Assembly: GCA_013287605.1 (NCBI GenBank)
Contig: JABDDM010000011.1
Span: 1 to 45,048, forward strand
Source of the DNA: Ignavibacteria bacterium
GTDB lineage: Bacteria > Bacteroidota > Ignavibacteria > Palsa-1295
Length of the DNA: 45,048 bases
Reading direction: 5' to 3'
Shown here: positions 1-45,048 of the stretch, in pieces
How positions within the stretch are numbered: position 1 is the stretch's first letter
How the letters are laid out: each line of letters opens with the position of its first letter
Notes under the pieces: model-generated
Told to the model about the DNA's origin: nothing
Seen by the model: the letters and a program-made list of their open reading frames with translations, nothing else
Databases searched by the model: none
Program-made: the position numbers and the translations under genes

Positions 1-213
1 GCTCTTCGTCTTCGTACGCTTTTTCCCATCGCGCACTTCATAGACTTTCTCAACGGGGATAACCACTTCCGGAACACGTTCTGCAAGGTCGCGGCGCTTT
101 ACCTCATCTTCGATGTAGGCCTTGACCTTTGCTTCATGTCCGGTATAGGTACGGAGGGCGTACCACTTCAGGCTGGTGCCTTGTAATTCGGTTGTCTTCT
201 CTGCTGTCGCCAT
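1..213 (-). CDS. nusG: Transcription termination/antitermination factor NusG, N-terminal part (cut by window edge)
   Basis: NusG binds RNA polymerase and modulates elongation, Rho-dependent termination and transcription-translation coupling. I translated the first 71 codons on the minus strand; the frame is open to the window edge. The protein begins MATAEKTTELQG and then has the family signature KWYALRTYTGHEAKVKAYIE, which is the start of the NGN domain; the KOW domain lies outside the window. The ATG at 213 is followed by a short linker typical of the family. It lies 169 bp downstream of secE, the usual neighbour, although the two are normally closer. The rest of the ribosomal protein/rpoBC cluster would be expected off the left edge. 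Confidence 0.95.
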   Translation of the reverse strand, partial: MATAEKTTELQGTSLKWYALRTYTGHEAKVKAYIEDEVKRRDLAERVPEVVIPVEKVYEVRDGKKRTKTKS

Positions 214-382
214 GTTATTTAGTGCCGCTCAATGTTCGCGGCTTTGTTTTTCTAACGGCTTCGCCCCGAAGCATCTTTGCAGCGGGGCGAAGATAAAAAA
301 ATGAGTTCAGGATTTCGAAGTGATGCTTGGTGAGAGCGGAAGGCTCTGCATCAACACTTCATGCATCAGATCCTCGACTGGA
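214..382 (-). promoter_or_regulatory. Structured secE-nusG intergenic leader with two inverted repeats
   Basis: This 169-bp gap holds no gene. A perfect 10-bp inverted repeat (CTTCGCCCCG at 259-268, CGGGGCGAAG at 283-292) encloses a 14-nt loop. A second, imperfect hairpin uses 317-326 and 348-360, with an inner AGAGC/GCTCT pair at 33-37 and 43-47 of the 300 block. On the minus strand a run of seven T (295-301) lies between the two. It may be an attenuator or nusG leader element. The GC-rich hairpin is not followed by a T run on either strand, so it is not a canonical terminator. Confidence 0.45.
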
Positions 383-628
383 TCAGAAACGGTAGATGAA
401 TCGAAGTATGGTTTCGAAAATCTTGTCGACACCAAACACGAATGCCGCAAGCACGAGGCAGACGACGAGTACGATGATCGTCGCGTCCTGCAGCTCATCG
501 CGCTTCGGCCAACTGACCTTGCGCATTTCGCGAGCGACGTCATTAAAGAATCCGATCGTCTTATCCTTGAATCCCTTTTTCTCACCTGCGATCGCCGGTG
601 ATTGGATTGCTGTTTCGGCCATGTTCAT
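383..628 (-). CDS. secE: Preprotein translocase subunit SecE
   Basis: SecE is the essential small clamp subunit of the SecYEG channel in the inner membrane. The 81-aa product has the short single-span form. A conserved amphipathic stretch (FNDVAREMRKVSWPKRDEL, with the hallmark KVSWP) precedes one transmembrane helix (IIVLVVCLVLAAFVFGVDKI) near the C-terminus. Two starts are possible, ATG at 628 and ATG at 622 (MAET); neither has a clear ribosome binding site. The gene sits between tRNA-Trp and nusG, the canonical order, which supports the call. Confidence 0.95.
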   Translation of the reverse strand: MNMAETAIQSPAIAGEKKGFKDKTIGFFNDVAREMRKVSWPKRDELQDATIIVLVVCLVLAAFVFGVDKIFETILRFIYRF

Positions 629-778
629 TTGTTGTGGAGAGAGCGCTCACTCATATCATTCCCTGCGCTCCGGATTAGGGAATGTGCCCAGGCATTATCG
701 GAAGTCCTTCGACTTCGTGTCGCCCGGTACACACACGACTAGTTCGACTCTCTGCAACCACTGTTGGCAACAGCGTCG

Positions 779-854
<76 letters not shown>

Positions 855-931
855 AACTATTGCACGATAAATTCCCTCAGCAGAGCGAGCCCAAAGCACG
901 CTTCTACCCCGCTCGATGCCCGAGCTGAAAT

Positions 932-1081
932 TTACTTTGTCTCTTTATGTATCGTACGCTTGTTGTCGCGCGGACAAAACTTGGTATACTCTACGCGGCC
1001 CGACTGCGTACGCTTATTCTTGGTCGTCGAATAATTACGCATTTTGCACTCGGTGCATTCTAAGGTTATGATGTCACGCAT
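932..1081 (-). CDS. rpmG: 50S ribosomal protein L33
   Basis: L33 is a small zinc-ribbon protein of the large ribosomal subunit. This 49-aa protein was too short to be listed among the computed reading frames; I translated it by hand. It starts [13 protein letters not shown], continues with the family pattern [10 protein letters not shown], and ends with a CP dipeptide followed by a basic tail (RTIHKETK). The first Cys pair (CTEC) is intact. The second is reduced to one Cys (FCPRDN, where zinc-binding forms have CPxC), so it may be a zinc-independent or degenerate form. The ATG lies inside the last codons of the upstream zinc-ribbon gene (8-nt overlap), suggesting translational coupling. Confidence 0.94.
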
Positions 1082-1304
1082 TGCTGTTACTTTCTTCTTC
1101 TGGTGCTAAATTCCCTAAAAACATGGCCGAAATGAACTTAAACCGACCGCAGTTCGGGCACATATAAGCGGTTACCGGCATCGCACGATTCGTATTGAAA
1201 GCCCAGCCAGTCGGTACCCGGTCCAGACCCGGCAGTGCGAACACATCCGGGTTCACTTCCATTTGCGCTCCGCAATCTCCGCAAAGTTTCGGCGGTGCTG
1301 CCAT
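1074..1304 (-). CDS. Small zinc-ribbon protein upstream of rpmG
   Basis: This 76-aa protein has two CxxC knuckles (CGDC near residue 8 and CPNC near residue 49), the spacing of a zinc ribbon. The C-terminus is acidic and low in complexity (EEESNSNA). I do not recognise a named family. AGGA lies 8 nt before the ATG at 1304, so the start is well supported. It overlaps rpmG by 8 nt and lies between tRNA-Gly and rpmG. A role linked to translation or zinc handling is inference from position only. Confidence 0.7.
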
Positions 1305-1334
1305 TTCGTTAATCCTATTGATCCCAAAAATTCA

Positions 1335-1410
1335 TGGAGCGGGAGACGGGACTCGAACCCGCGACCAACAGCTTGGAAGGCTGTGACTCTACCAACTGAG
1401 TTACTCCCGC
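1335..1410 (-). tRNA. tRNA-Gly (anticodon TCC)
   Basis: The minus strand gives a complete cloverleaf. The acceptor stem is GCGGGAG paired to CTCCCGC, the anticodon stem-loop is ACAGCCTTCCAAGCTGT with anticodon TCC, and the T-arm contains GCGGGTTCGAGTCCCG. The discriminator is T and the 3' CCA is encoded (1335-1337). In many bacteria a tRNA cluster with tRNA-Gly precedes tuf upstream of secE; here the tRNA is kept but tuf is not in this position. Confidence 0.96.
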
Positions 1411-2148
1411 GAGTATCAGAGCACACCAGCATGGTGCGAAATCACGTAGAATGGCCGAATAGACAACCGGAATGGCCTTATCGTTCCGAAAAACTGGGGA
1501 AAGGGAACAGAAAACAGGGAACGGGGAACAGCGTGAAAATAATAACGCCACAGTTTCGATCGGGTTATCCTGAGCAAGCGAAGCACAGTGAAGGATCTGG
1601 ATTCGAACGAGCCAGAATCAATGTAGTGCAAGCTTTAGCTTGCGTTAAAAAAGACCACGGCGCGCGATGTGAAAACTTTATTCATAATCCGAACTTCCAC
1701 TCCTCGATTCTGCACTGAAAACGGCATTTCGTGATTTCTAAGCTTGCGTGTGTGAAAACTTTATTCATAATTCTCCTTCTCACAGAAACCTACCAGGCTT
1801 GCAGTGGATTGGATTCCCGCATTCGCGGGAATGACAATCTCTTCGATCTTTTGCACTTCGCGCCCTTTTCCTGCCTCGCTGTAATTCCCGCGCAGGCGGG
1901 AATCCATGGAATGCTGAATGACGAACGCTGCTTGCGCCGGTCGGCGGTCGCACAGTAATGTTTGAAAAGTTGTAGAAATGGCAGACTCGATATAGCGTGA
2001 GCTTTAGCTCGCGTTCCAATAATGGCAGGTGACTTAGGGCGAAGTTTTTTCCCGGTAAGTCTGAAGGCGCTCTCGATCGGAGTGAGACTTCCAACATATT
2101 AAACATATAATCAACGCATTCCGGTTCCCTTGCTCAACCCTTTTGACC
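1411..2148. repeat. Gene-free spacer rich in dispersed repeats
   Basis: I see no credible gene in these roughly 740 bp. Several repeat types occur. There are two ATTCCCGC-N4-GCGGGAAT dyads. GCTTTAGCT hairpins occur at about 1626-1646 (GCAAGCTTTAGCTTGC) and 1994-2014 (GCGTGAGCTTTAGCTCGCG). A 21-bp direct repeat (TGTGAAAACTTTATTCATAAT) lies at 1668-1688 and 1751-1771. Copies of ATCCTGAG/GAAGGATCT and GGGAACAG-like motifs lie at about 1500-1600. The short open frames here translate repeats (for example SRIRGND and IPAQAGIH) and are not counted as genes. Confidence 0.7.
1811..1905. repeat. Pair of inverted ATTCCCGC/GCGGGAAT dyads (dRS3/REP-like, possible MITE ends)
   Basis: The left copy has ATTCCCGC at 1813-1820, spacer ATTC and GCGGGAAT at 1825-1832, followed by GAC. 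The right copy has ATTCCCGC at 1884-1891, spacer GCAG and GCGGGAAT at 1896-1903, followed by CCA. The flanks (GGATT...AATGAC versus GTAATT...AATCCA) show that the right copy is inverted relative to the left, enclosing about 50 bp. The same core recurs twice inside the secreted-protein gene near 11686 and 11758. Confidence 0.75.
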
Positions 2149-2180
2149 AAAAAAGAGGAGATGGATTGCTCCATCTCCTC
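2149..2180 (-). terminator. Rho-independent terminator of the 2209-8157 gene
   Basis: A perfect 11-bp inverted repeat (GAGGAGATGGA at 2155-2165, TCCATCTCCTC at 2170-2180) has a 4-nt loop. On the minus strand it is followed at once by six T (2149-2154). It starts 29 bp past the TAA at 2209-2211, the expected place for the terminator of the minus-strand gene. Confidence 0.9.
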
Positions 2181-2208
2181 GCATTATTCGAGAATTACCG
2201 AGTCCGTC

Positions 2209-5200
2209 TTACTTGACGATCATCAACCTCTTGGTAGTAATGTTATTTCCCGCGACGACCCTGAGGAAATACGTCCCGCTGCGTAGACCAGCCGCATTCA
2301 CCTCCAATTGAAGTTGATAGCTCGTCGGAGTGCCTGTATAGGGCTGCGATATTTTGTTGCCTAAGACGTCATACAACACGACCGATGTATTCAGGCCTTC
2401 CACGTTCAAAAGGTCGACGTGCGTCGATTGCTTCAGCGGATTCGGATAAGCCCTCACCTCGATCGATGATGTATGCTCGGCCTGACCCGCCTTCGGTGGC
2501 AGGGCGATCTTAGCGATCGTATCCTGCCTTACCACTTGCATTGGGATCACATCGAGAATGCTATTGTCATAACTTTCCATCCTTGAAAGTTGAGCCGTGC
2601 TACTCGAGGTGTGCGACGTTTCGAAGCTAATATACACTGAGTCATTTATCGTAAGATTCAGCGTGTCGGACGCCCTTCCGTTATCCGCTAGCGATCCTGA
2701 TTGAGAGAAGCCCTGGGACGTTAGCTGCGCGAACTCCAATGGTCGCACTATGGCGTCCGTATTCGCATTGCGAAGCAGGAAGTTCATGCTCAACGTGTCA
2801 GTTGTCCCTGAGAGGAGTTGAGCGATCGCTGCTGCGGTATCACCAACATTGTAATTCCCTATTCGGAAATATCTCCCAAATTCCAAAACAGCTCCTGGCA
2901 TGAATCGGAAGTTATCCGTTCGCAAGCTCGAGTCTCCATCAGTTGATGAGAGCACCCCTCCGTTCGAAGGGGGCACAGTCACACTGTCCCAGAGATATGG
3001 TCTTCGGCTGTGCCATAATAGCAATTGTGTCGTCAGATCCATATTCCACAACTGACCGTCAGTGTTACGCCCGACAAACTTCGGCTGGCAACCGGATATC
3101 GGCGAGTGAAAGATATATGTCTGCACTCGCGTTGCCGTATCCTTCTCTGTGCCATTCGGGAAATCAACTGTTGAGAGGCTAATGCCATCCGCAAGTGTGT
3201 CAATATGCTTCGGAACACGATACATAAGCGGCTGCAATACTCCTTCCATTCTCGTCCGTGCCGCCATGACGGGATCCTGCGATCTTGTCGTCAGATGTGT
3301 CAAGTCCCAGGGAACGATGGGTTTTCCAGCCATCACCCCGTAGTGCGCGATATGCGCACGATCCTCGAATGGATTCGTCCAGCCAATCCGGCTTAGATCC
3401 TGCCAGCTAGAATCCCCTGGATTGGTTAACCAGTCTGCACCGGAATAAACGGGATAAGTGCTGAGTGAATCGGTTGCTCCTGCAACCACCGGTACATTGA
3501 AGCCAGAGTACGTGGTATAGTTTATCCACTGACCGAAGGGAGAGCGTCGAAGCAACACGGAACTATGTGAACGGGCAGGTGCGCCGTTGTCCCCGGTCCC
3601 CGTATTTGAGATACCATCCCAAACCGCAGCGAGCGCCCGTTCTTGCGTCACATGCATTTGGGGATTGATATTCTCGCACCATGGTAGCGCCGAAGACATG
3701 CAAAATTCACCAGTCGTGTCGATGATCGTTGGACTACCGGGACGTTGGGTGAGTTTAAGAAAGTATATCTGGGAGGAACCGGGCAATCCTGCCTGGAAGG
3801 CTAGATAGCAGGTGTCAATCGCTGGAGGCCCATTGTACGTCCATCCGTGGAATGCTGCAATAGGATGAAGCACACTGGCCACACTAAGTTGTTTCGTTTC
3901 TGGCAAAATCCCGGCGCTTACGGTCTTTTGCGCAATGATGTGACCGGTAGTATCCACGAGAGCTACAACTCCTCCCAAACTCGCATTTCGCCACGCCACC
4001 CAGAAATTCCCATTTGCAGCGGGAGTAATCGACGGTACGGGATGAGCGCCCCCAGCCATTAGCGTCGAGGCAAGGGTATCACGCGGCCCGTAACTATAAG
4101 GGGAAGCGACGTGTGACAGTCGGAAAATCACAAGTGATTGGTCCTTATTTGCGCCGGAGGAATCTATTGCATAAACAAGCCCAACTGTGCCGAAATCTGA
4201 GTTGCATGAGATCGAGGGATTGACAGCATAGTGAGCCGAATCAATCAGACTATCTGCGGGAATGCCATCGACTCGACGATACACACCTATTATTGTATCT
4301 TTCGGGGCCGCTACAAAGAGGCCATTCGAAGCGAAGGTTGAATAGTACGATGAGACGTTGGGGCCAATTTCAGAGGATGTTAAATGGCGGCCGTTATTAG
4401 ACGGATTCGCAACGCCTTTCCCTGTGTGATCGCCCGACAAATCGGTAGCCAAGTAAGGTTCAATCGCCAACAGGTTACCCTGCCCAGGATCCAATACTAC
4501 CTGATAATAACCATTTGCGTCAGGCAACAGTGTAATCCCTGCACTAATGTTGTAAACGAGCACGCTGAAGCCCTTGAAGTTTTTTAGGACGATGTCGCTT
4601 CGTACCTTGAACGCAAACATCCTCGCGTCAATATCCTGAAGTAAAAAGTGCGAATGATCTGTAGAATCGATGGGACTAATCACGCCATTATAGTCGTACA
4701 TAACTGGCCAAGTTCGTGGATTGACGACAATTACGCGAGTGATTGGTGAGGGATCATTCCGCTTGGTCGGATTGGGATTGGAGAAATATCCAATTTGGTA
4801 AAAGCGCCTATCGTCCTGATCGGCAAGGTAAGCAACCCCAGACAGACTAACTGATTGACTCAGCTCTGGATCAGTTTTTGTGACACCACCGGTTGTATTA
4901 TATTCAACAGCTCGTTCTCCATAGCTATAGGGGCGGAGACAACCTGGTCCCACTGTCAGGCACTTGTAACTAATAATATGATCGAGGTCAACTGGTGACA
5001 TCGCTTTTGCCACCTCCCAAGGGGCACCTCCTGTGGTATAAAGACTATTGAAATCAATAGAGCTCTTCCAATCAAGTTGAGAGAGAATCGTCGCAATGGG
5101 AGCGAGATCCTTCCCTATCGTTGTAACAGCCGACCATTTCTCCTTAAAACCTTGATATGCGACCGGACGGGCTTGGATGTTCCGGATGTTACATGGAATT

Positions 5201-8157
5201 ATTAGATCGTCATACCACGTCACCTGGTTAGGTGTCGCCCACAATGGAGAAGGACTGTATCCAGTAAGACTATTCCATACAGTTTGGCCAGTAGTTTGGC
5301 GGTTCCAATCTGTTTTTGCAGAGAGATAATTCTGTGCAAGGACGGTTGGGAATGTGCCATCGTTATCCCAGGTGTGCCAATAGCCAACCCAAGCATCATT
5401 ATCTTGGCACCACAGGCCCGAGGAGAACTTCACCCAGTCGGTGGCAACTGCTCCGGCAGTTATTGGATCCATGTAATAATCCTTAGTTCCGTACTTAGAT
5501 CCAGAACCTGTGTAGGATCCTAGTCCATTAATATATGTTTTTATGAGTTCATGTGTGCCGTCCTCGACTCCGGCAGCAATAATAAACTTCGTAGTGAAGC
5601 AGTCTATTATGGGAACCCATCGCATAGAGCCGGTTTGGGTTCTGTAGACTAGATGATCAGTATACCCGAAACTTTCATTGGGGCCCTTATCGAGAGTATG
5701 GTCGCAGGTTGCTGAGCTCGGAACAGGTGTACCTCCAAGAGCTAAAAATGGCGTCTGCGATTTATCCAGGTCGTAGTTGTAATTTGTTTGGAGAAACTGA
5801 TTCGTGCACCCGATGTTGCCACCTCCATCGTTTCCTATAGTATTGAAAAAAATTCCTTTGGCTCCATAGGATAACGCCGTCCACGCGTACATTCTTGCTT
5901 CAGTAGCAGTCTGTGTTCGCCCTGATTGGAAAGGATACACATGATCCCACTTCGCCCAAGCGTCATCACCTGGATGGGCGGCAAGATTCTGGGTGTGTTG
6001 AGTCGGCTCTGGCGGGAAAATATCCAAAAAATGTTCGTCACTGTTGGTCCAATGATCGGGCGAACTCGCGAGGATGAGTTTCCCAGCCTTTCGGGCAGCA
6101 AATATCTTTTCCATTGCCAGGGTCGCTGTAGTCCCCAGCAAACCATGCTGTAAATAGCTACCCCTTAAATCGAGTGGTCCCCCTATCGAAGAATTCGTCG
6201 GTACGAAGGCATACCATTTTGCATGGTCGCTCACTAAAGAGTTTGCCGGGTTGGCTGCATCCGCCGATGGCTGAAAGTCGGATTTATTCCAGTACTGATA
6301 ATGAGCCAGCCAATCCATCTCGTACGTATCGTACCCGGGAGTGTTTGTAGCAGTGGCGTTGTGAGCAGGATTATAATGTTGCCACAAATGCCCTGTTTCA
6401 TCTGGCAATCCAGTGATAGGTGTTGTGAAACTTCGAAAGTTCGGGTCTTTTGTTAGTGCATTGTAGGTCGCATCCCCCGGGAATGGAATCATCCCTGGGT
6501 CAGGTCCGAATTTTGAAGGATGGTCCCAACTCTGCCCCCCAAAAGTCAAGCCCCCTTCTTCCATGATGGCTACCGGCTGTTGTAATGTCTCATCCTCATA
6601 TGTTGAACGGTACCATGCGTACATGGGCATATTTTCATAATGCACAACAGTGTTATCTGGCTTATTCGGGACGTAGAATGCATTCTGACTTGTTTGCGCG
6701 AGGTAGGTAAGAATGTGTTGCCTATGATGAAGGCTCATGCCAGCCTGATTTAGTTTATAGGTATAATTGCCGAAGGCATTATCGATGTAAGCCAGCGCTC
6801 GAAACGCACCAGGGTTACCCATTTCTCCTCCGCACGTGACATAGTTTATTGCGTTCCAGGCATTCCAAGTCCCATCCCGATTCATACTCTGAACAATTTG
6901 CGAGCACACATCCTCGAGGTAATAATTGTTCGTTCCAACTTTATACAGTGGAATACTGCCGGGTACCGACTGTCTATCGTGCAAATGGTTCTCTAAGTTA
7001 TCCATAAAGATGGAACGCAATCGGAAGCCTCTGATATACATATCAGCACGCCCATCTTGCGCTACGGCTGTAAACTTGACGAACTTCGCTACATCAGCAG
7101 GTACGCCTATGTGACCGGGAGACGCCACACGCAGGACAGCATATCTCTGAGTCGGAACCTTCTTAGGGAAGAGGAGTATGTTATTGCTCTCATTAGGGTG
7201 ACTAGCAATGAAGGCTGTTGTCGTTGCTAGAGGCATTGTATATGCGTTGAAATCCGCCCAAGTGATATTTGCGGTTACGGTTCCGATTGCCGTGCCAGAT
7301 GGGCTGACGACGCCCGTCGTCCCATTTACTGTCGCATCTGGATACCATGTAGCTGTCACAGTATACAGCGTTCCAGCAATACTATAATCATCGGGAGGAA
7401 GTCTGTAAATGAAATCGCAGACGATCTGCGCCGAGTTAGGAGCGCCGGTAATAGGATCGATATCCGCACGTGAAGCGCCTGTAGACGAAACAATCCCCCA
7501 AAGAGTATTTAATTGCTGCGGGATGCCCCCTGCCAAAGAGAAATTGTCCAATTCGAGAATCTGGCCTCCATCGTTGGGATTTTGCCCCACGGAACGGACT
7601 TTCCACTCGTGTTCGCCCGACAAAACAAGCCCACCATTATTTGAATTAACCTTGAAAGCTGGATCTTGTTGATTCCAGCTATATCGATCGGCATCAACGG
7701 GCAGCTCAGTGAGACGATCCATCGGGGATATGGCGTTCATCCAGTTGGAGGCAAGAAAATAGCGCGATTCCACGCCAGGCGGATCAGGCGTTCTCAAATC
7801 ACTGATCCATCGAGCAAGAGTACTGCGATCGCTATAGAAGTGGTCGAGCCCATAGTAGCCTTCCATTCCGCTCGGCATCAATGAAAAAAGCTTTGGTTCG
7901 AGGGGTTCTTCATTGCCATTGCTCCAATAGGTATTGAGGCCGGCCGACTGAAATACTTTGATCAGATCCTGTTTCGCACCCCAAGTGACACGGGACGCCG
8001 AACCTGCTGGGCCAATTGAATCCATGTCAATGCCGTACGTGAATCCTCCGAAAGGAAATGTGGTGGTGGAAATCACAGGGACTTGGGTTTGTGCAAATGC
8101 CATTGTCGAGAAAGCATGCACCAATACGAGGACGATTACTATGATGAGTGTTTTCAT
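2209..8157 (-). CDS. Very large secreted protein with T9SS C-terminal sorting domain; possible glycoside-hydrolase-like core
   Basis: The 1982-aa product starts with a clear signal peptide (MKTLIIVIVLVLVHAF...AFAQ). I place the start at ATG 8157 because the frame's extra upstream 21 codons lack signal character. The last 85 or so residues form a type A Por/T9SS sorting domain: YPNPLKQSTHVDL, a VLYDVLGNKI strand, then SGTYFLRVVAGN and final TTKRLMIVK. This predicts export through the outer membrane by type IX secretion. Around the middle, EARMYAWTALSYGAKGIFFN resembles the barrel strand of glycoside hydrolases and putative TIM-barrel enzymes, and many Trp, Tyr and His residues surround it. That is suggestive only; I recognise no named family. 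A strong terminator follows. The next upstream gene also encodes a T9SS cargo. Confidence 0.85.
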   Translation of the reverse strand: MKTLIIVIVLVLVHAFSTMAFAQTQVPVISTTTFPFGGFTYGIDMDSIGPAGSASRVTWGAKQDLIKVFQSAGLNTYWSNGNEEPLEPKLFSLMPSGMEGYYGLDHFYSDRSTLARWISDLRTPDPPGVESRYFLASNWMNAISPMDRLTELPVDADRYSWNQQDPAFKVNSNNGGLVLSGEHEWKVRSVGQNPNDGGQILELDNFSLAGGIPQQLNTLWGIVSSTGASRADIDPITGAPNSAQIVCDFIYRLPPDDYSIAGTLYTVTATWYPDATVNGTTGVVSPSGTAIGTVTANITWADFNAYTMPLATTTAFIASHPNESNNILLFPKKVPTQRYAVLRVASPGHIGVPADVAKFVKFTAVAQDGRADMYIRGFRLRSIFMDNLENHLHDRQSVPGSIPLYKVGTNNYYLEDVCSQIVQSMNRDGTWNAWNAINYVTCGGEMGNPGAFRALAYIDNAFGNYTYKLNQAGMSLHHRQHILTYLAQTSQNAFYVPNKPDNTVVHYENMPMYAWYRSTYEDETLQQPVAIMEEGGLTFGGQSWDHPSKFGPDPGMIPFPGDATYNALTKDPNFRSFTTPITGLPDETGHLWQHYNPAHNATATNTPGYDTYEMDWLAHYQYWNKSDFQPSADAANPANSLVSDHAKWYAFVPTNSSIGGPLDLRGSYLQHGLLGTTATLAMEKIFAARKAGKLILASSPDHWTNSDEHFLDIFPPEPTQHTQNLAAHPGDDAWAKWDHVYPFQSGRTQTATEARMYAWTALSYGAKGIFFNTIGNDGGGNIGCTNQFLQTNYNYDLDKSQTPFLALGGTPVPSSATCDHTLDKGPNESFGYTDHLVYRTQTGSMRWVPIIDCFTTKFIIAAGVEDGTHELIKTYINGLGSYTGSGSKYGTKDYYMDPITAGAVATDWVKFSSGLWCQDNDAWVGYWHTWDNDGTFPTVLAQNYLSAKTDWNRQTTGQTVWNSLTGYSPSPLWATPNQVTWYDDLIIPCNIRNIQARPVAYQGFKEKWSAVTTIGKDLAPIATILSQLDWKSSIDFNSLYTTGGAPWEVAKAMSPVDLDHIISYKCLTVGPGCLRPYSYGERAVEYNTTGGVTKTDPELSQSVSLSGVAYLADQDDRRFYQIGYFSNPNPTKRNDPSPITRVIVVNPRTWPVMYDYNGVISPIDSTDHSHFLLQDIDARMFAFKVRSDIVLKNFKGFSVLVYNISAGITLLPDANGYYQVVLDPGQGNLLAIEPYLATDLSGDHTGKGVANPSNNGRHLTSSEIGPNVSSYYSTFASNGLFVAAPKDTIIGVYRRVDGIPADSLIDSAHYAVNPSISCNSDFGTVGLVYAIDSSGANKDQSLVIFRLSHVASPYSYGPRDTLASTLMAGGAHPVPSITPAANGNFWVAWRNASLGGVVALVDTTGHIIAQKTVSAGILPETKQLSVASVLHPIAAFHGWTYNGPPAIDTCYLAFQAGLPGSSQIYFLKLTQRPGSPTIIDTTGEFCMSSALPWCENINPQMHVTQERALAAVWDGISNTGTGDNGAPARSHSSVLLRRSPFGQWINYTTYSGFNVPVVAGATDSLSTYPVYSGADWLTNPGDSSWQDLSRIGWTNPFEDRAHIAHYGVMAGKPIVPWDLTHLTTRSQDPVMAARTRMEGVLQPLMYRVPKHIDTLADGISLSTVDFPNGTEKDTATRVQTYIFHSPISGCQPKFVGRNTDGQLWNMDLTTQLLLWHSRRPYLWDSVTVPPSNGGVLSSTDGDSSLRTDNFRFMPGAVLEFGRYFRIGNYNVGDTAAAIAQLLSGTTDTLSMNFLLRNANTDAIVRPLEFAQLTSQGFSQSGSLADNGRASDTLNLTINDSVYISFETSHTSSSTAQLSRMESYDNSILDVIPMQVVRQDTIAKIALPPKAGQAEHTSSIEVRAYPNPLKQSTHVDLLNVEGLNTSVVLYDVLGNKISQPYTGTPTSYQLQLEVNAAGLRSGTYFLRVVAGNNITTKRLMIVK

Positions 8158-8221
8158 TGTCAGAATTGAGGATGAGAACTCAGAGACGATTAACGCTCTT
8201 TGAAGGAGTTGGAAAATCAAT

Positions 8222-9934
8222 CTATTTCACTACCAGAACTTGTTTTGTTAGCAACTTTTGGCCGGTGTCGATCTGAAGTTGATAGCTGCCGCTCGCGTGG
8301 ATTCCGAAGTTGATATGAAGCTTCTGTGCACCCAAACTAAGATGCTGCCGGTGATTGTACACAGCACGACCGAGCACATCTCGCAAAGTGATCTCGACCG
8401 TTGACGGATGATCTAACCAAATGGAGATAGTCCCTTCAGCATGAAGCGGATTTGGAAAAATATCAAAACCCGTGGCTGGTAATACCTTTTCTGGTACATC
8501 GCTCCGCTTGACAGGAATTCTTTTGGAGCCATGCACAATCTGAACTGTTCCTACATTAGATTCTCCATTCGCTTTATCGGTTGGAGTGACATACCCTGCC
8601 ATTCCTACAGCAACATCCTCAAGACCATCCGCATCTGCTGAAAGCGTATCAACACTTGTCGGGTAAGGCCAGCCTACGCAACTATATCGCATATCTACGC
8701 TATCATCAAGCGAATTTCCCAAGAGGTAAAAGTTGAAGTCTTGCTCATAATAATCGTCTGACCCACCTACCAGCAATAATGTCTCATCCTTAGAACTGCT
8801 CATTCTGCCGCAATTTGCCATGTATGTCATGTTCGGAGGGCTCTTCAGAACAAACTCGGCGCTATCGGTGGTAAGCCTATGCGATCCAAAGTCAGCTCCA
8901 CCGCGGAACATGAGAATATCGCCACTCCTGGGATCCGCCACGGGGTAGACAGATGGAGAAATGCAGACGAGATCTTGATAGTGTAGGACGCCATGATTAG
9001 GTAAGGCGACCATCGGAAGCGCCCAAGCCAACCACTCATTAAAACTATCGACGCTGGGAATTGCCCTGGCAGCCCAGAGCGTATCTGAATAGAGCGATCT
9101 GAATAGAGTGTCGAGGCGGAAAGGAGGGTTGTTGTGGTAGTAGAAAGTGTTGCCATGCCCATCTCCGGTGATAAGATCATCGCGGCCCACTCCTCTCCAG
9201 TCTCCCTGCACTCCATGTCGCCATTGGTATCTCGCCAAGTATGGAGCCACTGCAACCTCCTCATCTGAGACCGCTGTATCCCTGCTGCCATAAAGCTTTT
9301 CGCCTCCCTTGAAATAAATCAGTCGGTTGGAGTCAAGCACGCCGAGAATCAAAGTCACCGCACCCAGTACGACATCGTCGACCGTGTCGCTGGATAGTCG
9401 CGAAACATAACAATTCATGGCGTCATAGAAGGTTGCGAATCCTCTATAGGAAGGCACCAGAGTGGTATGCCTTGCGGTATCGAAGTTCCCCAAGTCATCG
9501 GCCCAATAAATTGTGGGAGCACCGAGGTCGGGATGGGTGCGAAGAATATCTGTATATCTTTGAGACCGAAAGTGGCCGGTTCGATACTGTCCAACCTGTA
9601 AATTCAGAGTAGTTTTTGCGGAGACTGTGAGGTTATGCAGGTTGAATGTTGAGCCAGCAGAGACGGCTGTGATGAATGGCGGGTTCTCGGGAAGTCCGTA
9701 CATGAGTATTCGACTCTCATTCCGGCCAGGCGCAGGGCCGATATTCATGCCAGAAGAGAGTTGCTGCCAGCTCTTACTTCCATATATAGTATCGATCTCT
9801 CCAGGCTTTCCTACCGTCGGGAAGTAACAGTTTGGATCGAATGCCTGCGCGAAAACACTACCAAAAGAGATGGAAGTTGAGGCAATAACGGCAATCAAGA
9901 GGAGACCTCTGAGGCGCATCGGATGGACTCGCAT
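8222..9934 (-). CDS. Secreted T9SS cargo protein, possible FG-GAP-like propeller
   Basis: The product is about 570 aa. The N-terminus is a signal peptide (RLRGLLLIAVIASTSISF...VFAQ). Starts at 9934 (MRVHP) and 9919 (MRLRG) are both possible; the longest frame begins at 9961. The middle has several loops such as DGHGNTFYYHNN, DTVDDVVLGAVTLILG and DADGLEDVAVGMAGYV, of the kind seen in FG-GAP/VCBS integrin-like propeller repeats. The C-terminus is a T9SS domain: FDIFPNPLHAEGTISIWL, TLRDVLGRAVY, SGSYQLQIDTGQKLLTKQVL. It ends 64 bp before the start of the giant T9SS gene downstream and could be co-transcribed with it. Substrate and function are unknown. Confidence 0.82.
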   Translation of the reverse strand: MRVHPMRLRGLLLIAVIASTSISFGSVFAQAFDPNCYFPTVGKPGEIDTIYGSKSWQQLSSGMNIGPAPGRNESRILMYGLPENPPFITAVSAGSTFNLHNLTVSAKTTLNLQVGQYRTGHFRSQRYTDILRTHPDLGAPTIYWADDLGNFDTARHTTLVPSYRGFATFYDAMNCYVSRLSSDTVDDVVLGAVTLILGVLDSNRLIYFKGGEKLYGSRDTAVSDEEVAVAPYLARYQWRHGVQGDWRGVGRDDLITGDGHGNTFYYHNNPPFRLDTLFRSLYSDTLWAARAIPSVDSFNEWLAWALPMVALPNHGVLHYQDLVCISPSVYPVADPRSGDILMFRGGADFGSHRLTTDSAEFVLKSPPNMTYMANCGRMSSSKDETLLLVGGSDDYYEQDFNFYLLGNSLDDSVDMRYSCVGWPYPTSVDTLSADADGLEDVAVGMAGYVTPTDKANGESNVGTVQIVHGSKRIPVKRSDVPEKVLPATGFDIFPNPLHAEGTISIWLDHPSTVEITLRDVLGRAVYNHRQHLSLGAQKLHINFGIHASGSYQLQIDTGQKLLTKQVLVVK

Positions 9935-10037
9935 ATGATTAAGAACCTCAATATACGGCAATTGTTACATGAGGCACAAATTCTTGCCTCATTTCTTCGC
10001 TTAACTTAACGAAGAATTCATCCCGTTCAACGCGCGC

Positions 10038-11480
10038 TCACCAATGATACTGCAACGAAACCATCGGCGCAACTGGATTTGCCATGCTGGATGAAGTTGC
10101 AGGGCGGCTGTTGGGAAGCAGTGCTACTGCTAGTGAGCCGGGATTGACGCCGATGTTCCAGCCTCGGGTATTCGGAGCATCGGTTGGTTCAAGCGAGTTG
10201 TCGCCGTGGGTCTTTATGCGCTCTTCGGACCCTTTTCCGATCGACGCGACAGTGAGTCCGAATCCAGCAGCAACGCCGAGAACAACGGGTAGGGAGAATC
10301 CCCAGACAGAAGCGCTGCTGAAGTTTGAGCCTGTTACTATGATAAATCCAAATCCGTATCCGACCAACGCTCCGGCAGTAGTGCCGAGAATTACGATATT
10401 ACCTTCTCCCGTCGAAAGTCGCTTCCCTGCCATTAGGCTATGGGCAAGTGCAATTGCACCCACGTTTCCAACAAGTGATGCAATAGCGAATCCTGAGGCC
10501 TGCGGTGCCGAAGCGTTCGAGAAGCTGGTAGCGACTACGGAGCTGTAGAGCAGTAGTGTGACGAGGGGCCCGTATAGTCCTGCCGTCAAGACTGTAGAAG
10601 CGTTACCCCGCGTGTATGGCTGGTTGCCGGCCATCATCGCCCCCGCAGCAAACCCGCCAGCGGAGCCCACAAGGCTCAAGCCGCTTCCGAAAGATGGAGA
10701 TGGACTACTATTAAACAAATACGCTAGCGTACCTCCATCAAACATTCCAAATAATCCGCCATAACGGATTATGTCGGCAGTCCCCTCACTCATCTTATTG
10801 TTCTTCGCCACCGTGTATCCGACAACGGTCTCCGTAATTCCTCCGATGGCAGCAAGTACGCCCGCTGCTTGCCCAGAACGTCCGTTTGTAAGCATTACAT
10901 CCAGAGCGTATCCATGCGCCATACCAAGAAAGGAACCCCCTAAAGCAAGCGACGATTCGCCATCGTTCATTTCGGCATTCTGGGTCAACAGCGATGAAAC
11001 GAGATAGCCGCCCCCGCCGATCACGAACGGCAGTCCAGCGGCTAAGCCAACATTGTTACTGTTATAAACAAGTGAAGTTGTGATGAGCGGTCCATAGGCG
11101 AAAAACGATAGGAGCGCCTCCCAAATGAGAAATTTCGAGCGAGAGCTTTGATCAAGCTTCGCATGCGATGAAGTTGCTCCGAGCCGTCTCGACGTCAATT
11201 CGCGCAATAGACCGACCTCAACCGCGGATTTCGGAAATCTGTATCGAGTCACCTTTCCACTATCTTCTCTTGTGATCTCAAGGATGAAGGTGCTGTCGGG
11301 CTTCATGATCAGATGAGCTTCCTGGAAGGGCTCATACGAAGGCAAGAGATCGTATTTAGCTTGCATGTCTTTGTCGACCACCGTGATCTGTCCGGCGGAA
11401 TCGAACGGAACTTCAACCTCCTGTGCAGAGACGACAGAATGCAAGCAGAGGAATACAAGAATGAGAGTGAGGATCTTCAT
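10038..11480 (-). CDS. Repeat-built envelope protein with signal peptide
   Basis: The 480-aa product starts at ATG 11480 with a signal peptide (MKILTLILVFLCLHSVVSAQ); the longer frame to 11531 adds a non-signal stretch. Residues 21-115 form a soluble region. From about residue 129 the protein consists of about five Gly/Ala-rich hydrophobic repeats starting near 129, 185, 244, 303 and 373. Each has a pattern like GG-x2-G-M/P-x3-G, two hydrophobic stretches, then N/K-x2-M/L-S-x-G. The chain ends VSLQYHW, a terminal aromatic as in outer-membrane barrels. It could be a small-residue-rich helical membrane protein or a repeat-derived barrel. I do not recognise the family. It is divergent from the SBBP gene. 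Confidence 0.75.
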   Translation of the reverse strand: MKILTLILVFLCLHSVVSAQEVEVPFDSAGQITVVDKDMQAKYDLLPSYEPFQEAHLIMKPDSTFILEITREDSGKVTRYRFPKSAVEVGLLRELTSRRLGATSSHAKLDQSSRSKFLIWEALLSFFAYGPLITTSLVYNSNNVGLAAGLPFVIGGGGYLVSSLLTQNAEMNDGESSLALGGSFLGMAHGYALDVMLTNGRSGQAAGVLAAIGGITETVVGYTVAKNNKMSEGTADIIRYGGLFGMFDGGTLAYLFNSSPSPSFGSGLSLVGSAGGFAAGAMMAGNQPYTRGNASTVLTAGLYGPLVTLLLYSSVVATSFSNASAPQASGFAIASLVGNVGAIALAHSLMAGKRLSTGEGNIVILGTTAGALVGYGFGFIIVTGSNFSSASVWGFSLPVVLGVAAGFGLTVASIGKGSEERIKTHGDNSLEPTDAPNTRGWNIGVNPGSLAVALLPNSRPATSSSMANPVAPMVSLQYHW

Positions 11481-11594
11481 GGCGCAATATACGCAGGGAA
11501 AGTGGGTGTCTAAGGTGCAATCCCATTGCATCCTTGTCGAGACGAATTCATCCGGCGCCGGTCGGGTTAAATAACTTCATCCCGCCAGTCTATT

Positions 11595-14500
11595 ATGATG
11601 AGAGCGTGTGCTGTGTTCGTCGTTTTTGTGATGGTGGCTGCGAAGTCCTACGCGCAGCCATCGGCCATTCAGCACGCCCTGCTGGATTCCCGCGTTCGCG
11701 GGAATGACACGTCCCAATCTTCATCCTTCATCCCTCATCCTTCAGCCTTGCCCGCTGATTCCCGCATTCGCGGGAATGAGACGTCCCATTCTTCATCCTT
11801 CATCCCTCATCCTTCAGCCTTGCCCGATTGCTCCATGGAATTTATTCCGAACCTGGGGCAGCTCTCGGGTAAGCACGGTGAGGCGCTGCCGGATGTGAAT
11901 TATTATTCCCGGTACCGAGGTCTGACGATTTATTACTCACCAAGAGGGATGCAGTTCTTCTTCTCGCGCTTGATCCGAAAGCCCGATGTCTATGTCAGCA
12001 AATTTGCACCTCCCGGCATTCATGATCCACGCGGCGATACGTTGTTCTCGTACCGCGTCGATCTTAGTTTTGTTGGTGCAAACAGTGCGGCGAAGATCAT
12101 TCCTGATGAAGTGCTCGATGATCATTCCAATTACTATATCCCCCGCTTCCCAAATGGCCTGACCGATGTACCCGCCTATGGATCTCTCCTCTATCGAGAG
12201 ATATATCCGAATATCGATATGCGGATCTACAGCACTGAGCGTGGGATGAAGTATGATTTCGTAGTGCATCCTGGTGGTGATCCTTCGAGAATCCGAATGC
12301 ATTATGATGGGCCAGATAGTCTCATAGCGGCGAATGGCGTTGTGACGATCTATTCGCCATTCGGGACGCTCACCGAAGCGAAGCCTCTTTCCTATCAATC
12401 GCTTCCTTCCGGTGATATTGCCAGCGGACTTCAGAGCAGCGTGCCTACGAGCTATGTCCTGAGTGGTCACGATCTCACGTTTGCGATTGGTGCATATGAC
12501 ACGAGCATGCCGCTCGTGATCGATCCTCCACGGGTCTGGGGCACATACTTCGGTGGCAGCAGCTACGACTGGTTTATCGGAAATCGTGTGGATCACAACG
12601 ACAACATCTTCGTAACTGGAACATGTCTTAGTGCGGGGTTCGGAACTGCTGGCACACATCAGGATACGCTGAACTCGCTCGACGGTTATAATTATGATGG
12701 TATCGTTGTAAAATTTAGTCCGGCTGGTGCCCGGATATGGTCAACGTATTATGGTGCAGGTCTAACGGAAGGTTGGGGCGTTGCAATTGATCGCGCCCAG
12801 AATGTGATTGTTGATGGTCACACGTTCGATGATACCTGCATAGCGACGTCAGGCGCATTCCAGACTCGTCTAAATAATAATACTCCCGGCGACCATGCGT
12901 GGGATGGGTTTATCGCAAGCTTTGATTCTCTCGGTCATCGGTATTGGGGGACGTACTTCGGCACAGCAGATACTGATCTTGTCTATGATATCGCTGCCGA
13001 TTCTGCAAATAATATTGTGATCGTCGGTTATACGTCAAGCACTTCCGGCCTTGCATCTCCTAGCGCGTACAAGACGAGCAGAGTTCGCACGGCTTCGTAT
13101 GATTACGGCGGATACATTGCGAAGTTTTCCTCAGGAGGGACACGCCTGTGGTCCACGTACTATGGCGACACAACGAGCAACTGCCTTGGCGTTTGCATCG
13201 GCGCCGGAGATTCGGTGATCGTTAGCGGCACCACAGTTTGCAAAGCTGGGATCGCAACAGCGGGCGTTTATCTGAGCACGCTCGCAAATTATGTTGCAGG
13301 CTACATCGTAAAGTTTTCGTCATCGGGTACACGGAGCTGGGGCACCTATGTCGATGGTGCATCAGGCTATTACGGAACCGCTATGTATGGCGTTGCGTCA
13401 GGAGCTGATGGCTCGATCTATACGTGCGGCGTAACGTGGGCGGCTACGGGACTAGCCACTGCGAATGCCTATCGCACGTCAATTCCAAGTGGGAATGACG
13501 CATCCATCTTAGAAATATTTGATGCAAGAGGCAATCGGCTTGCTGGCACATACTATGGAAATTCTATTCGCTCCGAGATCGGGTTTCGCGTTGCCGTTGA
13601 TCCCGATGGGAATGCGTACGTTGGCGGATGGACCGATGATAGCACGCACATCGCAAGCGCAGGAGCGTTTCAGAGTTCGGTCATTGATACGAATGTCTCC
13701 TTCCTTGCAAAGTTTTCAAAAGATGGTGCGCGCAGATGGGGCACGTATTTCGCCGGCAATGGTCATCCAGGCGGCTGGGATCCGATCTATGGTCTGGCGA
13801 TCGATCATCACGAACATCCCATTATTTCAGGATTAACAGGCAGTGATTCCGGGATCGCAACCAGCGGATCGTTTCAAAGCACGTATGGAGGAGGAAGCAC
13901 GATTTATGGCGATGGCTTCCTGGTTAAATTCTGTGACACATTAAAGACTCACCTTCGATTTGCGAGAGATAGTCTCATGTGCTTTGGCAGCATTGACACG
14001 CTCGCAACAACACCGGGTTACATAAGCTATCAATGGCGGCGTGGCGGCACAATTATTCCGGGCGCTACGTCAAGTCGTTACGGCATTCCAATTACACAAG
14101 CGCCTGGGTCTTATCTCTACACCGTCGACATCGCTGATCCAAGGATCTGTGTCTCTACGACCGACACGCTAACACTGGTGATCCGAGCGCTCCCAAGCAT
14201 TAATGCCGGACCAGACAGAATAACGTGTCTGAAGACCGGCGTGCAGATCGGCAATGCGGCAACGGGAGGGCTTGCGCCGTATCAGTATCATTGGGTACCG
14301 GACTCTGGATTGAGTTCTTCCTCGACGGCGTCTCCAATTGCCACGCCAAAACGTACGACACAGTATATCGAGATCGTTACAGATTCAAACGGATGTCAAT
14401 CGCAGGATACTGTGATCGTAACGGTTCGTGGTCTTCCTCAGATGATCGCTCCGCCCAATGTTGTTTATTGTGTTGGAGGAAGTAGTGCAATCGGAACTCC

Positions 14501-17183
14501 GGCAATAGGAGGAGTTGCGCCGTACACATATAGCTGGACGCCAGCATTGGGACTGAGCGCGACAAATGTAGCGCAACCAATCGCTTCTCCAGCAAACTCT
14601 ACGACGTATCACGTTCATATCACTGACGCGAATGGCTGCGATAGCTGGGATACGATCAATGTCGTCGTGACTGCTCCGCCTGTTGTGACGCTTGTTCCGT
14701 CAGGCCCGCAAAAGATCTGCGTCGGGGATTCGCTCAGGATATTCGCGCCAAGCGGGATGGCTTCATATCAATGGTCGGATGGTGAAACGAGCAGATCCAT
14801 TCTCGCGAGACAATCCGGAGCCTACTCGGTTGCTGTGCAGGACGTCAGTGGCTGTTCCGGCAAGAGTGACACCGTTGTGTTAACAGTAATCGCAAAACCA
14901 TCGCCTTCGATTGCAGGTCCAGATGCTGTTTGTCCGTTATCGACTGCAAGCTACGCAACGCCATTCGATCCGAATGCTCGATATAATTGGACGCTCTCCG
15001 GCGGAGGCACGATCACAAGTGGCGCAGGCGCTGATAGCATAACGGTTAACTGGACGCTTACTGGTACCTGGAAGGTAATGCTTCGTGATTCTAATACTGC
15101 CGGTTGCGAACGAGATACCTCGCTGATGGTAACAATCGGCACGACGCTAATACCAAGTATTAGCCCTGCCGGACCGATAACACTTTGCAAAGGTGACAGC
15201 GCGGTTCTGCACGCTCAAAAAGGGTTTACGACATATTCCTGGAGTAGTGGACAGAGTGCGGATTCGGTCGTTGTGTCGAAGTCCGGGAATTACTTTGTTA
15301 CAGTAACTGGATCCGGTGGTTGCACTGGCACTTCGCAGGTCGTTGCGGTCAAGGTAATCTCTACTGCCAAACCGCAGCCGAAACTTGTGGCGACGAAAAC
15401 GGTACTTTGTGCAGGCGATAGTTTGCAGCTAGCTACAACGCAAGGATTTGCATCGTATCAATGGTCAAACGGTTCTACAACTGCTTCGATTGAAGTCACG
15501 CACGCAGGCACATACGCTGTCGTTGTTACAAACTCCGACGGGTGCATGGGTATATCGGATAGTGTGAAGATTACAACAGGCCCAATACCACAGGCTGTTA
15601 TCACGCCAGGCGGACCGGTTACATTCTGCTATGGCGATAGTGTAAGACTTACTGCGACAGCTGGCGGTGCGTCCTATTTGTGGTCAGATGGTGAAACGGG
15701 GTCTTCCGTCGTTGCGAAGAGCACGGGTGATTATTCGGTAACTATCCAGAATGCCGCTGGCTGTTCAGCTACTTCCCTTCCTGTTCATGTGCGTGTTGGA
15801 GCTCAACTCAAACCAGTTATCACAGGCCCTTCCGCGGTGTGTCCAAATTCGCAAACAAATTATTCGATCACAGCGATCAATGGAACAACCTATAATTGGG
15901 CAGTTACAGGCGGGACGATCGCGAGCGGACAATCGACAAACTCAATAAACATTAACTGGGGAGCAATCGGAACAGCAACGATCGCGATAACGCAGACCGA
16001 CACAGCCACTGGATGCCTGGACAATTCTGTGATCAACGTAACAATCGATAATAATCTTGTGCCTGATGTCACAGCAAGCGGTCCCCTTGCCTTCTGTCAG
16101 GGTGATTCTGTCACACTTGACGCTGGGGCAGGTTATGCAGCCTATCAGTGGCTGTTGAATAATACACCACTCGCTGGAGCTACGCGGCAAACACTCACCA
16201 TACTGGCGAGTGGCAACTATAGCGTCTTCGTAACAAATAGTGGAAGCTGTCAGGGAACATCAAAGACAATGGCGGTGACGGTGAATCCTCTTCCTGTCGC
16301 ACCGGTCATCACACAGTCTGGTTCGACGCTGACGAGCACATCGGCAATTAGATATCAATGGAGCTTGAACGGTACGCCAATAAGCGGTGATACGAGCCAG
16401 ACACTCGTTGCAGCAACATCAGGAGACTACACGATTCTAATATTCGATCAGAATGGCTGTTCTGCTATTTCAAATCCGTTTACATATCGCGATAGCGGTA
16501 TGACGGTTGTCGCGGTTCCAGCACTTTTGCAGGCGAATCCCTCAGATCCAGTGCAGATCCCGCTCGAATTGCTTTCTTCGCAGAACGTAGTGCAAAGCGG
16601 ACCGATGCATTACACCGCATCACTGCGCTTCAACAAAACTTTGCTTGCGCCTTCTGGTCAAACGCCTCCAGGTGTCATTCAAGGCAATGATTTGATCGTC
16701 ACCATCAGCGGCACCAATCCGCTTCCGCTCGGGACGACTGCCGGTACGCTGAGGACTCTGGACTTCATTGCAACACTTGGCAATGATACGTGTACGGATG
16801 TATCTATCGACGCCTTCCAGTGGACTGATGGCGCTGTGAGTGTATCGCGAAGAAGCGGGCGGTTCTGCCTGACGGGTGTATGTGAAGCGGGGGGCAAAGT
16901 GCGACTCATCGATCCGAATGTGGAGCTAAGTCTATCACAAAGCCATCCGAACCCCGCGAAAGGGAATGCTCAAGTCGAGTATGACCTTAGAGAGCAGGGG
17001 GAAACAGAACTCTATATCACCGATCTAATGGGCCGCGTCGTGAAGACCGTTGTGACCGGCACGCAGATACCGGGCCATTACACAGCGCAATTCGATCTCA
17101 ATGGTCTCGCACAGGGAACGTACATCTACATTCTCCAGACTCAGAGTGGGAAGCTTTCGCATTTGATGCAGATCATTCGATAA
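11595..17183 (+). CDS. Giant SBBP/Ig-like repeat secreted protein with T9SS sorting domain
   Basis: This 1862-aa protein has a signal peptide (MMRACAVFVVFVMVAAKSYAQ), then about 48 residues encoded by two copies of an inserted repeat (residues 29-79). Residues 81 to about 300 (MEFIPNLGQLSGKHG onward, with YREIYPNIDMRIY) match the DUF7948-type domain that precedes SBBP repeats. Residues 310-790 hold seven-bladed beta-propeller (SBBP) repeats with a recurring pattern G(T)YFGG...D...G...T. Residues 795-1620 hold many Ig/PKD-like modules with recurring FCQGDSVTLDAG and YQWS motifs. A cohesin-like module follows, then a T9SS domain (HPNPAKGNAQVEYDL, LYITDLMGRVVKT, QGTYIYILQT). It is likely a surface adhesin or scaffold. 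The OmpA-like gene follows after 12 bp. Confidence 0.88.
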   Translation: MMRACAVFVVFVMVAAKSYAQPSAIQHALLDSRVRGNDTSQSSSFIPHPSALPADSRIRGNETSHSSSFIPHPSALPDCSMEFIPNLGQLSGKHGEALPDVNYYSRYRGLTIYYSPRGMQFFFSRLIRKPDVYVSKFAPPGIHDPRGDTLFSYRVDLSFVGANSAAKIIPDEVLDDHSNYYIPRFPNGLTDVPAYGSLLYREIYPNIDMRIYSTERGMKYDFVVHPGGDPSRIRMHYDGPDSLIAANGVVTIYSPFGTLTEAKPLSYQSLPSGDIASGLQSSVPTSYVLSGHDLTFAIGAYDTSMPLVIDPPRVWGTYFGGSSYDWFIGNRVDHNDNIFVTGTCLSAGFGTAGTHQDTLNSLDGYNYDGIVVKFSPAGARIWSTYYGAGLTEGWGVAIDRAQNVIVDGHTFDDTCIATSGAFQTRLNNNTPGDHAWDGFIASFDSLGHRYWGTYFGTADTDLVYDIAADSANNIVIVGYTSSTSGLASPSAYKTSRVRTASYDYGGYIAKFSSGGTRLWSTYYGDTTSNCLGVCIGAGDSVIVSGTTVCKAGIATAGVYLSTLANYVAGYIVKFSSSGTRSWGTYVDGASGYYGTAMYGVASGADGSIYTCGVTWAATGLATANAYRTSIPSGNDASILEIFDARGNRLAGTYYGNSIRSEIGFRVAVDPDGNAYVGGWTDDSTHIASAGAFQSSVIDTNVSFLAKFSKDGARRWGTYFAGNGHPGGWDPIYGLAIDHHEHPIISGLTGSDSGIATSGSFQSTYGGGSTIYGDGFLVKFCDTLKTHLRFARDSLMCFGSIDTLATTPGYISYQWRRGGTIIPGATSSRYGIPITQAPGSYLYTVDIADPRICVSTTDTLTLVIRALPSINAGPDRITCLKTGVQIGNAATGGLAPYQYHWVPDSGLSSSSTASPIATPKRTTQYIEIVTDSNGCQSQDTVIVTVRGLPQMIAPPNVVYCVGGSSAIGTPAIGGVAPYTYSWTPALGLSATNVAQPIASPANSTTYHVHITDANGCDSWDTINVVVTAPPVVTLVPSGPQKICVGDSLRIFAPSGMASYQWSDGETSRSILARQSGAYSVAVQDVSGCSGKSDTVVLTVIAKPSPSIAGPDAVCPLSTASYATPFDPNARYNWTLSGGGTITSGAGADSITVNWTLTGTWKVMLRDSNTAGCERDTSLMVTIGTTLIPSISPAGPITLCKGDSAVLHAQKGFTTYSWSSGQSADSVVVSKSGNYFVTVTGSGGCTGTSQVVAVKVISTAKPQPKLVATKTVLCAGDSLQLATTQGFASYQWSNGSTTASIEVTHAGTYAVVVTNSDGCMGISDSVKITTGPIPQAVITPGGPVTFCYGDSVRLTATAGGASYLWSDGETGSSVVAKSTGDYSVTIQNAAGCSATSLPVHVRVGAQLKPVITGPSAVCPNSQTNYSITAINGTTYNWAVTGGTIASGQSTNSININWGAIGTATIAITQTDTATGCLDNSVINVTIDNNLVPDVTASGPLAFCQGDSVTLDAGAGYAAYQWLLNNTPLAGATRQTLTILASGNYSVFVTNSGSCQGTSKTMAVTVNPLPVAPVITQSGSTLTSTSAIRYQWSLNGTPISGDTSQTLVAATSGDYTILIFDQNGCSAISNPFTYRDSGMTVVAVPALLQANPSDPVQIPLELLSSQNVVQSGPMHYTASLRFNKTLLAPSGQTPPGVIQGNDLIVTISGTNPLPLGTTAGTLRTLDFIATLGNDTCTDVSIDAFQWTDGAVSVSRRSGRFCLTGVCEAGGKVRLIDPNVELSLSQSHPNPAKGNAQVEYDLREQGETELYITDLMGRVVKTVVTGTQIPGHYTAQFDLNGLAQGTYIYILQTQSGKLSHLMQIIR
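11685..11828 (+). repeat. Two tandem 72-bp repeats carrying ATTCCCGC/GCGGGAAT dyads, in frame inside a gene
   Basis: Two near-identical 72-bp units start at 11685 and 11757. Each has the dyad ATTCCCGC-N4-GCGGGAAT (11686-11705 and 11758-11777), then ACGTCCCA and a TTCATCC-type tract ending CAGCCTTGCCCG. Being a multiple of three, the pair adds 48 codons without breaking the frame. They are read as SRVRGNDTS and SRIRGNETS followed by SSFIPHPSALP. The dyad is the same as in the spacer at 1811-1905. Confidence 0.9.
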
Positions 17184-17195
17184 AAAGTATCAAGA

Positions 17196-19214
17196 ATGAA
17201 ACATCTGCGTTTGCATTTGTCATCAACGATCATTCTCTGCTGCTTATCGGCAGCGACGATAGTCCATGCACAGAAAGATAGCGCGAGTGTAGCATCACGG
17301 TTTGCATCACGACCGAGTATCGGCGTGATTGGTGGAGCAAGTCTCAATGAGTATCAGACTGGGTTCCGATATCTTCCGGGCGTAGCGGCGTGTTCGCCAG
17401 TGTATCAAAGCGGTCATGGTCTCGGTGGAAATTTCGGCGCGCTTGTGAATATGCCTCTGTCTGACACTATCGCTTTGAGCCTTCGTCTTGTCTATGCAAT
17501 GGATGGTGGCACGTTAATCACGAATGAAGCAACCACGATCAGTGTGGGCGGAATTGCAACCGCTGCCAACATTCAACACACGATCCAGACTTCGCTGGGG
17601 CTTCTGGATTTCGAACCAGGTGTCAGCTTCCAATTATTCTCTCGATTCAGATTATTCGCAGGCGCTGGTTTGGGTTATCTCCTTTCGACAAGTTTCGATC
17701 AAAAGGAAACCTTGTCACAACCCGCAGATTTCGGCGTATTCGAGAATGGCTTGCGAGTGCGCAACGAGCAAACTGGGAAATTGCCGAATGCAGCGACGTT
17801 TGTCGCTTCCCTCATTGGAGGAGTGAACTGTCAGATTCCGCTCAATGCAGCGAAGACGCTAAGTGCCGTACCGGAATTAAGCTGGTCGCAGTGGCTGACC
17901 TCACCGGTAAAGGGATTGTCATGGAATGTTGGCAGCCTTCGAGGCAGTATCGCAATACTCTACACGATTCCAGAGACCCCGCCTCCGCCTATTGCACCAC
18001 CACCACCTCCACCTGTGCTGCGAAAGATCCCTGCACTCATCGCTTCTATTAGTGCGCGAGGTATCGATACTGACAGCAGCGAGTCGCCTGTCGCAACAGT
18101 GAAGGTCGAAGAGATTTATGAGACGCATCTTGCCCCGCTTGTTCCTTATTTGTTCTTCGATGAGAATTCCTCCGAGCTTGCAACTCGATATCGCACGTTC
18201 GATAAGGCACAGGTCGATACGTTTGCGCTTCGTTCGTTGAACGGGACGGACCGACTGACAATGTATCATGACGTGCTGAATATTTTGGGGCGCAGATTGC
18301 AGGATCAGCCCGATGTTCACATTATGCTAACAGGTTGCACTGCAATGGGTAGCGAAACCGGAGGGAAGGTGCTCTCGAAGACAAGAGCCACTACTGTCAA
18401 GAATTACCTCACAGAAATATGGGGCATCGCTCCGGATCGGATCAAACTAGAGGCACGAGAGCTGCCGCAGAATTTCTCACCACGTTCGGACTCTGATGGC
18501 ATTGCCGAAAATCGCCGAGTTGAGATCGCGAGCAACGACCCTGCAATCCTTGCGCCGCTTGCACTCTCCGATACCCTTCGGAAGTCCACGCCACCATTGA
18601 TTCGCTTCCATCCTACGGCAACCGCCGAAGCAGGCGTCGCATCATGGCGCATCGATGTCTCGCAGGATGGCTCTCCGTTGAAAGCATTCAATGCGACCGC
18701 ATTGCCAAAGACGATCGACTGGGATTTGAACAATGATCAACAGCACGTTCCGCGTGCACCTGGTAAGCTCGACGTCCATCTAACGGTCGCCGATTCGACC
18801 AATGCCGTCGTGAGAGCAAGCGATACGCTTGAAGTCATGCAGTTAACACTTCGTTCAAAGAAGCGGGAGTTTGCCGGTGATGCCGAGATCCAGCATTATA
18901 GTCTGCTCCTGTTCGATTTCAAATCGTCCGAACTTACGAATCGAGATCGCGAGGTACTGAAGTTCATCAAAAGTCACATTGTGAAAAATTCGGTCGTAAC
19001 CGTTGAAGGTTATGCGGATCGTATCGGCAACGCAGAAGTCAATCACAAACTCGCGAGCGCTCGAGCACAAGCCGCCGCGGCTGTGCTGGGCGCAGAGAAT
19101 GGAACCGTCTCAGGCAGTGATCAACTACTTTACGACAATGCGACTCCAGAGGGAAGATTCTACTCACGCACCGTGGAAGTGACGATCACAACGCCGAAAA
19201 CAACCGCCCCATAA
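17196..19214 (+). CDS. Outer-membrane protein with two OmpA-like peptidoglycan-binding domains
   Basis: The 672-aa product has a signal peptide (HLSSTIILCCLSAATIVHAQ) and then about 230 residues of alternating strand pattern (GVIGGASLNEYQTGFRY..., FRLFAGAGLGYLLS), as in outer-membrane barrels. A proline-rich linker (PPPPIAPPPPPPV) follows. Two OmpA-type regions come next. The first starts VPYLFFDENSSELATRYR and has CTAMGSETGGKVLSKTRATT and ENRRVEI. The second, at about residue 565, starts LLLFDFKSSELTNRDREVLK and has VEGYADRIGNAEVNHKLASA. Such domains bind meso-DAP peptidoglycan. The gene lies 12 bp after the SBBP/T9SS gene, so the two are probably one operon and may act together at the surface. 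Tandem OmpA domains are uncommon. Confidence 0.85.
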   Translation: MKHLRLHLSSTIILCCLSAATIVHAQKDSASVASRFASRPSIGVIGGASLNEYQTGFRYLPGVAACSPVYQSGHGLGGNFGALVNMPLSDTIALSLRLVYAMDGGTLITNEATTISVGGIATAANIQHTIQTSLGLLDFEPGVSFQLFSRFRLFAGAGLGYLLSTSFDQKETLSQPADFGVFENGLRVRNEQTGKLPNAATFVASLIGGVNCQIPLNAAKTLSAVPELSWSQWLTSPVKGLSWNVGSLRGSIAILYTIPETPPPPIAPPPPPPVLRKIPALIASISARGIDTDSSESPVATVKVEEIYETHLAPLVPYLFFDENSSELATRYRTFDKAQVDTFALRSLNGTDRLTMYHDVLNILGRRLQDQPDVHIMLTGCTAMGSETGGKVLSKTRATTVKNYLTEIWGIAPDRIKLEARELPQNFSPRSDSDGIAENRRVEIASNDPAILAPLALSDTLRKSTPPLIRFHPTATAEAGVASWRIDVSQDGSPLKAFNATALPKTIDWDLNNDQQHVPRAPGKLDVHLTVADSTNAVVRASDTLEVMQLTLRSKKREFAGDAEIQHYSLLLFDFKSSELTNRDREVLKFIKSHIVKNSVVTVEGYADRIGNAEVNHKLASARAQAAAAVLGAENGTVSGSDQLLYDNATPEGRFYSRTVEVTITTPKTTAP

Positions 19215-19227
19215 ACTCACTATCACC

Positions 19228-19707
19228 ATGGCACAAGAATTTATCACAAATGAGCAATTCACGGTAGTTGGTATCTCAGCTCGAACGAGCAATCGCGCTG
19301 AAATGGCTGGAGGCATTATTGGGAAGCAATGGCAGCGATTCATGAGTGAAGGTTTGCTTCAGCAGATTCCGAACCGTGTTGATGAAAACATGATCTCGCT
19401 CTATACTGATTACGAGAGCGATGTTAATGGTGAGTATACATTCGTGATTGGCGCAAAGGTCAGAACGATCGACCAGTTGCCCACGGGCATGCATCCGTTT
19501 GATGTCCCGGCAGGCAGGTATGCGAAGTTCACTTCGGATCAAGGGACTGTCAGCAATGTTGTGATTGGTACATGGAGGCATATTTGGTCTGCCACGCCTG
19601 AGCAACTAGGCGGAGCGAGAGCCTACAAAGCTGACTATGAGGTATACGATGAGCGCGCCAAAGATCCGAATGAAGCTATCGTTGATGTGTTTGTCGGGAT
19701 TAAGTAG
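19228..19707 (+). CDS. GyrI-like / AraC-type effector-binding domain protein
   Basis: This 159-aa protein consists of one domain of the GyrI/SOUL-like small-molecule-binding fold. Recognisable parts are EFTVVGISARTSNRAEM-like strand 1, a helix around IGKQWQRFMSEGLLQQIPN, the core strand YTFVIGAKVRTIDQLPTG, and VPAGRYAKFTSDQG. The C-terminal YKADYEVYDERAKDP with an acidic tail is also typical. No DNA-binding part is present, so it is a stand-alone effector-binding domain. It starts 13 bp after the OmpA-like gene and may be read with it. The ligand is unknown. Confidence 0.8.
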   Translation: MAQEFITNEQFTVVGISARTSNRAEMAGGIIGKQWQRFMSEGLLQQIPNRVDENMISLYTDYESDVNGEYTFVIGAKVRTIDQLPTGMHPFDVPAGRYAKFTSDQGTVSNVVIGTWRHIWSATPEQLGGARAYKADYEVYDERAKDPNEAIVDVFVGIK

Positions 19708-19729
19708 ACATCAGTCCGAGGAAGGTACT

Positions 19730-20518
19730 TCAGCCCGCTAAGTTCGAAGCTGCTAGCTTCTCCAGGATAATCCCACAACTGATCGCCACATTCAGTGACT
19801 CACCTTTGCCGAACTTCGGGATATAGATCTTCTTGTCCGCAATGTGGTCTACTGATTTGCTGATGCCATGAGCTTCGCTACCGAGGACGAGGATCATGCG
19901 ATTAGTTGGTTTGAATTTCGAAAGCGTTATCGCGCTGTTATCCAGCGTTGCAGACACAACAGAATATCCTGCCTGCTTCAATGTGCTTAGTCGAGCAGCG
20001 AGATCTGTCACACGCGTCACATGAGCGCTGAAAATCGCACCCTGTGTGGCGCGCAGGACTTTCGGGGAGTATGCGTCTGCTGTCGCTGCGGTGACGAGTA
20101 GGTCGTAGACACCAAACCAGGCGGCCGTGCGAATGATCGTTCCAACATTGCCTGGATCCTGAACATCATCAAGGGCGAGCATGATGCTCGGTTGAATGCT
20201 GCGAACGCTTTCAGGCATCTTCATCAGCGCAAAGAGTCCTTGCGTTGTCGCGGTCTCTGCAATGCGTTCAGCATTTTTCTGGGAGATCGATCGTATGCGT
20301 TTGCCGGATGAAGTAATGATCTCTGCTTGTTCGCTTCGAGCTTCTTCAGTCGCATAGATCTCTACGAGATCCTTCTTCGCGAATTCCAGTGCCGACTGAA
20401 TGAGATGGGGTCCCTCAGCGATATAGAGTTGTTTCTCGGCACGGACTTTTGGAGAGCGGACGAGTTCGCGAAGTTCTACGGCTTCGTTGTTTGTGATCGG
20501 ACCTAAGTCGAGAATCAT
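19730..20518 (-). CDS. SpoU/TrmH-family RNA 2'-O-methyltransferase
   Basis: The 262-aa product is a SPOUT-class, AdoMet-dependent 2'-O-ribose methyltransferase of rRNA or tRNA. The N-terminal part ([13 protein letters not shown]) is the SpoU substrate-binding region. All three SPOUT motifs are visible: motif 1 [16 protein letters not shown] (residues 117-132, with N124 and the catalytic Arg130), motif 2 LGSEAHGI (212-219), and motif 3 [18 protein letters not shown] (233-250). The architecture fits RlmB/TsnR-like enzymes; the target nucleotide cannot be told. Its ATG overlaps the TGA of the mutase gene (ATGA, 20515-20518), so the two are translationally coupled, though their functions look unrelated. 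Confidence 0.93.
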
Positions 20519-22092
20519 GCCAGATATTCTCCAAAGGCACGACGCATTGCATCCGAGATTTCTCCCAACGTCACCATCGATTCGACTGCATCTATGATAG
20601 GAGGCATCAGATTAATACCACTCTTCGCCGCTTCTTCTACATGCGCAATTGCTTTCGTAGTCGTAACTGCATCACGGCTTGCTCGAACAGCTTGCAGGCG
20701 CTCGATCTGTTCTCGCTCAAGCTTTGGATCGATCCGCAGTGTGTCTGAAGAAATTGGCTCCTTCAGTGCAAATTGATTGACACCTACAATGATCTCTTCT
20801 TTCGATTCGACCTTCTTTTGGAATTCATAAGCGCTTCGAGCAATACGGTCCTGATAAAAGCCTTGCTCAATAGCATGCACGGCGCCGCCAAGCGCATCGA
20901 CCTCTTTCATCAATAACCTGCTTCGAGTCACGAGTTCGTTCGTCAGGTATTCGACATAATAGCTTCCCGCCAGTGGGTCAACAGTGTCAGCAATTCCGGA
21001 TTCGTATGCGATCACCTGTTGTGTCCTCAACGCTGTCCGTGCGGACGATTCCGTAGGCAGCGCCAGTGCTTCGTCTTTGCCGTTGGTGTGTAACGATTGC
21101 GTACCGCCAAGTACCGCGGCCATTGCTTCGATCGTCGTGCGCACGACATTGTTGTCGATCTGTTGTGCAGTGAGTGTCGAGCCGGCAGTCTGTGAGTGAA
21201 AGCGGAGCTTCCAGGAGTCCGGATTTTTCGCATGAAATTCTTCGCGCATTACCCTCGCCCAGATGAGTCTCGCCGCGCGGAATTTTGCAATTTCTTCGAA
21301 GAAGTTTGAATGTGCGTTAAAGAAGAAGGATAGGCGTGGGGCAAATTGGTCTATTTGAAGTCCCGCAGCTAGCGCCGCTTTCACATACGCGATACCATTC
21401 GACAACGTGAATGCGATCTCCTCGACCGCGGTCGAACCTGCCTCGCGAATATGATAACCACTGATCGAGATCGTATTCCACGCCGGCAACTCGTTCGCAC
21501 ACCATTGGAAGATATCCGTCACAATGCGCATCGAGGGTTCTGGCGCATAGATGTAGGTGCCTCGTGCGGCATACTCTTTCAGAATGTCATTTTGGATGGT
21601 GCCAGAAAGCTTGGCAAGATCGGCTCCCTGCTTTTTTGCTTTCGCGACATAGAGAGCGAGCAGAATCGAGGCTGTCGCGTTGATCGTCATCGACGTAGAG
21701 ATTTTCGCAAGATCGATTCCATTGAAGAGCACATCGAAATCGGCGAGCGAATCGATCGGAACCCCTACCCTGCCAACTTCGCCTTCGGCCATCGGATGAT
21801 CGGAGTCGTAGCCGATCTGGGTTGGGAGATCAAAAGCGACCGAAAGTCCGGTTGTGCCGCTTGCAAGTAAATACCTGTACCGTTCGTTCGACTCCTGCGC
21901 GCTACCAAAGCCTGCATACTGCCGCATGGTCCAGAAACGCGAGCGATACATCTCCGGATAAACTCCACGCAAGTATGGATACTCCCCTGCCGGCGCCTCA
22001 ATGACTATAGGTGAAGTCGTCTTATCAAATTGGGCATGGATCGGAATATGGGAAGATGTCTCGAAATGTTCTTTACGCTGTTTACTCGCCAT
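20515..22092 (-). CDS. Methylmalonyl-CoA mutase catalytic (large) subunit, without B12 domain
   Basis: This 525-aa protein covers only the substrate-binding TIM barrel of the acyl-CoA mutases that interconvert methylmalonyl-CoA and succinyl-CoA. Conserved parts: [114 protein letters not shown]. The Tyr of RQYAGF and the Arg of EPSMR are the residues expected in methylmalonyl rather than isobutyryl mutases (by recollection of the family). The cobalamin-binding domain (DxHxxG) is absent, so it should work with a separate small subunit not in this window. I use ATG 22092 ([11 protein letters not shown]), as the upstream extension to 22116 looks unconserved. Confidence 0.92.
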
Positions 22093-22152
22093 GGGGCAAA
22101 AATAGCGACGATGCATGCCTCAAGGACAAAGAAGCCACCAGTTGGTCTCTTG

Positions 22153-23073
22153 TCAGCTTTTCTTTGGAGTGAGCGCACTCAAAGGAAACAGATCGAACAT
22201 TGCTCCGAATGCCACCGTAAGGATGAGCGCTAGCACGGCTGCTTGGATGAGGACAAGAGCAAACATCACTGCGCTCAAAGCAAGGTGCCAAACGAGGCGC
22301 CAGCGCTTGACGCCATAGACTCTGTGGAGTGCGACTCCGAGGTAGATGAGGAATAATACCAGACCGACAGGTTCCGTCCAGGGAATTTTGATTAGGAACG
22401 CAGGAAGAAAAACGAACAGCGAGAATGCGAAGACATGAAACGTGAAGATGAGGTGCTCGACATACAGCTTACCGGACTTTCGATAAAGCAACTTAAGATA
22501 GAGTGCGAAGATCGGCGAACATTCGACGAGCAGTACATATGGAAAGATTGAATTCCAAAGGCGCGACAATGTTTCGACAACACTTTGACCATCCTTCGGA
22601 CTAAGGCCATTGAGCTTGACATTGATGCTCTTGGCGGCGATCCAATCTCCAAGCTCAAGGTGAATATAAGAGCTAAGAATGAAGAACGCGAGAAACGCGA
22701 CAAGAGCATAGAGTCGCCAAGGTAGGAGGTATCGCCTGCGACGACCCGCTACATACTCGTTAGTCAGAAAGCCTGGCTTGAAGAGAAGCGCCGGGATCGT
22801 GCGCACCAGTTTGGAATCGAAGGCGAGGAATTCGTTGAAGAGCTCCTTCAAATAATGGCTTAGCGGCGGCAGAGCGGGCTCCATCTCCTCGCCGCATTGG
22901 CTGCAGAATTTGCCGCTCGAAGAGAATCCACAATCTGGACAAGTGCGGATGAGAGCTTCCGGAATCGCATCCGATAAAGCGGCTGATCCTTTGCCTTGAG
23001 AGGAAAGAGCACGATCGTATTCGATCAGATTCTCGTCCTGCACTCTTGCACCAGTTGGCTGTGATTCAGACAC
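22153..23073 (-). CDS. DUF3667-like membrane protein with N-terminal zinc ribbon
   Basis: The 306-aa product has a zinc ribbon near residues 45-61 (CPDCG...FCSQCG). A conserved juxtamembrane part follows (LKELFNEFLAFDSKLVRTIPALLFKPGFLTNEYVAGRRRRYL, residues about 75-117), typical of DUF3667 proteins. After that come about five hydrophobic helices (for example YALVAFLAFFILSSYI and LIFTFHVFAFSLFVFLPAFL). The N-terminal 40 residues are polar. The function of the family is unknown; such proteins are common in Bacteroidota. It lies upstream of the mutase in the same direction with a 60-bp gap, and divergently from the lipoprotein gene at 23224. Confidence 0.82.
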   Translation of the reverse strand: MSESQPTGARVQDENLIEYDRALSSQGKGSAALSDAIPEALIRTCPDCGFSSSGKFCSQCGEEMEPALPPLSHYLKELFNEFLAFDSKLVRTIPALLFKPGFLTNEYVAGRRRRYLLPWRLYALVAFLAFFILSSYIHLELGDWIAAKSINVKLNGLSPKDGQSVVETLSRLWNSIFPYVLLVECSPIFALYLKLLYRKSGKLYVEHLIFTFHVFAFSLFVFLPAFLIKIPWTEPVGLVLFLIYLGVALHRVYGVKRWRLVWHLALSAVMFALVLIQAAVLALILTVAFGAMFDLFPLSALTPKKS

Positions 23074-23223
23074 TTCAATCAGCTTTTGGAGTTGGATGAT
23101 GTCTATGAGAAGCCGTCTTTCCTAATGAAGTTCCAATGTGAGGATTCAGAACCCTTTGAAACAACTCCACTGTTGGAGCAAAGGCACCCGACTCTTGACC
23201 GTACAATCATTATAGCTCTGTCC

Positions 23224-24000
23224 ATGCGGATTTTTGCCACGCTTTTTGCTGGTCTGCTCGTCATTTCGTTGATCACTTCTGGCTGTTCGAAGTCGAACCC
23301 AACGAGTGTGGATACGCTGCGCGTGCATGACACGCTTATTCGCTATGATACAGTTTCGCGTGGCCCAGCATTCGTTCGCTTTCTGGCGTTTCTGACAAGC
23401 AACCAGTCGATCACGCTAAAATCACTTCAGGGCTCTATCATTGCTCCATTTGCCAGCGCTCCCCCGCAAGCTTCGAGGCAGTATCTGCCAATTCGCGGAG
23501 ACACGGTGCTCGATCTTTATGCTTCGTTTTACGAAAACTCTGTTTTACAGAATTCACCTCCGTTCACCGTTCCTGCAGTCGGCTCAACAACACTTTTCAC
23601 AATCGCATTTTTTGAGACCGCAGGCCCAGCGCTAAAACCGATTTTCTCTGTTGACCCAGTTAATCCGCCGCCACATGGCTTCGGTTATTTCAGGCTCATC
23701 GATGCCATCTCCGATTATCCAACACCTCATCCACAGGTTGAAGGTTATCTTGATGCGTTAACGAACACTCCAATTTTCATCGATTCGACTCTGCATGTTC
23801 CGATTTACCTTGCATATCAGCAGATCTCTCCTTATGTGCTTATTCCGGTTGGTAATCACACCCTTCTGGTGAAAGGCGAGGGGGGAACGTCCCCCGATTA
23901 TTCTGCCACGCTGAATGTATCCGACGGGGGTTACTATACAGCACGATTGATCGGTTCTCGTACTGCGGGTACGGATCACCTATTCATTGACGCCGAGTGA
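23224..24000 (+). CDS. DUF4397-like lipoprotein
   Basis: I start at ATG 23224, because MRIFATLFAGLLVISLITSGC gives a lipoprotein signal with lipobox ITSGC, while the extension to 23086 is non-conserved and overlaps the divergent promoter region. The 258-aa product then has an S/T/D-rich linker and two beta-rich modules. VRFLAFLTSNQSI...LDLYASFYENSV...PAVGSTTLFTI and GYLDALTNTPIF...VPVGNHTLLVKG...YYTARLIG follow the pattern of DUF4397 repeats found in secreted lipoproteins. It is likely anchored in the outer membrane; the function is unknown. The LolC/E-type permease gene, part of the lipoprotein-sorting machinery, starts 40 bp downstream. Confidence 0.72.
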   Translation: MRIFATLFAGLLVISLITSGCSKSNPTSVDTLRVHDTLIRYDTVSRGPAFVRFLAFLTSNQSITLKSLQGSIIAPFASAPPQASRQYLPIRGDTVLDLYASFYENSVLQNSPPFTVPAVGSTTLFTIAFFETAGPALKPIFSVDPVNPPPHGFGYFRLIDAISDYPTPHPQVEGYLDALTNTPIFIDSTLHVPIYLAYQQISPYVLIPVGNHTLLVKGEGGTSPDYSATLNVSDGGYYTARLIGSRTAGTDHLFIDAE

Positions 24001-24030
24001 TCGATTGATCTTTTTGCCCCAAGTTCCATA

Positions 24031-24043
24031 GGAGGTTAAGATC
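24031..24043 (+). promoter_or_regulatory. Strong Shine-Dalgarno deciding an ATC start
   Basis: GGAGG (24031-24035), TTAAG, then ATC (24041-24043) is ideal ribosome-binding spacing. The ATC codon is the one where family homologues have their first Met (followed by RYxxFIAFRYL). AUC and AUU starts are known but rare (infC uses AUU). Confidence 0.65.
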
Positions 24044-25309
24044 CGATATCCCACATTCATTGCATTTCGCTATCTTACTGCAACGCGCTCCGGTGAAGCT
24101 GTCGAAGGCAGTCCGGTCCGTGCCGAGCGCCGCTTCGTTTCACTCATAGCGATGATCGCTACCGGCGGTGTCGCGATTGGTACTGCCGCGCTGATCATCA
24201 CGCTTTCTATCCTCGCGGGTTTTGAAGATACACTAACCACTAATCTTGTAGGATTTACATCCCACGCCGTGATCGGCAGCTACGGCAACCGTGCTCTGCC
24301 TGACTACCCAAGTACGACACGGGCAATCCTGCAACGAGTACCCGAGATCACAAAGCTGACTCCTTATGTCGAACAGCAGGCCATCCTGCGCTCTCCGCAT
24401 GGTGTCTCGGGACTGACCATCAAGGGCTTGCCGCTATCGGACACAAGCCTCATCGCTCGAAAGCGAATTATTGAAGGTCATGATCTGACTTACGCGCTGA
24501 GTGGAGACTCGCTCGACCCGATCCTCATCAGCAAAGCAACTGCCGAGGAGTTGCATACAGGTATTGGCAAAGCGATCGCTGCGATCAGGTTTAATGAAAA
24601 GCTTCGCTCGCGAGAAGATATTCTTTCAAACTTCAAACGCTTTCGCGTCGTCGGGATCTTTGAGACAGGGATGGCGGAGTATGATGCAACGCTCGCCTAT
24701 ACCACACTGGAAGCAGCTCAGCGATTCAGCTTTTATAGTCCGACGCAAGTCAACGGCTATGAAGTAATGACACGATCCATTGACCTTGCAGACACGGTCA
24801 CCAGAAAGATCAATCGCGTGATCCACTATCCTTATTTCGCCCAAAGTGTGTTCAACGTCCATCAGGCGATCTTCGCGTGGATCGAATTACAGAAAAAGCC
24901 GATTCCGATCATCCTCGGTCTTATCATCATAGTAGCGACCTTCAATGTTATTTCCACTCTGCTTCTGATCGTCGTAGAGAAGACACATTCGATCGGAGTA
25001 CTGCGTTCACTTGGTGCATCGAGCCAGGGTATTCGAAATATTTTCCTTACCGAGGGAATCACGATTGGTGTCATGGGTGTAATTTTCGGCGATCTCTTCG
25101 CTTACGCAGTATGTGCGCTGGAAGCACACTACCATTTTTTCAAGCTGAAGAGCGACATTTACTTCATGTCAAGCGTGCCGATCTCGATCGAATTGCAGCA
25201 CTACGTTCTTGTGAGTGTCATTGCTTTTGTGCTCGCGCTCTCGGCTACGTTCATCCCAGCGCAAATCGCAGCACGGATGCGACCACTTAACGCGTTGCGA
25301 TTCCGTTGA
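24041..25309 (+). CDS. LolC/LolE-family lipoprotein-releasing ABC transporter permease, apparent ATC start
   Basis: The LolCDE complex extracts lipoproteins from the inner membrane. The protein (422 aa from 24041) begins RYPTFIAFRYLTATRSG, the hallmark N-terminus, and continues FVSLIAMIATGGVAIGTAAL into TM1. A large periplasmic domain follows, then three C-terminal helices (IPIILGLIIIVATFNVISTL, EGITIGVMGVIFGDLFAYAV, HYVLVSVIAFVLALSATFI). No ATG, GTG or TTG exists between the in-frame stop at 24029 and ATG 24152, which lies inside TM1. A GGAGG at 24031-24035 lies 5 nt before ATC at 24041, giving the expected protein start. So either ATC is the start or the sequence has one wrong base (ATG to ATC). 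It overlaps the Nudix gene by 4 nt. Confidence 0.88.
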   Translation: MRYPTFIAFRYLTATRSGEAVEGSPVRAERRFVSLIAMIATGGVAIGTAALIITLSILAGFEDTLTTNLVGFTSHAVIGSYGNRALPDYPSTTRAILQRVPEITKLTPYVEQQAILRSPHGVSGLTIKGLPLSDTSLIARKRIIEGHDLTYALSGDSLDPILISKATAEELHTGIGKAIAAIRFNEKLRSREDILSNFKRFRVVGIFETGMAEYDATLAYTTLEAAQRFSFYSPTQVNGYEVMTRSIDLADTVTRKINRVIHYPYFAQSVFNVHQAIFAWIELQKKPIPIILGLIIIVATFNVISTLLLIVVEKTHSIGVLRSLGASSQGIRNIFLTEGITIGVMGVIFGDLFAYAVCALEAHYHFFKLKSDIYFMSSVPISIELQHYVLVSVIAFVLALSATFIPAQIAARMRPLNALRFR

Positions 25310-25707
25310 GCGCAATTCATGTCGCCGTTGGGTTACTCTTACGTGAGGGTACCGTATTGATGTGTCAGCGTCCGGCAACGAAGATCTACCCACTTCATTG
25401 GGAATTCCCTGGCGGCAAGGTGGAAGTTGACGAAAGGCTTGAGGATGCACTCAGCCGCGAGCTTTTCGAAGAGCTGCGCACTAGGATTGGTGATGCCGAG
25501 CATTGGTTTGACGAGACCGCTTCCTACGACAACGGGCACACGTACAAGATCGCCTATTTTCTTATTCGTCACTTTTCTCCCGAACCGGAGAATATCGAAT
25601 TCAACGCGATCCATTGGTTTAAGCTTAATGAGTTACCGAACGCGCTCCATTTGAGTGGCAATGATCGGATTCTCGACAGGATCTATCGCGACGGTATACC
25701 TCGATGA
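25306..25707 (+). CDS. Nudix hydrolase, MutT-like (8-oxo-dGTP sanitation candidate)
   Basis: This 133-aa Nudix protein starts at TTG 25306, which overlaps the permease stop (TTGA). The fold is complete: HVAVGLLLREGTVLMCQRP, HWEFPGGKVEVDERLEDALS, then RELFEEL. The Nudix box reads G-x5-E-x7-R-E-L-x-E-E with the metal-binding glutamates present. The usual Gly two residues after the final Glu is Arg and the next hydrophobic is Thr (EELRTRIGD). MutT-type enzymes hydrolyse 8-oxo-dGTP so that it cannot enter DNA. The substrate here is inferred from the next two genes, mutY and ogg2. The stop overlaps the mutY ATG by 4 nt (ATGA), so translation is coupled. Confidence 0.85.
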   Translation: MSAIHVAVGLLLREGTVLMCQRPATKIYPLHWEFPGGKVEVDERLEDALSRELFEELRTRIGDAEHWFDETASYDNGHTYKIAYFLIRHFSPEPENIEFNAIHWFKLNELPNALHLSGNDRILDRIYRDGIPR

Positions 25708-26630
25708 TCCGCCTCGCCCCATCAACTCATTTGCGATTCAATCGTATTCAGAAGAGGCTGCTGCGATGGTATGCGACTCACCAGCGAAGTTTCATCTGGC
25801 GCGATCTGCGAACCACGCCGTATGTTGTAATGGTCAGCGAGTTCATGCTCCAGCAAACGCAGGCAGCGATGATAGAGAGTAAGCTGCCCAGGTTTCTCAA
25901 ACGATTTCCAACGGTGCGTTCGCTAGCACTCGCTCCAACGGGCGATGTTATTCGAGCGTGGCAGGGTCTTGGATACAATCGCAGAGCACTGAACCTCCAA
26001 CGCGCTGCACAGGCACTGAACGCCAGAGGCCGGAAGCCTTTTCCAAATACGCTTGAAGAGTTGATGGCACTTCCAGGTGTTGGTGCCTACACTGCATCGG
26101 CGATTCTTTCATTCAGTTTCCATTATGACGTTCCCGTCGTAGATGTAAATATCGAGCGTGTGCTTTCACGGTTGTGGATGCCGATGCGCGATACGCATGA
26201 GACGATTCCAATTCCTCTGATAAAGTCGCTTGACGCGCAGATCCTTCCGCGTGGTAATTCAGGCCTCTGGCATCAAGCGTTGATGGATCTTGGTGCTACG
26301 ATCTGCACAAAACGAAATCCGAAGTGTGAGATTTGTCCGGTACTCGCGGAATGCAAATCTGCGAAGAATATGATCCGCACGCGCACCATTGCAAAAGAGT
26401 CTTTGCCTTCAAAAGAAATATTGTACGCTGGTCAGCCTCGAAGAGTATGGCGTGGAAGGGTTCTGAAATCGATTGCGGATAAGAAGGTAATCAATTTATC
26501 TCAGATTCTTAAGGTGTTAGATGCATCTTCGAATCCTTCGATCGAAGCAATGATACAAACAGTTCTCAATGACCTGGCAACCGAAGGCTTTATTGTACGA
26601 CACGGGAAGTCAACGTTCAAACTGATCTGA
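25704..26630 (+). CDS. mutY: A/G-specific adenine DNA glycosylase MutY
   Basis: MutY removes adenine mispaired with 8-oxoguanine. The 308-aa product has the HhH-GPD fold and [4Fe-4S] cluster. The catalytic Glu46 lies in VSEFMLQQTQ, Tyr129 in LPGVGAYTASAIL and Asp147 in VPVVDVNIERVLSRL. The cluster ligands are C201-x6-C208-x2-C211-x5-C217 after LMDLGATI. The Glu and Tyr set MutY apart from Nth. The C-terminal part after about residue 225 is only about 85 aa and does not show the usual MutT-like 8-oxoG-recognition domain (typical MutY is about 350 aa), so it is a short form. It overlaps the Nudix gene by 4 nt and ogg2 by 1 nt (TGATG). Confidence 0.93.
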   Translation: MIRLAPSTHLRFNRIQKRLLRWYATHQRSFIWRDLRTTPYVVMVSEFMLQQTQAAMIESKLPRFLKRFPTVRSLALAPTGDVIRAWQGLGYNRRALNLQRAAQALNARGRKPFPNTLEELMALPGVGAYTASAILSFSFHYDVPVVDVNIERVLSRLWMPMRDTHETIPIPLIKSLDAQILPRGNSGLWHQALMDLGATICTKRNPKCEICPVLAECKSAKNMIRTRTIAKESLPSKEILYAGQPRRVWRGRVLKSIADKKVINLSQILKVLDASSNPSIEAMIQTVLNDLATEGFIVRHGKSTFKLI

Positions 26631-27259
26631 TGACGAAGCTGCCCGAACCCTGGCTCTCGACGTATCACGAACGAAAGGAAGCGATTCGCGCACGGCTCGC
26701 CGACTTTGAAGGAATCCCCGCTTCACACCACTTCTATGAGCTTGCGTTCTGCATTCTCACTCCCCAATCAAGCGCTCGCAACGCAGAGTTGACGATCGCA
26801 GAGCTCGAGCGAGATCGGTTCTTCTCGATAGGGTTCGACCCTGTCTCCTATCTCCGCGACCCAGCCCATTATATCAGATTTCACAACGTCAAAGCGAAAA
26901 GACTACTCCACACTCGAGAACAATTCGCGGAAATCACGTTACAACTCTGTGATCGTTCAATTCCTGCTGCTGAATTGCGCGACGCAGTGATGAGTGCGGT
27001 CGGCGGCCTCGGTATGAAAGAGTCTTCACATTTTCTTCGCAACATCGGCGTGCGCGGTCTCGCAATCCTCGATCGGCATATTTACAAGCATCTTACCCAG
27101 TTGGGAGTGATCTCCGAACCACCAACATCCGGGCCTACTCGCAAGCGTTACCTCGAGATCGAAACAGCTTGGCACAAGTATGCAAAGAAAGTCGGGATAT
27201 CGCTTGATGAGCTCGATCTACTGTTCTGGAGTATGGAGACGGGAGAGATCAGAAAATGA
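26630..27259 (+). CDS. ogg: 8-oxoguanine DNA glycosylase/AP lyase, Ogg2 family
   Basis: The 209-aa enzyme excises 8-oxoguanine from DNA and cleaves the abasic site. The Ogg2 pattern is clear: FYELAFCILTPQSSARNAE near residue 35, the HhH around GGLGMKESSHFLRNIG with Lys130 as the Schiff-base lysine, and LAILDRHIYKHL with Asp148. The C-terminus LLFWSMETGEIRK ends in Lys209; in archaeal Ogg2 the terminal Lys contacts 8-oxoG. These positions agree closely with the archaeal enzymes. Ogg2 is found mainly in archaea and a minority of bacteria; most bacteria use MutM. The gene overlaps mutY by one base and ends directly against the converging radical SAM gene (no gap). Confidence 0.92.
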   Translation: MTKLPEPWLSTYHERKEAIRARLADFEGIPASHHFYELAFCILTPQSSARNAELTIAELERDRFFSIGFDPVSYLRDPAHYIRFHNVKAKRLLHTREQFAEITLQLCDRSIPAAELRDAVMSAVGGLGMKESSHFLRNIGVRGLAILDRHIYKHLTQLGVISEPPTSGPTRKRYLEIETAWHKYAKKVGISLDELDLLFWSMETGEIRK

Positions 27260-28279
27260 TCAAGACTTAAAGGGTGTCACCCGGTCGCTGAAATCCGGTC
27301 GATAATTGTCCTGACTGTCGAACTCCTGCGACCAGCCATTTTCAAATCCGAGATCGTCCAGCATGTCGAGCACTTTCTCATACTCGCGCTCACGGATGCG
27401 GCGGTTCATCAGCATCAATCGTTCTGACTTTTCCGCATTCGTATCATTGATGCGATTTGTCGGATAATACTGCGACATCACGGAGAGTGTCACACTCGGC
27501 GATAGCTCTTCTTTGATGAATTGCAATGACTCCTCGCTTCCGGCCAACTCATTTGGAAGAACAAGATGACGAATGATCAGTCCACGCTTTATCAAGCCAT
27601 CATCACCATAAACCAACACACTGGACATTTGACGGTGCATCTCGCGCAACGCAGCACGAGAATGCTTTACATAGTCTCTAACGCCAGAATAGTCATAGCC
27701 GGCGGCATCATCAGAATACTTAAGATCGGGGAGGTAGATGTCGACCACGCCATCGAGTAAGCGAAGTACTTCGAGGTCGTCGTAAGCGTTCGTATTGTAG
27801 ATGAGAGGTATATTCAGACCTCCTTCGATCGCGAGAATCAGCGCCTCGACGATTTGCGGCACAAAGTGGGTCGGCGAGACGAAACCGATCGCATGGCATT
27901 TATGCTCGTTCTGCAACTCCAGCATCATCTCCGCAAGTCGCTTGGCTGTGACCTCATTCTTTTTCTCTTCTTTCCAGCGTTGACTGATCTCGTAATTCTG
28001 GCAGTACACACATTTCAGGTTACAATTGCCAAAAAAGATGTTCCCGACTCCGTTGGTACCTACGAGCGGAGGCTCTTCTCCGAAATGGGGACAATAAGAA
28101 GAAACGATCGCTTTGCGTCCGGAGTAACAGCGCGCGATCTGATTGTCTGCTCGATCGACCTTGCAATCGAGCGGGCAAATGTCGCAGGAAGAAAGGCGTT
28201 GGAGGAGAATGTTGCACCTTTCCTGAATCTCTCCGGACTTGTGGAGCTCCAAATATCTCGGTGTGTATGAATCCGTCAC
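27260..28279 (-). CDS. Radical SAM protein of the PflX (COG1313) type
   Basis: This radical SAM enzyme resembles pyruvate-formate-lyase activating enzymes; its target is unknown. I see the SAM cluster motif GNCNLKCVYCQNYEIS (CxxxCxxC) after the family line FGEEPPLVGTNGVGNIFF. A Cys-rich N-terminal part has CDICPLDC and further single Cys. The C-terminus has VTLSVMSQYYPTNRI, typical of the family. The longest frame starts at 28393 but overlaps the divergent glycosyltransferase by 101 bp. I choose GTG 28279 (VTDSYTPRYLELHKSGEI), since conservation begins near YLELHKSGE. With that start only 13 bp separate it from the divergent gene. It meets ogg2 tail to tail with no gap. Confidence 0.85.
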   Translation of the reverse strand: MTDSYTPRYLELHKSGEIQERCNILLQRLSSCDICPLDCKVDRADNQIARCYSGRKAIVSSYCPHFGEEPPLVGTNGVGNIFFGNCNLKCVYCQNYEISQRWKEEKKNEVTAKRLAEMMLELQNEHKCHAIGFVSPTHFVPQIVEALILAIEGGLNIPLIYNTNAYDDLEVLRLLDGVVDIYLPDLKYSDDAAGYDYSGVRDYVKHSRAALREMHRQMSSVLVYGDDGLIKRGLIIRHLVLPNELAGSEESLQFIKEELSPSVTLSVMSQYYPTNRINDTNAEKSERLMLMNRRIREREYEKVLDMLDDLGFENGWSQEFDSQDNYRPDFSDRVTPFKS

Positions 28280-28292
28280 GTAGCTTTGTGGT

Positions 28293-29306
28293 GTGATAGA
28301 ACGTATTCTTATTGTCCGTACTGACCGTCTCGGCGACGTCATCGCAACGTTGCCGATGGTTTCGGTCATCAAGGAGCGCCTGCCATCGGTCAAGGTGACG
28401 GTAATGGTACGCAGTTACACTGAACCGCTGCTTGAACTCGCCCCGGAAGTCGATGAGGTGTTACTCTTCGACACTAACTTTTCACTCAAGCGGAAGATTC
28501 AGCTCTTCGAGTCTGCTCGTGCGGATGTTGCGTTCTTTCCAAGCCCGAACCGCGATATAGCATCTGCCGCCCTCTTCAGCCGAATTCCGCAGCGCGTTGG
28601 TACTGCGTATCGCTGGTATTCGTCGCTCTTTACCGATAAGATCTACGACCATCGGAAGACTGCCGAGTATCACGAATCCGAGTACAACATCAGAATGCTG
28701 GAAGCGATCGACATTCACTCGGTCAAAACACCAAGGCCAAGCCTAAAACTAAGTGAAAAGCATCTCATTGAACGAGACACGTTGCTCACTGAGCTATTCG
28801 GAAATCCTTCCAAACCCTACGCTGTCATACATCTTGGGACCGGAGGTTCAACCCGGGAGTGGTCTAAGAGTGCATTTGAGGAATTAGCTGTCTACGTGGC
28901 ACAACGCTTGAGCCTGCCTATTGTGTTGACGGGTACGGAGGGCGATCGTGAACAGATATTAAGCGTAAGCCACCCTCTTCAAGGAGTAGGAGCCGATGTG
29001 AAGCTGTTCATCGGACATGGGTTGATTGCACTCGCTGAGGTCATGAGCAATGCCACAATTGTTATTGCTGGAAGCACCGGACCGGGACATCTTGCTGCAG
29101 CGCTCGGAGCACCTACTGTGGGACTCTTCCCGCTGGCGCAAGCGCTTTCGAAGGAGCGATGGGGATTTAGAGGACCAAATACTCTGAATCTCGCCCCGTC
29201 AGAAATTGCTACCGTGAGCTGTCCAATGTGCAAGGATTGCACCTGCATCCAGCAAATCCGTGTTAGCGATGTGATCGTAGCAGTCGATCGCCTGATGGGT
29301 TCTTGA
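28293..29306 (+). CDS. GT9-family glycosyltransferase, ADP-heptose:LPS heptosyltransferase-like
   Basis: The 337-aa GT-B protein belongs to glycosyltransferase family 9, which adds heptose to the inner core of LPS. It starts at GTG 28293 (MIERILIVRTDRLGDVIAT, with the family signature RTDRLGDV). The second domain has YAVIHLGTGGSTREWSKSAFEELA, LPIVLTGTEGDRE and the donor-site region NATIVIAGSTGPGHLAAALGAPTVGLFP. The C-terminus carries a Cys cluster (CPMCKDCTC) as in other GT9 proteins. It suggests LPS or a related heptose glycan. It is divergent from the radical SAM gene; a DUF3108 gene follows after about 70 bp. Confidence 0.92.
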   Translation: MIERILIVRTDRLGDVIATLPMVSVIKERLPSVKVTVMVRSYTEPLLELAPEVDEVLLFDTNFSLKRKIQLFESARADVAFFPSPNRDIASAALFSRIPQRVGTAYRWYSSLFTDKIYDHRKTAEYHESEYNIRMLEAIDIHSVKTPRPSLKLSEKHLIERDTLLTELFGNPSKPYAVIHLGTGGSTREWSKSAFEELAVYVAQRLSLPIVLTGTEGDREQILSVSHPLQGVGADVKLFIGHGLIALAEVMSNATIVIAGSTGPGHLAAALGAPTVGLFPLAQALSKERWGFRGPNTLNLAPSEIATVSCPMCKDCTCIQQIRVSDVIVAVDRLMGS

Positions 29307-29319
29307 CACAAATTGTGTC
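29305..29319. promoter_or_regulatory. 15-bp perfect dyad between GT9 and DUF3108 genes
   Basis: GACACAA-A-TTGTGTC is a perfect 7-bp inverted repeat with a single central base. It begins within the stop codon of the glycosyltransferase gene and lies about 55 bp upstream of the DUF3108 start. TTGACA overlaps its left half. The size and symmetry suit a dimeric repressor, but no T run follows, so it is not a terminator. Confidence 0.35.
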
Positions 29320-29373
29320 TCTTGCCGTAAAGATTGTTATCCAAAATGAATGGTTGATATTAACGCCGCTGTT

Positions 29374-30231
29374 ATGAAACGACTTGTACTCTCTGCTCTG
29401 GCCGTCGGAGTGCTCTCCTGTGGCCTTTATATGAGCGGGCAGCTGCCGTTCGCAGAAGCAGCAAAGGTCACACATGCGGCGACAGCTTCAACGGTTGACA
29501 ATAATTCGGACTTTCGGCATATTGACAACAATGCATTTGGCGTCGGAGAAAAATTGACCTTCGATATTTCCTATGGCTTCGTCCACGCCGGCGAAGCTGT
29601 CATGCAGATACCTGACATCAAGTACGTCAACGGTCGCAAGACATTCGAGACCTTCATCACCGCGAATTCGTACGCAAGTTTTGATTGGATCTTCAAGGTG
29701 CGCGATCGCTATGCGACCTATCTGGACGTTGATGGGATCTTCCCCTGGCGATTCGAGCAGCACGTGCGCGAAGGCAGTTATTCCAAGGACTTCGACGCCT
29801 TTTTCGACCCACAGGAGAAAACTGCCGAAACGAGCGATGGCAAGAAATACACCGCTCCGGCATATGTTCACGATATTGTGAGCGCCTTCTACTTCGTCAG
29901 GACCATGGACCTGCAACGCTACCACAAAGGTGATAAGATCAACCTTCAGAATTTTTATGATGACAGGACTCATCCGCTTACCATCCTGGTGCTCGGACAT
30001 CAGCAGATAACCGTCGATGCAGGCACATTCAATTGCGTCGTCGTCGAGCCGTTGGTAGTTGAAGGCGGCCTATTTAAGAACGAGGGATCGATCAGGGTTT
30101 GGCTCACCGACGATGCCAACCATCTGCCAGTCAAGATGTCGTCCAAAGTTATTGTCGGTTCGATTGACGCCATGCTCACCAAGTATGAAGGCGTGAAAGG
30201 GTTGCTGACTGCAAAAGTGAATGTGGATTAG
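29374..30231 (+). CDS. DUF3108 periplasmic protein
   Basis: The 285-aa exported protein starts best at ATG 29374: MKRLVLSALAVGVLSCGLYM is a signal peptide. ATG 29350 gives a longer N-terminus (MVDINAAV). It shows the DUF3108 layout: FGVGEKLTFDISYGFVHAGEAVMQI, TFETFITANSYASFDWIFKVRD, GSYSKDFDAFFDPQEKTAE, FYDDRTHPLTILVLGHQ, FNCVVVEPLVVEGGLFKNEG and IRVWLTDDANHLPVKMSSKV. DUF3108 proteins are beta-rich lipocalin-like periplasmic proteins without a firm function, often near LPS or lipoprotein genes. Here it follows a GT9 gene. Confidence 0.88.
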   Translation: MKRLVLSALAVGVLSCGLYMSGQLPFAEAAKVTHAATASTVDNNSDFRHIDNNAFGVGEKLTFDISYGFVHAGEAVMQIPDIKYVNGRKTFETFITANSYASFDWIFKVRDRYATYLDVDGIFPWRFEQHVREGSYSKDFDAFFDPQEKTAETSDGKKYTAPAYVHDIVSAFYFVRTMDLQRYHKGDKINLQNFYDDRTHPLTILVLGHQQITVDAGTFNCVVVEPLVVEGGLFKNEGSIRVWLTDDANHLPVKMSSKVIVGSIDAMLTKYEGVKGLLTAKVNVD

Positions 30232-30311
30232 GCTATTCGCACAGAAAGTGGGTTTGGGAACATAGGCGGGACTAGATTGTTAACTCCCGCGATAGTCAAA
30301 TCTCGAACTTA

Positions 30312-31163
30312 GTGAGCCACAAGAAAGAGTCAATTTTGAGCGAGAAAGTAACCGACCAACTGCCCCATATTGCCATCCTCCCGTTTCATGAGCCGCACAA
30401 GCATCATGTCTTTATTGGCATCGGCTCACTCCTCGCGATTCTCTGCGTGATCCTTTCTCTCTTCGTCACCAGTAAGACGAAGAAGATTGCGGCGGCACAG
30501 AACACCGTGATCGAGATTGCTCAGCCATCGCAAGCAGTAGGAGAATCTAACAAAGTGGAAAGTCTTGCAGCAAGAATGGCGCTCGCCTTGCCAAGCGGCG
30601 ACGTCATGCTGACTCCAGATGTTTCCATCTCCACGCACGATGGTATTCCAGTTTATGCTGATGGCGCAGAGGATTTTGGGCTCCTCAAGCGCGATAATGT
30701 GCAGATGACCACATCCTTAGCCAAATTCGCGCAAACGCTATCTAAGTACTTTAGCGTCAATAAGATGCAGGCTTTGATTACGAGTGGAGTTCGTACCAGC
30801 GCGAAACAGTTGGATATCATTAAAGAGCGCATAGCAGAGTACGGCCAGCTTGCGTCGTTTCCAGATTTGAAAACTGCCTCTGTAGCCGACACTGCTAAGT
30901 GGCACTCGGCTTGGGAATGGCTCAAGGCCCGTCATGTTCCGATCAATCCACCCGCCGATATTGCCAACGAGGACGGCAGCGTTGTCGGCGGATCGCTCCA
31001 CCTGAAGGGGTTGGCAATGGATGTAGTCTCCGATGACCTGGGTGCCCTAAAGCAGGCGATCGAACTTTACAAGACGGAGTCAGAGAAGACACACACCAAT
31101 GGACTTCACATATCCGGACTCGTCCGCGAACGCGACTGCGTTCACATCTCGCTAGCCAACTAA
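30312..31163 (+). CDS. Membrane-anchored M15-like putative D-Ala-D-Ala peptidase
   Basis: The 283-aa protein has a cytoplasmic N-terminus, one transmembrane helix (VFIGIGSLLAILCVILSLFV, residues 33-52) and a periplasmic domain. MQALITSGVRTSAKQLDII matches the SG-R motif region of M15 peptidases. GGSLHLKGLAMDVVS contains the zinc-site pattern S-x-H-x2-G-x-A-x-D (S228, H230, D237). The C-terminal DCVHISL supplies the third His (H278), but the usual E-x2-W-H catalytic Glu is Asp275 and the Trp is Val. It may be an active peptidoglycan peptidase or a binding-only relative. The start is GTG 30312 (GTGAGCCAC). The next gene starts 5 bp downstream. Confidence 0.7.
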   Translation: MSHKKESILSEKVTDQLPHIAILPFHEPHKHHVFIGIGSLLAILCVILSLFVTSKTKKIAAAQNTVIEIAQPSQAVGESNKVESLAARMALALPSGDVMLTPDVSISTHDGIPVYADGAEDFGLLKRDNVQMTTSLAKFAQTLSKYFSVNKMQALITSGVRTSAKQLDIIKERIAEYGQLASFPDLKTASVADTAKWHSAWEWLKARHVPINPPADIANEDGSVVGGSLHLKGLAMDVVSDDLGALKQAIELYKTESEKTHTNGLHISGLVRERDCVHISLAN

Positions 31164-31167
31164 GCGT

Positions 31168-31821
31168 TTGCCGACACTTAAGTATTTAACCAGGAAGCCT
31201 GCCGATCCAAAGCAGGCTTCTCCCGTTTTGGTGATGCTCCACGGTTATGGTGCAGACGCCAACGACCTCTTTCCACTTGCAGAGTCTCTTGGCCCCGACT
31301 TACTCGTGCTTTCCATTCAGGCACCGCTGACTCTCCCCTTTGGAGGATTCGCCTGGTATAATCTTACTCAAACCCAGATTGGCTTTCGAGAAGACCCTGT
31401 CAGCCGAAGAGCGAGCGAGACCCTTCTTGCAGCAGAATTACGAAAGATCATCGACCGAGAAGGCGGATCACTCAACGAGGTCACGATTCTTGGTTTCAGC
31501 CAGGGAGCAGCAATGGGTTACGGACTTGTGATCAGACAAGAGCCCGCAGTTCTTGGCGTCTCAATCTCTAGAATGATCGCCCTTTCAGGCTACATGCCAG
31601 ATGACCTCAAAGCGGCAGTCCAGCAGGTCACCAAACTTCCTCGTTTCTTTATTGGTCATGGCGAATATGATGAGCTTATTCCACCGCAGGCCACCGAGGA
31701 CGCAGCAAGTCTGTTGCAGCGCGTGAATGCTGACGTTGAAATGCACCTCTATCCAATCGCTCATGGCATCTCCGACCAGGAATTATCAGACGTCAAGCGC
31801 TGGCTCAAGATACATTCCTAA
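31168..31821 (+). CDS. Alpha/beta-hydrolase carboxylesterase (phospholipase/carboxylesterase family)
   Basis: The 217-aa serine hydrolase belongs to the small carboxylesterase (Abhydrolase_2) family. HGYGADANDLFPLAE is the family oxyanion-hole region, GFSQGAAMGYGL holds the nucleophile Ser111, GHGEYDELIPPQAT holds Asp168, and IAHGISDQE holds His199. FAWYNLTQTQIGFRED is also typical. The start is TTG 31168, 4 bp after the stop of the M15-like gene, so the two are probably one transcript. Natural substrates of the family are usually unknown short-chain esters or lysophospholipids. Confidence 0.9.
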   Translation: MPTLKYLTRKPADPKQASPVLVMLHGYGADANDLFPLAESLGPDLLVLSIQAPLTLPFGGFAWYNLTQTQIGFREDPVSRRASETLLAAELRKIIDREGGSLNEVTILGFSQGAAMGYGLVIRQEPAVLGVSISRMIALSGYMPDDLKAAVQQVTKLPRFFIGHGEYDELIPPQATEDAASLLQRVNADVEMHLYPIAHGISDQELSDVKRWLKIHS

Positions 31822-31937
31822 ACGCAGCGTTCATCTTCATATTTCATACTTACCCGTTGAACGTCCGACAATAAGGGTGTGTTTACTCGCCGTCAATTTG
31901 TGAGTGAGGCAGGACAATTTAACCAAAGACGCTTTCC

Positions 31938-33017
31938 ATGGCTCAAACGATGATGGCGCTGCGCAAAACCAAACGCGGACGCGGCGCGGAGATGCAGGAG
32001 ATTCCCATTCCGGACATCAAACCGAATGAGGTACTCATCAAGATCCATGCATCAAGCCTGTGTGGCACGGATGTCCACATCTACGAATGGGATGCGTGGG
32101 CGCAATCGCGAATCAAGACGGTGCCGTACACCGTCGGCCATGAAACTACCGGTGAAGTTGTAAAAGCTGGCAGCGTGGTTACTCGTGTGAAGGAGGGTGA
32201 TATCGTATCCGTCGAGACTCACATTCCCTGCTTGCATTGCAAGCAGTGTCTGACGGGTCAGATGCATGTCTGCCATAACCTGCAGATCCTCGGTGTCGAT
32301 CGCGATGGTGCATTCGCTGAATATCTGGTTGTACCCGAAGTGGTGGCATGGAAGAATGACACATCCATCCCACCAGAACTTTTGTCCATACAGGAGCCGC
32401 TCGGAAATGCAGTTCATGCCACGCTCATCGAACCAGTTCACGGGAAGTCAGTTGTCATCCTGGGTGATGGCCCAATTGGACTTTTCGCTGTTGGAGTCGC
32501 TCGCGCCTGCGGAGCCACACAGATATTCCTCACAGGACTCGACCCGTTCCGATTGAATATCGGTAAAAAGATGGGTGCCGATCGGATCATCGATGTTGCA
32601 AAAGAGGATGCGGTTCAGGTGATCAAGGATGCTACGGATGGCTTGGGCGCAGATGTCGTGCTCGAAATGTCGGGTGCTAATCAGTCGATGCAGTCAGGGA
32701 TTGCGGCGCTACGTCGCGGCGGCAGATTTTGCTTCTTCGGAATCTACAAAGACAATCTCGTACCGACACCGCTGAATGATATTGTCTTCAATGGTGGCAC
32801 CTTCTATGGCATCAATGGCCGATTGATGTTCGATACGTGGTTCACGGTTTCGAATTTGCTTTCATCGAGGCGGCTTGACGTCACACCGGTTGTGACGCAC
32901 AAAATGCCGCTCACAAGTTTCGCGGAAGCATTCGAACTCATGATCGAAGTGCCGAAGAAAGTCGGGAAGATCGTACTCTTTCCTGATACGAAGTACATGA
33001 CCAATGGGTCCCACTAG
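31938..33017 (+). CDS. tdh: L-threonine 3-dehydrogenase
   Basis: The 359-aa zinc-dependent medium-chain dehydrogenase oxidises L-threonine to 2-amino-3-oxobutyrate with NAD. The signature SLCGTDVHIYEWDAWAQSRI is specific to Tdh within the family. The catalytic zinc ligands are C42, H68/E69 (VGHETTG) and E153 (IQEPLGNAVH). The structural zinc ligands are C98, C101, C104 and C112 (PCLHCKQCLTGQMHVC). The Rossmann motif is VVILGDGPIGLFA. No kbl (2-amino-3-ketobutyrate CoA ligase) lies beside it, although the two often pair. The GNAT gene overlaps it by 14 nt downstream. Confidence 0.93.
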   Translation: MAQTMMALRKTKRGRGAEMQEIPIPDIKPNEVLIKIHASSLCGTDVHIYEWDAWAQSRIKTVPYTVGHETTGEVVKAGSVVTRVKEGDIVSVETHIPCLHCKQCLTGQMHVCHNLQILGVDRDGAFAEYLVVPEVVAWKNDTSIPPELLSIQEPLGNAVHATLIEPVHGKSVVILGDGPIGLFAVGVARACGATQIFLTGLDPFRLNIGKKMGADRIIDVAKEDAVQVIKDATDGLGADVVLEMSGANQSMQSGIAALRRGGRFCFFGIYKDNLVPTPLNDIVFNGGTFYGINGRLMFDTWFTVSNLLSSRRLDVTPVVTHKMPLTSFAEAFELMIEVPKKVGKIVLFPDTKYMTNGSH

Positions 33018-33744
33018 CGCACCGCAGACTTCTAAACGTTTGGTAGAGCAGCTTGAGGGCATCTCGAATCATTTCGCTCTGAGTTGGCTCGAGCACATCG
33101 AGGATGTTAGCTTGATACACTTAGGCATGGCGACTGTGGCTATTGCTCCGAGTCGCCCCGATCTTGATTTTGTCAATAGTATTTACGGAATGCCTGATTC
33201 TCTTGAGGAGGCGCTCGCTCCATATCGCGCAGCAGGTGTTCGCCCATGGGTTGAAGTGCCGCCTGGCCGACCTGAGTTTGAACGCAAACTTGAAGCGGCT
33301 GGGCTGGAGAGATTCATTAACCACACGATCGTGATGGGTCCCGCTGAGGCACCGGCGCCTGAACTGGAAGTTGAAGCGGGAAATGCGTTGCTCTGCGCCG
33401 AGACGTTCGTGAAAGCTGTCGGAGCTCCGATTCAGGATGTCGCCTCGATCAAGCAATGGCCCGGCAAGCTATATATCGCATTCGTTGACGGCGAACCTGC
33501 CGGCGCTGCGGCACTTACGATTCACGGGACTCTCGGACATCTCGCAAACGTTGCGACGATTCCGGAATTCCGAGGTCGCGGCGTGCAGACCGCACTTATT
33601 CGGCAACGCATTCGTGATGCAGCCACTGCCGGCTGCACACAGATTGTGAGTGGCTCTTCGAACGAGATCAGCAAGAGGAACCTGGAACGAGCCGGGCTCC
33701 GTGAGATCTACCGAAATACTGTGTGGCGTGGCGCAGCGATCTGA
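33004..33744 (+). CDS. GNAT-family N-acetyltransferase
   Basis: The 246-aa protein has its acetyl-CoA binding part in the C-terminal half: FVDGEPAGAAALTIHGTLGHLANVATI (two core strands) and PEFRGRGVQTALIRQRIRDA with the R/Q-x2-G-x-G/A loop (RGRGVQ), then a final strand IVSGSSNEISKRNLERAGL. The N-terminal half is a degenerate GNAT-like region with one more strand set. The start ATG 33004 overlaps the end of tdh by 14 nt. Substrate unknown; coupling to threonine catabolism is possible but inferred only from the overlap. Confidence 0.85.
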   Translation: MGPTSAPQTSKRLVEQLEGISNHFALSWLEHIEDVSLIHLGMATVAIAPSRPDLDFVNSIYGMPDSLEEALAPYRAAGVRPWVEVPPGRPEFERKLEAAGLERFINHTIVMGPAEAPAPELEVEAGNALLCAETFVKAVGAPIQDVASIKQWPGKLYIAFVDGEPAGAAALTIHGTLGHLANVATIPEFRGRGVQTALIRQRIRDAATAGCTQIVSGSSNEISKRNLERAGLREIYRNTVWRGAAI

Positions 33745-33787
33745 ACGCAGTCAATAAAATTTTATCTTCACCTAAGTTAGACTCTTC

Positions 33788-34669
33788 ATGCCGGATCCAA
33801 TAGCAGTGCAAAACGATAATGCAGTCGAAGCAACTCAACTACTTCAAATTGGGCACTCCCCCGATCCTGATGACGCGTTCATGTTTTATGGCTTCGCCTC
33901 AAAGAAGGTAACCATACCGGGCTTCGAGATCGATCACGTGCTTGCCGATATTCAGTCGCTCAACAAACGCGCAATGCGTGGCGAACTGCCCGTCACGGCG
34001 ATCAGCGCACACGCCTACCCATACGTTTCCGATAAATATTGGATCATGAAGACTGGCGCTTCGATGGGTGAAGGCTACGGACCGATCATCGTTTCCAAAA
34101 AGTATAAGACGATCGAGGAGCTTCGCGAAAGCAAAGGGACGATTGGCCAACCCGGCAAGCTTACCACAGCCAATCTCTTGCTCAAAGTCTGGTTTGGCGA
34201 TATCCGATCAATAGAGATGGATTTTGACAAGCTCATCGATGGAGTACTGAACGACCAGATCGATGCCGGCCTTCTGATTCACGAAGGCCAGATCACCTGG
34301 CAGAACTTCGGCCTCAACAAACTCGCCGACTTCGGCGAACTATGGCAGGCACAGTCGGGCGGACTACCACTCCCACTCGGTCTTGATTGCGTCCGCAAAG
34401 ATCTCGGTCTTGAAACCGCAAAAGTTATCTCAAGCGCATTACAGGAATCCATCCGCGTCAGTTATGACAATCAAGACGCTTCCATCCCTTACGCACTAGA
34501 ATGGGGTCGAGGCATCAGTACCGAACTCGGCGGCAAGTTCGTCAAGATGTACGTTAATGAAGTAACCCTCGACATGGGAGAGCGTGGCAAGAAGGCGCTT
34601 GAAATGCTCTTCAAGATGGGCGCTGAGAAGGGGATTATTCCGGTGGTTGATGGGATCGAGTTGGTGTAG
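33788..34669 (+). CDS. mqnD: 1,4-dihydroxy-6-naphthoate synthase (futalosine menaquinone pathway)
   Basis: MqnD converts cyclic de-hypoxanthine futalosine to 1,4-dihydroxy-6-naphthoate in menaquinone synthesis. The 293-aa product has the hallmark IGHSPDPDDAFMFYGFAS near the start. It continues ITAISAHAYPYVSDKY-like (PVTAISAHAYPYV), GEGYGPIIVSKK, GTIGQPGKLTTANLLLK and DAGLLIHEGQITWQNFGL. These form the periplasmic-binding-protein-like fold of the family. The start ATG 33788 adds about 17 residues before the conserved part. It is followed closely by a converging gene (20 bp). No other mqn gene is in the window, as in many genomes where they are dispersed. Confidence 0.95.
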   Translation: MPDPIAVQNDNAVEATQLLQIGHSPDPDDAFMFYGFASKKVTIPGFEIDHVLADIQSLNKRAMRGELPVTAISAHAYPYVSDKYWIMKTGASMGEGYGPIIVSKKYKTIEELRESKGTIGQPGKLTTANLLLKVWFGDIRSIEMDFDKLIDGVLNDQIDAGLLIHEGQITWQNFGLNKLADFGELWQAQSGGLPLPLGLDCVRKDLGLETAKVISSALQESIRVSYDNQDASIPYALEWGRGISTELGGKFVKMYVNEVTLDMGERGKKALEMLFKMGAEKGIIPVVDGIELV

Positions 34670-34688
34670 ATACGATCTGAAATCCACT

Positions 34689-35018
34689 TTACATCGGGGG
34701 TGAGTAATAGATGATCTCAAGCGCATTGCCCGCTGGGTCAACGATATAGAACGATTCTGAGCCATCGCGGTGGCGCTTGATCGCAGCGCCTGTTTTTGCG
34801 GCTTCGTCTGTGAGTTCGCTCCTGCTATCTACTCGAAAGGCAATGTGGGCTGGATGTTCGCTTGGAGTTACGAATGCGATTTTCACTCCACCACATTGGA
34901 TCAATGCCCAGGTTGCATCCTGATATAAAACCTGAGTGTCAGGAAATCGAGCGCGATAGAATTCTACCGTTCCCTGAATGTTTTCTGTTTCGAACGCAAG
35001 ATGATCGAAATGTATCAT
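34689..35018 (-). CDS. VOC-family protein (glyoxalase/dioxygenase fold)
   Basis: This small 109-aa protein has a single VOC domain of two beta-alpha-beta-beta-beta modules. MIHFDHLAFETENIQGTVEFYRA, then WALIQCGGVKIAFVT, HPAHIAFRVDSRSEL and SFYIVDPAGNALEIIYYS. The metal-type positions are His5 in FDHLA, His in HPAHIAF and Glu in ALEIIY. The start ATG 35018 is set by the upstream stop (TGA, one base, ATG); the longer frame is read-through. It is the last gene of the uronate operon. Substrate unknown; isomerase, lyase or dioxygenase are all possible. Confidence 0.85.
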   Translation of the reverse strand: MIHFDHLAFETENIQGTVEFYRARFPDTQVLYQDATWALIQCGGVKIAFVTPSEHPAHIAFRVDSRSELTDEAAKTGAAIKRHRDGSESFYIVDPAGNALEIIYYSPPM

Positions 35019-35019
35019 T

Positions 35020-36030
35020 TCAGATAACAAATTCAGATAGAGCGAGTAAGTATGCACCTGTTCCCCACCACCATTCACCGGTCGTGCGAGCCTTGTAGTA
35101 ATCGGTCGTCCCAGGCCAGGTGCCTTCGGAGGTCCTCGTGAACTTCCCTTCCGCGTCAACGCACTCGGCGAGTCCATTGAATGCTCGTTCGATAAGTCCT
35201 TCGTCGACGAGTGATAAACCAAGATCTTGCGCTCTCTTGTACGCGAAAAGAAACATTGCGGATGCTGAGCTTTCGGGGTACGCATCGGCATCATCAAGTA
35301 TTGTACGCCACAATCCTGTTTGCGTTTGTAGCGGTGCAATAGCTTTCGCGAGAAGTTCGAAGCTGTGCTTAAATTTCCTTCCTTCCGTTTCATGAAACAA
35401 CGGGAGCAACTCCGCTGCTGTCATCATCACCCATCCATTGCCTCGCGCCCATGAGCCATCACTTCGGTGACCTGAGGCATTTTCGTGACAGTGGATGTAG
35501 AATGGCTTGTCGCCGTTCTTGAGAATGTTGAGATGAGATTCGATCTGGAATTGAGCAACCTCCTGCCACGGCTTATTGAGATAACTGCCCACTTTCGCCA
35601 AAGGGACTGCTGCGTAAAAAACGGTATCGATATAGATGTTCGGCAGATCAATGTTATGGAGGATCAGACCGTCACCATTGCGAACCGATTTGTGGATGAT
35701 AAAGTCATAGATTCGCTCTGCCGTCTCGTCGAGCTGCATTTGCATCTCGGGATACCACTTTGCAACTTCTGGATACAACATCCCAAAACTCCATGAGCCA
35801 CAAAAGTAATTGACATACAGGCGTTCATTCAAATGGAAGTGTACCCATGTCTTCAAGTATTCATATGTTGCGTCGTCATACGAAGCAGAGAGGCTTCGAA
35901 GCAGCCCGTACATCGCAAGCGTCTGACCCCAATCGGTTGATTGCGACTGCGGACGATATCGAGGGATCCAGGATTTGCGAATGCGCTCGACAAGTGCTTT
36001 CGCTCGATCGGACGTCTCTTGCTTGTTCAT
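35020..36030 (-). CDS. GH105 (GH88-like) unsaturated rhamnogalacturonyl/glucuronyl hydrolase
   Basis: The 336-aa alpha/alpha-barrel enzyme removes the 4,5-unsaturated uronate from oligosaccharides left by polysaccharide lyases. Family motifs: TDWGQTLAMYGLL, NIYIDTVFYAAVPLA (with the likely catalytic Asp near residue 136), GDKPFYIHCHENASGHRSDG and WARGNGWVMMTAAELL (residues 195-210). Near the C-terminus ESSASAMFLFAYKRA and GEWWWGTGAYLLAL complete the fold. I see no signal peptide, so it is probably cytoplasmic. The start is ATG 36030 (MNKQETSDRAK); TTG 36033 precedes it by one codon. The product would rearrange to 5-keto-4-deoxyuronate, the substrate of the isomerase and dehydrogenase encoded upstream in the operon. 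Confidence 0.92.
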   Translation of the reverse strand: MNKQETSDRAKALVERIRKSWIPRYRPQSQSTDWGQTLAMYGLLRSLSASYDDATYEYLKTWVHFHLNERLYVNYFCGSWSFGMLYPEVAKWYPEMQMQLDETAERIYDFIIHKSVRNGDGLILHNIDLPNIYIDTVFYAAVPLAKVGSYLNKPWQEVAQFQIESHLNILKNGDKPFYIHCHENASGHRSDGSWARGNGWVMMTAAELLPLFHETEGRKFKHSFELLAKAIAPLQTQTGLWRTILDDADAYPESSASAMFLFAYKRAQDLGLSLVDEGLIERAFNGLAECVDAEGKFTRTSEGTWPGTTDYYKARTTGEWWWGTGAYLLALSEFVI

Positions 36031-36037
36031 CAAGCGG

Positions 36038-36673
36038 TTATGGTCGTTTGGCTGCCGCTACTGCCATTCTCGCGCGAGCGCGAACTTCACCGAAATCTTC
36101 GTACTCCATATCAAGATCAGTCACGAGTGAGGAGCCGAGTCCAACTGCTGCAGCGCCAGCCGTAAACCATTCGCTGACATTTGAGGGCGTCACACCATTC
36201 GTCGGCACAAATTTGATATCAGGAAACGGGCCACGAATGGCCTTGATATAATTGGGTCCAAGTCCGCCGACTGGAAAAAGCTTTATGAAATCCGCACCCG
36301 CAATAGAGGCTTGCCATACCTCTGTGGGTGTGAGAGCACCTGCCATTGAAGCAACTCCAACCTGCTGCGCGACTGCAAGCATATCGAGATCCGTCACAGG
36401 ACTAACTAAAAACTTAGCTCCGCGCTCGACTGCCTTCATCGCTGCCTCGACACCGATTACCGTACCTGCTCCTACGAGCATATCGGGACATGCCTTTTCA
36501 ACAGTCTGAATGGCATCGAGGGCATTTTTGCTATTAAGTGTGATCTCGATGACCGAGATGCCTTCTTCGAATAACAGTGTTGCCAATGTGTCAATACGCT
36601 CCATGCGTTGAAGTCGAATAACTGCGAATAGTCGTGCGTCGAGAATGCGTTTAACGATCGGTGAGAGAGGCAT
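36038..36673 (-). CDS. eda: KDPG / 4-hydroxy-2-oxoglutarate aldolase
   Basis: The 211-aa class I aldolase splits 2-keto-3-deoxy-6-phosphogluconate into pyruvate and glyceraldehyde 3-phosphate. Glu43 lies in VIEITLNS, the PLP-independent Schiff-base Lys131 in ADFIKLFPVGGLG, and VPTNGVTPSNVSEWF replaces the usual PTGGV loop (Asn for Gly). LVGAGTVIGVEAA and FLVSPVTDLDML are conserved. The start ATG 36673 gives MPLSPIVKRILDARLFAVIR, typical of Eda. It lies 7 bp upstream of the GH105 gene and is the last step of uronate breakdown in this operon. No kdgK kinase gene is seen here; the enzyme might act on unphosphorylated KDG or on another 2-keto acid. Confidence 0.92.
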   Translation of the reverse strand: MPLSPIVKRILDARLFAVIRLQRMERIDTLATLLFEEGISVIEITLNSKNALDAIQTVEKACPDMLVGAGTVIGVEAAMKAVERGAKFLVSPVTDLDMLAVAQQVGVASMAGALTPTEVWQASIAGADFIKLFPVGGLGPNYIKAIRGPFPDIKFVPTNGVTPSNVSEWFTAGAAAVGLGSSLVTDLDMEYEDFGEVRARARMAVAAAKRP

Positions 36674-36681
36674 GCAGATTT

Positions 36682-37338
36682 TTAAAAGGTCTTAAAGCTA
36701 TCGAACAGCTCGCGAGCACTCTTACCTTGACCGAGTCCGAGCGCAGTCTTGCGCTCGCCTGTAAGCGTGGCATCGAGTTCGTCCATGAGCTGCGAGAGCA
36801 TGGTCTGCGGAATCGACACGATCCCGTTTACATCGCCAAAGATAATATCCCCAGGAGCTACATCTACGCCGCCGATCTTTATCGGTATATTGTAAGAATG
36901 CATTTGGCCTCGACGCCGGATATCCCGGACCGTCCGATATGTTCCGAAAACAGGAAAGCCTAGCTCTTCGATTTGCTCGAAATCTCTCACACCGCCATTT
37001 ACCACTGCGCCCCGCGCCCCTCTGGCGATGGCCCGACTGGACATGAGTCCGCCCCAAAGCGCGGCGTCGATATCTTTGTCGGCAGCGACCAGGACGATCG
37101 CGTCCTGCGGAATACTGTCAATCATTTCAAGCAGGATGTCGATCTCAACGTACTCATTGGTCGGAACAACTCTGCACGGATACGCAAAGCCTGCGACCTT
37201 GATCTGTGGATCAAATGGAATTGACTGGATCGTATGGTCGAATACCTGCCCTGATATGCCCATGCGATCCATCGTGTCGCTGACGATCGGCGTAAAGAGA
37301 GACTCTAAGAAGGCAAGCTGTGGATGTTGTTCGTTCAT
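36682..37338 (-). CDS. RraA-family protein, possible HMG/oxaloacetate aldolase
   Basis: The 218-aa protein is of the RraA/4-hydroxy-4-methyl-2-oxoglutarate aldolase family. IVSDTMDRMGISGQVFDHTI is the family N-terminus. ALWGGLMSSRAIARGARGAVVNGGVRDF has the G-x20-R-D arrangement (Gly97, Arg118, Asp119) of the metal site. The C-terminus MLSQLMDELDATLTGERKT is typical. True RraA inhibits RNase E; members in sugar-acid operons are thought to be aldolases or lyases. Its position between isomerase and KDPG aldolase genes suggests a second aldol cleavage of a keto acid. The ATG overlaps the isomerase stop by 4 nt (ATGA). Confidence 0.85.
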   Translation of the reverse strand: MNEQHPQLAFLESLFTPIVSDTMDRMGISGQVFDHTIQSIPFDPQIKVAGFAYPCRVVPTNEYVEIDILLEMIDSIPQDAIVLVAADKDIDAALWGGLMSSRAIARGARGAVVNGGVRDFEQIEELGFPVFGTYRTVRDIRRRGQMHSYNIPIKIGGVDVAPGDIIFGDVNGIVSIPQTMLSQLMDELDATLTGERKTALGLGQGKSARELFDSFKTF

Positions 37339-38126
37339 CGAAGTCCTGTAGGCATTGATTCAAAACCCGGCTGAACATTTACATTCGCAAGTGTGCGCCA
37401 GGTATCGTCCTCAAGCGAACAAAGTACCCAGCAGAAGTTGACCGGATATCCTGGCGCGGCAACGTTCGGATGATAGCCACGCACAATCGTTACGGCATCA
37501 TTTTCAGCGACAGGCCGCACAAACTCTGGATTTTCCAGATCAGAATAAATGAATTGGGTAGCGAAGCCTGGGCGTGGCATATCAAAAAAGAGATAAAGTT
37601 CTTCACGTGTGGCAGCGTGTTCGTGCGGCGGCCATGAGGTCCAGTTGCCTGGCTTTGACATGGTAACACCCATGAGCAATCTTGAACCTTCGACGTTCTC
37701 GGCGAGCACTTTGTGGATGTCGCGATAATAGGGCTCAGCACCTACTCGAAGCGTAAGCGAATCGCTCGAGGCAACATCACGCTTGAAGTTCACATATTTC
37801 GTTGGCCATGTTTGCGCGGTTGGTGCTGATGCCTCTACGATATCCACACTCGAATCAGTTGACACAGAGAACTCGGCACCCCGCGAAATGTACAAGCCAT
37901 CGAAGCGCGAGAGCGGATAACGATCATTACCTACCGTGACTTCGGCGTCACCATGCATGCAGAGAAGCGTTGTCTCTCTTCCTTCGTTTTTCCCAGCGGC
38001 GCTTTGCCCCTTCGATAGAATGATCCTGCCAGCATGTATTGCCTTGAATTCGGAATTCTCAGGAGTGATCGAGATATTCCTTCCAGGTTTGGATGCTGTA
38101 TCCTTAAAAAGCCACTTTGAAGACAT
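37335..38126 (-). CDS. KduI/IolB-family uronate isomerase
   Basis: The 263-aa cupin-type isomerase is of the KduI/IolB family (5-keto-4-deoxyuronate or 5-deoxyglucuronate isomerase). The C-terminal metal-binding part is clear: WTSWPPHEHAATREELYLFF (His, His, Glu), then RGYHPNVAAPGYPVNFCWVL with the final His. The N-terminal half is a second, degenerate beta-barrel. The sequence is nearer IolB than classical KduI, but KduD sits next to it, so isomerisation of 5-keto-4-deoxyuronate is the likely job. I start at ATG 38126 (MSSKWLFKDTASKPGRNI); the frame to 38177 overlaps the end of kduD. It overlaps the RraA gene by 4 nt. Confidence 0.85.
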   Translation of the reverse strand: MSSKWLFKDTASKPGRNISITPENSEFKAIHAGRIILSKGQSAAGKNEGRETTLLCMHGDAEVTVGNDRYPLSRFDGLYISRGAEFSVSTDSSVDIVEASAPTAQTWPTKYVNFKRDVASSDSLTLRVGAEPYYRDIHKVLAENVEGSRLLMGVTMSKPGNWTSWPPHEHAATREELYLFFDMPRPGFATQFIYSDLENPEFVRPVAENDAVTIVRGYHPNVAAPGYPVNFCWVLCSLEDDTWRTLANVNVQPGFESMPTGLR

Positions 38127-38145
38127 GAGGATCTGTTCGACTATG

Positions 38146-38913
38146 TTAATAAGATAGAAAACCGCCATCAACAACAACGATGTGACCGTTCATATAATCT
38201 GAAGCTTTTGATGCCAAATAGACGACTGTGCCTGCGAGATCATCTGGTTCGCCGTACCGGCCAGCCGGTATACGCGAAAGTATCTCCTGATTTCGCTCTG
38301 CATTTGAACGCAATGCCGCAGTAGCATCAGTCTTAATATATCCAGGCGCAATCGCATTTACACAAACGCCATATTTAGCCCATTCATTTGCTAAGGCTTT
38401 CGTAAGCTGTGCGACCCCACCTTTTGCTGCTGCATATGCACTCACGTTGAGTCCCCCACCGAAGGAAAGCAAGGAGGCGAGGTTAATGATCTTGCCACTC
38501 GACTGCTCGACCATCAATCTACCAACAGCCTGCGCCCAGCTAAAGACCGCATTCAGGTTTGTGTCGATCACTTCATTCCAGTCTTTGCCAGAGTAGGCGA
38601 TCGCTGGTGAGCGTCGGATAATGCCTGCATTATTGATCAGGATGTCAATCGATCCAAACGAGTCCGTCGCTGTTTTCAATGTCGTCATCATGTCGCTCGG
38701 AACCGTAACATCTGCCGTTACGATGATGAATTTCGTTGACAGCAAGTTGGCTGTCTCCTTGAGTTCTGCTTCATCACGCCCAACGAGTACAATGTTAGCG
38801 CCAGCCTGACTGAGAGCTGAGGCGGCAGCTCTTCCAAGGCCTCGCGAAGCTCCCGTCACGATTGCGGTTCGACCGTCGAGGCCAAATTGCGCGTTCAAAA
38901 ACTGTTCGGTCAT
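38146..38913 (-). CDS. kduD: 2-deoxy-D-gluconate 3-dehydrogenase / DKII reductase (KduD-type SDR)
   Basis: The 255-aa classical short-chain dehydrogenase reduces 3-deoxy-D-glycero-2,5-hexodiulosonate to KDG. The cofactor motif is TGASRGLG (20-27), then NNAG (94-97). Catalytic Ser147, Tyr160 and Lys164 lie in IINLASLLSFGGGLNVSAYAAAK. The family line APGYIKTDATAALRSNAERN and IPAGRYGEPDDLAGTVVYLAS matches KduD closely. The ATG overlaps the stop of the flavin monooxygenase gene (38910-38913) and the isomerase follows after 19 bp, so it is a central gene of the uronate operon. Confidence 0.92.
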   Translation of the reverse strand: MTEQFLNAQFGLDGRTAIVTGASRGLGRAAASALSQAGANIVLVGRDEAELKETANLLSTKFIIVTADVTVPSDMMTTLKTATDSFGSIDILINNAGIIRRSPAIAYSGKDWNEVIDTNLNAVFSWAQAVGRLMVEQSSGKIINLASLLSFGGGLNVSAYAAAKGGVAQLTKALANEWAKYGVCVNAIAPGYIKTDATAALRSNAERNQEILSRIPAGRYGEPDDLAGTVVYLASKASDYMNGHIVVVDGGFLSY

Positions 38914-40046
38914 GAGCTCACAGTGGTTTGTGCTGCCTCGTAGCGCGCAATAAATTCCGGATCGCGTTTGCGGAGATTTTCGTGGTCGATCCGCTTGCTG
39001 CGCATCATTAATTTGTATGCGAATGAAAGCGGATCGAGATGCATGTAGTCGCGTGCATGCTCAAACCAGACCAGGCTTTCATAGGCAGCCTGTTGATACT
39101 CGTCGATCTGCGGCTTCCTGCGCTCGGTAAATAACTCGAGAGCAGCTCCGACAGATGGTTGCTCTTGCAAAGCTTCGAACAGAGCGATGGAGTCTTCAAG
39201 TGCAAGTTTTGTCCCTGATCCGATCGAGAAATGAGCCGTATGAAGTGCGTCACCGAGAAGCACAACGTTTTCAAAGTACCAGTTGCGATTCTTCACGAGC
39301 AGGAAATTAATCCATTGTGACTTATTCGAGAGCAAGTTATTGCCTCCAAGATCTCTCGCGAAGACTCGTTCGAGGTATGCAGCGCTTTGAGCTTCCGTCA
39401 TGTTCTCAAACCCGGCAGCCGACCACGTTTCGTAGTCGCACTCGACAATGAACGTGCTCATATCACGGTTGAATTTGTAGCTGTGTGCCGCGAATACTCC
39501 CCCTTCGAACTCACGAAAGGTCAATGTTAATGCGTGAAAGAGTTGGCGTGTACCCCACCAAATATATTTATTCGGGCGAGTACTGATATCCGGTTTGAGC
39601 TGCTCAGTGTAGCGCTGACGCACCAGGCTATTGACTCCATCGGCACCAACAACAAGATCATGGTCGCGTAGGGCCTCCGGATCCGGAATGAACGTGTTGA
39701 ATTGAATCTTCGCCCCAAGCGCTTCAGCGCGGCGCGAGAGGATCTGAAGCATTTCAAGCCGCTGAAGCCCGGCGAATCGATTGCCTCGTATGGTGATTGT
39801 GTCCTCCCCTTTGACTATCGCAACATTTTCCCAGAGCGCAAACGCCTTTGCGATGCTATCGTATGATTCAGCGTCATAATCCCGGAGTTTGCGAAGTGTC
39901 TTATCAGAGAAGACTACCCCCCAGCCGAATGTATCGTTGGGACCATTTCGCTCATAGATGGTGATTTCATGGCGCGCATCCTGCTTCTTCAATAGAATAG
40001 CGAGGTAAAGTCCTGATGGCCCACCACCGATAATGCCGATCTTCAT
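38910..40046 (-). CDS. FAD-dependent aromatic hydroxylase, salicylyl-CoA 5-hydroxylase-like
   Basis: The 378-aa class A flavoprotein monooxygenase starts with MKIGIIGGGPSGLYLAILLK (FAD GxGxxG) at ATG 40046; GTG 40067 would add seven residues. WGVVFSDKTLRKLRDYD after ERNGPNDTFG is the line seen in salicylyl-CoA 5-hydroxylases and related tryptophan/indole hydroxylases. VVGADGVNSLVRQRY is the DG motif and VVLLGDALHTAHFSIGSGTKLAL the GD motif. Known salicylyl-CoA enzymes are often fused to a second domain; this one stands alone. It heads the uronate operon and overlaps kduD by 4 nt. An aromatic substrate does not fit uronate breakdown, so its role is open. Confidence 0.88.
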   Translation of the reverse strand: MKIGIIGGGPSGLYLAILLKKQDARHEITIYERNGPNDTFGWGVVFSDKTLRKLRDYDAESYDSIAKAFALWENVAIVKGEDTITIRGNRFAGLQRLEMLQILSRRAEALGAKIQFNTFIPDPEALRDHDLVVGADGVNSLVRQRYTEQLKPDISTRPNKYIWWGTRQLFHALTLTFREFEGGVFAAHSYKFNRDMSTFIVECDYETWSAAGFENMTEAQSAAYLERVFARDLGGNNLLSNKSQWINFLLVKNRNWYFENVVLLGDALHTAHFSIGSGTKLALEDSIALFEALQEQPSVGAALELFTERRKPQIDEYQQAAYESLVWFEHARDYMHLDPLSFAYKLMMRSKRIDHENLRKRDPEFIARYEAAQTTVSS

Positions 40047-40120
40047 ATAATGTGATAGCTCTGACACCCATTCGAATCAGCACAAATTTAGGGAGCTTTG
40101 GTGACTGAGCCGTGTGCGGG

Positions 40121-43100
40121 TTACTTTCCGGGGATCCGGGTAAAGCTGATGAAGAGATCGTACTCGGAAACGGAGATTGTTCGTGTCTCAAGCGTGACCT
40201 GCGTATTACCGGACTGCCAGCCATAACGCTTCTCCTTGCCAACATCGAATGTGCTCTCAGGATAGCCATATTGGCTCGTAAGCCAGTTGAGCAGGCAATC
40301 CTGATTGCCCATCCTATTAGCGTCGTGGCCGTGGAATACCATATTCATTGCCTTTAGCACATTGTTAGTGTCGAAGTCGATCATGCGAGCGAGCGGCAAT
40401 CTGCACTCACCGGCAACCAGGTTATCGGAGATGGTTCGGACTCCACCAACGACCTTCGTTTTCAAAAGGATATCCCTCGGCTGTCCGAGTTTAGGAAGAA
40501 CCTTGTCTGCTGTCGTACCAAGAGCGATCTCAGTTAAGTCCGGATGCGCAGCGTTCGTTGTCGGCGTCTTAATGTTCGTCGCGGGCGAAACGGCTGTGTC
40601 CGGCGCTCCCTGCATACGCAGGAGAAAGTTCAGGGTGTCGATGATGTCACCGTCGTTCGAATTATGCAGTTCAAAGTTGATTACCGGAGGATCGGCAGCA
40701 AGATGCAAGCGCTTTAACTGCTCCGAATCAGGATACACCTGATACTTGCCAGGAGTAAGTCCGATGTTGTAGAATTCACCTGTTTCATAACTCATGAAGT
40801 CATCTGGCATCTTAATTTCTTCACGATCGCCAGTAAGACTCTTCACCCTGAGCTTGATTCCGCCCTGTGCCTCAGGCCCACCTTTCCCAACAAGTCGTAC
40901 GTAACCGCTGATCTGTCCCGAAACGGTAATCGGAATATTCACCTCATTAAAGCTATTCGCATCGACCGTTACGCTGCAGGTTTGGTACTTTGGGATCCAC
41001 GCAAGGTTTTCGACGCCATCCGTGGAATTCCTCAGGATGTAGGTATAGTAGGGATCCAGATCCATCACGCGTATGATGCCGTTGTCCTGTCTTATGACAC
41101 GCCCAGCATTGATCCGAACTTTAAAATTTTTGACAATGGGCTCATCGCGCTGATAAATTCCATCATTGTTCAAGTCAAGGAACGGCCGAACAATGATCCC
41201 AGCTCGCTCGACAAAGTTTCGGTTCGAAAGGACAACTTCGTTGCTCGATCCATCAAAAATGATCGAGCCTTGAGATAATGAGCCAACCGAATTAGTACCA
41301 CCATTTGTACCGCCATAGGTTCCGACTTGCGCCCAGGGCAGCGTGTAGCTGAGATTCAGCGAGGCGCTGATGCTCTTGCTGATGAGATCATCGCGAAGAA
41401 AGAGCCCGATCCGGCCTGCTGTACCAAAGTTACGCTGGAAGGAAGCACCGACATGGGTAATTTGATGCAATCCGAAATCATATCCTGTTTCAGGATTGAT
41501 CATAATATTGAAGGGGCCCAAAAGAAAGAACGCAATTCCCTCGCTCACCCCCTGACTGGCAAAGCTGAAATTCGTTCGAGTGAAGCCTGCCAGAGTTGTA
41601 AGTGTCAATGGGATAGAGAATAACTCTCCGCTTAATAATGCTTTCAGGTCTGAAGCGGCGGTACCATCATTTCCAGGGGCATCGGTTGCCAAAACTGAGA
41701 GTGCACCTGTAAGCGGTTCTATCGGAACGGAAATGTTTAAGCGTCGCTGGTCCCCTTTTTGCGTTAATCCAGAAAAGCGCTGATTCGCGAAAGGATGCTC
41801 GTAGAAGGCTTCGACAGAAAGACCACCCGACAGGAAGCTAAGGTTGCCATTCAATCCCGAGCCGCTGACCCATTGCCCATTGAGCAGAAGACCATTGATT
41901 ACCTGAGTCGAAAAGGATGCGAACGGCGCAAACGGAGAGAAGCCCGGCTCCTTATAATACTTAAGACCCCCACCGACCGTAAGCAGGCTGCTGACTCCAA
42001 CGTCGGCATTCAATTGAGCAATATTGTTCTTGAAATCAAGTGTATTCTTGTTCGTGCCATAGGTCAGAGAGTAGTCGACGCGTCCGGCCGGCAAGAATGT
42101 ATAAGGAATGCGCACCTCCAAACTCTTCGTTCGAACTTCGCCATTCGGTCCATAGAACTTTAGCTTCGCGCTTGCAGCACCATAGCTCAAAGGAACGGCA
42201 AATGAGTAGTTGCCGGCCGGATCCGCCCTTACCGAATTTACCAGCGCTTCATTAACGTATAACTCGACGGTCCACCCTGGCTCTGTCACATCACGGATAG
42301 TATATTCAGCCAGAGCACTGGTAAATTGAATTGGTTTATTAGTGATCTGGAATCCGATGACCGAATCCGAAAGGGCGTTCGTTGCTGCAGAAGAGATCGT
42401 GCCAATCGTGGTTTGAGTGAGCCACTTGGAATCGGGAGTCGCATAATTCCAACGCCAGAGCGCTTCCTGTCCTATCGTATGCCAATCATGAGGTGCCTGA
42501 GGAGAGCCATTATAGTGGGCGTCAATGTCTCCACCAAATAAGTCACCACCAAAACCGATGAGATAATTCTCCGTGTGGGTGTTGTTCGATGCGTCGTGCG
42601 GATCACGAGTCATTAACGTTGTAACCGACCAATCGAGCACCCCAGCACTTACGAACGCCCGACGAAGGGGAAACCGCCGATCGACCTGCACATCACCTTC
42701 CGCCGCAGCGATGTTGCCCGCATTTTTTTTTCGGTTCGCCTCTGAGACGGCGGGCAGTTCACGGTCACAGAATAGTTTGATGTCGAGATTGTTAAAGTTG
42801 AACTGACAGTCAATCCCGAAGACCTGCATATAAATATCAGTTCGCAGGAAATCCCCAGCATTCGTAACGATGAGATCCTTCGGCGTTAAATTAACATGAG
42901 ACTGGCCTTTACGAATGTCGTGCCCCTGCAAATCAATGACATAAGTCTCGGATTCATCAATGAAGAACCCTGAAATCGTTTTTCGATCTGCGGAGAGATC
43001 CGACTTTACCTTTACAAAATCGAGCACATCCATGATCGGGATGTAGACATCCTTATCAACAATAATCGCGGGAATCACACGATGACCAACTTTTCTTAAA

Positions 43101-43276
43101 GAGAGACTTACGCTGATCTCATCCGCGTTGGGAGGCAATTCGTAAGGATGGGGCGCGGGAACAATGATCACTTCTTTGAGTGCAGCACGAGTGCTACCTG
43201 CCCCAAAGAGGGGAGCCAACAAGAAGAGGATGGCCAAGGACCATCGAAGCTTGATGTGATGTGCCGCGATCGTCAT
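40121..43276 (-). CDS. Divergent outer-membrane usher-like protein with extra C-terminal domains
   Basis: The 1051-aa protein has a signal peptide (WSLAILFLLAPLFGAGSTRA). Residues 33-175 form an N-terminal domain (IPAIIVDKDVYIPIMDVLDFV) like the ligand-binding front of ushers. The segment near 335-395 (WTVELYVNEALVNSVRADPA, then YTFLPAGRVDYSLTYG) is the typical usher motif before the barrel. Residues 400-690 are beta-strand rich. At about 692 there is RPFLDLNNDGIYQRDEP, an SdrD-B/carboxypeptidase-regulatory-like module. The last 130 or so residues (EIALGTTADKVLPKLGQPRD onward) resemble a SmpA/BamE-like domain, unusual in ushers. A PapD-like chaperone and a DUF4402 protein lie directly upstream, supporting a chaperone-usher role. 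It could be a different secretion pore. Confidence 0.72.
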   Translation of the reverse strand: MTIAAHHIKLRWSLAILFLLAPLFGAGSTRAALKEVIIVPAPHPYELPPNADEISVSLSLRKVGHRVIPAIIVDKDVYIPIMDVLDFVKVKSDLSADRKTISGFFIDESETYVIDLQGHDIRKGQSHVNLTPKDLIVTNAGDFLRTDIYMQVFGIDCQFNFNNLDIKLFCDRELPAVSEANRKKNAGNIAAAEGDVQVDRRFPLRRAFVSAGVLDWSVTTLMTRDPHDASNNTHTENYLIGFGGDLFGGDIDAHYNGSPQAPHDWHTIGQEALWRWNYATPDSKWLTQTTIGTISSAATNALSDSVIGFQITNKPIQFTSALAEYTIRDVTEPGWTVELYVNEALVNSVRADPAGNYSFAVPLSYGAASAKLKFYGPNGEVRTKSLEVRIPYTFLPAGRVDYSLTYGTNKNTLDFKNNIAQLNADVGVSSLLTVGGGLKYYKEPGFSPFAPFASFSTQVINGLLLNGQWVSGSGLNGNLSFLSGGLSVEAFYEHPFANQRFSGLTQKGDQRRLNISVPIEPLTGALSVLATDAPGNDGTAASDLKALLSGELFSIPLTLTTLAGFTRTNFSFASQGVSEGIAFFLLGPFNIMINPETGYDFGLHQITHVGASFQRNFGTAGRIGLFLRDDLISKSISASLNLSYTLPWAQVGTYGGTNGGTNSVGSLSQGSIIFDGSSNEVVLSNRNFVERAGIIVRPFLDLNNDGIYQRDEPIVKNFKVRINAGRVIRQDNGIIRVMDLDPYYTYILRNSTDGVENLAWIPKYQTCSVTVDANSFNEVNIPITVSGQISGYVRLVGKGGPEAQGGIKLRVKSLTGDREEIKMPDDFMSYETGEFYNIGLTPGKYQVYPDSEQLKRLHLAADPPVINFELHNSNDGDIIDTLNFLLRMQGAPDTAVSPATNIKTPTTNAAHPDLTEIALGTTADKVLPKLGQPRDILLKTKVVGGVRTISDNLVAGECRLPLARMIDFDTNNVLKAMNMVFHGHDANRMGNQDCLLNWLTSQYGYPESTFDVGKEKRYGWQSGNTQVTLETRTISVSEYDLFISFTRIPGK

Positions 43277-43303
43277 GCGATCCCTGCAAATAATGCAGGA
43301 CGA

Positions 43304-44197
43304 TTAGTTTAGGCTGAGTTCTGCCGAAGCGAGTACCGATTCTTTGGTCGCCTCAGGTGAATAGGTCTGATATTCGACCACTAGCTTTCCGTTCGAGAGC
43401 GAAACCCCATCGGGCAGAAGCAGTGGAAGCGAAATATTTCTATGAGCATTCGGCATTAAGACCGCCACACCCTTTATAACACCTATGATCGTCTCTTCAC
43501 CTTTCTTGTTAACAAACTTTGCAATGATCATCCCATAAAGTGACTGATTCCCCGAACGAAAGAGCTTACCACCGAGCATCGGGGCTTTCGTTGCCGAGTC
43601 GTAATGAACCTTCAATTCACCAAGCGAAGCGACTGCTGGCTTTGTGCCATTTCGCACGATAATTGGAATTGCGACTGCCATCGAGGTGGAAATGTTGAAA
43701 TACATCGCCTTCAACGAGTCCGGAACGATCCTGCTGATTTCTTTTGGACGAGGTATAGAGCGAAAAAGGAGATGACTACGATATTCTCCGATCGGAAGAT
43801 CCGAAGGTTTTAGTAGTTGTAAGCGGATCGTCTGCGATTGACCCGGGCCAAGCGTCACTTTTTTCGGGAAGAACCTGATAAGCTTGTCAGCGTACATTCC
43901 ATGAGGATCGAGGTGCGCAGAGTCGATTTGGACGGTAGCACCATTCGTGTCCATCTCCGACTGGATCATGCTTACCTGATAGGTCGCTGTATCGGTCCCG
44001 TTGTTAATCAGAACAACCATGTCATTGCGTTGCTGTCCTTCAAAGACAACGCGCTTTGGGTTGACGATGAGCGGATTAGCCTTCTGCGTTCGAAAATTCT
44101 GCGCCTGTGCAGAACACGTCTCTGTATTGAGCATGAGCGCAACAAGCAGAGAAGCGATTACCGCTAACTGGTACATGAGCGAATGGAGACGTTGCAT
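43304..44197 (-). CDS. PapD-like periplasmic pilus chaperone
   Basis: The 297-aa exported protein has a signal peptide when started at ATG 44197 (QRLHSLMYQLAVIASLLVALML...CSAQ); the frame continues to a GTG at 44224. The first Ig domain has NPLIVNPKRVVFEGQQRNDM and VVLINNGTDTATYQVSMIQ, then PKKVTLGPGQSQTIRLQLL and LPIGEYRSHLLFRSIP, the usual PapD-type strand order with the donor-strand G1 edge. A second domain (SLGELKVHYDSATKAPMLGG onward) follows. Periplasmic chaperones of this type hold pilin subunits and deliver them to the usher. The usher starts 27 bp downstream, and the pilin-like gene is 110 bp upstream. Confidence 0.8.
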   Translation of the reverse strand: MQRLHSLMYQLAVIASLLVALMLNTETCSAQAQNFRTQKANPLIVNPKRVVFEGQQRNDMVVLINNGTDTATYQVSMIQSEMDTNGATVQIDSAHLDPHGMYADKLIRFFPKKVTLGPGQSQTIRLQLLKPSDLPIGEYRSHLLFRSIPRPKEISRIVPDSLKAMYFNISTSMAVAIPIIVRNGTKPAVASLGELKVHYDSATKAPMLGGKLFRSGNQSLYGMIIAKFVNKKGEETIIGVIKGVAVLMPNAHRNISLPLLLPDGVSLSNGKLVVEYQTYSPEATKESVLASAELSLN

Positions 44198-44307
44198 ACG
44201 TGGCTGATTTAGTAATGGTAACACTCTGCTTTTTTCAACGTTAAGTTGTCAACAAACAAAAAATCAATGGCTCAAGAACTTCTATACCTGGGCTCCAGGC
44301 TCACAAA

Positions 44308-44805
44308 TTAATTATAAATCGTTGTCAGAAAATTGGTACCTGAATAAGGACCGTTTGCCTGAGTGGCACCAATGTTAAGCGTTGCTCCAACCTGGATCGT
44401 CTCTTTTCCATTGGTAAGAACACCCGTTCCAGTCTTGGTAAAATGATCGAGGGTCATTGTTTGCGTCCCCCCGGCAACTGTCAGAGTAATCGAACTTGGA
44501 AAGAGGATCGAGTACGAAGCTGCGGTATCGCCAGTGATCTCGAATGAAGCTGGGTGAGGATCGGAAGCCGCCGTGTTGAATAATACAACGCCGCCGCTTG
44601 CGCTCCTCGTGCCAGAAGTTGTGATCGTAACTGATCCTGAACCGGAGCCTGTAAAGAACTCACCGAAATTCCAGTCGGCCAACTGGTTCATTGTGATCGC
44701 CGTCTTTGGCGTTGTCTGCGCTCTCGTCCCGGTAGCAGATAGCATTGCTGCCAACGCAACACAACCGAGAGACACTGGACCGCAAAAACGTCTAAAGCTT
44801 TTCAT
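44308..44805 (-). CDS. DUF4402 pilin-like subunit
   Basis: The 165-aa exported protein has a signal peptide (FCGPVSLGCVALAAMLSATGTRA). The mature part follows the DUF4402 pattern: LADWNFGEFFTGSGSGSVTI, TTSGTRSASGGVVLF, PASFEITGDTAASYSILFP, ETIQVGATLNIGATQANGPY and a final FLTTIYN strand. DUF4402 proteins resemble spore-coat-U/archaic-pilus subunits. There are no Cys residues in the mature part. It is the first gene of the usher locus and should be the exported cargo. Two 16-bp direct repeats lie just upstream of its start. Confidence 0.8.
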   Translation of the reverse strand: MKSFRRFCGPVSLGCVALAAMLSATGTRAQTTPKTAITMNQLADWNFGEFFTGSGSGSVTITTSGTRSASGGVVLFNTAASDPHPASFEITGDTAASYSILFPSSITLTVAGGTQTMTLDHFTKTGTGVLTNGKETIQVGATLNIGATQANGPYSGTNFLTTIYN

Positions 44806-44828
44806 AGTCGTATCAGAGCATCTATCGA

Positions 44829-44864
44829 TTTAGAAGACATTCACTGATTTTAGAAGACATTCAC
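44829..44864. repeat. 16-bp direct repeat upstream of the pilin-like gene
   Basis: TTTAGAAGACATTCAC occurs at 44829-44844 and again at 44849-44864, a 20-bp period. On the minus strand it reads GTGAATGTCTTCTAAA twice, ending 24 bp before the ATG of the pilin-like gene. Spacing of two helical turns would suit two regulator sites on the same DNA face. Confidence 0.55.
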
Positions 44865-45048
44865 CTTGGTGCACTGGTCTCTTGCCGACAGATTGGAGGC
44901 GGGTGCTGCTCAATCAGCATTGATCGTCCAGATGCGGCGAGAAAGCACTCGCCACTGTCATCGTGAACAGGCCTCGAACCGGTCACCTGGCTCTCTGGCT
45001 GCAAGGTCAGTGTGGCACCAGCATTGATTCTTCCAGCTGCACGCGCAC
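44861..45048 (-). other. Possible 3' end of an upstream gene at window edge
   Basis: The minus strand is open for 61 codons from the right edge to TGA at 44861-44863; it reads AGRINAGATLTLQPESQV near the start. That segment is a little like the strand lines of coat-hanger or pilin-like proteins, but it is short, ends in a composition unlike its neighbours, and the region may simply be the promoter of the usher locus. Confidence 0.2.

Follow-up and report, generated by a model that had tools for sequence, protein, structure and literature searches.

Proteins of the outer membrane are nearly all β-barrels, built from strands and not from helices. A gene on the minus strand of the 45,048-nucleotide stretch of Ignavibacteria DNA analysed here (the window) raises the question of whether one chain can join the C-terminus of such a protein to a membrane part made of helices, and of which membrane it would then occupy. 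An initial annotation, made from the letters of the sequence, contained just this tension between an outer-membrane-like end and helix-like repeats. Most of our evidence indicates that both are true, the location itself being read from sequence.

The chain starts with a signal peptide and an N-domain of ~90 residues, continues with ten helices and closes with a C-terminal tail that has an outer-membrane-type strand motif. In window coordinates its parts are as follows.

10038–11480, minus strand: whole gene, 480 residues, ATG at 11480, stop codon at 10038–10040
11424–11480, minus strand: signal peptide, residues 1–19, with an AxA-like site followed by Gln20
11148–11423, minus strand: N-terminal domain, residues 20–111 (strands and a helix), also found on barrel-like proteins
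11067–11147, minus strand: helix H1 (B), residues 112–138, opening half of the fifth unit, which is split
10887–11051, minus strand: unit 1, H2 (A) and H3 (B), residues 144–198
10713–10865, minus strand: unit 2, H4 (A) and H5 (B), residues 206–256, with Glu217 conserved in H4
10524–10697, minus strand: unit 3, H6 (A) and H7 (B), residues 262–319
10332–10502, minus strand: unit 4, H8 (A) and H9 (B), residues 327–383
10206–10307, minus strand: helix H10 (A), residues 392–425, closing half of the fifth unit
10041–10163, minus strand: C-terminal tail, residues 440–480, with two short predicted strands (pLDDT <50), ending in the outer-membrane-type motif LQYHW

We preferred the start at 11480 to an alternative in-frame ATG upstream, at 11531, because relatives align from 11480. 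As pointed out in the initial annotation, the chain has a signal peptide and ends in Trp. Of 32 members, 31 have Gln at residue 20 and 30 have Ala, Ser or Gly at residue 19, while a lipobox cysteine was found in none. The Bacteroidetes Q-rule places Gln right after the signal peptidase site, and one abstract states that the rule is not valid across the entire FCB group; we therefore treat Gln20 as supportive only. Glu217, conserved in 28/32 members, is the sole strongly conserved acidic residue inside a helix. Of the 36 aligned rows, the loop and energy tests left out four, one of them lacking the N-terminus and the other three being incomplete frames, from loci that overlap; the profile self-alignment left out only these three.

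The repeat is a helical hairpin

The protein had been described as five tandem repeats, for which a self dot plot was proposed as a check. That check failed on the single sequence, where the best 25-residue self-match (score 38, offset 59) did not reach the 95th percentile (42) in 200 shuffles and was thus not above chance. The repeat is nevertheless real at the level of the family profile, whose self-alignment (33 sequences) scored 87.0 against 36.9 ± 3.0 in 60 column shuffles, with a shuffled maximum of 44.7. The repeat unit is an A-B helical hairpin, with H1, H3, H5, H7 and H9 of type B and H2, H4, H6, H8 and H10 of type A. No other of the 126 balanced labellings matched the contrast of this odd/even split (8.18 for equal parity, 5.17 for unequal), and the count of five is therefore better expressed as four complete hairpins plus a fifth that is divided between the two ends, making ten helices in total. 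H1 is the weakest fit to its helix class. The register first proposed was right, as the repeat starts given near residues 129, 185, 244, 303 and 373 fall in the B helices H1, H3, H5, H7 and H9. The end motif proposed for each repeat (N/K-x2-M/L-S-x-G followed by GG-x2-G) has an exact match in a single unit (NNKMSEG...GGLFG, residues 227–245) and approximate ones elsewhere, and is not general.

Glycines at a spacing of four are among the best conserved sites (G182/186/190, G245/249, G272/276/280, G370/374 and G402/406), and the full GxxxGxxxG spacing is present at 182/186/190 and 272/276/280. With one half of the fifth hairpin in H1 and the other in H10, the simplest arrangement would be a closed ring, and the repeat pattern suggests such a ring of hairpins.

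The repeat part is predicted to be helical

AlphaFold models, both built on 9 sequences, contained ten helices for the window protein (pLDDT 67.4, pTM 0.60) and likewise for a relative that lacks the N-domain (pLDDT 72.6, pTM 0.71). The two short strands in the tail of the first model, at pLDDT <50, are absent from the second. Furthermore, conservation inside the model helices peaks at 100 degrees (z 5.4), with no peak at 160–180. The suggestion that the small-residue hydrophobic stretches are helices is thus borne out by both models and by the conservation period, and most evidence indicates that the repeat part of the protein is helical and not strand-built. Foldseek returned nothing from the PDB at E 0.001, and the best VIA fold matches in the PDB (Z 6.0 over 66 residues and 5.6 over 98) fell in a range that is common according to the tool. 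A designed single-chain barrel with five inner helices, ranked second in one of the PDB fold searches at E 0.77, was treated as a chance match.

Family, distribution and gene neighbourhood

A first contig scan with the single protein as query recovered zero relatives. The homologue search called for by the initial annotation did find them: matches occur in 17 of 61 genomes, the window's own among them, in 43 of the 294 genomes of the class and in 23/395 genomes of the phylum, some of these outside the class, where all three counts include matches to the N-domain alone. The named relatives are metagenome-assembled Bacteroidota, including one labelled Candidatus Kapaibacterium and one Balneolales. 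The family is present in several Bacteroidota lineages, so that a cultivated host may exist. Tandem paralogues, two adjacent in each region, are seen at L051, L052, L054 and L091 (genomes G155, G281, G050 and G175).

The earlier statement that no described family has this layout stands. Pfam gave no credible family among 18 members at E 0.5 (best 0.038), NCBIfam gave no credible match and PDB sequences gave none by profile at E 10, and thus no known multi-pass family in these three collections matched over the full length. A catalase, the best PDB sequence match (E 0.58), was judged not credible. The layout is likewise undescribed in the open-licence literature searched, a coverage outside which many subscription papers lie. 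We therefore found no published description of this family of envelope proteins with five glycine-rich hairpins.

The neighbours are enzymes and housekeeping genes, conserved only in small lineages, and among them we found no functional partner. The flanking ORFs at 2209–8220, 8222–9961 and 11595–17183 of the window encode proteins with C-terminal domains for type IX secretion, one of which also has SBBP repeats and DUF7948; no link between such proteins and the gene was found in relatives. Near its start (about 11680–11830), a 1862-residue ORF has the peptide DSRVRGN..SSSFIPHPSALP in repeated copies, which resemble an interspersed DNA repeat that has been translated. A further ORF at 17196–19214 (plus strand) has an OmpA-type C-terminal domain and a weak match to an N-terminal barrel.

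The C-terminal motif and the shared N-domain

A strict C-terminal strand motif is present in 30 of 52 family members compared to 3 of 312 other ORFs, a contrast that is somewhat favourable because the motif was picked, after the sequences had been viewed, to follow the barrel rule. Some of the 22/52 members without the strict motif have an extra tail beyond it.

The N-domain profile matched in 65 of the 294 genomes of the class. Within 20 fetched regions, 28 ORFs carry the N-domain, none of them (0/28) with a full ten-helix match; among these N-domain ORFs without the full helical part, 17/28 end in F, W or Y and 15/28 meet the strict motif. Pfam gave a single match to these relatives, a sub-threshold one to OMP_b-brl (L047), and none in 10 others and none in four more. 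Because Pfam is blind to nearly all of them, the label 'barrel' derives from the C-terminal motif and the general look of the sequences, which hint that these relatives may be barrel-like. The 90-residue N-domain itself has no Pfam match and is common to the helical family and many barrel-like proteins of the class (L048, L049, L050 and L147–L166); it is an undescribed envelope module.

Some proteins combine the N-domain with less of the helical part. At L157 (700–1518, plus strand) the N-domain is joined to a single glycine-rich helical hairpin, and at L050 (1522–3285, plus strand) and L161 (683–2191, plus strand) it is joined to one glycine-rich hairpin with a barrel-like part behind. One-hairpin proteins of this kind are a possible ancestor of the five-hairpin chain. 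Modules also appear to be swapped between proteins of the L088 and L152 types: at L088 (1192–2451, minus strand) the helical part lies behind a DGT-x-L-x-G-x-V stretch common to L152 (14/33 identical), where the stretch sits between the N-domain and the barrel-like part.

Which membrane

An envelope location, as first proposed, holds up, and we turned to hydrophobicity and loop composition for the choice of membrane. The helix cores are 3.8% charged and 19.5% glycine, compared to 2.6% and 7.6% in SecY. Of 320 helices, 310 have a predicted insertion ΔG above zero and 10 have one below zero, whereas about half of the SecY helices have ΔG <0 and the other half ΔG >0; the hydrophobicity scale and ΔG parameters behind these values were entered by hand and calibrated on SecY and other ORFs treated alike. 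A count that does not depend on the models gave ΔG <0 for 5/308 segments, as opposed to 131/255 in SecY from the same clade, and of 237 ORFs outside the family, 13 were multi-segment, 11 of which had at least two segments with ΔG <0. A passage in PMC11845990 reports ΔG >0 for outer-membrane helices of the Wza type and of T4SS and ΔG <0 for bitopic inner-membrane helices, and a passage in the review PMC13067283 states that Sec sorting depends on hydrophobicity.

The loops carry 1.15 K+R each on the N-domain side and 0.68 on the other side, an excess present in 20 of 23 representatives (<45% identity). Lying behind a cleavable signal peptide, the N-domain should be outside the cytoplasm, and the loop charge thus reverses the inner-membrane rule. 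The SecY control obeys the positive-inside rule (K+R 4.5 cytoplasmic, 0.84 periplasmic), with a bias far stronger than that of the family. The turns on the N-domain side are nearly invariant, with 1, 1, 1 and 2 distinct lengths in 32 members compared to 5–9 for the remaining loops; however, the cytoplasmic loops of SecY are also length-invariant, and invariant turns alone therefore fail to tell which membrane.

Taken together, these features favour an α-helical outer-membrane protein. We put at about even the chance that the chain is a polytopic protein of this kind, whose five glycine-zipper hairpins would form a single-chain helical ring, a proposed pore or scaffold. The same ten hydrophobic helices with few charges would also suit a polytopic protein of the inner membrane, where helical polytopic proteins normally sit, with a cleaved signal peptide and a periplasmic N-domain and tail, for example a transporter or an envelope scaffold. 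DsbD has a layout that resembles this arrangement, SecY has genuine inner-membrane helices with ΔG >0, and the conserved Glu217 in H4 could be a functional site. An inner-membrane location is nonetheless rather unlikely in our judgement, given how few segments have ΔG <0 compared to SecY, a loop charge that is inverted for an N-out protein, the C-terminal strand motif, and an N-domain that barrel-like proteins also have.

The last two of these properties, together with the signal peptide, the glycine-rich composition and a shallow alignment, would fit an outer-membrane β-barrel in which AlphaFold had misread glycine-rich strands as helices. The helical period of the conservation led us to drop this reading, and the GxxxGxxxG spacing and the ten helices in both models also speak against it, so that we regard it as very improbable. 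The low predicted insertion energy of the helices could instead mean that they pack or aggregate without spanning a membrane, in a secreted or periplasmic protein; the glycine-zipper proteins CdzC/D aggregate on the Caulobacter cell surface, according to the abstract of PMC5380434. We consider such a protein improbable, although less so than a barrel, in view of the ten membrane-length helices, the alternation of invariant and variable loops and the low core charge. Furthermore, no type I secretion genes were recognised among the scanned neighbours.

If the helical outer-membrane protein is the correct reading, Sec would export the chain and signal peptidase I, judging from the site, would cut before Gln20. 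Its weakly hydrophobic helices may escape trapping in the inner membrane, which would let the chain reach the periplasm, where the C-terminal strand motif, of the kind used by barrel proteins, could bring it to the assembly machinery. We hypothesize that the five hairpins then pack via their GxxxG faces into a compact membrane bundle, which would place the N-domain, the four invariant A-B turns and the tail on the periplasmic side and the variable acidic loops outside, and that the product is a single-chain helical ring serving as a pore or scaffold.

Comparison with known systems

Such a protein would raise two questions: whether the machinery that assembles barrels can also deal with helices, given a ten-helix chain with a barrel-type C-terminal signal, and how so hydrophobic a chain would pass the inner membrane. 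The barrel-like proteins at L048, L152 and L161 have the same N-domain, but a membrane part other than the ten-helix repeat. TspO of Rhodobacter sphaeroides is a polytopic helical protein that has also been reported in the outer membrane; it is said to have five helices and no signal peptide. When expressed in E. coli, TspO went mainly to the inner membrane, according to a passage in PMC2911597. Wza and other OPX exporters, and VirB10 of type IV secretion, likewise have α-helical outer-membrane segments with ΔG >0, as stated in PMC11845990. These proteins are oligomeric with one or two helices per chain, whereas the family described here has ten predicted helices per chain and no sequence relation to them was found. 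The open-licence literature yielded no bacterial single-chain polytopic helical outer-membrane protein of settled location.

The closest system in working principle is SlyB, which we take to belong with Rick_17kDa_Anti (PF05433) and whose ring is reportedly built from a glycine-zipper helical hairpin. A passage in PMC13067283 describes ring-shaped transmembrane complexes of SlyB in the outer membrane, and the original report, a Nature 2024 paper, is referenced in PMC13082787. The PF05433 profile matched none of 18 members at E 0.5, and the GxxxGxxxG helical hairpin of the PF05433 kind that is present here (G182/186/190, G272/276/280 and G370/374) is thus a resemblance and not membership. SlyB is an oligomer of a small lipoprotein, whereas the family described here has five hairpins in one chain and no lipobox.

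Follow-up and report, generated by a model that had tools for sequence, protein, structure and literature searches.

A probable chaperone-usher pilus locus of an unrecognized, DUF4402-type clade in an Ignavibacteria genome

A locus of consecutive subunit, chaperone and usher genes in an Ignavibacteria bacterium very likely encodes a chaperone-usher pilus of a previously unrecognized clade, whose subunits carry the DUF4402 domain. The locus lies in GenBank assembly GCA_013287605.1, contig JABDDM010000011.1, of which we analyzed positions 1-45,048 (the window). Our computational analysis covers gene order, the predicted fold of the usher, family links, the diversity of usher tails and two classes of subunit. 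The clade is a branch of chaperone-usher pili with tail-bearing ushers that is invisible to present annotation. A textbook pilus pathway usually associated with Proteobacteria appears to be common in another major phylum, where annotation does not reveal it, and DUF4402 gains a likely function as a pilus subunit. In the open-access literature searched, no paper mentions DUF4402, and no description of chaperone-usher systems in Bacteroidetes was found.

A first-pass annotation, made from the sequence alone, had proposed a chaperone-usher-like locus with an atypical usher, consisting of three consecutive genes for a DUF4402 protein, a PapD-like chaperone and an usher-like protein. The three open reading frames are confirmed, running on the minus strand from 44805 to 40121 (Table 1), with intergenic gaps of 83 bp (DUF4402/chaperone) and 27 bp (chaperone/usher). 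This core reading holds, in that a barrel with a plug is predicted for the third protein and the genes are kept together in relatives; subunit, chaperone and usher genes are co-located, as is expected of a chaperone-usher pathway. The individual family calls fare differently against Pfam: the DUF4402 call is sound (PF14352, E 1.8e-25), PapD_N matches the chaperone weakly (E 0.012, below its cut-off), and the Usher profile does not match.

Table 1. Features of the chaperone-usher locus in window coordinates. Residue numbers refer to the 1051-aa usher.
Feature	Position	Strand	Description
DUF4402 gene 3' remnant	44914..45046	-	Cut by scaffold gap, out of frame with itself
DUF4402 subunit	44308..44805	-	165 aa; PF14352 E 1.8e-25; short N-terminus; probable tip subunit
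PapD-like periplasmic chaperone	43304..44224	-	306 aa; GTG start, ATG at codon 10 possible
Usher, predicted outer-membrane assembly platform	40121..43276	-	1051 aa; AlphaFold2 model, PDB fold matches and hhalign
Usher N-terminal periplasmic domain	42758..43126	-	Residues 51-173, confident in model
Barrel strands 1-6	42341..42652	-	Residues 209-312; DSSP of model, strands counted by hand
Plug domain	42107..42310	-	Residues 323-390; six short strands; after strand 6 as in PapC/FimD
Barrel strands 7-24	41252..42079	-	Residues 400-675; 18 strands by DSSP, strands counted by hand
C-terminal periplasmic domains CTD1/CTD2	40607..41239	-	Residues 680-890; two beta domains, confident in model, where FimD has its CTDs
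Extra C-terminal tail	40124..40564	-	About residues 905-1051, ~150 aa; predicted periplasmic; low model pLDDT

The first-pass annotation had also counted a single subunit. This is an artefact of the window edge, because a scaffold gap of 10 N directly follows the last position of the window. A third DUF4402 gene is broken across the gap, and its remnant within the window is translated in two frames (...RINAGATLTLQPESQVTG and GLFTMTVASAFSPHLDDQC followed by a stop). Past the gap is an intact DUF4402 gene (contig positions 45175-45792, 205 aa, E 2.4e-10). The genome, a 68%-complete metagenome-assembled genome (MAG) with this scaffold gap inside the locus, has a second chaperone-usher locus on contig 50, where a chaperone gene and part of an usher gene accompany six DUF4402 genes. 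All nine of its DUF4402 matches fall within these two loci. Scans for promoters and terminators gave results no better than those on shuffles.

Sequence searches with the 1051-aa protein, alone or as a profile, gave no match in Pfam or NCBIfam and no usable one in the PDB. The Pfam Usher profile PF00577 finds nothing in the window genome and exceeds its curated cut-off in none of 297 sampled genomes of the phylum, so the first-pass usher call went beyond current annotation. Among 20 members of the usher family, PF00577 matches one (E 7e-4). Three relatives from another family of the phylum match PF00577 weakly (E 2e-5 to 7e-4, below the cut-off) and score 719-754 bits with the usher family HMM, and they bridge that HMM and Pfam Usher.

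Despite this lack of Pfam matches, structure prediction and profile comparison identify the protein as a predicted usher. An AlphaFold2 model was made from an alignment of 77 sequences, of which 74 are usher family members, and has a mean pLDDT of 81, with 591 residues at 90 or above. The predicted structure has an N-terminal domain, a linker helix (residues 175-193), a barrel of 24 strands (6 + 18, a hand count from DSSP) interrupted by a plug, and two C-terminal domains, which together make up the plan of an outer-membrane usher. In a PDB fold search with this model, FimD and PapC chains take all of the first 19 places (best E 6.3e-27, probability 1.00), and the first non-usher kind of protein appears at E ~1e-5. 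The usher matches show 10-14% identity in the structural matches, and their TM-scores normalized to the query are at most 0.39, low values for which we hold the extra tail and a different placement of domains responsible. Comparison of the usher family with five K-12 ushers by hhalign gave 96.7% (E 4.6e-10) and aligned the stretch after the plug, in which the conserved IPYTFLPaGrvdYsltyG corresponds to VPYSSVPLLQREGHTRYSITAG of FimD. K-12 YraJ is also found by the usher family HMM (28 bits).

The same usher plan, with an N-terminal domain, a 24-strand barrel, a plug after strand 6 and two CTDs, is found in the FimD/FimC type 1 pilus of E. coli and in PapC/PapD, which likewise have an adjacent PapD-like chaperone and whose subunits have an Ig-like fold, as is probable for DUF4402. 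Ushers of the window type differ in being below Pfam/NCBIfam detection, in their DUF4402 subunits and extra tails, in being mostly from Bacteroidota, and in having CTDs that resemble SdrD_B or CarboxypepD_reg domains. The SdrD-B-like module that had been described as an addition to the window protein is instead, in the model, the usher's own pair of periplasmic C-terminal domains. We therefore rejected a foreign SdrD-B module, because the region (residues 680-890) occupies the place of the FimD CTDs and SdrD_B (PF17210) does not match the window usher at E 0.1. Among 20 usher relatives, Pfam SdrD_B matches occur in 12, and CarboxypepD_reg matches are also found.

The chaperone is weak by Pfam as a single protein, but the first-pass assignment holds for its family and in comparison with K-12 profiles. 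PapD_N matches 10 of 30 chaperone homologues (best E 9.5e-6), and hhalign of the chaperone family against K-12 chaperones gave 88.6%, both of which point to a two-domain PapD-like chaperone. A search of the chaperone profile against the PDB returned no match at 0.01. A signal peptide was recognized by eye. Arg58, at the place of PapD Arg8, is present in 17/30 members; the equivalent of PapD Lys112 is not Lys and is not conserved, and a nearby Arg191 is kept in 20/30.

DUF4402 is probably a pilus subunit domain. The AlphaFold2 model of the window protein (pLDDT 88.6) is beta-rich, and its best 12 fold matches are all chaperone-usher pilins (Caf1, CfaB), although the matches are weak (best E 0.013, probability 0.99). 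Among the archaic and related pili (Csu, Caf1, CFA/I), the model thus matches Caf1 and CfaB first, and Csu is at rank 15. One DUF4402 protein has a marginal SCPU match (E 0.098).

The subunits fall into classes with long and short N-termini. Over 133 DUF4402 subunits, the number of residues from the putative signal cleavage site to a conserved FG motif has a median of 18 in usher-adjacent subunits versus 26 in the others (Mann-Whitney p 1e-16, uncorrected for relatedness). The window subunit, with 16 residues, is of the short class, and the subunit past the gap has 43. In fibre-forming chaperone-usher subunits, the donor strand precedes the fold. The short class is possibly non-donating, which would suit a position at the tip, and the window subunit is a probable tip subunit.

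The first-pass annotation missed that the system is a widespread unannotated clade, Proteobacteria included, and not unique to the window genome. Of the 294 genomes from the same class, 66 have a strong usher homologue (E <1e-50), and the number is 98 if short matches to the C-terminal domains are included. A scan of GTDB yielded 185 verified loci, with carriers that include Chitinophaga, Salegentibacter, Salinimicrobium, Christiangramia, Gillisia, Pedobacter and many Bacteroidales MAGs. In the scan of named genomes, a single-protein query found nothing, and an alignment of close members used as the query succeeded.

Plasmids of Polaromonas (a betaproteobacterium) and Sphingopyxis (an alphaproteobacterium) carry the same gene order of DUF4402, chaperone and usher. 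Our family HMMs match these ushers with 156-264 bits and their chaperones with 172-234 bits. RefSeq labels the usher a "carboxypeptidase regulatory-like domain-containing protein" and its neighbor a "fimbria/pilus periplasmic chaperone" or "molecular chaperone", so that the usher of these Proteobacterial loci is unrecognized in annotation. Gene order and HMM scores indicate that the clade crosses phyla, being widespread in Bacteroidota and present in some Proteobacteria. The plasmid ushers are about 895 aa long, which leaves no room for an extra tail. Bacteroidota also have other strand-exchange fibres, the type V pili of Bacteroidia (FimA/Mfa1 of Porphyromonas gingivalis), which are assembled from lipoprotein precursors in a protease-triggered process that is not known to involve an usher or chaperone. 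By these features, they are not the same system as that of the window.

The genes tend to stay together, as the first-pass annotation had expected. Of 36 distinct usher loci in our genome panel, 35 have a chaperone gene no more than 9 kb upstream of the usher. Among 76 distinct named loci, DUF4402 lies within 400 bp of the usher in 72, and a chaperone was found in 29; many Bacteroidia usher loci have no recognizable chaperone nearby.

In the mechanism that we propose, DUF4402 subunits would enter the periplasm by Sec, where the PapD-like chaperone would cap them by donor-strand complementation and then hand them over to the usher. The usher would polymerize a surface fibre through donor-strand exchange; its parts would be a plugged 24-strand barrel in the outer membrane, an N-terminal domain on which the chaperone docks, and two C-terminal domains with a holding role. 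The short-N-terminus subunit of the window would be the tip or first subunit, and the shaft would be built from repeated copies of the long-N-terminus DUF4402 protein encoded just beyond the window. The extra usher tail would act in the periplasm, because an even-stranded barrel has both ends facing that compartment, and there it may anchor or regulate the platform, a role suggested by the SPOR, OmpA-like and TPR tails of related ushers.

The alternative that survives best, which we consider unlikely, is an usher-fold barrel through which single DUF4402 proteins, or DUF4402 proteins partnering adhesins sorted by the type IX secretion system (T9SS), are secreted or displayed, with no polymerization of a fibre. 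It would account for the named loci in which DUF4402 accompanies the usher far more often than a chaperone does, and also for a feature of Bacteroidia, in which the gene ahead of the DUF4402-usher pair often encodes a large T9SS-sorted protein. A large ORF ends at most 1.2 kb upstream of the usher in 47/80 named loci. The T9SS type A sorting domain (TIGR04183) was found in all 10 large upstream ORFs tested, nine of them over the cut-off, and an HMM trained on half of the large-ORF C-termini found 23/23 held-out sequences versus 5/162 control ORFs. The window genome was correctly described as of T9SS type, since it encodes T9SS-sorted proteins (Por_Secre_tail match); a large T9SS-sorted ORF is absent beside the window usher. 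What speaks against display without a fibre is that a chaperone and several subunits are encoded at the window locus, and that one subunit has a long N-terminus, all as in polymerizing systems.

The fibre-forming reading can also take in these upstream genes. We tentatively suggest, as a possibility that we hold with less than even confidence, that the Bacteroidota branch works together with the T9SS. The usher, whose own tail would tether it to peptidoglycan in many lineages, would export DUF4402 proteins as a fibre or a cap, in which the short-N-terminus subunit would hold on to a large adhesin that the T9SS brings to the surface; the classical chaperone would have been dropped or moved in many Bacteroidia. 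Such cooperation of two secretion routes is testable in cultured strains.

It is improbable that the locus is a decayed or inactive relic. The frame break in the 3' DUF4402 remnant might suggest decay, but it sits at the scaffold gap, where assembly errors are common, and the usher, the chaperone and two subunits are intact, with a second locus partly present on another contig. A different kind of large outer-membrane barrel (a TonB-dependent receptor, an LptD-like protein or a porin), lying beside unrelated Ig-fold proteins, is a reading of the 1051-aa protein that the missing Pfam/NCBIfam usher match would allow. The fold search already contradicts it, with 19 usher chains ranking first and porins and LptD trailing the best match by ~20 orders of magnitude; the plug after strand 6 and the conserved gene neighborhood also speak against it, and we regard it as highly improbable.

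Ushers of this clade repeatedly bear tails that face the inside of the envelope, several of which are predicted cell-wall-binding domains. Of the 109 ushers compared, 36 carry SPOR domains and 47 are tail-less; TPR, TPR plus SPOR, OmpA-like and other tails occur in one or a few cases each. Pfam support reaches E 1.2e-43 for SPOR and 2.8e-26 for TPR_6, and for OmpA is 1.7e-5 (below its cut-off). On a FastTree tree of the ushers, the SPOR label changes, by gain or loss, at least five times. SPOR and OmpA domains bind peptidoglycan, and for this reason an envelope-anchoring role is the leading idea for what the tails may do. The existence of ushers with SPOR, OmpA-like or TPR tails of their own draws attention to how the platform might withstand pulling forces.

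The window usher's tail looks like a separate gain, because the tree groups the window usher with four members of its family that have no tail. The first-pass annotation was right that extra C-terminal residues are present (~150 aa) and had likened them to SmpA/BamE. We rejected that identity as unproven, since hhalign against K-12 BamE gave a probability of 1.4% and Pfam gave no match. One BamE-like motif, ialGttadkVlpkLGqP, is present in the tail. The model of the tail is of low confidence because three stand-alone tail homologues were misaligned in the structure alignment and the tail was modeled without useful relatives.

These homologues are signal-peptide proteins of 168-182 aa in sister genomes, and the tail is 24-27% identical to them. 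Of 245 class genomes, only three, all from the same family, encode them; in two of these the gene lies between those for YebC and a transglycosylase. The tail belongs to a small family that is otherwise represented by a stand-alone, putatively secreted protein. In one genome with the stand-alone protein, RecJ is located just before YebC, and RecJ also adjoins the chaperone-usher locus in the window genome; more speculatively, the usher-tail fusion may derive from a neighboring gene.

Among the 80 named Bacteroidia loci (L089-L151), 47 have a large protein with a T9SS (secretion system) type A sorting domain immediately upstream of the DUF4402-usher pair, and across the named loci these upstream proteins range from about 500 to 2490 aa. 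Five loci from Chitinophaga and Pedobacter (L094, L105, L128, L134 and L140) have the gene order ~2450-aa protein, DUF4402, usher, in which the large protein has a T9SS-type C-terminus; no recognisable chaperone was detected within the DNA stretch examined around each.

The same DUF4402-chaperone-usher set is also carried by plasmids of Polaromonas and Sphingopyxis (L161, L162 and L163), where the usher is annotated as carboxypeptidase regulatory-like. On the Polaromonas plasmids, IS6 transposases adjoin the set.

Within the genome that supplied the window, contig 50 (L022) holds a second chaperone-usher locus, whose six DUF4402 genes are accompanied by a chaperone and by an usher that breaks off at the contig end. 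The C-terminal tail of the window usher is homologous to an orphan family of secreted proteins of ~168-182 aa (L035, L036 and L037), which yielded no match in a Pfam search and is confined, as far as seen, to the bacterial family of this genome.

Other genes in the window are listed in the table below. The GH88-containing cluster probably functions in the breakdown of uronates (from pectin or similar), and one of the three large T9SS-sorted proteins contains DUF7948 with PKD-like and SBBP repeats.

Additional genes in the window
Position	Strand	Feature	Remark
2209-9961 and 11595-17183		three large T9SS-sorted proteins	
35020-38913	minus	probable uronate-breakdown cluster: GH88, KDPG/KHG aldolase, RraA-like, KduI, short-chain dehydrogenase	
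38910-40067		FAD-dependent monooxygenase (FAD_binding_3)	immediately downstream of usher, near uronate genes
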